Positions 1-33,120 of a stretch of DNA of 33,120 nt are shown piece after piece. Source of the DNA: a virus. The notes beneath the pieces are model-generated. The model did no database searches. It saw only the letters and a list, made by a program, of their open reading frames with translations, and had not been told where the DNA came from. Where the stretch lies: positions 1-33,120 of the IMG/VR virus record IMGVR_UViG_3300025118_005069; one strand, 5' to 3'. Numbering within the stretch: the stretch's first letter is position 1; each line of letters opens with the position of its first letter. The translations under genes and the position numbers were made by a program.

Positions 1-138
1 GGAAGAAAACAACCCACCCTTTTTCTTAGGTTTCTTTGCTTCCTTCTTAGGTTTCACTACCTCTTCAACCTCTTCCTTTGCAGGAGCTGTTGGTACTTTG
101 TATCCTTGTCTTGTGCTTGTTGGTCCTCTTAATGCCAT
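1..138 (-). CDS. Lys/Pro-rich protein, 3' end outside the window
   Basis: The reading frame starts at the ATG whose first base is 138. A perfect Shine-Dalgarno (AAAGGAGGT) lies just upstream. It stays open for 46 codons to the window edge, so the C-terminus is missing. The visible part begins MALRGPTSTRQGYKVP, followed by an alternating Glu/Val, Lys and Pro stretch that looks disordered. Basic, proline-rich tails of this type occur in many phage structural and nucleic-acid-binding proteins. No family can be named from this fragment. It is the first gene downstream of the sigma-like gene. Confidence 0.6.
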   Translation of the reverse strand, partial: MALRGPTSTRQGYKVPTAPAKEEVEEVVKPKKEAKKPKKKGGLFSS

Positions 139-172
139 GATGAACCTCCTTTCTACAGTATGTACCTTTTTA

Positions 173-742
173 TTAGAGTTGCCCACTAATCTTTTTCTTT
201 ATTCCCGTAATTGCAAACATCACTTTATCCCTATTCCATTTAAGTTTTTTCTGAATTGGCATAATCTTTAAATCACCTAACTCTGTGATGTATCTATCTG
301 GGTCGGTGAGAATACAAGCAAGGGCTTTCCTCTCCACTTCAGACAGGATGATCTTTATCTCTGAGAAAACCTCAGAAAAGTCTGAGGCGGGCGCGTCACA
401 CACATTCAATACCTCCTCTATGTGAGTGGGTACGGTGTCTCTATGGATTTCATATTTATTTGAAATTTGCTTTCCCTTGTGGTTCTTCTTATTCCAAAGA
501 CATGTTTTTATGTATTTATTGAAAGCCGAAGACCTTATCCAAGTTTCAACAGGACCATTCTTATAATTATGCTGCTTAGTAAACCCCTCAATAGCTTCAT
601 ACGCAGCCAACCACAAGTCCTGATAATTATCTTCCAGAGAAGATGTAGCCAAATCCCCACTAATCTTATAGGCTATGGTCCAAATCAAACCCGACCATTT
701 TTCCTCTATTATTTCATGAATTTGATCTGTCGTCAACTTCAT
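173..742 (-). CDS. sigma-70 region-2-like protein, possible gp55-type late sigma factor
   Basis: This is a 189-residue protein. Residues about 35-90 have the layout of sigma-70 region 2: a hydrophobic helix with LEDNYQDLWLAAYEAIEGF, then an aromatic-basic helix with ETWIRSSAFNKYIK, then a Lys-rich tail (NKKNHKGK). The C-terminal third could be a small helix-turn-helix (SEVERKALACIL and later). The size is close to T4 gp55 (185 residues), which directs late transcription. The ATG at 742 has GGGAG in front and is preferred over the TTG one codon upstream. The sigma reading comes from pattern similarity only. A TATAAATA box elsewhere in the window (26622-26629) fits a gp55-type system. It could instead be an ECF-like or other DNA-binding protein. 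Confidence 0.5.
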   Translation of the reverse strand: MKLTTDQIHEIIEEKWSGLIWTIAYKISGDLATSSLEDNYQDLWLAAYEAIEGFTKQHNYKNGPVETWIRSSAFNKYIKTCLWNKKNHKGKQISNKYEIHRDTVPTHIEEVLNVCDAPASDFSEVFSEIKIILSEVERKALACILTDPDRYITELGDLKIMPIQKKLKWNRDKVMFAITGIKKKISGQL

Positions 743-794
743 CAACTTCTCCCACCAACTTATTTAGATAGAACTTAAATCTTTCTCATTCTCT

Positions 795-992
795 TTAAAG
801 GTCTTCGACATTCTTTCCCCTCTGGAGCCATTCTATAGTATATATTACTTCAGTTACTTGAGAACATCGCCCTTCCAAATATTGCGTAACATCCTTACCT
901 GAATCTGTTAGCCTTCTGTCATTAATTTGCTCCGTCAAGTAAGTTTTTCTTTTTTCAAGGTGCTTCAAGAGAGTTTCATTACAATTACACAT
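795..992 (-). CDS. hypothetical 65-residue helical protein
   Basis: A small charged protein of 65 residues with an N-terminal MCNCNETLLKHLEKRK and a predicted helical, coiled-coil-like body. Its two N-terminal cysteines (CNC) are the only notable residues. The start overlaps the stop of the upstream gene by 8 bases, which suggests translational coupling. I do not recognise a family. The gap of about 50 bases to the sigma-like gene contains only A/T-rich leader sequence. Confidence 0.6.
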   Translation of the reverse strand: MCNCNETLLKHLEKRKTYLTEQINDRRLTDSGKDVTQYLEGRCSQVTEVIYTIEWLQRGKNVEDL

Positions 993-1215
993 CCACGGAT
1001 TCCATTTTATGTGCTATGTACTCTGACATATACTTTATAATTTTAAAATCAGTAGAGGTAAGACCAAGTTCATTTAATAGTTCCTGAGTTTTATGTAGGG
1101 TAAAATTACCATATGGTTTTTCAAAGGAGACGGCCCAATTACATCTTTTTACATTGACATGGATAACACGAAGAAGTCCTGCGAGATATTGTCTTCTACT
1201 CATATAGTTTTTCAA
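985..1215 (-). CDS. hypothetical 76-residue protein
   Basis: A 76-residue protein with a basic N-terminus (MKNYMSRRQYLAGLLRV) and a mixed helical body ending KMESVDV. It overlaps its upstream neighbour by 20 bases and its downstream neighbour by 8, so it sits in a tight operon-like run. An internal ATG five codons in (MSRRQ) is an alternative start that would nearly remove the upstream overlap. No recognisable domain or motif. Confidence 0.6.
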   Translation of the reverse strand: MKNYMSRRQYLAGLLRVIHVNVKRCNWAVSFEKPYGNFTLHKTQELLNELGLTSTDFKIIKYMSEYIAHKMESVDV

Positions 1216-1498
1216 AGTTTTTCTCCAAATTATTTAGGATTTCAATTACCTTTTCAAATTCTTGTGGGATAGTAGCTACTCCATGTTTTATTATACCCCG
1301 AGCTGCGCTCTGGGGTGAAGAATAGTATCCACAAAATAACCACTTGCCATCAATTAGTTTTCCTGCGCCTCTGCCTCTTTTTCCAATATGTGGAACATCC
1401 CACCTCTCCAATAGAAAATTATATTCGTCACCTTGATTGATACGATACTTAATATCACCTGCCTCAGTCTGAGCTATTATCATTTTTATCCGCTCCAT
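1196..1498 (-). CDS. hypothetical protein (about 95-100 residues)
   Basis: The open frame extends upstream to 1531, but that part overlaps the tRNA-Arg gene (1509-1581), so translation must start further in. The ATG at 1498 gives MERIKMII; the ATG at 1483 (MIIAQTEAGD) has GGAG nine bases upstream and may be the real start. The body contains YNFLLERWDVPHIGKRGRG and GKWLFCGYYSSPQSAARG, a compact fold with several aromatic residues and a helical C-terminus (VIEILNNLEKNFEKLYE). No family recognised. It lies directly 3' of a tRNA and may share its transcript. Confidence 0.65.
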   Translation of the reverse strand: MERIKMIIAQTEAGDIKYRINQGDEYNFLLERWDVPHIGKRGRGAGKLIDGKWLFCGYYSSPQSAARGIIKHGVATIPQEFEKVIEILNNLEKNFEKLYE

Positions 1499-1508
1499 GT
1501 TAAAAAGT

Positions 1509-1581
1509 ACCCCCAGATGGACTTGCACCAACGACCTATTGCTTAGAAGGCAATTGCTCTATCTAACTGAGCTATGGGGGC
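1509..1581 (-). tRNA. tRNA-Arg(UCU)
   Basis: The 73-nt cloverleaf has acceptor arms GCCCCCA and TGGGGGT (one G-U pair), D stem GCTC/GAGC, anticodon stem ATTGC/GCAAT around the loop CTTCTAA, and a 7-nt T loop. The anticodon is TCT, decoding AGA. The T stem has one T-T mismatch and the T loop reads TGCAAGT rather than TTC-type, so it is slightly degenerate. No CCA is encoded. AGA is a natural codon to supplement in an A/T-rich phage. Confidence 0.85.
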
Positions 1582-1586
1582 TTACT

Positions 1587-2012
1587 CTATTTATTGATTC
1601 TTTTATAGCTCCTTGCGGCATGACAATTTGCACACACAAGTTCACATTTGCTAATTTCTTTTAAAATAGTCTCTTCTTTATGCCCTCTCCATAGACTTGA
1701 GATGTTAGATCTTTTATCTCCCCTCTCAGGGACATGATCAAACTGCATTACATAGAAGGGGTATTTCTTTCCACAATCAGAACAGGGAGTGTTTTCTTTG
1801 ATATTAACATACCATATTCTTCTTTCCTCCATCTTCTTTCTTGCGGCATCTTTTTTAGCCTTTTTAGCGTGGGGAGTTTTAGCGTATTCTCTATTTGCTT
1901 TATTCCTACAAGGTTTGCATTTTGGCTCTAAGATACCGCGCTTCTTAGAGTGGAAATGAAAATCTCCCACATCCTTTTCTATTTTACACTTTGTACAAAC
2001 TTTAGTTTTCAT
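1587..2012 (-). CDS. HNH endonuclease with zinc knuckles
   Basis: A 141-residue protein. An N-terminal zinc-finger-like segment has CTKC (about residues 6-9) and CKPC spaced by about 25 residues. A basic linker follows (KKAKKDAARKKMEERR). The C-terminal HNH-type core has CSDCGKKYP, QFDHVPERGDK and a final CANCH. This is the typical arrangement of stand-alone phage HNH homing endonucleases, which nick or cut DNA and spread by recombination. The start is placed at the ATG at 2012. The frame remains open upstream to 2039, but that would read into the tRNA-Leu gene. It is wedged between two tRNA genes, a common insertion niche for such elements. Confidence 0.85.
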   Translation of the reverse strand: MKTKVCTKCKIEKDVGDFHFHSKKRGILEPKCKPCRNKANREYAKTPHAKKAKKDAARKKMEERRIWYVNIKENTPCSDCGKKYPFYVMQFDHVPERGDKRSNISSLWRGHKEETILKEISKCELVCANCHAARSYKRINK

Positions 2013-2014
2013 AA

Positions 2015-2088
2015 TGAGGCTGGTGAGACTCGAACTCACACTTTACAGATTTTAAGTCTGTTCTCTCTGCCGATTGGAGTACAGCCCC
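2015..2088 (-). tRNA. tRNA-Leu(UAA) with a short variable loop
   Basis: The 74-nt cloverleaf has acceptor arms GGGGCTG and CAGCCTC, discriminator A, anticodon stem ACAGA/TCTGT around CTTAAAA, and T arm GTGAG TTCGAGT CTCAC. The anticodon is TAA, decoding UUA. The D arm resembles bacterial leucine tRNAs (AATCGGCAGA). The variable region is only 5 nt (AAAGT), whereas canonical bacterial tRNA-Leu carries a long class II arm. No CCA is encoded. The structure is otherwise good. Isotype follows the anticodon; aminoacylation identity is less certain because of the missing arm. Confidence 0.85.
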
Positions 2089-2095
2089 TATGTAC

Positions 2096-2284
2096 TTAAT
2101 CTTTTTTAATGAGGCGGTAAGCAAACCAAGGCTTTAAACCAGACTTGTTTCTATTACGCTTAACAATCTTATAATTAAAATCTACACCTTCATAAGTCTT
2201 CTCTTGCTTCTTAGCATTAGCGACATGGTTCTCTGCCAACTTTTCAGTCTTAAAGTATCCGTAAACTTTTCGTCCGTGCTTCAT
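2096..2284 (-). CDS. hypothetical 62-residue basic protein
   Basis: A 62-residue, Lys/Arg-rich protein (MKHGRKVYGYFKTEKLAENH at the start, ending AYRLIKKD). The pattern of a Tyr-rich beta strand, a helix, then more strands suggests a small alpha/beta fold. A good ribosome site (AGGAGACAGTAATG) supports the start. It lies between tRNA-Leu and the CAU tRNA. No family recognised. Confidence 0.75.
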   Translation of the reverse strand: MKHGRKVYGYFKTEKLAENHVANAKKQEKTYEGVDFNYKIVKRNRNKSGLKPWFAYRLIKKD

Positions 2285-2306
2285 TACTGTCTCCTAAAAT
2301 ATAAAA

Positions 2307-2380
2307 TGGGCTTGGTAGGACTCGAACCTACACTCTGCCGATTATGAGTCGGAAGCTTTAACCGATTAAGCTACAAGCCC
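2307..2380 (-). tRNA. tRNA with CAU anticodon (Met or Ile2)
   Basis: The 74-nt cloverleaf has perfectly paired acceptor arms GGGCTTG/CAAGCCC, D stem GCTT/AAGC, anticodon stem (T)CCGA/TCGG(C) with one end mismatch, loop CTCATAA, and T arm GTAGG TTCGAGT CCTAC. The anticodon is CAT. This is either elongator tRNA-Met or tRNA-Ile2, where lysidine at C34 would make it read AUA. The anticodon arm resembles E. coli Ile2, and AUA is the more useful codon in an A/T-rich phage. The sequence alone does not settle it. No CCA is encoded. Confidence 0.9.
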
Positions 2381-2385
2381 CCCTA

Positions 2386-3807
2386 TCAGGTTCCTGATAT
2401 ATCGTTGGTATGGGAGTCCCTGTTTTTTATGTCTATAGTATCAACAATCTTTAATTTGTTGGCTGCTATCTGAGGGGTATACAGGGAACCCTCTTTTCTT
2501 GGAACTTTCTTTTTTAGGATCATATCAGCAATAATAACTCCTACGTTGTTTTTTATAAATCTTTTAATGTTTCTTGCTCCGTACTCAACAGAGTACCCAT
2601 TTTTTACAATCCACCTAAGAAGAGATACATTTCTTTTAATTGGGATACCTTTTAAACACAACTTCGCTATTCTAAGACAATCTTCTTCTGACAGGGAGTT
2701 GAAGTAAACAAAAGAATCAACTCTATTCAGAAACTCAGGAGTAAATTTATTTCTTATTGATTTCTCTATTTCACTTCGGGAATTTTCATAGGTTAACATC
2801 TCATCACTGAATCCTACTCTTTTCTCTCCTCTAAAATCGGATACTCCTTGATTACTTGTGAATATGAATATGGACTCGGAGAAGTCCAACTCTTTCCCTA
2901 AGTTATCACACACGGAGCCTTCATCTAATAAAGAGAGAAGAAAATCAAATAATTTGTGATGAGCTTTTTCAATTTCATCGAAGAGAAAAACCCAGCGATT
3001 AGAAATGTCTGCTTTCTCAGCAAGTATCCCTTTATCTCCATGTCCCACATATCCAGGAGGTGCGCCTATTAACTTAGCGTATTCATGCGCACCAGAGAAC
3101 TCAGCACAATTGATTTTAAGGAAGTTACCGCTGTACCTGTCGCCCAACAATCTTCCAATCTCCGTCTTACCCACACCTGTAGGTCCAATAAAGAATAGAG
3201 CAGACCGAGTATCAAGCCCAGAAGCAATAACCTTCAAAGACTTTATTATAACCTCTATCGCCTCATCTTGTCCTATAATATTTCTTTTAAGAAACTTCTC
3301 TATCTTGGTTATATCATCAAGGGAGCGTACCCGCATCCCTGAAGATTTTGGGTACTCTTCTAATGTCTCAGCCTCTAAAGCATTATTCTTCTTCAAAACA
3401 TCTACTACGTTGTCCCCTAATTGCAATAAATCTTTATTGTCTAATTTAAGAATATCCCCAAGATTGCTTAGAAGTGCGCCATCATGATTTAAATTACTAC
3501 ACAATAACTTTATATCTAACATGGGGTAAACGTCCAAAACCGTTTCAAAAACAGCATGTACTATTTTTACTTCGGACGAGGGGTCTTTCTTTGGGAGCTT
3601 TTCAAAGAATTCGAGAGGATCAACTAATACCTTGGATAGAATGTACTTCTGGTATTTGCTGATTGTCAGGGGGGTATCTATATCTTTAACGAGGTTTTGT
3701 ACATATTTAAATAGTTTGCTTTCTTCTGTAGGAGTTAATTGCTTAACTAAAACAATTAAATCAACACTTTCACATACAAGCCTATAGAACTTATCATCGT
3801 TTTGCAT
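2386..3807 (-). CDS. Clp-like AAA+ ATPase with a non-standard N-terminal region
   Basis: A 473-residue protein. Residues about 165-460 form a single ClpA/ClpB-type (D2-like) AAA+ module: IIGQDEAI (177-184), Walker A GPTGVGKT (208-215), pore-loop GYVG (252-255), Walker B VFLFDEIEKAH (from 273), sensor 1 TSNQG, arginine-finger region FLNRVD and sensor 2 YGARNIKRF. Proteins of this class thread other proteins through a hexamer to unfold or remodel them. The first ~160 residues are not a ClpN repeat or D1 domain that I recognise. No ClpP-type protease is in the window. I see no IGF/L ClpP-binding tripeptide. It overlaps the upstream gene by 14 bases. Confidence 0.9.
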   Translation of the reverse strand: MQNDDKFYRLVCESVDLIVLVKQLTPTEESKLFKYVQNLVKDIDTPLTISKYQKYILSKVLVDPLEFFEKLPKKDPSSEVKIVHAVFETVLDVYPMLDIKLLCSNLNHDGALLSNLGDILKLDNKDLLQLGDNVVDVLKKNNALEAETLEEYPKSSGMRVRSLDDITKIEKFLKRNIIGQDEAIEVIIKSLKVIASGLDTRSALFFIGPTGVGKTEIGRLLGDRYSGNFLKINCAEFSGAHEYAKLIGAPPGYVGHGDKGILAEKADISNRWVFLFDEIEKAHHKLFDFLLSLLDEGSVCDNLGKELDFSESIFIFTSNQGVSDFRGEKRVGFSDEMLTYENSRSEIEKSIRNKFTPEFLNRVDSFVYFNSLSEEDCLRIAKLCLKGIPIKRNVSLLRWIVKNGYSVEYGARNIKRFIKNNVGVIIADMILKKKVPRKEGSLYTPQIAANKLKIVDTIDIKNRDSHTNDISGT

Positions 3808-4141
3808 CTGCGAGGCTTTCTAATTCATTGAACGAAATTACAGACGAACTACTCGGACTTCCCAGCGTATCTTTACCCTCTATTTCTTCCAACTTAACCA
3901 TCATCGACATTATTTTTATAGAACTATTCTTACTGTTTTGGGCAAGCTTTAAACACTCAACCATTAACCTCTTGGCATCACTATCAGTATCTTCTGATCT
4001 TTCCACCATATCCTTAAAATACCTATGAGCTTCCAATGCCATATCTCTATCTTCTTTTGCTTCCTCAACTATAGACTTGCCTAATTTAAGCAGCCTATTT
4101 TTGTCGAAGGGATTTTTTTTTAAAATATATTCCTTGCTCAT
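3794..4141 (-). CDS. hypothetical 115-residue helical protein
   Basis: A charged, largely helical protein: NPFDKNRLLKLGKSIVEEAK, a central helix rich in Glu/Arg, then a Ser-rich turn (GSPSSSSV) and a short C-terminal helix. The start overlaps the stop of the upstream gene (ATGA), and its end overlaps the Clp-like gene by 14 bases. Co-translation with the AAA+ protein suggests, by inference only, a possible adaptor or partner. No family is recognised. Confidence 0.7.
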   Translation of the reverse strand: MSKEYILKKNPFDKNRLLKLGKSIVEEAKEDRDMALEAHRYFKDMVERSEDTDSDAKRLMVECLKLAQNSKNSSIKIMSMMVKLEEIEGKDTLGSPSSSSVISFNELESLADAKR

Positions 4142-4302
4142 CTTCTCTTCCTTCTCTCTCGTTTATTAAGAGGGACATACTCTATATCATACTCCTCTCT
4201 CTCCTGATTCTTTTGTTTTCTTCTATTATATTTATCTTTTTTTCCCTCAAAATAATCAAATTCAAAAGAGGAATTTTTTTCTCTCTTATAAGTTTTTCCC
4301 AT
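4138..4302 (-). CDS. hypothetical 54-residue very basic protein
   Basis: A 54-residue protein made mostly of Lys, Arg and Glu, beginning MGKTYKREKNSSFEFDYFEG and ending NKRERRKRR. The ATG at 4302 is preferred. An ATG eight codons upstream (4326) would lengthen the overlap with the preceding gene. It ends in an ATGA junction with the next gene. The strongly basic tail suggests nucleic-acid binding, but nothing identifies a function. Confidence 0.6.
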   Translation of the reverse strand: MGKTYKREKNSSFEFDYFEGKKDKYNRRKQKNQEREEYDIEYVPLNKRERRKRR

Positions 4303-4597
4303 TACCAAAATCCATAGAAGAAACATTAAAATAATCTAAAATCTTAGATATTGCTCCTTCTTCTTCAAAAGCAAAGGATACACATCCCTTTTCCTCATCC
4401 CAATAAAAAAAACCATCATCAGGATAGTCGTTTAGCAAATCGTCTACAAGATTATAAGCCTTACATACCTTGAGATATTTATTGAAATCTTCGTGCTGGC
4501 TTAAAAACATCTGTTCCCCATTGGGTCTATTAAGAAAAAACCTCATTTGGGTAAAGGTTGAGTAAAGCCCATCAATGTCGTATATTTTTCCTTGCAT
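4286..4597 (-). CDS. hypothetical acidic protein, 103 residues
   Basis: The frame is open upstream to a TTG at 4636, but that codon lies inside the terminator hairpin. The ATG at 4597, preceded by AAAGGTG, is the likely start and gives MQGKIYDIDGLYSTF. The protein is acidic and aromatic-rich (DDLLNDYPDDGFFYWDEEKG), with no recognised domain. Being the first gene after the 4618-4654 terminator, it needs either read-through or its own promoter. I see no convincing promoter in the 20 bases between them. Confidence 0.7.
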   Translation of the reverse strand: MQGKIYDIDGLYSTFTQMRFFLNRPNGEQMFLSQHEDFNKYLKVCKAYNLVDDLLNDYPDDGFFYWDEEKGCVSFAFEEEGAISKILDYFNVSSMDFGNGKNL

Positions 4598-4617
4598 CAC
4601 ACCTTTATTTAGGTAAT

Positions 4618-4654
4618 AAAACACTGTGGGTTTCAAAAAAACCCACAGTGTTTT
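4618..4654 (-). terminator. hairpin terminator after the DUF932 gene
   Basis: A perfect 16-bp inverted repeat (4618-4633 paired with 4639-4654, core CACTGTGGGTTT) encloses a 5-nt loop. It begins 5 bases after the DUF932 stop at 4660. The stem ends in A/T runs on both sides, so the minus transcript finishes in a short U run. It closes the transcription unit that starts at the promoter at 5719-5747. Confidence 0.85.
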
Positions 4655-4659
4655 ATTTA

Positions 4660-5442
4660 CTAATTCAAGACAGCAGCGTAGTCATGGGCCAAATCCCACA
4701 ACTTCTGATTATAAGAGATGGTCTTGTCAATGTGCTTTACTGCCCGTGCTTTACGCCCTGTGAGGGAGTTAGTAAATCCACCTCTAATAAGATTTTCCTG
4801 TACAACATTATACACAGTCCAAATGTCGTCTCCCTTGTCTTGCTCTCTACGGGGAGAAAGAATACTCTCAACCATGTCCCGAGCTGTGGCCTCATTTTCC
4901 CACCTAATGGCAGTCGCTTCCTCGGCAAACTTCTTCTTCGCTGCTTTGGGAAGGAAAATATTTTGCCAAGAATCTACGATCTCAGAGAGGCGAGATACGT
5001 TATGGATTACAGCTTCGGAAGCATTTATAACCTCGTCCTCAGAAAAACCGATGTGGCGCAGCTTTACTTGCCCAAAATCTCTTTCCGAAACGACCAAGCC
5101 ATTAGAACAAACCAACCTAAAAATCCCAGCCATGAGCTTATATGTACCCAGACCGTTATGTGCGTTAATCAACTCAAGGCGCGGTACAGAATCTCCAACA
5201 GCCAGATCCTCTCTTGATAGCCTCTCATGGGAAAAACTAAGATGGTGCTTTGCGGTCTGGGGGTTCCACGTTCTTGAATTAACCTGTCTTGCCTCAACAA
5301 TATTCCATCCTTGTCCTTCAAGGAGATCAATAATTTTATTTGTTGGTACTAAAGAATACCTGTCACTCACTCTATCATCAGGACGGTTTCCCAATGCGGC
5401 AGGTGCCAGCTTGGTTAGCATTTCTTGTGTTTCAATACGCAT
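4660..5442 (-). CDS. DUF932 family protein
   Basis: A 260-residue protein matching the phage/plasmid DUF932 family. The family-typical core is about residues 80-135: VPRLELINAHNGLGTYKLMA, then GIFRLVCSNGLVVSE and KLRHIGFSEDEV. A helical C-terminal part follows, with YNVVQENLIRGG and NSLTGRKARAVKHI, also typical of this family. Function is not established; the family is widespread on phages and plasmids. The ribosome site AGGAGAATTATT precedes the ATG. It is the second gene of a two-gene unit with its own sigma70-like promoter and terminator, so it is probably expressed early and independently. Confidence 0.9.
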   Translation of the reverse strand: MRIETQEMLTKLAPAALGNRPDDRVSDRYSLVPTNKIIDLLEGQGWNIVEARQVNSRTWNPQTAKHHLSFSHERLSREDLAVGDSVPRLELINAHNGLGTYKLMAGIFRLVCSNGLVVSERDFGQVKLRHIGFSEDEVINASEAVIHNVSRLSEIVDSWQNIFLPKAAKKKFAEEATAIRWENEATARDMVESILSPRREQDKGDDIWTVYNVVQENLIRGGFTNSLTGRKARAVKHIDKTISYNQKLWDLAHDYAAVLN

Positions 5443-5456
5443 AATAATTCTCCTAA

Positions 5457-5696
5457 TTAAAAATCTACAGAACCATAAAGTTTAACCATGCTTTCTTTGA
5501 AAGCTTCTTCTCTACTGAGTCCACGCTCTTTCTGGTCTTTAGTGACCCGAAAACGCTTACCTGTGGACTCAGTATATTCTTGGATAGTCCGTGGACCATC
5601 ATACTTTGTATCCTCTTCAGAGGTATCATCTTTAAGAGCGGACGAAAACATCATCGAGATTATTTCGTCGATCTTGTCAGTAAATGAGTTTTTCAT
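5457..5696 (-). CDS. hypothetical 79-residue early protein
   Basis: The ATG at 5696 is the start because AAAGGAG lies 7 bases upstream and the promoter -10 box is only 23 bases away. The protein is acidic then basic: MKNSFTDKIDEIISMMFSSA, a Thr/Glu/Asp-rich middle, then RVTKDQKERGLSREEAFKES. No family is recognised. It is the first gene of the DUF932 unit, separated from it by 14 bases. A longer frame up to 5747 would start inside the promoter and is rejected. Confidence 0.75.
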   Translation of the reverse strand: MKNSFTDKIDEIISMMFSSALKDDTSEEDTKYDGPRTIQEYTESTGKRFRVTKDQKERGLSREEAFKESMVKLYGSVDF

Positions 5697-5718
5697 ATCG
5701 AATCTCCTTTCGTGCCCT

Positions 5719-5747
5719 ATTATAAGGCCCTTACAAAACACTTTCAA
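5719..5747 (-). promoter_or_regulatory. sigma70-type promoter for the DUF932 unit
   Basis: On the minus strand TTGAAA (5742-5747) and a perfect TATAAT (5719-5724) are separated by exactly 17 bases, which is the optimal host sigma70 spacing. Transcription would begin near 5712, leaving a short leader with the AAGGAG ribosome site. This is the best host-type promoter seen in the window and suggests early expression by unmodified host RNA polymerase. Confidence 0.85.
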
Positions 5748-5786
5748 GGAAAATTTCTGTAATTTTTAATTTATTTTCAAGAAATA

Positions 5787-6008
5787 CTATCTGCCGTCCA
5801 AATTATCCTTCATATTCTTGGAATCAAACCAAGGTTCAGAAAGTTTATTTACGAGATCGCTATAATCTCTTTTCTTTTCGAGAAGCCTCACCTGTTCCTT
5901 AATATCTTTAACATTTTGTTCCATGTTAGAAATCATAACCATGGAAAGAATATTAATAATAAACAAAAGACCACAAAAAGACATCATTATTTTGTTTGAA
6001 TTTTTCAC
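5787..6008 (-). CDS. small membrane protein with a periplasmic/cytoplasmic coiled coil
   Basis: A 73-residue protein with one transmembrane helix (about residues 8-27, SFCGLLFIINILSMVMI) followed by a heptad-like charged helix (NVKDIKEQVRLLEKK). It starts with GTG inside a GTGA junction with the recA-like gene, so it is probably translationally coupled. The shape (short N-terminus, TM, coiled coil) is like i-spanins and other small phage inner-membrane proteins, but the position beside recA gives no support for lysis. No family is recognised. Confidence 0.65.
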   Translation of the reverse strand: MKNSNKIMMSFCGLLFIINILSMVMISNMEQNVKDIKEQVRLLEKKRDYSDLVNKLSEPWFDSKNMKDNLDGR

Positions 6009-6988
6009 GCTAAACCTAATCTTTCTTTAAGATGGTAGAATGGTGAGTCTTTTCCTGCTTTTTCTATCTTAATCATAAGAGACTTAGCCTGAAATTTCTC
6101 TCCGCCACACGAATACCATGCTCCTTTTCTTTCAACGAACCCATCCAATTCTAACAACTTAGTTAAACCATATAAAGGATCTAACCCCTCATCAAAGAAC
6201 AACTTAAACTCACACTCCTGAAATGGAACCGTAACCTTGTTCTTTGTATTTTTGACTTTTCCCTTTATGCCCATAAGCAAACCATTATCATTTTTCATAG
6301 GATCACCCTTAGCTATGGTACAACGAAGATCAACGCCTAAGTAATACTCTAAGGATCTACCCCCGCCAGCATTAGTTTCAGGGTTTCCGTACACTACTCC
6401 AACTTTTTCCCTAATCTGATTTATAATTACAAGAGCAACCTTTTCTGACCTGAGAAGAGAATTTATCTTTCTTAGACAAGAGCCTGTAACTTTGGCCCTC
6501 ATAGCTCCTATCATATTATGGGCTTCAAAACTTTCATCTTTTAACTCTTCAGCTATAGGACTAACAGCAATACTATCGTACACAATAATTATAGGAGTAT
6601 CTTTGTCATGCTCTCTTATCTCATGGACAACGCTTGTCATAGTTCCAAAACATTCTTCAACCGTAGGTGGGTTAGCGTAAATAAGTTTTTTGGGGTTTAT
6701 CCCAAGAGACGAAGCGAATTCAGGATTATAAGCATTCTCACTGTCTATAAAAAGAGTGTAAAAACCTTTTCTTTGTCCTTCTCTCAATATGTGAGTAGCA
6801 AAAACAGTTTTCCCGCTTGATGCTGGTCCTTTGAACTGGGTTATCATCCCTATGGGTATGCCCTTACTATAATCCCCTGAAATTACACGGTTAAGAGCAT
6901 AACTTCCTGTTGGTACATCCCCTAAGTTTAATTCAGTTTCGGACAACAGCCCAGCAGACTTCAACTTTTTTAATACATCACTGTTCAT
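6005..6988 (-). CDS. RecA/UvsX-like recombinase
   Basis: A 327-residue RecA-fold ATPase. Walker A is GPASSGKT (54-61), and the Walker B-like strand is TPIIIVYDSIAV. The loop-L1/L2 region INQIREKVGVVYGNPETNAGGG closely follows bacterial RecA. The protein lacks the long RecA C-terminal domain but keeps a 60-residue tail. It forms filaments on ssDNA for strand exchange and for recombination-dependent phage replication. A gp32-like SSB, a gp46-like exonuclease subunit and a possible UvsY homologue are in the same window. It is closer in motif to RecA than to T4 UvsX. No LexA-type repressor is nearby. Confidence 0.93.
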   Translation of the reverse strand: MNSDVLKKLKSAGLLSETELNLGDVPTGSYALNRVISGDYSKGIPIGMITQFKGPASSGKTVFATHILREGQRKGFYTLFIDSENAYNPEFASSLGINPKKLIYANPPTVEECFGTMTSVVHEIREHDKDTPIIIVYDSIAVSPIAEELKDESFEAHNMIGAMRAKVTGSCLRKINSLLRSEKVALVIINQIREKVGVVYGNPETNAGGGRSLEYYLGVDLRCTIAKGDPMKNDNGLLMGIKGKVKNTKNKVTVPFQECEFKLFFDEGLDPLYGLTKLLELDGFVERKGAWYSCGGEKFQAKSLMIKIEKAGKDSPFYHLKERLGLA

Positions 6989-7001
6989 AAATTTGACTTA
7001 T

Positions 7002-7436
7002 TCACTTTCCTGTGGAGCCTAAGCCCCCTTCTCCTCTATCTGTTTTTGATAGCTCGTCTACCTCTACAAAGTCTACATCATAAACAGGATTGATCTCTAA
7101 CTGTGCGATGCGATCACCTTTTGTTACAGCTATATAAGAAGAGGTCCAATTAAGCAAAAGAATCTTTATGGGACCACGATAATCGCTATCAATTTTTCCA
7201 GGTTGATTAGCTACAACCACCCCCTTAAGTGTTAATCCACTTCTTGAATATATCTCACCCTTCCAACCTCTTGGGATCTCTAAGCTTATCCCAGTCCTAA
7301 TTGTAGTTACCATGTGGGGGGGAAGAGCAATAGTCTCGTCTGAGAAGAGGTCATATGCCGCTGCTCCATTTGACTTTCTTACGGGGGCCGAGGCTGAAGG
7401 GGTTTCGAGTTTGATCTTTACTTGTGGAGTTTTCAT
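7002..7436 (-). CDS. dut: dUTPase (trimeric type)
   Basis: A 144-residue protein with all five trimeric dUTPase motifs in order: AAYDLFSDE (26-34), YSRSGL (63-68), NQPGKIDSDYRG (77-88, with the catalytic Asp and the uracil-binding loop), GDRIAQLEI (107-115) and DRGEGGLGSTG (133-143). It hydrolyses dUTP to dUMP and pyrophosphate, keeping uracil out of DNA and feeding dTMP synthesis. Length is normal for the family. Its first 86 bases overlap the end of a membrane-protein frame in another register. No alternative in-frame ATG would preserve motif I, so the overlap is real if the upstream gene is real. Confidence 0.95.
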   Translation of the reverse strand: MKTPQVKIKLETPSASAPVRKSNGAAAYDLFSDETIALPPHMVTTIRTGISLEIPRGWKGEIYSRSGLTLKGVVVANQPGKIDSDYRGPIKILLLNWTSSYIAVTKGDRIAQLEINPVYDVDFVEVDELSKTDRGEGGLGSTGK

Positions 7437-7575
7437 TAAGTAGTGAAACCTTTACTGCGAAGGATGCCAAATTAATAAGATAGATAAGGGCCATGAATAT
7501 GTAATCCACATACGTCACCCCATAGCCAAGCTTCTCCATCGTCAGGAGCCAAATTGTAAATATGAATGCTATCAT
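7351..7575 (-). CDS. small two-helix membrane protein overlapping dut
   Basis: A 74-residue frame that starts 6 bases after the preceding gene's stop and fills an otherwise empty 145-base gap. It has two hydrophobic helices (MIAFIFTIWLL, and about residues 25-45: DYIFMALIYLINLASFAVKV) and then a polar tail. The last ~28 codons overlap the dUTPase start in a different frame. The hydrophobic pattern supports a genuine membrane protein. The lack of a clear ribosome site and the long overlap argue for caution. An ATG at 7539 (MEKLGY) is an alternative start. Confidence 0.5.
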   Translation of the reverse strand: MIAFIFTIWLLTMEKLGYGVTYVDYIFMALIYLINLASFAVKVSLLNENSTSKDQTRNPFSLGPRKKVKWSSGI

Positions 7576-7581
7576 GGTCTA

Positions 7582-8556
7582 TTATAGAGGAGAGATTGCT
7601 TGTTTTTCAATCCATTTATAAGTTTTTTCCATACCTTCACGCAGGGTCATGGAGGGCTTCCAGCCGAGAAGCTCTTCAATCAAAGTATTGTCACTATTTC
7701 TACCATTAACTCCGACTGGTCCATCTATATTATTAATAGTGATGTCCTTTCCACTAATGTCAGCAGCCATATAAGCGAGATCATTAATACTAATCATCTC
7801 ATCAGATCCTATATTAATTATTTCCTCTACATCTGAATCCATTAGTCTTCTCACCGCTTCTAAGCACTCATCAATGTATAAGAAAGACCTTGTTTGATTC
7901 CCTGGTCCCCATACTTCCACTACGCCATCAGATTGTATTACTTTTCTACACATGGCAGCAGGAGCCTTTTCTTTACCTCCGTCCCATGTTCCTTCAGGTC
8001 CAAAAATATTGTGAAATCTTGCAATACGAACATATAGCCCGTAGTTCCTTGCAAATGCTCTCCACATTCTTTCGGAAAACAATTTCTCCCAACCGTAATC
8101 GGAGTCTGGGTTGGCAGGGTATGCAGAATCTTCTTTGCAGTTAGGGTTATCTGGGTCTGTTTGATTCTCCGCAGGGTATATGCAAGCTGACGATGAGTAG
8201 AATACTTTTGTTTTGGGGCTAAATTTAGCAATGACATCAGCTATATTAAGATTTATAGTAGCTGAGTTGTGCATAATATCAGCATCATTGTCCCCAGTAA
8301 ATACATATCCAGCCCCTCCCATGTCCGCAGCTAGCTGGTAAATTTCATCTGGTTTCTCCTTGTGGATAAGATCATAAACCTCTCTCTGTCTTCTGAGATC
8401 AACATAATCAAAACATATTGCCTCATTAAAAACTTGATACCAATTATCAAAACTTTTAATATCCACAGCTATAACTTCATAGCCGTAGCTAAGAAGTCTC
8501 TTGGTTAAATGCCCACCAATAAAACCTCCTGCTCCACATACTATTGCTTTTTTCAT
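7582..8556 (-). CDS. GDP-mannose 3,5-epimerase-like SDR
   Basis: A 324-residue extended SDR. The NAD-binding motif is GAGGFIG (8-14). The diagnostic features follow plant GDP-mannose 3,5-epimerase closely: ADMGGAGYV (77-85), SSSACIYP with Cys125, YGWEK with Tyr154 and Lys158, FHNIFGPEGTWDGGKEKAPA (181-200) with a second Lys at 197, and INIGSDEMISIND. The plant enzyme uses the equivalent Cys and Lys as acid/base residues to convert GDP-D-mannose to GDP-L-galactose (or GDP-L-gulose). All key residues are present here. The reaction is inferred from these residues; GDP-mannose would have to come from the host, as no ManC/ManB is seen. It overlaps the NAD synthetase by 4 bases (ATGA). Confidence 0.88.
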   Translation of the reverse strand: MKKAIVCGAGGFIGGHLTKRLLSYGYEVIAVDIKSFDNWYQVFNEAICFDYVDLRRQREVYDLIHKEKPDEIYQLAADMGGAGYVFTGDNDADIMHNSATINLNIADVIAKFSPKTKVFYSSSACIYPAENQTDPDNPNCKEDSAYPANPDSDYGWEKLFSERMWRAFARNYGLYVRIARFHNIFGPEGTWDGGKEKAPAAMCRKVIQSDGVVEVWGPGNQTRSFLYIDECLEAVRRLMDSDVEEIINIGSDEMISINDLAYMAADISGKDITINNIDGPVGVNGRNSDNTLIEELLGWKPSMTLREGMEKTYKWIEKQAISPL

Positions 8557-9287
8557 TTTATTTTACATACTGGGATAGGAAGCATCTTATGCTTGTTAGA
8601 TTCATGATGCTTTTTATAAATTTCTAACACTTCACGTTGTCTATTAGTGAGCTGGGATGTTCCATCATATTCCATAGCCCACTCTAATTCCACATAAGTA
8701 GCTTCCAGTTGATCTTCATCTTGTCTACCATCTTCCCATAACCCGTCTGTAGGAGGAGCGTCCTGAATTTCTTGTGGAATGCGTAACTCTTCTGCTAGTT
8801 CATAAACTTCTGTCTTAGTAAGGTCTGCGATAGGAGATATATCAACTCCACCATCTCCGTACTTAGTAAAAAATCCTACTCCAAAGTCTTCAACCTTATT
8901 ACCTGTCCCTACCACTAACATCTTTTCTCTAGAGGCTAACGCATATAGAGCGGTCATCCTAATCCTAGCTTTACTGTTGGCATATCCAAGCTCAGAGGAG
9001 GGAACAACTTCCTTAAAAGCATCGTAAGTTTTTGATAAATCAAGGTTTAAACGAATAACATTTTCATACCTATGGGCGAGACAATCTTTTTGAAGCTCTG
9101 ACCTACTGTGGAGAATTTCGTTTTGGTGGATGGGCATAGAAACAGCGAGAACGGGGTATCCCGTCTCTGCACATAATACGGAGGTAACAGCAGAATCAAT
9201 ACCACCTGAAACACCAATAACGAAGCCTTTCATATTAGAGTCTTCCATGTAATCTCGTAACCATGTTACTATTTTATCACGAACCAT
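8553..9287 (-). CDS. nadE: NH3-dependent NAD synthetase
   Basis: A 244-residue N-type ATP pyrophosphatase. The P-loop is SGGIDSAV (27-34 from this start). Downstream signatures are GTGNKVEDFGVGFFTKYGDG, DISPIADLTKTEVYELA and PPTDGLWEDGRQDEDQL, all characteristic of NadE. It amidates nicotinate adenine dinucleotide to NAD using ammonia. The glutaminase domain of the long NadE type is absent. Start 9287 (MVRDKIVTW) is chosen; an ATG at 9305 adds six residues and more overlap. The adjacent gene is an NAD-dependent sugar dehydrogenase. Roles could be cofactor supply or restoring NAD against NAD-depleting host defences. Confidence 0.9.
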   Translation of the reverse strand: MVRDKIVTWLRDYMEDSNMKGFVIGVSGGIDSAVTSVLCAETGYPVLAVSMPIHQNEILHSRSELQKDCLAHRYENVIRLNLDLSKTYDAFKEVVPSSELGYANSKARIRMTALYALASREKMLVVGTGNKVEDFGVGFFTKYGDGGVDISPIADLTKTEVYELAEELRIPQEIQDAPPTDGLWEDGRQDEDQLEATYVELEWAMEYDGTSQLTNRQREVLEIYKKHHESNKHKMLPIPVCKIK

Positions 9288-10359
9288 AATTAAGTAAATC
9301 TCCATGAAGTTTTTTAACTTGCTCTATAACCTCAGGCTTATCTATGATAGTAACATTCACACCCTTTTTTGCAAGACCAACCGCAAAAGCTAGTTGTTGA
9401 GACTCCTCAATCATCGTGGACTCAGGCTTATAGGTTACTCCTTCAATTGTAATATTATCCTTTTCAAATGAATCAATCATAAATTGTAGATGTTCATTGT
9501 TACATCTGTCTGTAGCATCGCTAATATGAATAGCACAATCCTGTTCCTTTGCGTAGACTCCAAGCGCACGGTTATCTCTGGGGAAGCACGGACCCCCATA
9601 CCCATAACCATACTTAGTACACTTACTACCTACTCGCTGATCCGCTCCAATAGCATCTAGAATGTTTTGAGGTTCTCCTCCAACTTTAGTTGCTAAATCC
9701 CCCACCATGTTAGTGAAAGCAATCTTAGTGGTAATAAAACAGTTTAGTGCAATCTTACAAATCTCTGCGCTGATGGGCGACATGATGGAGTACGCTGGGC
9801 TGTTCTCAACTAAGCCTTCATACACTTTCTTAATCTTCTCCGAACTCTTCTCATTTCTAGACCCTATAAGAACCATGTCTGGGTAAAGCTGATCTCTAAT
9901 TACTGTCCCCTGTGCAATAAACTCTGGGTTATAAGAGACATTGTAGTTGTACTCCTCTAACTCTGTTTGTAGCTTATCGCAAAATTCAGGCATTACTGTG
10001 CAACCTACAATTAATTCTTTAGTTTCCTCTTGTCTTCCATAAGACTTTAACTCACCCCCTAACCTTACTAATTGAGTGTGGTCATACTTTCCATTAGGAA
10101 GAGAGGGAGTTGCCACAAGAGCAAAGAGAAGGTCAGAGTGTTGAAGTCCTGCCAAGGTGTTTGTTGTTGCTTTAAAATTTGTAGACTTTGATAGAAGATT
10201 GGTTACTTCATCTTCAGACGAGTTGAAATCTTTTGAATTAAGAAGTTCTACATACTCTTCCGAGATATCCACCCCCAAAACATTGAAGCCTTTTCGTTCA
10301 AGATTTAGAGCAAAACAAAGCCCCAGCTTACCCACACCAAATATTGTAATATTATTCAT
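9277..10359 (-). CDS. UDP-glucose/GDP-mannose 6-dehydrogenase family
   Basis: A 360-residue protein with an N-terminal Rossmann motif (GVGKLGL, 8-14), substrate-side YNPEFIAQGTVIRD (143-156), the central helix SAEICKIALNCF (Lys202, Asn206) and the catalytic-Cys motif GGPCFPRD (Cys258). These enzymes oxidise a nucleotide sugar twice to the uronic acid, reducing 2 NAD+. The C-terminal third is shorter than in typical 390-440-residue members. The substrate cannot be read from the sequence; UDP-glucose or a GDP/UDP-HexNAc are options. It lies in the glycan island between nadE and the GT17 gene, overlapping nadE by 11 bases. Confidence 0.92.
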   Translation of the reverse strand: MNNITIFGVGKLGLCFALNLERKGFNVLGVDISEEYVELLNSKDFNSSEDEVTNLLSKSTNFKATTNTLAGLQHSDLLFALVATPSLPNGKYDHTQLVRLGGELKSYGRQEETKELIVGCTVMPEFCDKLQTELEEYNYNVSYNPEFIAQGTVIRDQLYPDMVLIGSRNEKSSEKIKKVYEGLVENSPAYSIMSPISAEICKIALNCFITTKIAFTNMVGDLATKVGGEPQNILDAIGADQRVGSKCTKYGYGYGGPCFPRDNRALGVYAKEQDCAIHISDATDRCNNEHLQFMIDSFEKDNITIEGVTYKPESTMIEESQQLAFAVGLAKKGVNVTIIDKPEVIEQVKKLHGDLLNYGS

Positions 10360-11168
10360 GATTTAATTAAATGCTTAAATTTTTCTTTATTATCTAACAC
10401 ATACTGGGGGGCATGAATCTCATTTATAGAATATTTTTTATGTTGGGCACCGTGAGGAGGAAATCTAAAGAATCCCAAAAAATCAGTAGTCGTATTTATA
10501 CAATTTTGAATATAGTCTTCTGACAAAGAAGGAAATTGTTCTAAAATTTCTGTGTGACTAAAAGATTTAAGTTTATGAAAAATAGTTTTAGCATCTCCCA
10601 AATAGGAATAATGCCACCCTCCCTCAATTTTACTATTTAAAGCTATCTCCCTTCTAGATTCCCTATATGTTTGAATAGGAGTATGATCAAAATCTTTATT
10701 TCTAATAACAACGGTCCCTAACCAGTTAGCTATGTCTTGAGGAGATTCCACCTTAATATTTAAGGCATACCCAAAACATTGATGGGAAAAAACTGTGGGA
10801 GTTGGCATTTTTAAATTTATTAAAGAAGCTTCAGGAATTTCATCTAAATCGGAGATTAAAATTAAATCATCAGGTAAAGCATCCCCTAATCCTCGCATTA
10901 TACACCCTCTATGAAAATTATCTATGTGGTGTTGATATTCAATCTCTGCTGGCATGTCGCTCACAATCACATGAATAATTTTATGTAAAAACTTGGTATA
11001 TCTTTCTTTATTTTCTTCAAAATAAAGAGGCTTGCTTTGAAGTGAGTGAGTTTTTGTGCATTCTACAAGTACAAATTTATCCACGACTGTATCTAATTCA
11101 TTCAATCTAATTTCTAATAAATCTAGTTCATTAAAAAACATAAAGCAATCGTAAACTAAATTCTTCAT
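10356..11168 (-). CDS. glycosyltransferase family 17-like
   Basis: A 270-residue protein with the opening typical of GT17 (MGAT3-like): VYDCFMFFNELDLLEIRLNE, then VDKFVLVECTKTHS and KPLYFEENKERY, and an acidic DLDEIPEA loop likely to bind metal and donor. GT17 members transfer GlcNAc in beta linkage onto mannose in eukaryotes; viral and bacterial members are mostly uncharacterised. The ATG at 11168 overlaps the upstream stop by one base (TAATG), so it is preferred to the longer frame starting at 11186. Acceptor unknown. Confidence 0.8.
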   Translation of the reverse strand: MKNLVYDCFMFFNELDLLEIRLNELDTVVDKFVLVECTKTHSLQSKPLYFEENKERYTKFLHKIIHVIVSDMPAEIEYQHHIDNFHRGCIMRGLGDALPDDLILISDLDEIPEASLINLKMPTPTVFSHQCFGYALNIKVESPQDIANWLGTVVIRNKDFDHTPIQTYRESRREIALNSKIEGGWHYSYLGDAKTIFHKLKSFSHTEILEQFPSLSEDYIQNCINTTTDFLGFFRFPPHGAQHKKYSINEIHAPQYVLDNKEKFKHLIKS

Positions 11169-12025
11169 TAGTCTATACTTATCCAATTTTTACATATACA
11201 ATTATCAGGCTTTTCAGAAGAACCAAAATGAGGATATTGATAATTATGATTCAAAAATCTTTTAGGAGTAAAAATGAAGGATTTTTTTTGATTTAGCCAA
11301 GCACCCCACCAAGAAAAAGAAGACGCTGCTGTAATACAGTGGTCTGCATTAGCCATAAGAAATAAATCTATAATATTTGCCAAATTTGTAACGCCTGGTT
11401 CTGGGTCAGCAAAAACATGCGTAGATCTTACTAAATTTGGCAAGAAACTTAAAACATTCGCACTAGGATCATTAGATATTAGGAGGTAATTAAAATCATC
11501 AGAAGAAAGGCCAGTTCGTGCATACAATTCTGTTAATGCTTTTTTGTAATATTCATCACCTACCACGCAAGTAAACTCTGTATCAAAAGGACCTGTCTTC
11601 CCTGTTATTGCTCGATGATGAATACAAACAATAGGTTTTTTATCAAAACTTGAAAGTCTTTTTTCTACTAAAATATTTAATGAATCTTTTAAGGTAAAAA
11701 TCTTTAACAAATCTTCTCGGTAATCCTTAAAATATATTTCGCTTTGAAAAAATCCCTCAAGCTGAGTTTCATCAGAAATATTTAATAATTCTTGATACGT
11801 TGCTTCAGCAGTCCCCAAAGTTTGATGCTCGGGCGTGTGCAATCCTTTTTCTAAAAATTTATACTTAGAAGCAACAGCCTCTTCCTCTGGGGGGAGATCG
11901 AAAACATGAGCCCCCTCCCATACTCCTGAAGATATTAAAAACCCTAGCCTCTTAGAAGTAGCATACAAAGTGGCGTACTCAAAAAGCTGATTTCCAAATC
12001 TTCCCATATAATTAATTGACAGCAT
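11168..12025 (-). CDS. GT11-like (alpha-1,2-fucosyltransferase family)
   Basis: A 285-residue protein. N-terminal MGRFGNQLFEYATLYA matches the conserved GT11 start, followed by EGFFQSEIYFKDYREDLL and IVCIHHR, the GDP-binding His-x-Arg-type motif (here HHR). The C-terminal part has ITAASSFSWWGAWLN, the family's second signature. GT11 enzymes use GDP-L-fucose. No GDP-fucose synthase is seen, but a GDP-mannose 3,5-epimerase that would make the analogue GDP-L-galactose is in the same cluster. The ATG at 12025 avoids a longer overlap with the upstream gene. Confidence 0.85.
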   Translation of the reverse strand: MLSINYMGRFGNQLFEYATLYATSKRLGFLISSGVWEGAHVFDLPPEEEAVASKYKFLEKGLHTPEHQTLGTAEATYQELLNISDETQLEGFFQSEIYFKDYREDLLKIFTLKDSLNILVEKRLSSFDKKPIVCIHHRAITGKTGPFDTEFTCVVGDEYYKKALTELYARTGLSSDDFNYLLISNDPSANVLSFLPNLVRSTHVFADPEPGVTNLANIIDLFLMANADHCITAASSFSWWGAWLNQKKSFIFTPKRFLNHNYQYPHFGSSEKPDNCICKNWISID

Positions 12026-12854
12026 CACATAGTTCCTCCATGTCTGATGAGATATCATGTTTCCATTTAAATCCTAGAGCAGATAATTTACTAGAATCTA
12101 ACCACATATTCTTAACTTGCACTATTTTATGAAACGAAGAGGGGGACCTAGATGTAATTACACTAGTAGAACCAAGGTATGCCTTAGCTTTCTCCATTAA
12201 TATATGTAACGGCACAGGTTCATAGTTAGATCCTATATTTATTATCTCGTTCATGGGAGAATTCTTCACACAATACATTATAGCTCTTGACACATCCTCT
12301 ACATGAACATAATCTCTAATAACCTCCCCTCCATGGTATAGCTGTATATCACGATTATTTTTTAGCTCATTTATAAGGTATTGCAACGCATTTTTCTTAT
12401 CAGAATACTTGTCTCCCCCCCCATAAACATTTCCTAATCGTAAAATCCTATAAGGAACTTCAAATGTTTCACAGAAACTAATCAAAAGCTGTTCAGCACA
12501 TCTCTTGGTGATAGAATAAAAACCTTTGGGATCACAATAAGCCGTCTCACTTACAGGCAATTCCGATTCTCCATATACAAACCATGAGCTTATAAAATTA
12601 AAAACTTTATCACCCTCTTTACAGTTATTGAGAACTTTCAAGAGGTGGGTAAGGTTAGTATCAACATCTAAATGAAGATCAGACAAAACATTATAATTAT
12701 GAGTCGTGCTTATAAAATATACTATATCTTCATATGAAGGAACCGTTTCTAACTTAGGCTCCACATACACTAGTTCAGGATCCATGGAACAAAAATGGGA
12801 ACCGATGAAGCCCGTTCCCCCAAAAACAGAAATTATATTAGTTTTTCCAGTCAT
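12012..12854 (-). CDS. NAD-dependent epimerase/dehydratase (extended SDR)
   Basis: A 280-residue SDR with the dinucleotide motif GGTGFIGS near residue 12, the strand NFISSWFVYGESELP, the catalytic YSITK (Tyr-x3-Lys), RILRLGNVYGGGD, and the substrate-side GEVIRDYVHVEDVSRA and INIGSNYEP. Members act on UDP-, GDP- or dTDP-sugars as 4-epimerases, dehydratases or reductases. The exact reaction is not readable. It directly follows the RfbH-like dehydratase with an overlap of 17 bases, so it may reduce or epimerise that enzyme's keto-deoxysugar product (inference). Confidence 0.85.
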   Translation of the reverse strand: MTGKTNIISVFGGTGFIGSHFCSMDPELVYVEPKLETVPSYEDIVYFISTTHNYNVLSDLHLDVDTNLTHLLKVLNNCKEGDKVFNFISSWFVYGESELPVSETAYCDPKGFYSITKRCAEQLLISFCETFEVPYRILRLGNVYGGGDKYSDKKNALQYLINELKNNRDIQLYHGGEVIRDYVHVEDVSRAIMYCVKNSPMNEIINIGSNYEPVPLHILMEKAKAYLGSTSVITSRSPSSFHKIVQVKNMWLDSSKLSALGFKWKHDISSDMEELCDAVN

Positions 12855-14169
12855 TTTTTAATACGCTTTCTATATACTCAAATACTTTAGTGTCATAATG
12901 AGGAGATGCTCCTACAAAAAATACAGTATCTAACACCGTGTTAGCATTCTTATACTCTTTATAATCACCCAAATGTTGGTATCCAGGATGCAATAATATA
13001 TTCCCAGCAAAATAGTTTCTAGTTTGAATTCTATTCTTCTCTAAAAACATAACCAAATCATTTTTTTGTTCTCTATCCTTACACACAACGGGAGTCCCAA
13101 ACCAAGAAGTTATGGCTTCATTCATTTCTTTGGGAATTTTAATATCTTTAACATATCTAAGGAAGGAAGACTCAATTATGCGTTTACTCTCTCGTCTGCG
13201 TTCTTCTATTTCTTCCACTTTATCTAACTGTACTAGACCAATAGCTCCTTGTAAATCCAAAGGCTTCAGATTATATCCTATATTAGAAAAAACATATTTA
13301 TGGTCCACTATTCCATTATAATTAGGAAGCCAGTTATCAAATCTATTACAACAAGTCCCTTCAGGAAGCAAATTAGCAGCCCCCACACAATAGCAATCCC
13401 GTCCCCACCATGCAAAACTTCGGGCTATAGACACAAACTTACTGTTATTAGAAGAAACTAGACCACCCTCTCCTGTAGAAATGTGGTGAGCGGGATAAAA
13501 AGAATGAGAAGAAGCAACCGCATATTCAGACAATAGTTTACCTCTCCACTTACTCCCCAAGCTATCGCAGTTATCTAAAAGTAACACAATATCCCGTTTC
13601 TCACAAATCCTAACCAACCTATCCATATCTACGGGATTACCCAGCACTGGAGAGAGGATTATAGCTTTAGTCCTTGGGGTGATGGCCGATTCTACTAACT
13701 CTAAATCAAAATTTAAAGTATCCAACTCTATGTCACAAAATATAGGTTTTAAATTGTTCTGAATTATGGGAGCTAATGTAGTGGGAAATCCTACCACTGA
13801 TAAAATAACTTCAGCATCGTCCTCCCACTCAAAGAGTTTTTTAGCCGCCGCTAACATAACCAAATTTGCAGAACTACCTGAATTAACAGCTACAGCGTCC
13901 TTTTGGTTAAACACTCTACAAAACTTAACCTCAAACTTCCTTACCTTCTCCCCTGAAGAGACCCATTTTCCAAAAAGAAGAGAATCTATAGCAGCTACAA
14001 ATTCTTCTTCAGTCCAGTACGGGCCTGAATAATAAACATAATCTTTTTCGGGATCAAACCCCTTAGAATGCTTATTATAAATTGATTTAAGAAAATTCTT
14101 CTCGGACGAAAAATCATCCACCAAATCTCTTATTTTTTTTCTTCTCTCTATTTCAGTATAGTGTTCCAT
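12838..14169 (-). CDS. RfbH/DdhC-like PMP-dependent 3-dehydratase (DegT/DnrJ/EryC1 fold)
   Basis: A 443-residue fold-type I protein. The cofactor-binding residues include LLLDNCDSLGSKW (Asp199) and SFYPAHHISTGEGG, where His228 replaces the usual Schiff-base Lys. That substitution marks dehydratases (E1/RfbH/DdhC and ColD) rather than aminotransferases. RDCYC (Cys259, Cys261) and TCCNRF (Cys273, Cys274) occupy the iron-sulfur segment found in RfbH-type enzymes, and VFSNIGYNLKPLDLQGA is typical too. These enzymes remove the C3 hydroxyl of a 4-keto-6-deoxy nucleotide sugar using pyridoxamine phosphate, giving 3,6-dideoxyhexoses. The usual CDP-glucose partner genes are absent, so the substrate is open. 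Confidence 0.88.
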   Translation of the reverse strand: MEHYTEIERRKKIRDLVDDFSSEKNFLKSIYNKHSKGFDPEKDYVYYSGPYWTEEEFVAAIDSLLFGKWVSSGEKVRKFEVKFCRVFNQKDAVAVNSGSSANLVMLAAAKKLFEWEDDAEVILSVVGFPTTLAPIIQNNLKPIFCDIELDTLNFDLELVESAITPRTKAIILSPVLGNPVDMDRLVRICEKRDIVLLLDNCDSLGSKWRGKLLSEYAVASSHSFYPAHHISTGEGGLVSSNNSKFVSIARSFAWWGRDCYCVGAANLLPEGTCCNRFDNWLPNYNGIVDHKYVFSNIGYNLKPLDLQGAIGLVQLDKVEEIEERRRESKRIIESSFLRYVKDIKIPKEMNEAITSWFGTPVVCKDREQKNDLVMFLEKNRIQTRNYFAGNILLHPGYQHLGDYKEYKNANTVLDTVFFVGASPHYDTKVFEYIESVLKNDWKN

Positions 14170-14174
14170 AAAAT

Positions 14175-14852
14175 TTACTTAACTATGAGAGAGTTATACA
14201 GTTCCCACTGATCAATACAAGAATCATGGATTTCAGGTGTCTTTGCTACGTTAAAAGTTCTACCCATAAAGGGGAGATCCTGATCAGGAAAATTAGATAT
14301 ATCATGCACATGCTGCCACTCACACCCCTTAGCTACAACACTACTCCATCCACAGGCCCAAGCTTTCAATCCCAACCCATGCTCATCTGCTAAGGGACCG
14401 TTTAAGAAGTTGTACCCTCCTATATCATTAATCATTTCTAATCTATAAGCCAATAAAAATCCTTTAAGAGTGGGTCTTTTATGCTCTGGTCGGCCTCCTA
14501 TCTCTACCCCAACTATCCCTACGTCCTCCTCTTTAAATTCTTTAATCATCTTTTCATAAGTAGACGGACCCACTCGGCAATCGTCACTCAATGCTACCAC
14601 AAAAGGAGACTCACATAAGTTAAATCCCGTATTAAATGCTCGGGCACACCCTATATTTTGGGACATAATAGCATAGCGAGTAATTCTCTTGTCGGAAGAG
14701 CAATATTCTATAATTTTTTGAGTATCCTCACCATAAGGGTTAACCACTACGCAGAACTCAGAAGGTAAATGAGTAGAGGCATATGCCTCCTCTACGCACT
14801 GTTGTAAATTAGATAAACTTTTCCATCCAGTAGTAAAAATAGAGTATTCCAT
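14175..14852 (-). CDS. GT2-like glycosyltransferase
   Basis: A 225-residue GT-A-like protein starting MEYSIFTTGWKSLSNLQQC. It has SQNIGCARAFNTGF in the nucleotide-binding region and ALSDDCRVG in the place of the DXD metal motif, then LADEHGLGLKAWACGW and a helical end. The pattern is a short GT2 without membrane helices, so it is likely cytoplasmic. Donor and acceptor are unknown. It abuts the next gene with no gap. Confidence 0.75.
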   Translation of the reverse strand: MEYSIFTTGWKSLSNLQQCVEEAYASTHLPSEFCVVVNPYGEDTQKIIEYCSSDKRITRYAIMSQNIGCARAFNTGFNLCESPFVVALSDDCRVGPSTYEKMIKEFKEEDVGIVGVEIGGRPEHKRPTLKGFLLAYRLEMINDIGGYNFLNGPLADEHGLGLKAWACGWSSVVAKGCEWQHVHDISNFPDQDLPFMGRTFNVAKTPEIHDSCIDQWELYNSLIVK

Positions 14853-15752
14853 TTAATTTTCCTCAGTATAAACTTCGATTTGTTCCTTTAGGTATCTGTC
14901 AAAAGAGATGTATTTATGTGCAATTTCAAAATTATTTTTAATAGCTTCTCTCCTACTATCATAGTCTTCGACGCTCAAATTATCCAACACTTCTTCAAGG
15001 TCATCTAAATTAGAAAATTCTAAACATCCATCTATATCGAAGAACTCTCCCACGTTCGTAGGGCTCCATACTATGGGAACTGTTCCCGTGAAAAAACAAT
15101 TTAATAGTTTCTCATCAAAATAATTTTTACACCTAATGCTATGAATTACCATAGCATATCTATAATCTTTGAAAGCTCTAAAAAGATTTCCAGTAACTTT
15201 CAAATAAGCTCCTTTCAATGTCTCCGTAGATTCATTCTTATAGTCCTCATATAAATTTTTATAAAAAGGGCCATAACAATCCATCTTATTCCCATATTGC
15301 TTTATAACTTCATGCCTTAGTCTATGCCCTTCGGCCCACACCTTCTCACTCGCTACAATAGAAAGTGATTTACTTTTATTATATATTTTTATGTCTTCTT
15401 TTAAAATATATGCTCCTGCTAGGAATGGAAACAATCTAAATTTAGAAGAGATACTTAGAAGACGTTCATCATGAGTGAATATAGCGTCAAACTTATTTAC
15501 TAAGTTTGGATTCTCCGCTAAAGCCATATAAGCATCAGGTTTAATGGATTTAGGTTCTATAAATAGCCCAAATTTATATTTAGAGGAGACCTGATCAACA
15601 ACAGGATGAAGTATTAGCTCGTCTGTAAAGACTGTTGGCCCGTCAAACTCTAAAAGAGGAGGACGGATGTATTCTACATCATTGCAAGGTTGCCATCCGT
15701 TAAACCATAGATTACAGGAAGGATTATTAGTATCAAATAAATTAATTTTCAT
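14853..15752 (-). CDS. GT10-like (alpha-1,3/4-fucosyltransferase family)
   Basis: A 299-residue protein. The C-terminal half has the GT10-type donor-binding segment: YRYAMVIHSIRCKNYFDEKL, then LNCFFTGTVPIVW, matching the family's 'E-N-x-x-x-x-Y-(V/F)-T-E-K-L ... G-x-V-P-I-x-W' shape. The N-terminal acceptor domain is divergent, with FGLFIEPKSIKPDAY. Known members use GDP-L-fucose. This is the second fucosyltransferase-like gene in the cluster. It overlaps the GT8-like gene by 11 bases. Donor specificity is inferred only. Confidence 0.75.
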   Translation of the reverse strand: MKINLFDTNNPSCNLWFNGWQPCNDVEYIRPPLLEFDGPTVFTDELILHPVVDQVSSKYKFGLFIEPKSIKPDAYMALAENPNLVNKFDAIFTHDERLLSISSKFRLFPFLAGAYILKEDIKIYNKSKSLSIVASEKVWAEGHRLRHEVIKQYGNKMDCYGPFYKNLYEDYKNESTETLKGAYLKVTGNLFRAFKDYRYAMVIHSIRCKNYFDEKLLNCFFTGTVPIVWSPTNVGEFFDIDGCLEFSNLDDLEEVLDNLSVEDYDSRREAIKNNFEIAHKYISFDRYLKEQIEVYTEEN

Positions 15753-16533
15753 AGAGGTAACTATAATCCTTAGAAACTGCGTTAACTTTTCCTTCTTCGG
15801 TAAATTCCCCTTCTATACCATACAAACAAGGTCCCGCATAATGAATAAAATTAGCTTCATATCTGTGGTTATCTGAATCATATTCGCCCAAACTTATCCT
15901 ATTAAAGGAATGATCTAAAGATTCATTGGGAATATTATATTTTTGAATCAAAGCATTAAAATAAGTTTGATCATTAAAATCATATATATTTTCACAATCT
16001 TTTAATGATAATAATTTTTCCTCATCCGTTATCCACGAACTACTATCCTTCCCGAATAGCATCACACCCATATTGTAATAAACATGTTTCTCTCTTTCAT
16101 TCTTTTTCCAAGGGAAAGGCTCGTCTAAATTTTCAATAACTCTTTTAACGTAAGGGTCTCTATCCATAACGTCTTCATCTCCTCCGTATAAAGTTTTTCC
16201 CGTTATCCCTACCTCTTGGCTTTCATCGTAGCCATAATATTTCTCAGGATCAGGATACTCTTCAAATATATTTTTTGCATGAGGGGTAATTAAAACATCT
16301 GCGTCTAAGTAAAGAACCTGGTCAAAATCCTGGTCAAATAGCTGACGAATCTGTAGCTTCTCAAAGAAAAAGTTAGCGGTGGGATTGGGTCCGTAAGGCC
16401 ACCCAGTAATCATCTGCTGGGATATGAAGTGCTGGATGTCGTACTTTTCACAATAAGAGTGTTGTGATTGTAAACATTTTTGCCAGTGGGGTCTAACTCC
16501 TCCAATACATAAATTAAAAATAGCTTTTTTCAT
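15742..16533 (-). CDS. GT8-like glycosyltransferase
   Basis: A 263-residue protein with VLYLDADVLI (the DXD motif, metal and nucleotide binding), YYNMGVMLFG, DFNDQTYFNALI and a late FIHYAGP. These occur in this order in GT8 retaining transferases, such as glycogenin and LPS galactosyltransferases. No signal peptide or transmembrane helix is seen. RBS AAGGAAC lies upstream. It transfers a hexose from a UDP-sugar in known members; the acceptor here is unknown. Confidence 0.8.
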   Translation of the reverse strand: MKKAIFNLCIGGVRPHWQKCLQSQHSYCEKYDIQHFISQQMITGWPYGPNPTANFFFEKLQIRQLFDQDFDQVLYLDADVLITPHAKNIFEEYPDPEKYYGYDESQEVGITGKTLYGGDEDVMDRDPYVKRVIENLDEPFPWKKNEREKHVYYNMGVMLFGKDSSSWITDEEKLLSLKDCENIYDFNDQTYFNALIQKYNIPNESLDHSFNRISLGEYDSDNHRYEANFIHYAGPCLYGIEGEFTEEGKVNAVSKDYSYLYEN

Positions 16534-16544
16534 AAGAAAGTTCC

Positions 16545-16847
16545 TTATAACTCAACACATTTATCTTCAAAGAATACATCATAGTAAGGTTTCCCCATGC
16601 GTAACTCATGATACTTAGCTCCCCACTTCTTCAATTGATCACGAGTTACGTCATAGCATAATTCATAAGCTTTATGTATATTACCTTTGGCTCTGGTCAT
16701 GCCTCTTGCTGTCCAGTAAATAATAGTGTGCCCTTCTTCATATAATTCATTAATTTTATTTATCTTACTTAAAAAAGGATAACACTCTTCGTACTTACCC
16801 TTTGTGTCACTACAAATAGTACCATCAATATCCACAAAGTAAATCAT
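16545..16847 (-). CDS. small HAD phosphatase, EcbF/BcbF-like
   Basis: A 100-residue HAD-fold protein. Motif I is VDIDGTIC (nucleophile Asp), motif II is IIYWTARGM (Thr), and the end has GKPYYDVFFEDKC as motif III/IV. It is the short, capless variety often found in capsule and LPS gene clusters (EcbF/BcbF type). The ATG at 16847 forms an ATGA overlap with the transaldolase stop; an upstream ATG at 16856 is possible. In a heptose route it could supply the phosphatase step that GmhB normally performs (inference). Confidence 0.82.
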   Translation of the reverse strand: MIYFVDIDGTICSDTKGKYEECYPFLSKINKINELYEEGHTIIYWTARGMTRAKGNIHKAYELCYDVTRDQLKKWGAKYHELRMGKPYYDVFFEDKCVEL

Positions 16848-17509
16848 TTTATCCATTCTCTAAAATCGTTTAGAAACTCTTCCACAGACGTATCGGTAGA
16901 CGGGTGAATCATCATTTTCCTTATCACAGAAAATCCAGCGGTTACAATATGGGAACCAGCATCCCACGCATCGGATACGTCCTTTGCGCTTCTAATGCTC
17001 CCAGAAATAATCTCACAGTTAAGTTCGTTGGTTTCTATAAATTGACGTACCTTCTTAATAACCTCAATAGGATCTCCTCCGCAATCTAAAAGACGATTAT
17101 AGAATAAGGATACATACCTAGCTCCAGACAAAGCAGCCATCTCCATCTGAGTTGCCGTGAAGCAACAAGTACAATTGACAGCTACCCCAGAGGAACTGAG
17201 CTTATTTATAATTTTTAACTCCTCGTACCCTACAGGAATTTTTATATTTACGTTTGTATAGTCGCTTTCCTTATAGATAGAAAAAGCCTGTTCATACATT
17301 TCAGAGGGGGTTTCGGCAAACACTTCTACACTTAAAGGGACCCTTTTGATCTCCTTACACAAAGAAACAATCTTCTTTATGTGCTTGATAAAATTCTCCT
17401 TCGGTTCCTTCGATAAAAGAGAGGGATTAGTGGTTACTCCTTCAACAGCACCTGTGCTTAACGAATTTTCTATATCATTTAAATTAGCGGTATCTATAAA
17501 TAACTTCAT
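16844..17509 (-). CDS. transaldolase / fructose-6-phosphate aldolase family
   Basis: A 221-residue single-domain TIM-barrel enzyme of TalC/FSA size. Conserved features are FIDTAN (Asp6), TTNPSLL (26-32), the Schiff-base lysine in VNIKIPV (Lys90), NCTCCFTATQ, and the strand ending ISGSIRSAKDV. Transaldolases move a dihydroxyacetone unit between sugar phosphates and can form or consume sedoheptulose 7-phosphate. Cyanophages and some other marine phages carry TalC for carbon flux. Here it sits among heptose-type genes, so sedoheptulose 7-phosphate supply is an alternative reading. It overlaps the cupin gene by 4 bases. Confidence 0.9.
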   Translation of the reverse strand: MKLFIDTANLNDIENSLSTGAVEGVTTNPSLLSKEPKENFIKHIKKIVSLCKEIKRVPLSVEVFAETPSEMYEQAFSIYKESDYTNVNIKIPVGYEELKIINKLSSSGVAVNCTCCFTATQMEMAALSGARYVSLFYNRLLDCGGDPIEVIKKVRQFIETNELNCEIISGSIRSAKDVSDAWDAGSHIVTAGFSVIRKMMIHPSTDTSVEEFLNDFREWIK

Positions 17510-17922
17510 TTTTCTATATGCCTATACTTTCTTCCATCTTCAACCAGATGTGAATCCGAATCATCATCCTTTGTAGAAACTTCAATAATTATTACATCTT
17601 CTTCTGCAATTCTCATGTGCATCAACCCCACTGGGATATGAAAGATGTCTCCCTCGTTTAAAATAACAGACTTATTTTCTGCTCTCCCAACCCGTAGCCC
17701 TACCTTAAGCCTACCCTTTTCAATGTAATAAGATTCTTCCTTCTTAACATGATACTCTAAGCTGCTTTGTGTATTTGCCCTCATAAAAATACGTTTTACC
17801 GTATAATTATCGCCCTCAAAAATAGTGTGCATCTCCCCCCAGTATTTTTTTATACTTTTCAGTGGTTTGCATACAGGAGGTAAAATTTGAATACCGTAAG
17901 ATATTTCAGTATTATTGTCCAT
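17506..17922 (-). CDS. cupin protein, sugar-phosphate isomerase-like
   Basis: A 138-residue single-cupin protein. The first cupin motif is around SLEYHVKKEESYYIEKGRLKV (His then Glu and a Gly turn), and the second is LNEGDIFHIPVGLMHM (His). This is the layout of type II phosphomannose isomerase cupins and related sugar-cluster cupins, though the substrate is not evident. Start 17922 is used, with GGAGG about 11 bases upstream; the longer frame to 17961 overlaps the kinase heavily. It lies between the kinase and transaldolase genes. Confidence 0.75.
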   Translation of the reverse strand: MDNNTEISYGIQILPPVCKPLKSIKKYWGEMHTIFEGDNYTVKRIFMRANTQSSLEYHVKKEESYYIEKGRLKVGLRVGRAENKSVILNEGDIFHIPVGLMHMRIAEEDVIIIEVSTKDDDSDSHLVEDGRKYRHIEK

Positions 17923-17923
17923 G

Positions 17924-18823
17924 CTACTTCGTTCCTCCGTGATTTTTAGATAGAAACTCATTTAAATCTCCCATATTAGGGGTTCTGGTTCCTATGTTAG
18001 TAGTTGATAGTGCAGCCCATGCGTTACAAAAAGCCAATGCTTCTATTATTGACAGGTGGGATACAATACATAAAGAAAAGGCAGCAAGAAAGGCATCCCC
18101 TGCTCCGCAAGGGTCAACGCACTTAGCCTTGTACCCTGCATGGGATATCTCTGTATTAAAATCAGAGAATGAACACCCCTCCGCTCCCAAAGTGGTACAC
18201 CCCACAAAAGATTTTCCGTATCCCTCAGATTCCTCCTTATTCATGCACATATAATCAGAATTTTCAAATAACAAATATCTATTTTTTCTATCCGACATCT
18301 GTGAGCTAGATATGACGGGGATACCATAAGTATGAGCAGTCTCAATAATATAATCAACTTCCCCAAACATACCTAATCCATAATCAACAAGAACTACAGA
18401 ATCTATATTTTTCATGTGATGCTCTATCGTTGGAATACGGTGAGAATAAGGTGTAGAACTAGTTTTATTTATTTGAAGATATTTATACCGTTCTTCTCCT
18501 TTAGTGGACCAAATTCTAGTTTTAACATTATTATCTGTATCCACCAAAAGGGGAGAAAACCAAAACTTATCGCTACTTTTTTTCCACTCTGTAAAATACC
18601 TTTTGTAACTATCATTTCCTAGAGGAGTAAGAAACCTACAAGAAGCTCCCAAGGCTAGTATATTCTCGACCACATTAGCGGCTCCCCCCAAACTTACGGA
18701 TCTCTCAACTTCTTTCAGCTTTAGAGTTGGGGATTCCAAAGAGACCCCCACAGCTTCGCCAATAATAGTCTCATCAATGATACTATCCCCGATAACTAAA
18801 ATATTTTTATTCTTAAAATTCAT
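17924..18823 (-). CDS. PfkB-family sugar kinase, HldA-like
   Basis: A 299-residue ribokinase-fold kinase. It begins MNFKNKNILVIGDSIIDET, then has SLGGAANVVENILALGA, and near the C-terminus DPCGAGDAF, whose last Asp is the catalytic base. The order and wording follow domain I of HldE (D-glycero-beta-D-manno-heptose-7-phosphate kinase). The ATG at 18823 overlaps the stop of the RpiB-HldC fusion by 11 bases; upstream ATGs are less convincing. In E. coli the kinase and the adenylyltransferase are one protein; here they are separate, and the transferase is fused to another enzyme. Heptose substrate is inferred. Confidence 0.85.
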   Translation of the reverse strand: MNFKNKNILVIGDSIIDETIIGEAVGVSLESPTLKLKEVERSVSLGGAANVVENILALGASCRFLTPLGNDSYKRYFTEWKKSSDKFWFSPLLVDTDNNVKTRIWSTKGEERYKYLQINKTSSTPYSHRIPTIEHHMKNIDSVVLVDYGLGMFGEVDYIIETAHTYGIPVISSSQMSDRKNRYLLFENSDYMCMNKEESEGYGKSFVGCTTLGAEGCSFSDFNTEISHAGYKAKCVDPCGAGDAFLAAFSLCIVSHLSIIEALAFCNAWAALSTTNIGTRTPNMGDLNEFLSKNHGGTK

Positions 18824-19703
18824 TATCGGGATGCTCATAGAGCCCATTCTCCAAAGTATCCAACCGTTGTATTTTACGAATTGTGTCAGTGGTAGAATAG
18901 TTCTGTACTAGAGGAAAAATATTAACTTGAACATCCTCAGGAATATTGTCACGATGGCGAACTTCGTCGGCACTCCATTCTCCTCCCTTCACAACAATAT
19001 TGGGAGAAATTTTATTACGAACCTCTTTTAAATTACCATCAAAAATAATAACCTCATCAACTTCAATTAATGATTCTAAAAGTTTCTTTCTATTATCTTC
19101 GTTATTAATAGGTCTAGTTTTTCCTTTTAACTTTCGTACTGATTTATCACTGTTAATGGCTACTACTAACCTACCCCCTAACCTTTTAGAAAATTGCAGT
19201 AGCTCTAGATGCCCAGTATGGAGAATATCAAAAACTCCGTTAGTAAATATTATTTTTTGGGGGGAGTTATCTAATTTTGACAACCGTTTATTATGCCTTC
19301 CCTCCCCAAAGGACTCATTCAACCATATATCAACGATTTCCTGATTTGTATCATAAGAATTAGACCAGCTACCTAAACAGAGAATATTAGAATCATTATG
19401 CTCTCTACATTTGGCCGCAGTATCTATATTGTGAACTAACGCCGCCCTAACACCCTCATACCGATTAGCAGCAATACTCATGCCAACACCTGTACCACAT
19501 AAAAGTATTCCTCTAAAAGAAGAATTACTGTTTATGATCTGACTAAGCTGTTTAGCATAGTCCGCGTAATCCACGCTTTTCAGAGTGTCATGCGGACCCA
19601 GATCAATTACGGTGAACCCCTTTGATTTTAGGCTATCGGATATTGATAGTTTTTGTGACACTCCGTTATGGTCTGCGCCTAAAATTATAATATTATTTTT
19701 CAT
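18813..19703 (-). CDS. RpiB-type isomerase fused to HldC-type nucleotidyltransferase
   Basis: A 296-residue two-domain protein. Residues 1-145 are RpiB/LacA-like: GADHNG (Asp11, His12), GILLCGTGVGMSIAAN with the Cys69 of the active site, and EHNDSNILCLGS. Residues 150-280 are a nucleotidyltransferase like the C-terminal half of HldE: TNGVFDILHTGH (HxGH-type motif, 162-165), INSDKSVRKLKGKTRPIN, ISPNIVVKGGEW and the ending STTDTIRKIQ. RpiB-type enzymes interconvert aldose and ketose phosphates. HldC-type enzymes adenylylate heptose 1-phosphate. The fusion joins two steps of one apparent sugar-activation route. It overlaps the GT9-like gene by 11 bases. Confidence 0.88.
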   Translation of the reverse strand: MKNNIIILGADHNGVSQKLSISDSLKSKGFTVIDLGPHDTLKSVDYADYAKQLSQIINSNSSFRGILLCGTGVGMSIAANRYEGVRAALVHNIDTAAKCREHNDSNILCLGSWSNSYDTNQEIVDIWLNESFGEGRHNKRLSKLDNSPQKIIFTNGVFDILHTGHLELLQFSKRLGGRLVVAINSDKSVRKLKGKTRPINNEDNRKKLLESLIEVDEVIIFDGNLKEVRNKISPNIVVKGGEWSADEVRHRDNIPEDVQVNIFPLVQNYSTTDTIRKIQRLDTLENGLYEHPDNEF

Positions 19704-20688
19704 GAAAAAAGTCCCTGTAAGTATATTGAGCTAGTTTAACTGGGTCAACAGTTTCGCACGAGGTGTCACAAGTAGCGGATAAATCTTCCCATCCTCTAAG
19801 CTTCTTCATCTGCTCCCCACAACGTAGGGTGCATTTGGAATGAAGGTCCCAATATAGAGTAGTATTTTTACTAGCGTAGTGATATAATTTGTTTATAGTT
19901 TGAGCAGCCAATAAGACTATATCCTTATCCTGAGAATTAAATATATGGTGCATCCCCCCATCAGCCAACACCGTAACTCTCGGCTTTGCAGCTTCGTAGG
20001 CAAGATCTTTCCACGGCATATGACCCACATGGACATCCCCAAAGTTTAAGAAATCTTTTGAGAACTCCATAATCTTAATATCAGGATCAAGTCGTTTAAT
20101 CTCATCTACGAACTCTCTCCACGACCCTCCCTGATCTCCATTAAATCTGAATCCTTTTCCATCGCAGCCTGGATGGGCCGTAGGATTGGTCGGAGTGATT
20201 TTCTGTGCGGGTACAATGGCTAAAGTCTTCTCCTCTACTGGAGGCTTCTCTATAAATATTTTTGGAAAAAGATCAGTACCATCGTGTAGATATTTCTCTA
20301 ACCCTAACTGGAGCACGGAATTCAAATATAGTAAATTTGCAGTAGGATGTTTGTAAAGATAATCAAAGTTATCATTCCAGTAGTCCCAGCAGCGCGGGTG
20401 ACGCTCCGCAAAAAGAACAAACATATTTTCTGGTAGATTCTTCCTGCCGTTATTGGCCTCTTGCTTCCAAAAATCATAAGTACCAATTAAATTTTCATTG
20501 GGATTGGCTATCTCATCCACTAAGGGGTTATCCCTCATAATATCAACTAACTCACCTACAGTAATAACTACCAGTTTTGAGTCGGGGTACTCTTTCTTTA
20601 GGAGAGTGGGAGCAAAAGACCAATGTACAGAATCTCCCAAATTTTGAGGATAGAACCATCTAGGAATTACTAAATAAATTGTTTCCAT
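19693..20688 (-). CDS. GT9-like (heptosyltransferase family) glycosyltransferase
   Basis: A 331-residue protein. The N-terminus reads NLGDSVHWSFAPTLLKKEYP, then KLVVITVGELVDIMRDNPLVDEI, which mirrors the opening of ADP-heptose:LPS heptosyltransferases. The second half has LAIVPAQ, a GGSWREFVDEIK helix and a DGGMHHIF donor-side loop. The C-terminal ~55 residues have several cysteines (KCTLRCGEQ, SATCDTSCE) that may bind metal or form disulfides, unusual for the family. GT9 enzymes add heptose to LPS inner core or other sugars. Neighbouring HldA/HldC-like genes make heptose the natural donor hypothesis. Confidence 0.7.
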   Translation of the reverse strand: METIYLVIPRWFYPQNLGDSVHWSFAPTLLKKEYPDSKLVVITVGELVDIMRDNPLVDEIANPNENLIGTYDFWKQEANNGRKNLPENMFVLFAERHPRCWDYWNDNFDYLYKHPTANLLYLNSVLQLGLEKYLHDGTDLFPKIFIEKPPVEEKTLAIVPAQKITPTNPTAHPGCDGKGFRFNGDQGGSWREFVDEIKRLDPDIKIMEFSKDFLNFGDVHVGHMPWKDLAYEAAKPRVTVLADGGMHHIFNSQDKDIVLLAAQTINKLYHYASKNTTLYWDLHSKCTLRCGEQMKKLRGWEDLSATCDTSCETVDPVKLAQYTYRDFFHEK

Positions 20689-20690
20689 TT

Positions 20691-22169
20691 TTATTTACTT
20701 CTCCTTAAAATACTTCTCGGGAGATCCCCTTGACCCATGCTATGCTCAAACTTTACAAACCCACCAGCAGGATTAAAAGGAATGTTTAGTGTGTCTCTAA
20801 CCTCGGCTTCCAACTTCTCTCTTTCTATTACTAAATCATTAGCAGAAATATGATCAGTCCAAACATAAGATTTATACCCACCATCTGGATCTCCCTTATA
20901 ATAGTCGGGTTCCTCTAAATAATTCAAATCCTTTTGGTACAATTTATCCCCCGTGCGGGGTTGAGTGTATACATAATAATCTTTCTCTTTAATAGCTTCA
21001 TCAAAGTAAGGGGAACCTGGGTAAGTAGTTATGATGGTGCAATCAAAATCTTCTGGTTCGTTTTCAAGTAACCAATTCTTCGTATTCTCTATAGTTTCCT
21101 TACTCTCTCCCGCATGGCCGATGGACATGAGAGCTTTCACTTTTAATCCAGCATTCTTAGCGTACTGTACACACTTAGTGTTGGCAGCTACATCAGCATT
21201 CTTCTCTATGTTGGTCAGGATACTCTCGTCACCAGACTCAAATCCAGTTAAAAGCCATCGGAATCCTGCTGCATACATTAGGTCCGCTTGTCTCTGGGTG
21301 AATAATTCAGCCTTTACAAATCCTCTAAACATGAACTGTTCATTAACTTCTTTTTGTAAGGCAATCAACTTCTCTAAAAGAGATTCCCACTCTTTATTTA
21401 CATTCAACTCATCATCATAAAACATAAAACCAGTAAATCCATAAGTATCATATAGATGACGAACTTCATCCACCACAGAATCAGATGATCGAGTACGAAT
21501 TTTTCTTAAGAAAGGAGAATTTCTACCACCACAAAAGGTACACTTAAAAGGACATCCTAATTGACAAATTAAACTCGTAGCTTTAGCTCCCTCGATACTG
21601 TAATGATAAGAGTCCATATCCACTAAATGCCGTGCAGGAAGAGGAAGATCCTCTAACTCATCATTAGTAAGAAATAACCCGCCCTTGGGAACATCAGCAT
21701 CCACTATACCCCTATCAGTGTCAAGAGCTTCAAAAATAGCTTTCTCCCCATCCCCAGCAACCAGAACATCGAAAGTATCTAACAACGCTCCAATATCCCG
21801 TGTGGCTCTTCCAGAAAACTTTTCTTTCTTTGCAGCAGAGTTCATAAGGGAGGGATGGGGACCTCCTAAGATAATTTTAGACTCTGGGGCAAGTTCTCGT
21901 ATATTATTAGCTATCTTAAAAGCAAAAGGTATTTGAGGGGTGGTTGCTGTTAGACCAAAAGTTTTAATAAATGGATTTTGATTTAAATAAGTATCCAATA
22001 CTTCTTCACAATTCTTTACCCCAGCTAAATCTAGAAAATCAACAAAATATCCCCTCTCCTCTAAAGCCGCTGCTACTTTTAGAATACCTATATGAAGAAA
22101 AACTCGTTCATCCAGTAAAAAGGGAGAAGGTGGAGTAATAAAACAAATAGTTTTATTTACTGATAACAT
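20691..22169 (-). CDS. B12-binding-domain radical SAM protein
   Basis: A 492-residue protein. The N-terminal ~150 residues form a cobalamin-binding-type domain (IILGGPHPSLM at 99-109, then LVAGDGEKA). The radical SAM core has CPFKCTFC (Cys206, Cys210, Cys213), binding a 4Fe-4S cluster and SAM, followed by GFMFYDDELNVN and GFESGDESIL. Such enzymes methylate unactivated carbons or rearrange substrates in glycan, lipid and natural-product pathways. Its place among glycosyltransferases suggests sugar or lipid-carrier modification, but the substrate is unknown. It overlaps the downstream side of a GT2 gene by 17 bases. Confidence 0.92.
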   Translation of the reverse strand: MLSVNKTICFITPPSPFLLDERVFLHIGILKVAAALEERGYFVDFLDLAGVKNCEEVLDTYLNQNPFIKTFGLTATTPQIPFAFKIANNIRELAPESKIILGGPHPSLMNSAAKKEKFSGRATRDIGALLDTFDVLVAGDGEKAIFEALDTDRGIVDADVPKGGLFLTNDELEDLPLPARHLVDMDSYHYSIEGAKATSLICQLGCPFKCTFCGGRNSPFLRKIRTRSSDSVVDEVRHLYDTYGFTGFMFYDDELNVNKEWESLLEKLIALQKEVNEQFMFRGFVKAELFTQRQADLMYAAGFRWLLTGFESGDESILTNIEKNADVAANTKCVQYAKNAGLKVKALMSIGHAGESKETIENTKNWLLENEPEDFDCTIITTYPGSPYFDEAIKEKDYYVYTQPRTGDKLYQKDLNYLEEPDYYKGDPDGGYKSYVWTDHISANDLVIEREKLEAEVRDTLNIPFNPAGGFVKFEHSMGQGDLPRSILRRSK

Positions 22170-22860
22170 CCAAAGCAGTCCTCACTTGTTCACTTAAATT
22201 TTGTTTGTGTTCGTTGTTCATATGGGATAAATTATAAACTAAAAGAATATCTTCAATAAACTCTACTTTAGAATACCCAATTTTTTCTAATATAGGAACA
22301 AAAATAACTACATCTGCTGCTGCTGTATAAAAATTACCTTCCTTATCCCTAAAATTATGATCTTCTATCAAATCCCATAAATGTCTTTTAAAGGTTCTTA
22401 GGTGAGAGAAGGGCCATCCATCTATAACCGCTTGGCGTGGGCTACCTGTGTACTCTCTGGCTATACATTCACCTCCTGTGGTAGAGCTATAACTTCCGTA
22501 GGTTAACCAACATTCTGTATCTTCGTAAACCTTATCTACTTTGGATAACGCATGTTCATTTATAAACCAATCATCTCCATCTAACTGAACAATTATATCT
22601 TCGCTGTCTGCCTCCGAATTTTCTACTCCCTTTTTATGATTTAAGGGAACCCCTATTCTTTTATCATTTTTAATTATCTTAAATCGTTCGTCACCGCAAA
22701 TAGCCTTCTCAGCCTTTTCAACTGTGGCATCCATAGAATTATCATCTACTATAACCTGAGTAAAGTTAGTATGCGTTTGATCTTTAACTGATTGAATGCA
22801 CTTACCTATCCACTTCTCAGCGTTATAGACAGGAGTTATAATTCTAAAAGTGTTTTCCAT
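22153..22860 (-). CDS. GT2 glycosyltransferase
   Basis: A 235-residue GT-A family 2 protein. It opens with FRIITPVYNAEKWIGKCIQS, then VIVDDNSMDATVEKA, and has IVQLDGDDWF with the DXD-type metal site. These are the standard GT2 landmarks in order. There is no membrane helix, so it acts in the cytoplasm, probably on a lipid-linked or protein-linked acceptor. The C-terminal end overlaps the radical SAM gene start. Confidence 0.88.
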   Translation of the reverse strand: MENTFRIITPVYNAEKWIGKCIQSVKDQTHTNFTQVIVDDNSMDATVEKAEKAICGDERFKIIKNDKRIGVPLNHKKGVENSEADSEDIIVQLDGDDWFINEHALSKVDKVYEDTECWLTYGSYSSTTGGECIAREYTGSPRQAVIDGWPFSHLRTFKRHLWDLIEDHNFRDKEGNFYTAAADVVIFVPILEKIGYSKVEFIEDILLVYNLSHMNNEHKQNLSEQVRTALDVISK

Positions 22861-23633
22861 GATTCTAATATCCTATCTTCTTCCCAATACTCTGAATGTT
22901 TAGAAGATCCAAACAGGTCGTTAAAGGGAATTCCATGCTGTTCGCACTCATGCCTAACTAACCCATAAGTCTCAGCCCTACTTGCATGATAAACAGCATC
23001 AATCATGTTATACATAACTGTTTTATCGTCATACTTCCCTACTATCTTAACCCTCGTATTATTCTTTATTAAAGATCTAACCTGTTCTTGGTAATAATCT
23101 TCATCGGTTACGCTCCCAAAAATAAGGATTCGGGTGCCTTTCGGCTCAGAATCCAAGGCAGCTTGAATTGCCAAGGCCGTCTGCTTGTGGCTGTCAATGC
23201 TTCCTATTATACCCACAGCCCCTCGTTTATGTGAACCTTTTCTCTCACATTTATCGACAATATTAGGAATAACAACAGAGGGAGTATCAACATCCTGCCA
23301 ATCTCTTTGCCACTCGGAGACAAAGTGTATAGTGTCCACAGATTGAAGGGGTTTCTCTTTAAGAGGAAATAATATTGTTTCGTGGCAAGAGAAGATCACC
23401 TTCTTTATTGGAATTTTTTCTTCTTTTAGGGGAACAAAGTGAGCTATGAGAGTATCTTCTTCATCTGTTATATCTAATCTAGAGGTGTTCGCAGATCTGC
23501 ACTTATCCAAATGCCAGTTATGTGGGCCATAGAATATAGCATCAATGCCCGCCTTATTTAGCAAATTAGTTAGATTAATGAACGCAACGGTTGAGCCACC
23601 AGGGTTGGACCAACCAGATAATATCCTAACCAT
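22836..23633 (-). CDS. GT4-like glycosyltransferase (short)
   Basis: A 265-residue GT-B-type protein. The N-terminal domain begins MVRILSGWSNPGGSTVAF, then a central HFVSEWQRDWQ and VVIPNIVD, and the donor domain has GAVGIIGSIDSHKQTALAI, RILIFGSVTDE and a family-like DAVYHASRAETYGLVRHE. The E-x7-E of GT4 appears only in degraded form around ETYGLVRHE. Start 23633 overlaps the upstream stop by 8 bases. It is shorter than typical GT4s (about 350-400). Confidence 0.75.
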   Translation of the reverse strand: MVRILSGWSNPGGSTVAFINLTNLLNKAGIDAIFYGPHNWHLDKCRSANTSRLDITDEEDTLIAHFVPLKEEKIPIKKVIFSCHETILFPLKEKPLQSVDTIHFVSEWQRDWQDVDTPSVVIPNIVDKCERKGSHKRGAVGIIGSIDSHKQTALAIQAALDSEPKGTRILIFGSVTDEDYYQEQVRSLIKNNTRVKIVGKYDDKTVMYNMIDAVYHASRAETYGLVRHECEQHGIPFNDLFGSSKHSEYWEEDRILESWKTLLEL

Positions 23634-24834
23634 TCCCACTGAACGACCACTCCTTGTTATAGGTTGCTTCCTTGTGCCTCTCACTCAGGAGCTTAAAGCA
23701 CTGCTCATACAGCTCCAGTCTGTGCTTTGCCACCTTATTGATGTCGAAGTATTCGTCCGTTATTTGACGTAGATTACGGCCCATCGTCTCAACGTGCTTG
23801 GGGTTTTTTATACATTTCGAGAGGATCTTAACCCACTGGCTTCTTGGGGCATCGGGATCTATTAAATACCCTGTCTCCCCGTTAACTATAGTTTCATCAT
23901 AACATCCTACATTGGAGGCTATCAAGGGTACTTTATATCTCCCACACTCAGCTACCTTAATCTCACTCTTACTATCATTAAACGCATTCATCTGAAGTGG
24001 TGCTATTGCTAACTCCATGTTGGCATACATACTGCCATATCTATCTGGGGGAAGAGCTTGTCCTATAGACCAATTATTTGCTTTCTTAAACCCCCCAAGG
24101 AGTATCCTTTTATAGTTATCCCACACCTCGTTCTGCCATTCTTTGGCTTTGCCCTTCTCTTGAGGTGCAGGTGCGCCATAAAAATCCCACTGTACCTTTT
24201 CTTTTCCTACCTTTTGATTCACCGACCACGGTACCCCAGCAAACTCTTTAACGTCTTCCTCATGATGAATCCCACCTGCCCATCCTACCCTACTTACTCC
24301 CTTTATCTTTACTCGTTGCATGTTCCAACAAGGAAGAGTATAATCAATAGAATTTTTTATAACTGCGAGAACTCCTCCTACAAAAGACTTAACTCTCTCA
24401 GCAAATTTCTTCTGCGTCACAGTAACGAGGTCAGCATTGAAATACATCCATTTAGTTATTTCATATAAATTCTTTTCTTCATAGGTTTGTTTTAATCTAT
24501 GTCCTTCGTACAACTCGGTAAGGAGATCATCGGTATCAAAATGAACAAACTTACCTCTCTGCTTTGAGATTCCTATAACTCTCGCTGTGTAGGGGCCACC
24601 AAAGTTAGAAATATTATTTATAAGAACTATATCGGCCCAATCTATATCAGGATAAGGTGCATCATCTGTTGGCATCTCTCCTGTTTCCATATTTAGTTGT
24701 AGGGGATTTTGAACAAGCTTAACTTCAACTTTGTCTGGGTATAGTTGGGCTAGTTTTTGTAATGGCATGATAAGACGATAGTAAGCACATCCTCCTTCGT
24801 TTGCATAAACACCAAGGATTTTAAGTTTGTTCAT
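23626..24834 (-). CDS. GT4-like glycosyltransferase
   Basis: A 402-residue GT-B protein. It opens with ILGVYANEGGCAYYRLIMPL, typical of phage/LPS GT4s, followed by GKFVHFDTDDLL and a C-terminal donor domain with VGWAGGIHHEEDV, ELAIAPLQMNAFNDSKSEIKVAEC (acidic E-K-E-type motif) and VPLIASNVGCYDETIVNGETG. It is the first gene of the glycan island in the direction of transcription. The hairpin at 24848-24880 is immediately upstream, so the gene needs read-through or a promoter near that hairpin. Confidence 0.85.
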   Translation of the reverse strand: MNKLKILGVYANEGGCAYYRLIMPLQKLAQLYPDKVEVKLVQNPLQLNMETGEMPTDDAPYPDIDWADIVLINNISNFGGPYTARVIGISKQRGKFVHFDTDDLLTELYEGHRLKQTYEEKNLYEITKWMYFNADLVTVTQKKFAERVKSFVGGVLAVIKNSIDYTLPCWNMQRVKIKGVSRVGWAGGIHHEEDVKEFAGVPWSVNQKVGKEKVQWDFYGAPAPQEKGKAKEWQNEVWDNYKRILLGGFKKANNWSIGQALPPDRYGSMYANMELAIAPLQMNAFNDSKSEIKVAECGRYKVPLIASNVGCYDETIVNGETGYLIDPDAPRSQWVKILSKCIKNPKHVETMGRNLRQITDEYFDINKVAKHRLELYEQCFKLLSERHKEATYNKEWSFSGNG

Positions 24835-24847
24835 TTGTTTCTCTAAT

Positions 24848-24880
24848 AAAAAAAGGAGGTAGTTTAAAACTACCTCCTTA
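24848..24880 (-). terminator. rho-independent terminator
   Basis: A 10-bp stem (AAGGAGGTAG paired with CTACCTCCTT, extendable by 3 A-T pairs) is followed on the minus strand by a run of seven T. It sits 35 bases after the lipoprotein stop at 24915 and 14 bases before the GT4 start at 24834. It ends the SSB-holin-lipoprotein transcription unit. A TATAAT box (24880-24885) abuts its upstream side. Confidence 0.92.
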
Positions 24881-24914
24881 TTATAGATGGGGTCAATTAA
24901 GGTTGTACTAATTT

Positions 24915-25127
24915 CTATGGGTCTAAATTTTTAGGAGGAACAATATAATAGCCTTCGGGGATAGCTACGTTTTTGTCTGTTAGAACCCACTGTCCATCTA
25001 CTTTTACATAAATTTTTCCCTCAACGTCTGGTCCAATCCTTGCGATTGATCCCGACTCCACGAATATCGCTCTCGTGCTTCCGCACCCTATCATGCAAAG
25101 ACTTGCTGAGAATAGGATCAGCAGCAT
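24915..25127 (-). CDS. small lipoprotein overlapping the preceding gene (o-spanin-like layout)
   Basis: The frame is open up to 25238, but the signal peptide begins at the ATG at 25127: MLLILFSASLCMIGC, with a lipobox (MIGC) placing the lipidated Cys at position 15. The 56-residue mature part starts CGSTRAIFVESGSIARIG and ends YYIVPPKNLDP. AAGG is found just upstream. Its start lies inside the preceding small frame (25021-25224), in another register, for 107 bases. This is the arrangement of embedded Rz1-type outer-membrane spanins, although this protein is not especially proline-rich. Similar small lipoproteins occur in many phages. Function is not shown. Confidence 0.6.
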   Translation of the reverse strand: MLLILFSASLCMIGCGSTRAIFVESGSIARIGPDVEGKIYVKVDGQWVLTDKNVAIPEGYYIVPPKNLDP

Positions 25128-25224
25128 CAGCCTTTTTCCCCGTGTCGGGAGCTTCGATTTGAGCGACGACAGTAGGTATAATAGCTTTGAATAAAGACGA
25201 GATAAGATCAATGAGCCACGCCAC
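25021..25224 (-). CDS. small protein with N-terminal hydrophobic helix
   Basis: A 67-residue frame beginning with GTG, with GAGG 8 bases upstream and the preceding stop just before it. The N-terminal MAWLIDLISSLFKAIIP helix is hydrophobic to amphipathic, followed by VVAQIEAPD and a charged tail (SLHDRVRKHESDIRG) ending in DWTRR. The C-terminal part overlaps the lipoprotein frame. It could be the partner of the lipoprotein in an Rz/Rz1-like pair or a membrane-active peptide. Neither is proven. Confidence 0.5.
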   Translation of the reverse strand: MAWLIDLISSLFKAIIPTVVAQIEAPDTGKKADAADPILSKSLHDRVRKHESDIRGVGINRKDWTRR

Positions 25225-25227
25225 ATT

Positions 25228-25488
25228 CTAATCCTCACTGCTGTCTGTTATAGCGGGACCAACATTAAACCAAGTCCAAGGCAAGACAATATTAAAGTCT
25301 GCCCATGACCATTCATGTGTATGGAGATCCCCTAAAAAGGGCATATTAAACTGGGGAGCTGCGTCTCCAGGAATAATATCTACAACCATATCATCTACGG
25401 CTTCTACAACCACAATGGGTCCAATACCTGCACACGCTCCAAGACTGAGCATAGTAAACATAAGACTAACAATCAAAAACTTCTTCAT
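25228..25488 (-). CDS. lipoprotein, 86 residues
   Basis: An 86-residue protein with a clear lipoprotein signal peptide: MKKFLIVSLMFTMLSLGAC, lipobox LGAC, then a mature region with GIGPIVVVEAVDDMVVDIIP and an aromatic-rich stretch (HEWSWADFNIVLPWTWF). It starts in an ATGA overlap with the upstream membrane-protein gene. Lipidation would place it at the inner or outer membrane. A role in lysis, superinfection exclusion or envelope binding is possible; no family was recognised. Confidence 0.75.
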   Translation of the reverse strand: MKKFLIVSLMFTMLSLGACAGIGPIVVVEAVDDMVVDIIPGDAAPQFNMPFLGDLHTHEWSWADFNIVLPWTWFNVGPAITDSSED

Positions 25489-25850
25489 TTCTTATCTCCT
25501 TGAACTATTCGAGCCACGAGACCTTGAAGCTTGGGCATACCCCAACTCACCAAAAGCTTATACGCTGGTCCCTTTGCCATTGCAAGGGCGTTACTAATAG
25601 CAAGCTGCTTTGCTTCTTCTCGTTCTTCTTCAGTGAGCTTGCCATCTGCGGCTGCTCTTTTACGGAAAGCTACAAACTCATCACCAGTCTGGGCAATCCC
25701 ATCCCGAAGAGCGTCGATAGCCACATTCTCAATTCCTTGTTTTCGTAACCAACTATAAAATAATCCTAGGCACCAAACAAGACCCGTGCCTACAATACCC
25801 CACACTGCTTCGCTCAGTGCTAAATTTTCCCAAATACTTGCAAAATACAT
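25485..25850 (-). CDS. membrane protein, holin-like candidate
   Basis: A 121-residue protein with one transmembrane helix near the N-terminus (AVWGIVGTGLVWCLGLFYSW) and a charged helical C-terminal part (GDEFVAFRKRAAADGKLTEE). The ribosome site AGGAGATTAGT is strong. The size, single TM and polar tail fit a pinholin or another small phage membrane protein. The lipoproteins just downstream make a lysis-type cassette plausible, but no endolysin is in the window. Name is inference. Confidence 0.6.
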   Translation of the reverse strand: MYFASIWENLALSEAVWGIVGTGLVWCLGLFYSWLRKQGIENVAIDALRDGIAQTGDEFVAFRKRAAADGKLTEEEREEAKQLAISNALAMAKGPAYKLLVSWGMPKLQGLVARIVQGDKK

Positions 25851-25859
25851 ACTAATCTC

Positions 25860-26600
25860 CTAGCTTTGCATCTTGTTGAGGAATTCGTCATCAGAACCCT
25901 CAACATTAGGCGTATCTGTATACGCCGTTCCCCTCAAAGACGGGGGAGTAATTTCGTCTACAATATTTACTACATCATCATATTCTTCAAGCTTCACAAG
26001 TCCGTGAACATCATGAAGAGAATCCATCCACTCTGCTATTTCTGATGATTTACCTGCTTCCGATGATTTTGGACGAGGTTGAGATTGATCATACTTAGGC
26101 CATTGCCCTTCCATGATCTTGATAATCTTAAAATCGTGTCCAACAGAGAGGTCTGTAATGTCACCATAATCTTCGTCCAGAATAGTATTAAGAATCTTTT
26201 GGAACAACATGATCCCAACAGAAAGGATCTTAACCTTCGCTGATTCCCTATCTACAACATTCATGTAGTAGCGGGAACGAGGCTTAATCTGTCGAGCAAG
26301 GGTCTCATCATCAGTAACCCCCGTCTTCCACAGACTAAAGTAAAGATCGCAAAGGGGGCATTTTTCCCCATGGATCTTTCTACAGTGTACGTTTCTTATT
26401 TTGTTATCGTTGGCTGTTACTCGATGAATCTTAGTTTCAGCGTAAAAAGGGGTATCCTCGTCCTTTCCTGGAAGGATGCGAACAACATTGTTCCCCTCCT
26501 GAATCTGAAGGAAGTTGTCTAAAAAGGAGGAGTCTCCTCCTTGGCTGGGGTTTGAGATCTCAGCGTGTTTGCGCCTGATTGCTTCGAGGTCGATTGACAT
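25860..26600 (-). CDS. gp32-like single-stranded DNA-binding protein
   Basis: A 246-residue protein with the features of T4-type SSBs: a basic N-terminus (MSIDLEAIRRKHAEI), an OB-fold-like core with NVVRILPGKD, a zinc-binding segment NVHCRKIHGEKCPLC (Cys73, His77, Cys81, Cys84) and an acidic C-terminal end (VEGSDDEFLNKM). Such proteins coat ssDNA at the phage replication fork, and the acidic tail recruits replication and recombination proteins. A TATAAATA box lies 22 bases upstream, and AGGAG precedes the ATG. Downstream genes in the same unit are membrane and lipoprotein genes rather than replication genes. Confidence 0.87.
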   Translation of the reverse strand: MSIDLEAIRRKHAEISNPSQGGDSSFLDNFLQIQEGNNVVRILPGKDEDTPFYAETKIHRVTANDNKIRNVHCRKIHGEKCPLCDLYFSLWKTGVTDDETLARQIKPRSRYYMNVVDRESAKVKILSVGIMLFQKILNTILDEDYGDITDLSVGHDFKIIKIMEGQWPKYDQSQPRPKSSEAGKSSEIAEWMDSLHDVHGLVKLEEYDDVVNIVDEITPPSLRGTAYTDTPNVEGSDDEFLNKMQS

Positions 26601-26621
26601 GTTATTTCTCCTGTTAAAAGT

Positions 26622-26629
26622 TATTTATA
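26622..26629 (-). promoter_or_regulatory. TATAAATA, T4-late-promoter-like box
   Basis: The minus strand carries exactly TATAAATA in the 54-base gap upstream of the SSB gene, 22 bases before its ATG. This is the -10 element of T4-type late promoters recognised by gp55. No -35 element is expected for such promoters. The match is exact, but A/T-rich sequence makes chance matches common; the same octamer also occurs inside coding sequence at other sites. Confidence 0.5.
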
Positions 26630-26654
26630 TGTTATAGTCGAGTTTAAGTAGGAT

Positions 26655-27086
26655 TTAACTATAAAGTTTGGTTTCTGATCTATTATTTGCGGATAGTTGG
26701 ACTAAAATGTCCTTCTTATGTTCTAATGAAGTTACTAAGCCCTTTACCATTAGGTACTTATGGGTAGCTTCAGTAACCTTTCTTTCCATTTCTCTATATT
26801 CACTATCAGTGAATACAATGTCATCCAAATCTTTCGCTGTTAATTTTATTTTAGTATTTTCTTTACTTTCCTTTCTAAGGAAGGAGCCTAAGTAGGTAAG
26901 TTCGTGATTGGCTTCATCAAGCTCCTTTTTTGAAAGGGCAAGAAGGGCCATGCATTGCTGGAACACAGCAGGGTGCCCCATAAGCTCACCACTAAGGTTG
27001 TCCTTATCAACCTTACTGAGTTGTTTTCCGATAAACGTAAAGTTTTCCCAAGTAAAAACTTCATACGCCTCTATTAAGTTATGCAT
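26655..27086 (-). CDS. UvsY-like recombination mediator candidate
   Basis: A 143-residue helical protein starting at the ATG at 27086 (MHNLIEAYEVFTWENFT), with GGAG 7 bases upstream and a TGATG junction with the preceding lipoprotein gene. The second half has KIKLTAKDLDDIVFTDSEYR, a long charged helix and HKKDILVQLSANNRSET. This is the general shape of small phage UvsY-like mediators, and it is located directly upstream of the gp32-like gene. The match is weak and based on context and helical pattern. A longer frame up to 27137 exists but is less likely. Confidence 0.45.
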   Translation of the reverse strand: MHNLIEAYEVFTWENFTFIGKQLSKVDKDNLSGELMGHPAVFQQCMALLALSKKELDEANHELTYLGSFLRKESKENTKIKLTAKDLDDIVFTDSEYREMERKVTEATHKYLMVKGLVTSLEHKKDILVQLSANNRSETKLYS

Positions 27087-27265
27087 CAATGTCTCCGAAT
27101 ATAATGATGGTGGTGAACAGGTACTACAGGATAACACACAGTACCTGTTGGAACCGTGTATATCCGTACTGGTTGGTGCCTTCTCACGGGTTTAATCGTG
27201 ACATTGCACCCACTCATTATAATCGAAGTTAACAAAAGTGCAAACAAAATCTTTAATTTTTTCAT
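27086..27265 (-). CDS. small proline/histidine-rich lipoprotein
   Basis: A 59-residue protein: signal peptide MKKLKILFALLLTSIIMSGC with lipobox MSGC, then a 40-residue mature part rich in Pro, Val, Arg and His (VPTGTVCYPVVPVHHHHYIRRH). Short proline-rich lipoproteins are typical of Rz1-like o-spanins, but no partner i-spanin overlaps it. TGATG junctions on both sides show translational coupling to its neighbours. Confidence 0.7.
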   Translation of the reverse strand: MKKLKILFALLLTSIIMSGCNVTIKPVRRHQPVRIYTVPTGTVCYPVVPVHHHHYIRRH

Positions 27266-27657
27266 CACGGAACTAAACTGTAGGTTACATTACCTGCGCC
27301 TAACGCAGTGGCCCCAGAAACGACCAAATTATGTCCCACCACACAAGTACCTATTCCCGTAATTGGGGAACCTGTCTGAGTAAAAGGGGCCGCTGCGTTG
27401 GTGTCCGCTGTTATAAGTCCAGTAAGAGATGTTCCTGCTACTATTGTTGTAGAAGAAGAGGCTAACTCTGCTGTGCCATGGTCCCCTAATGAGATAGTGT
27501 AAGAAAGAAGTTTAATTTTTCTCCCATCTCCTGGGGAGCTAACAATCGTGGTTGCTCCCGTAACCCCAGCGGTGTAACTAAATGTAGCTGTTTCTACAGC
27601 AGGGACTCCCGCATGTTTTGTGGCACTTCTCGTACCATCTACTGACATAAAACTCAT
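27265..27657 (-). CDS. Gly/Thr/Ala-rich beta protein, likely virion component
   Basis: A 130-residue protein with many Gly, Ala, Ser, Thr and Val and few Lys or Arg after the N-terminus: MSFMSVDGTRSATKHAG, then TFSYTAGVTGATTIVSSPGD and an ending GAGNVTYSLVP. The composition suggests a beta-sandwich surface protein such as a decoration, fibre tip or spike domain. Its position among replication genes is odd for a structural gene. No sequence family was recognised. AAGGA lies upstream. Confidence 0.55.
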   Translation of the reverse strand: MSFMSVDGTRSATKHAGVPAVETATFSYTAGVTGATTIVSSPGDGRKIKLLSYTISLGDHGTAELASSSTTIVAGTSLTGLITADTNAAAPFTQTGSPITGIGTCVVGHNLVVSGATALGAGNVTYSLVP

Positions 27658-27658
27658 G

Positions 27659-28057
27659 TTATTCTTTCCTTTCTAAAATTAGCTCGAATAATTCTTTGTT
27701 TAAAGCAAGAGCTGACATAAGCCCTCTACTAACGCCCAATGTTAAAAACTCATTGCTTGCGTTAGGTATATACCCTTCGGGACAGTTATCTCCTAACTCT
27801 CCTTTCTCGTGTCCACCAAACCCACATACTTCCAGAAGAACATGTGTTATTTCGTGAAGCACCGTCTCTATCGCTGTCTCTGTGTTTGCAGTTGATTGAA
27901 GAAAAATAGTACAATCATCAAAATCAGTAACCCCCCAGCAAGCACAACCAGTATCTGCCAGATGATCTTTAACAGTTATCTTAAATTTACGGTACCCTGC
28001 GTTAAAGTAGAGGCCATCTATCTTTTTTAATAAATTACATTTCTTCTTCTGCGTCAT
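27659..28057 (-). CDS. HExxH metalloprotease-like protein
   Basis: A 132-residue protein with a single zinc-protease motif HEITH (68-72) in a helix (TETAIETVLHEITHVLLEVC), followed by a Gly/His-rich stretch (GFGGHEKGELG) that may give the third ligand. The layout resembles the minimal SprT/ImmA-type metallopeptidase domain. The ATG at 28057 (MTQKKK) is used; the frame is open 6 codons further to a TTG. It overlaps the end of the helicase gene by 23 bases. Substrate unknown. Confidence 0.7.
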   Translation of the reverse strand: MTQKKKCNLLKKIDGLYFNAGYRKFKITVKDHLADTGCACWGVTDFDDCTIFLQSTANTETAIETVLHEITHVLLEVCGFGGHEKGELGDNCPEGYIPNASNEFLTLGVSRGLMSALALNKELFELILERKE

Positions 28058-29351
28058 CCTCTTCGCCCTCTTCAATTCTAAGCGTACTATAGTTTACGTT
28101 GAGGGGAACCGTAAAAAATGCTCTTCCGTTTCTAACTTTCATAGCATATAAACGCATCATCCCCTCGTCATACTCTTCTCTATTCTGATTTAGGGACACA
28201 GCAAGATCTACAGGTCTTATCTGACCGTAGGAGTCTCCTAACTCTGAGTCCGTAATTAATCTGACATTTCGTCCTTGGCGGTTTGTTTGGGTAGCTGTCC
28301 AGACCACGCAACTATGCTCCTGAGCTAAACCTCGAAGATCTGTCACTGTTTGTTCCATTGCTTCGTACTTCGCCATATTTTTATCTGATATTTTAAGAAG
28401 ACCAATATAATCTACTATGATCACATCTGGGATGAAGTTTTCATGGTTTCTAAGTATATTTAAAAGAGATCTAATATTAGAAACATTGGTTACTCCCGCA
28501 GGAAGTTCCTTAATAACTAAGTCTCCATTAGAAAACTTCTCCTTAAAAAGATTTAACCTCTCCTTTACCTTCAAAAGAGAAGTAGGATTAGTTTTCATTA
28601 TTCTTTGGGGGATAAGAGATGCTATTGAGTCCAGCCTTTGGGCTACTCTGTCTTCACTCATTTCAAGAGAAATATATAAAACCTTTCTATTTTCCATTAA
28701 TGATTGAACACATTGGTTAGCCAAGTAAAGACTTTTACCCACCCCAGGAGGTGCTACCACCATCCCAATCTCTTTTCTCTGGAGACCTCCTTCTATGGCT
28801 TGGTTAAGAGTTGGAATCATAGTCTTAAACAAGTCCTTTTGGTCCTCGGACAACTCGTACAGCCTCTTAAATCTATCTGCTATATCACTAAAATAGTTTT
28901 GTCCCACATCTACTTCTCTTGAGACAGTAAGAGCTTCCCTAATGTTGCTCTCAATGGCACCATAGTTCTCACTTTTAAGATGCAGAATACTATTCTTAAT
29001 GGCTCCTTTAAGAGCTTCCTTTTTAGCAAAATCTTCAATAAGATCTAAAATATATTCCTTATTGTTTACGGACTCGGGATCTATAGCATTTATGTCCTCC
29101 AACTCCTCTGAGAAATCGGAGATTCTGCCTTCTTCGCCTATATCTTTCCTAATATCTTCTACGATAAAATCGTCTGTTGGAATGGATAAATACTCATCAT
29201 AATGAGTGACAACTGCCTCATAGATCCGAGCATGGGTGGGGTATTCAAAGTATTCCGACTTAACCAACGAGGAGATCTGGGTGAAGAAATCATGGTCACT
29301 TTTTAATAAATAAATTATGCCTCTTTGTACATTAGAGGAGAATGGGTACAT
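28035..29351 (-). CDS. DnaB/gp41-like replicative helicase
   Basis: A 438-residue protein with a helical N-terminal region (1-110, DnaB-N-like) and a RecA-type helicase core: Walker A APPGVGKS (200-207), VLYISLEMSEDRVAQRL (the DnaB-typical ISLEMS motif), Walker B PDVIIVDYIGLL, and VVWTATQTNRQG (DnaB H3-like). Its length matches bacterial DnaB and T4 gp41. It unwinds DNA at the phage fork. The acidic end (EEGEEDDAEEEM) is notable. The start overlaps the upstream stop by one base (TAATG). No primase or loader is in the window. Confidence 0.92.
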   Translation of the reverse strand: MYPFSSNVQRGIIYLLKSDHDFFTQISSLVKSEYFEYPTHARIYEAVVTHYDEYLSIPTDDFIVEDIRKDIGEEGRISDFSEELEDINAIDPESVNNKEYILDLIEDFAKKEALKGAIKNSILHLKSENYGAIESNIREALTVSREVDVGQNYFSDIADRFKRLYELSEDQKDLFKTMIPTLNQAIEGGLQRKEIGMVVAPPGVGKSLYLANQCVQSLMENRKVLYISLEMSEDRVAQRLDSIASLIPQRIMKTNPTSLLKVKERLNLFKEKFSNGDLVIKELPAGVTNVSNIRSLLNILRNHENFIPDVIIVDYIGLLKISDKNMAKYEAMEQTVTDLRGLAQEHSCVVWTATQTNRQGRNVRLITDSELGDSYGQIRPVDLAVSLNQNREEYDEGMMRLYAMKVRNGRAFFTVPLNVNYSTLRIEEGEEDDAEEEM

Positions 29352-29845
29352 TATTCAAATCCTTTTTTGTCGGGGGTTGTCATTAAATCTACGTTGGTTT
29401 TTTTCTGTTTTGCAGGGTCTATATCTGAATGTTTATATATTGTTTTAGCAACCTCTCTGTATTTAGATGCGTTGTCGTGTATTATGGATTCTTTATCCTC
29501 TCCTCCTCTTTTCTTAATTTCACCCTTCGCCTCTAAAACCTCTAAATCAGGAGTATACACCTTGTAATTCTGGAAGCCCGTTTCCATTCTTTTCTTTGAG
29601 GACTCTTTTGCTCCCTCAATAAATTCATCACACGCTCCCTTTGCGCTAGCATGAGAAATAGTGTTTTTACCATAATCATTACAGTAAAAACCAGCCCCCA
29701 CAAACCTTAAGGCTGGGGCATGAAATTCCCTATAGCCCAGCTTTTTACACTCTGGGCATTTGGTTCTTTTGGGGGCTTTCCCCATTTTACACTCACGCTC
29801 CCAGTAAACCTCACAGTTATCACACGACCATGTATAAATAGGCAT
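29351..29845 (-). CDS. FmdB-type zinc-ribbon protein
   Basis: A 164-residue protein. The N-terminal MPIYTWSCDNCEVYWERE and TKCPECKK give a Cys8-x2-Cys11 ... Cys30-x2-Cys33 zinc ribbon typical of FmdB-family putative regulators. The rest is a charged helical region without known motifs. FmdB domains are common in phages and bacteria, but their function is poorly known. It is translationally coupled to the helicase (TAATG), so it may bind nucleic acid or replication proteins (inference). Confidence 0.8.
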   Translation of the reverse strand: MPIYTWSCDNCEVYWERECKMGKAPKRTKCPECKKLGYREFHAPALRFVGAGFYCNDYGKNTISHASAKGACDEFIEGAKESSKKRMETGFQNYKVYTPDLEVLEAKGEIKKRGGEDKESIIHDNASKYREVAKTIYKHSDIDPAKQKKTNVDLMTTPDKKGFE

Positions 29846-29847
29846 AA

Positions 29848-29931
29848 TTATTCCTCCCCCTCTTTTGGTAGAGGTCGCCGCTGTTCCTTTTCACTACTAT
29901 ACTCCTCATCCTTTTCTTTATCCTTACCCAC
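29848..29931 (-). CDS. tiny charged ORF of 27 codons
   Basis: A GTG-initiated frame of 27 residues, beginning VGKDKEKDEEYSS and ending KEGEE. It has a perfect AGGAGG five bases upstream, overlaps the final codons of the RNR gene, and stops 2 bases before the FmdB gene. It fills the 78-base gap exactly. It may be a real small protein, or the AGGAGG may be incidental to the RNR codons for Gly-Gly. No family can be named. Confidence 0.35.
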   Translation of the reverse strand: MGKDKEKDEEYSSEKEQRRPLPKEGEE

Positions 29932-31837
29932 ATTCACCTCCTGCCAGAGAACAAGAATCACCTGATTGATTTACTTGTTCTCTGTCGTCCTCTTCTACCA
30001 TATATTTAGCTATGTTTTCATCAGTTAGAGGAATAGAAACTAAAGGTTCTTCCCCATAACTCCCAGCTCTATAAACGGTTAATCCCTTAAGATATGGAGC
30101 ATAATCCAAAGCAAAAGTTTTAACATCCTCAGTAGTAGCCGTATTAGGTAAATTAATAGTTTTACTTATACAACTGTCGATATACCGTTGTATAGTAGCC
30201 TGAACCTTGATATGGTCCTCGGGAGAAACGTCATAGGCTCCAACGAAATTAGTTAGATCTCGCTTCTCTCTGTAGTATTGGTTAAATAGGGGATCTACTA
30301 CTAACTTATCTTTCCAAATATTATTATGTCTCCACCTCCTATGATACATAGCAGAAAAAATGGGTTCAATTCCACTAGATACCCCCATAAGCATAGAAAT
30401 TGTACCAGTAGGGGGAATCGTAAGTAGCACTGCGTTTCTAATTCCATATCTCTTAATAAGCATTCTAATTCTAGCAGGAAGATTTCGTGAATACTCTTCA
30501 GATAAATACTTCTTGTACTCGAACTCTGGGAATGGGGCTTTATCTCGTGCTAGATATATGGATTGCTTGTATGCCTCGTCTCTGATTGTGGAGAAAAGCC
30601 TATCCAAGAACTCCAAGCATTTCTCACTCCCATACTTTATCCCAAGTTTAATTAAAAGATAATGAAGACCCATGACACCCAAGCCGACCCGTCTTGATCT
30701 GTGACCTACCAGCTTACAGTCCTCAGTGGGAAAAGTATTAATAGTTAAAACATTATCTAGAAATCTAACGCCCGTCCTAACAGATCTGGCGAGTCTTTTC
30801 CAGTCTACGCCCCCAATATCTTCGTCGTACATATTAGATAGATTAATATTTCCTAAGCAACAATTCCCATACGAGGGTAGAGAAATCTCTCCGCAGGGAT
30901 TAGTGGCATCTAGCGTTTCAAAATAAGATACATTGGTATACTTATTAGCGAGATCAATATTATAAACGCCAGGATCGCCAGATTCCACAGAGTTCTTCCA
31001 AATAAGATCCCAAAGTTCCGATGCTTTAATGTCATTCTGCCCAATAGCCTCAAACGTATCCCTCCAATCTACTTTGTAGAAGTTTTCGGCCCTATCGAGA
31101 GCATCATCTCGGTCTAACCCCGACACCTTAATTACTTCAGCCGCTTCTTCGTCTCCTTTTTCATGTCTAAGGATATCGTATGTGTGGTACTCTTTATTAT
31201 TAAAAGAAAAGAACCAATCTTCATCTAACTCCACCGCCTCAAGAAATCTATTGGTAATGGCTACAGAGATATTAAAATTATTTAACTCCCCTCTATCTAG
31301 CTTAACATGAAGAAATTCAATGAGGTCAGGGTGGGAAATATTTAGGATGCCCATCAAGGCAGTGCGTCTGTTCTTACCCGCTCTAACATGCTCCCCAACC
31401 TCATTAATCATTTTGAGAACAGAGACAGCTCCTGGAGCTGAGTTTGCAACGCTCCCAATGTCATCTCCTCGTGGACGAATCTTAGAGACATTAAAACCAA
31501 CGCCCCCGCCAGCACAAGAAATTTTATACATATCTTGTATTGTTTTACCGATAGAATCAACTGAGTCCTCTGGAACTATGACGAAGCAGTTTAAAAGATT
31601 TTGTGATCCTTTATTTCTTCCAGAACCATAAATGATTCTACCGCCTGGAATTAAGTCCCCAGAGGAAATAGCTTCATAAAACTTCTTTTCTACCTTTTCC
31701 TTGTCTGCGTCTTTCTCTGCGCTTGCAATGGTACGAGCTATAATTTTGGCACGTTCTCCCCAGCTCTTCTCTCCTGGATATGCGTATCTCGTTTCAAATA
31801 TTTCTTGACCTAGTTCACTGAGCTTTGCAATCGCCAT
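29924..31837 (-). CDS. nrdJ: class II (B12-dependent) ribonucleotide reductase
   Basis: A 637-residue single-chain reductase. Conserved features: LLNCFVIVP with Cys84 (first of the substrate redox pair), AGGGVGFN (109-116), NPCGE (313-317; thiyl-radical Cys315, with Asn313 and Glu317), GNCCLGNINL with the second redox Cys at 326 (11 residues after Cys315, as in T. maritima NrdJ), and IPPTGTIS. Class II enzymes need no oxygen or small subunit and use adenosylcobalamin to reduce ribonucleotides. The C-terminal CX6C (Cys629 and Cys636) would shuttle electrons from thioredoxin. It overlaps the gp46-like gene by 23 bases. Cobalamin must come from the host. Confidence 0.92.
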   Translation of the reverse strand: MAIAKLSELGQEIFETRYAYPGEKSWGERAKIIARTIASAEKDADKEKVEKKFYEAISSGDLIPGGRIIYGSGRNKGSQNLLNCFVIVPEDSVDSIGKTIQDMYKISCAGGGVGFNVSKIRPRGDDIGSVANSAPGAVSVLKMINEVGEHVRAGKNRRTALMGILNISHPDLIEFLHVKLDRGELNNFNISVAITNRFLEAVELDEDWFFSFNNKEYHTYDILRHEKGDEEAAEVIKVSGLDRDDALDRAENFYKVDWRDTFEAIGQNDIKASELWDLIWKNSVESGDPGVYNIDLANKYTNVSYFETLDATNPCGEISLPSYGNCCLGNINLSNMYDEDIGGVDWKRLARSVRTGVRFLDNVLTINTFPTEDCKLVGHRSRRVGLGVMGLHYLLIKLGIKYGSEKCLEFLDRLFSTIRDEAYKQSIYLARDKAPFPEFEYKKYLSEEYSRNLPARIRMLIKRYGIRNAVLLTIPPTGTISMLMGVSSGIEPIFSAMYHRRWRHNNIWKDKLVVDPLFNQYYREKRDLTNFVGAYDVSPEDHIKVQATIQRYIDSCISKTINLPNTATTEDVKTFALDYAPYLKGLTVYRAGSYGEEPLVSIPLTDENIAKYMVEEDDREQVNQSGDSCSLAGGECG

Positions 31838-33120
31838 GTCGGACCTTTCTCATTATTTTAGATTCTCCTTGGTCCTTGATTATAGTGATCCTTGGGGACG
31901 AATCCAGTAAGGTTTTCAAATGTTTGTTATGGGTGATAACAAATATATTTTTAGTTTTCTTTATTTCCTTCAATAAGGCATAAAGACCATAAATACCCCC
32001 TTCGTCGAGATTTTCTGCTACCTCGTCAAAGAAGATGATGTCTAACTGATTTTTATCGGTAAAAGAAAGAAGATCTCTTAGGGCTAAAAGTACGCATAAA
32101 TTAATCTTTCTTTTTTCACCACCAGACAAAGATATATAATGAACTTCTTCTTCTGAAACCATAATTTTTTCGGACAATTCTTCATTAAATTCTAAATAAT
32201 ATCCCTGATTAGTTAGAAACGATAGATAATAATTTATCTTATCATTAAAGAAGGACAATACGTTGCGTATTATGTACTTTATGATGCCTTGTTCAGAAAA
32301 AGCCTTCTCCCAAAAGCGCATAATCTCGTATTTTTTATTAGATTCAATTTTCTTATTTTGTGCGTCTGCTATCTTCTCAGCTAAACTCTCTATTTGTGTT
32401 TCAAAAGAGCTTTTCTGGAGTACGAGTTCTTTCAATTCCAAAACAGAAGAGTAGTCCATAGACGTTATGGGGTAAGGCTCAGGAATTGAGACACTATCCC
32501 TTCTTTCCTTAAGAATCTTTATATTTTCTCTCTTATCTTCTATATTTTTCTTGTTCCTATCCCAATAGGTTTGGGGAAGTTTTTGTCCACATCCCTTACA
32601 CTTGTTATTCTTTGCCTGAGCCAGCAGGTCATCCAAACTTCTAATTTCTCTATTAATATCAGAAAGTAAGGTTGCTTTTTTTCTGTTAGCATCAGATATA
32701 GCACGTTCGGTTCCTAAAATATCATCTAAAGATATATCCAAGTACTGTTCATACTCCGCTAAGTACTGATTATTCTCGCTATTAATTTTAGAAAGATCTC
32801 CCTCCAAAGAAGACTTAGATTTTTCAAACTCTTTAATTAGAGAGTCCTGTACCTTTAGATCTCCCCAATATACAGATTTATGAGATTTTATCTTGTCCCT
32901 GAGACTAAAAATTTCTTCTAGATTAAGAAAATTTCTAAGTATGATCCTTTTATCATTGGAGTCTGCGTCCAGAAAATTAAGAGTGTTGGACTGTCCGAAG
33001 AACATGGAGGATAACAAGATCTTATAATTAATATTTAGAAGATCATCAATGTAGGCTTGGGTCGAAGAAGCGTGATCTTTTGTACAGTTCTCTCCGTCTA
33101 TAAATAATTCAAGTTTAGTT
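31815..33120 (-). CDS. SbcC/Rad50/gp46-like exonuclease subunit, N-terminus outside the window
   Basis: The frame is open to the window edge; an internal ATG at 33005 is not the real start, because upstream residues (AYIDDLLNINYKI) continue the family pattern. The visible 434 codons contain the conserved FFGQSNTLNFLDA, a coiled coil, a zinc-hook CKGCGQK, a second coiled coil, the signature LSGGEKRKINLCVLLALR and Walker B LDIIFFDEVAENLDEGG. Walker A is outside. With a gp47-like nuclease it would process DNA ends for recombination and host DNA degradation. It overlaps nrdJ. Confidence 0.9.
   Translation of the reverse strand, partial: TKLELFIDGENCTKDHASSTQAYIDDLLNINYKILLSSMFFGQSNTLNFLDADSNDKRIILRNFLNLEEIFSLRDKIKSHKSVYWGDLKVQDSLIKEFEKSKSSLEGDLSKINSENNQYLAEYEQYLDISLDDILGTERAISDANRKKATLLSDINREIRSLDDLLAQAKNNKCKGCGQKLPQTYWDRNKKNIEDKRENIKILKERRDSVSIPEPYPITSMDYSSVLELKELVLQKSSFETQIESLAEKIADAQNKKIESNKKYEIMRFWEKAFSEQGIIKYIIRNVLSFFNDKINYYLSFLTNQGYYLEFNEELSEKIMVSEEEVHYISLSGGEKRKINLCVLLALRDLLSFTDKNQLDIIFFDEVAENLDEGGIYGLYALLKEIKKTKNIFVITHNKHLKTLLDSSPRITIIKDQGESKIMRKVRHGDCKAQ

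Follow-up and report, generated by a model that had tools for sequence, protein, structure and literature searches.

In bacteria, activated heptose is supplied by the ADP-heptose pathway, which comprises GmhA, HldA/HldE, GmhB and HldC. Related gene sets have been described in phages. In the cyanophages P-SSM2, S-SSM7 and P-TIM68 (T4-GC 304-307), genes for HldC, a kinase, a HAD phosphatase and a cupin are clustered in genomes without GmhA. RB69-type phages encode an isomerase, a kinase/nucleotidyltransferase and a HAD protein (ORF055c, ORF53_52c, HAD), with a proposed function in sugar activation for UDP-arabinose and ara-hmC formation. In the Synechococcus phage SynMITS9220M01, a gene annotated as 'phosphatase' combines RpiB with a sugar nucleotidyltransferase and adjoins genes for a PfkB-like kinase and a HAD protein. 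Here we describe a gene cassette of uncultured phages, led by an RpiB-HldC fusion, that shares features with each of these systems.

The cassette would follow the same order of chemical steps as the bacterial pathway, and it likewise contains an HldA-like kinase and an HldC-like nucleotidyltransferase, with GT9 genes nearby in some loci. However, RpiB fused to HldC would stand in for GmhA and an EcbF-like HAD protein for GmhB; TalC, a cupin and, in relatives, AraD are added, and no kinase-HldC fusion is present. In the cyanophage cluster, by contrast, HldC is unfused, neither RpiB nor AraD is adjacent, the kinase retains its R-x-D motif, and the proteins are just 23-50% identical to those described here. 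Genes of both the cyanophage and the fusion types are found together in one phage (L035) and partly in two others (L028 and L042). The RB69-type set has a HAD protein of the same family, whereas its isomerase (SIS) and nucleotidyltransferase (RmlA-like) belong to unrelated families and its role is in DNA modification. In SynMITS9220M01 the domain order is reversed (NTP-transferase, then RpiB) and the nucleotidyltransferase has an unrelated fold (PF00483). RpiB and a sugar nucleotidyltransferase have thus been fused on two occasions, each time in a similar neighbourhood but with an unrelated transferase, which lends independent support to the pathway logic.

The DNA analysed here (the window), 33,120 bases long, comprises the whole of the IMG/VR record IMGVR_UViG_3300025118_005069. 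An initial annotation, made from sequence alone, described six consecutive overlapping genes at positions 16545-20688, and all six open reading frames are indeed found at the positions given, on the minus strand and with short overlaps between neighbours. Family searches agree with the earlier labels for five of them, namely the fusion, the kinase, the cupin, the transaldolase and the HAD protein; the GT9 label of the sixth is weak. A second contig, IMGVR_UViG_3300017705_000783 (72.6 kb), shares an overlap of 19,874 bases with the window, 99.965% identical, and carries the same genes of the same phage.

The RpiB-HldC fusion (18813..19703, minus strand) is a single unbroken frame of 296 codons. 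It consists of an RpiB-type isomerase at residues ~5-146, a short linker, and an HldC/HldE-C-type nucleotidyltransferase at residues ~147-280. Both halves, as originally reported, were recovered by profile searches and structure prediction: the RpiB match covers residues 6-146 (Pfam, 153.7 bits) and that to HldC/rfaE domain II, the HldE C-terminal domain, residues 144-279 (138.3 bits). In an AlphaFold model that drew on 19 fusion sequences (pLDDT 83), the fold of the first domain is matched best by RpiB structures and that of the second by Burkholderia HldC 5XF2. In all fusions compared, 12-15 residues separate the last RpiB arginine from the start of HldC, and the RpiB catalytic residues Asp11, His12, Cys69, Thr71, His102, Arg136 and Arg140 are invariant across the 19. 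The RpiB domain exceeds the cut-offs of both the ribose-5-phosphate isomerase B (rpiB) equivalog (139.4 vs 138.65) and NF004051 (164.6 vs 135). The HldC half scores 138 bits with the heptose family as against 50 with glycerol-3-phosphate cytidylyltransferase, and stays below the curated NCBIfam heptose cut-off (138.3 vs 181.5).

Scanning with the single protein recovered the sister contig as the only close relative, and a DNA pattern was therefore used, in which the RpiB motif HND.N is followed by GRH and then by the HldC motif FD..H.GH. Among 2.9 million viral contigs, it matched 34, of which 24 were found using one His codon and 10 using the alternative. A single-frame fusion was confirmed for each of the 24 contigs from the first scan; its identity to that of the window is 100% in the sister contig and 54-75% in the rest. 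The pattern was also run, in one codon variant only, on 84,980 species genomes of bacteria and archaea, where it matched once, in a Taylorbacteria metagenome-assembled genome (MAG); searching 380 genomes from that phylum at the protein level added a second. The architecture, for which the initial annotation had suggested a search in other genomes, is thus present in 34 viral contigs and two Patescibacteria genomes, and a search of 50,697 deposited phage records gave no match spanning 80% of the fusion. By these counts the cassette looks far commoner among viral contigs than among species genomes of bacteria, so that the sugar pathway may be a mostly viral one. It is also scarcely credible that the locus is an assembly artefact or a set of degenerate leftovers without any pathway. 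The initial annotation had already considered an artefactual fusion. Either origin could appeal to the uncultured source and the loss of one gene (AraD, see below) but to nothing else, and it is opposed by the invariant catalytic residues and by the second contig together with the viral and bacterial carriers, which rule out an artefactual fusion.

In viral loci, the fusion heads a conserved operon whose further members are an HldA-like kinase, an AraD-like epimerase, the cupin, a TalC transaldolase and a HAD phosphatase. The operon is conserved in all viral loci long enough to display it, with AraD present in most of them and the HAD gene lying upstream or further downstream in a few lineages. 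Both Patescibacteria carry the fusion, AraD, TalC, the kinase, the cupin and a GT9 gene. The PfkB/rfaE_dom_I-like kinase of the window (17924..18847, minus strand; probable true start 18823) has HldA as its best family (TIGR02198, 115.7 bits, under the cut-off of 345) and matches HldA 4E84 in the PDB. Its GAGD catalytic motif is present, and YLQIN takes the place of the HldA R-x-D motif. The cupin (17506..17961, minus strand) probably starts at 17922, immediately downstream of a GGAGG. It is distantly similar to the C-terminal domain of mannose-6-phosphate isomerase (Pfam Cupin_1 and MannoseP_isomer), and a motif E-x-H...E...H, in which the first metal histidine is missing (E-x-H), is conserved across the cassette family.

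TalC (16844..17509, minus strand; TIGR00875, 165 bits; phrog_440, transaldolase) occurs in every viral cassette with enough sequence. The window's protein has the motifs SVEVF and YVSLFY, and SVEVF/SAEVF and YVSLFY/YVSFFY are found in all 23 distinct TalCs. The discriminating positions are Glu and Phe, which we take to denote a transaldolase rather than a fructose-6-phosphate aldolase. The short HAD phosphatase (16545..16856, minus strand) is EcbF/BcbF-like at 38 bits, far under the family cut-off of 162, and its family is common to the window phage, the cyanophages and the RB69-type phages. PHROG labels the HAD protein 'phosphoheptose isomerase' and the cupin 'cysteine dioxygenase', names that look misleading and to which no evidential weight was given. 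The frame labelled GT9 (19693..20688, minus strand) is a near-orphan without a Pfam or NCBIfam match, even at relaxed E; it resembles the GT9 proteins of related loci by profile (hhalign probability 85%), and its single-sequence AlphaFold model (mean pLDDT 35) is too low for fold assignment. It is best described as a divergent, possibly GT9-like glycosyltransferase. GT9 genes adjoin the cassette in several phages and in the two Patescibacteria.

GmhA (SIS_2) was sought in 27 records, among which are cyanophage genomes in complete form and viral contigs as long as 284 kb. Nothing exceeded the cut-off, with positive controls, and there was so no sign of a GmhA hidden elsewhere in these phages. 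The window and its sister contig lie outside those 27, and no GmhA-type reading frame was seen in either. Since no fusion record searched has GmhA, its replacement by RpiB is the simplest reading, and RpiB is therefore, the cupin apart, the sole recognisable aldose-ketose isomerase of the set. The initial annotation had offered RpiB or the cupin as the substitute; the former is preferred here and the latter is treated as a rival. According to that rival, RpiB and TalC merely feed the pentose-phosphate pool with sedoheptulose 7-phosphate and the cupin is the true GmhA substitute. The cyanophage cassettes, with HldC, kinase, HAD and cupin and with neither an adjacent RpiB nor GmhA, agree with such a division of labour, as do the weak similarity of the cupin to mannose-6-phosphate isomerase and the cupin-HAD fusion of one Patescibacterium. 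However, the two independent fusions of RpiB to different nucleotidyltransferases suggest that RpiB is itself a pathway step, and the cupin lacks its first metal histidine, so that we regard this explanation as unlikely.

If RpiB does act in the pathway, its substrate may differ from that of its family. Arg113 (M. tuberculosis numbering) is replaced by Trp in 29 of 29 distinct fusions, while Arg occupies this position in both PDB chains and in seven of ten unfused bacterial RpiBs, the other three having Gly, Asp or His. In M. tuberculosis RpiB, Arg113 binds phosphate and partly covers the tunnel-shaped pentose pocket, and its replacement is the sole structural difference noted relative to the wider hexose-phosphate site of LacAB (PMC3755991).

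A comparable change affects the additional gene that most relatives carry between kinase and cupin, corresponding to positions 17919..17927 (minus strand) of the window, where it is absent. The gene encodes an AraD relative of ~227 residues, full-length, which scores 205 bits with E. coli L-ribulose-5-phosphate 4-epimerase (1JDI) as against 53 with the next aldolases and passes an NCBIfam subfamily cut-off (NF006047, 273.6 vs 257). Alignments show that His95, His97, Asp120, His171 and Tyr229, presumably the catalytic residues, are kept. Ser75 of the PSSD motif, which we assume to contact phosphate, is Val in 20 of 22 of these proteins and Ser in E. coli and four other AraD-family proteins. Taken together, Arg113Trp in RpiB and Ser75Val in AraD point away from the usual pentose phosphates as substrates. 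Matches to this AraD in deposited phages were limited to unverified metagenomic clones or bacterial contigs.

AraD is present in 20 of the 24 fusion records and missing from the window, the sister contig, G003 and the 197-kb G021; no copy was found elsewhere in the window or the 72.6 kb sister contig. It has probably been lost twice with the rest of the cassette retained, because in the tree of the fusion protein each of the two AraD-less groups clusters with AraD-bearing ones. In this respect AraD behaves as an optional tailoring step would, the double loss without loss of the other genes being as expected. The initial annotation missed AraD since the lineage of the window had lost it.

AraD brings forward the possibility that the cassette makes an NDP-pentose, either NDP-arabinose or NDP-ribose. 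AraD would convert xylulose 5-phosphate to L-ribulose 5-phosphate and RpiB would form L-arabinose 5-phosphate, or ribose 5-phosphate from D-ribulose 5-phosphate; the kinase would then yield the 1,5-bisphosphate, the HAD protein would take off the 5-phosphate and HldC would generate the NDP-sugar. The wide occurrence of an apparently intact AraD, the family membership of RpiB as a pentose isomerase, and the equal logic and shared HAD family of the RB69-type phages, which use arabinose, are all compatible with such a product. On the other hand, AraD was lost twice, including from the window, with the rest kept, the phosphate-contact residues of RpiB and AraD are changed, no phage isomerase is needed for host ribose 5-phosphate, and TalC is always present though unneeded for a pentose. 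A pentose product is thus possible but doubtful. The double loss of AraD and the changes at Arg113 and Ser75 lead us to prefer heptose over the pentose that AraD initially suggested.

Many uncultured phages carry a gene block that is apparently equipped for producing a sugar in activated form, probably one of seven carbons. From gene content, order, conservation, folds and catalytic residues, we infer the individual reactions and their substrate, nucleotide and acceptor. The RpiB half would convert a ketose phosphate to an aldose phosphate in the place of GmhA, the HldA-like kinase would add a phosphate at C1, the short HAD protein would remove the terminal phosphate, and the HldC half would couple the resulting sugar 1-phosphate with a nucleotide, the product probably being an ADP-sugar. 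As substrate, TalC would most likely provide sedoheptulose 7-phosphate. In most relatives the AraD-like epimerase would tailor the ketose phosphate, a step lost in the lineage of the window; the cupin may be a further sugar-phosphate isomerase or epimerase, and the product would pass to glycosyltransferases of the surrounding cluster.

We give this ADP-heptose-like route on a C7 sugar, which is favoured over C5, a probability of about 0.5. It draws on the universal presence of TalC, the kinase and HldC being closest to heptose enzymes, the GT9 genes adjoining several loci, the loss of Arg113 in RpiB and the optional nature of AraD, which together make a heptose product plausible. The alternative heptose set proposed in the initial annotation survives in part, as a sequence of isomerase, kinase, phosphatase and nucleotidyltransferase with RpiB for GmhA, but the heptose-specific cut-offs are missed and most relatives have AraD. 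Several points weigh against heptose. By family membership, both RpiB and AraD are enzymes of pentose phosphates, and the RpiB domain passes the rpiB equivalog cut-off; the kinase and HldC scores stay below the heptose-specific cut-offs, and the kinase has lost its R-x-D motif. The HAD family is shared with phages that arabinosylate DNA and are thought to make UDP-arabinose, which may point the same way, and most fusion phages have no recognisable GT9. A still more specific proposal is that of a new GmhA-independent route, in which an isomerase of the RpiB type acts on sedoheptulose 7-phosphate and, with a nucleotidyltransferase of its own attached, allows phages to form a nucleotide-heptose that the hosts lack; this is speculative and rather improbable. 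On this proposal, a gluco rather than a manno heptose would be expected if the stereochemistry of RpiB/LacAB is kept, and AraD would yield a 4-epimer in most relatives.

The initial annotation knew of no phage system organised in this manner. Our literature search found no paper on an RpiB-HldC fusion or on heptose activation by phages, but the kinase/HldC/HAD/cupin core is already known from cyanophages and an analogous pentose set from RB69-type phages. As far as the literature was searched, the new elements are the RpiB-HldC fusion, the AraD/TalC extension, the wide viral spread and the Arg113Trp replacement. Study of this small enzyme set could bring to light a novel isomerase activity and a novel nucleotide sugar.

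A 17 kb glycan gene cluster (7582..24834), formed by a continuous run of minus-strand genes, encloses the cassette. Pfam matches in the cluster include NAD-dependent epimerases, NAD synthase, a UDP-glucose dehydrogenase-like protein, a DegT aminotransferase, glycosyltransferases of families GT2/4/8/10/11/17 and a B12-binding radical SAM protein. Phage-made unusual sugars can disguise DNA or virions or remodel the surface of the infected cell, and in this setting glycosylation of the virion or the cell surface would be the likeliest use. The window phage, which encodes a contractile-tail sheath and has replication genes of the T4 type, is distant from every deposited phage. The glycan cluster opens directly after a strong intrinsic terminator at 24853..24879 (minus strand), which has a 12-bp stem, a T run and a fold z-score of -3.8.

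In Synechococcus phage SynMITS9220M01, the gene labelled 'phosphatase' (locus L007, 5266-6423) encodes a nucleotidyltransferase-RpiB fusion and is adjoined by genes for a PfkB-like kinase and a HAD protein; it is an independent, second case of RpiB joined to a nucleotidyltransferase. Another phage (L035) carries, immediately downstream of its fusion cassette, a second set comprising cyanophage-type HldC, kinase and cupin (12270-13755), implying that two distinct activated sugars are made by one phage.

At a Patescibacterium locus (L060, 2321-3421), cupin and HAD are fused in a single protein, linking the cupin step to the HAD step. PHROGs 1238 and 7851 are named 'phosphoheptose isomerase' (a HAD protein) and 'cysteine dioxygenase' (a cupin of sugar clusters); both names look like misannotations that have spread to cyanophage records.

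The glycan cluster of the window also contains a NadE-like NAD synthase gene (8553-9305), and such a gene adjoins the cassette in a further phage (L025, 9256-10020); its role could be NAD supply or counter-defence. A B12-binding radical SAM protein is encoded close to the cassette in two phages (window 20691-22169; L028 9104-10597). An intrinsic terminator with a perfect 12-bp stem (window 24853-24879) heads this cluster of glycan genes.
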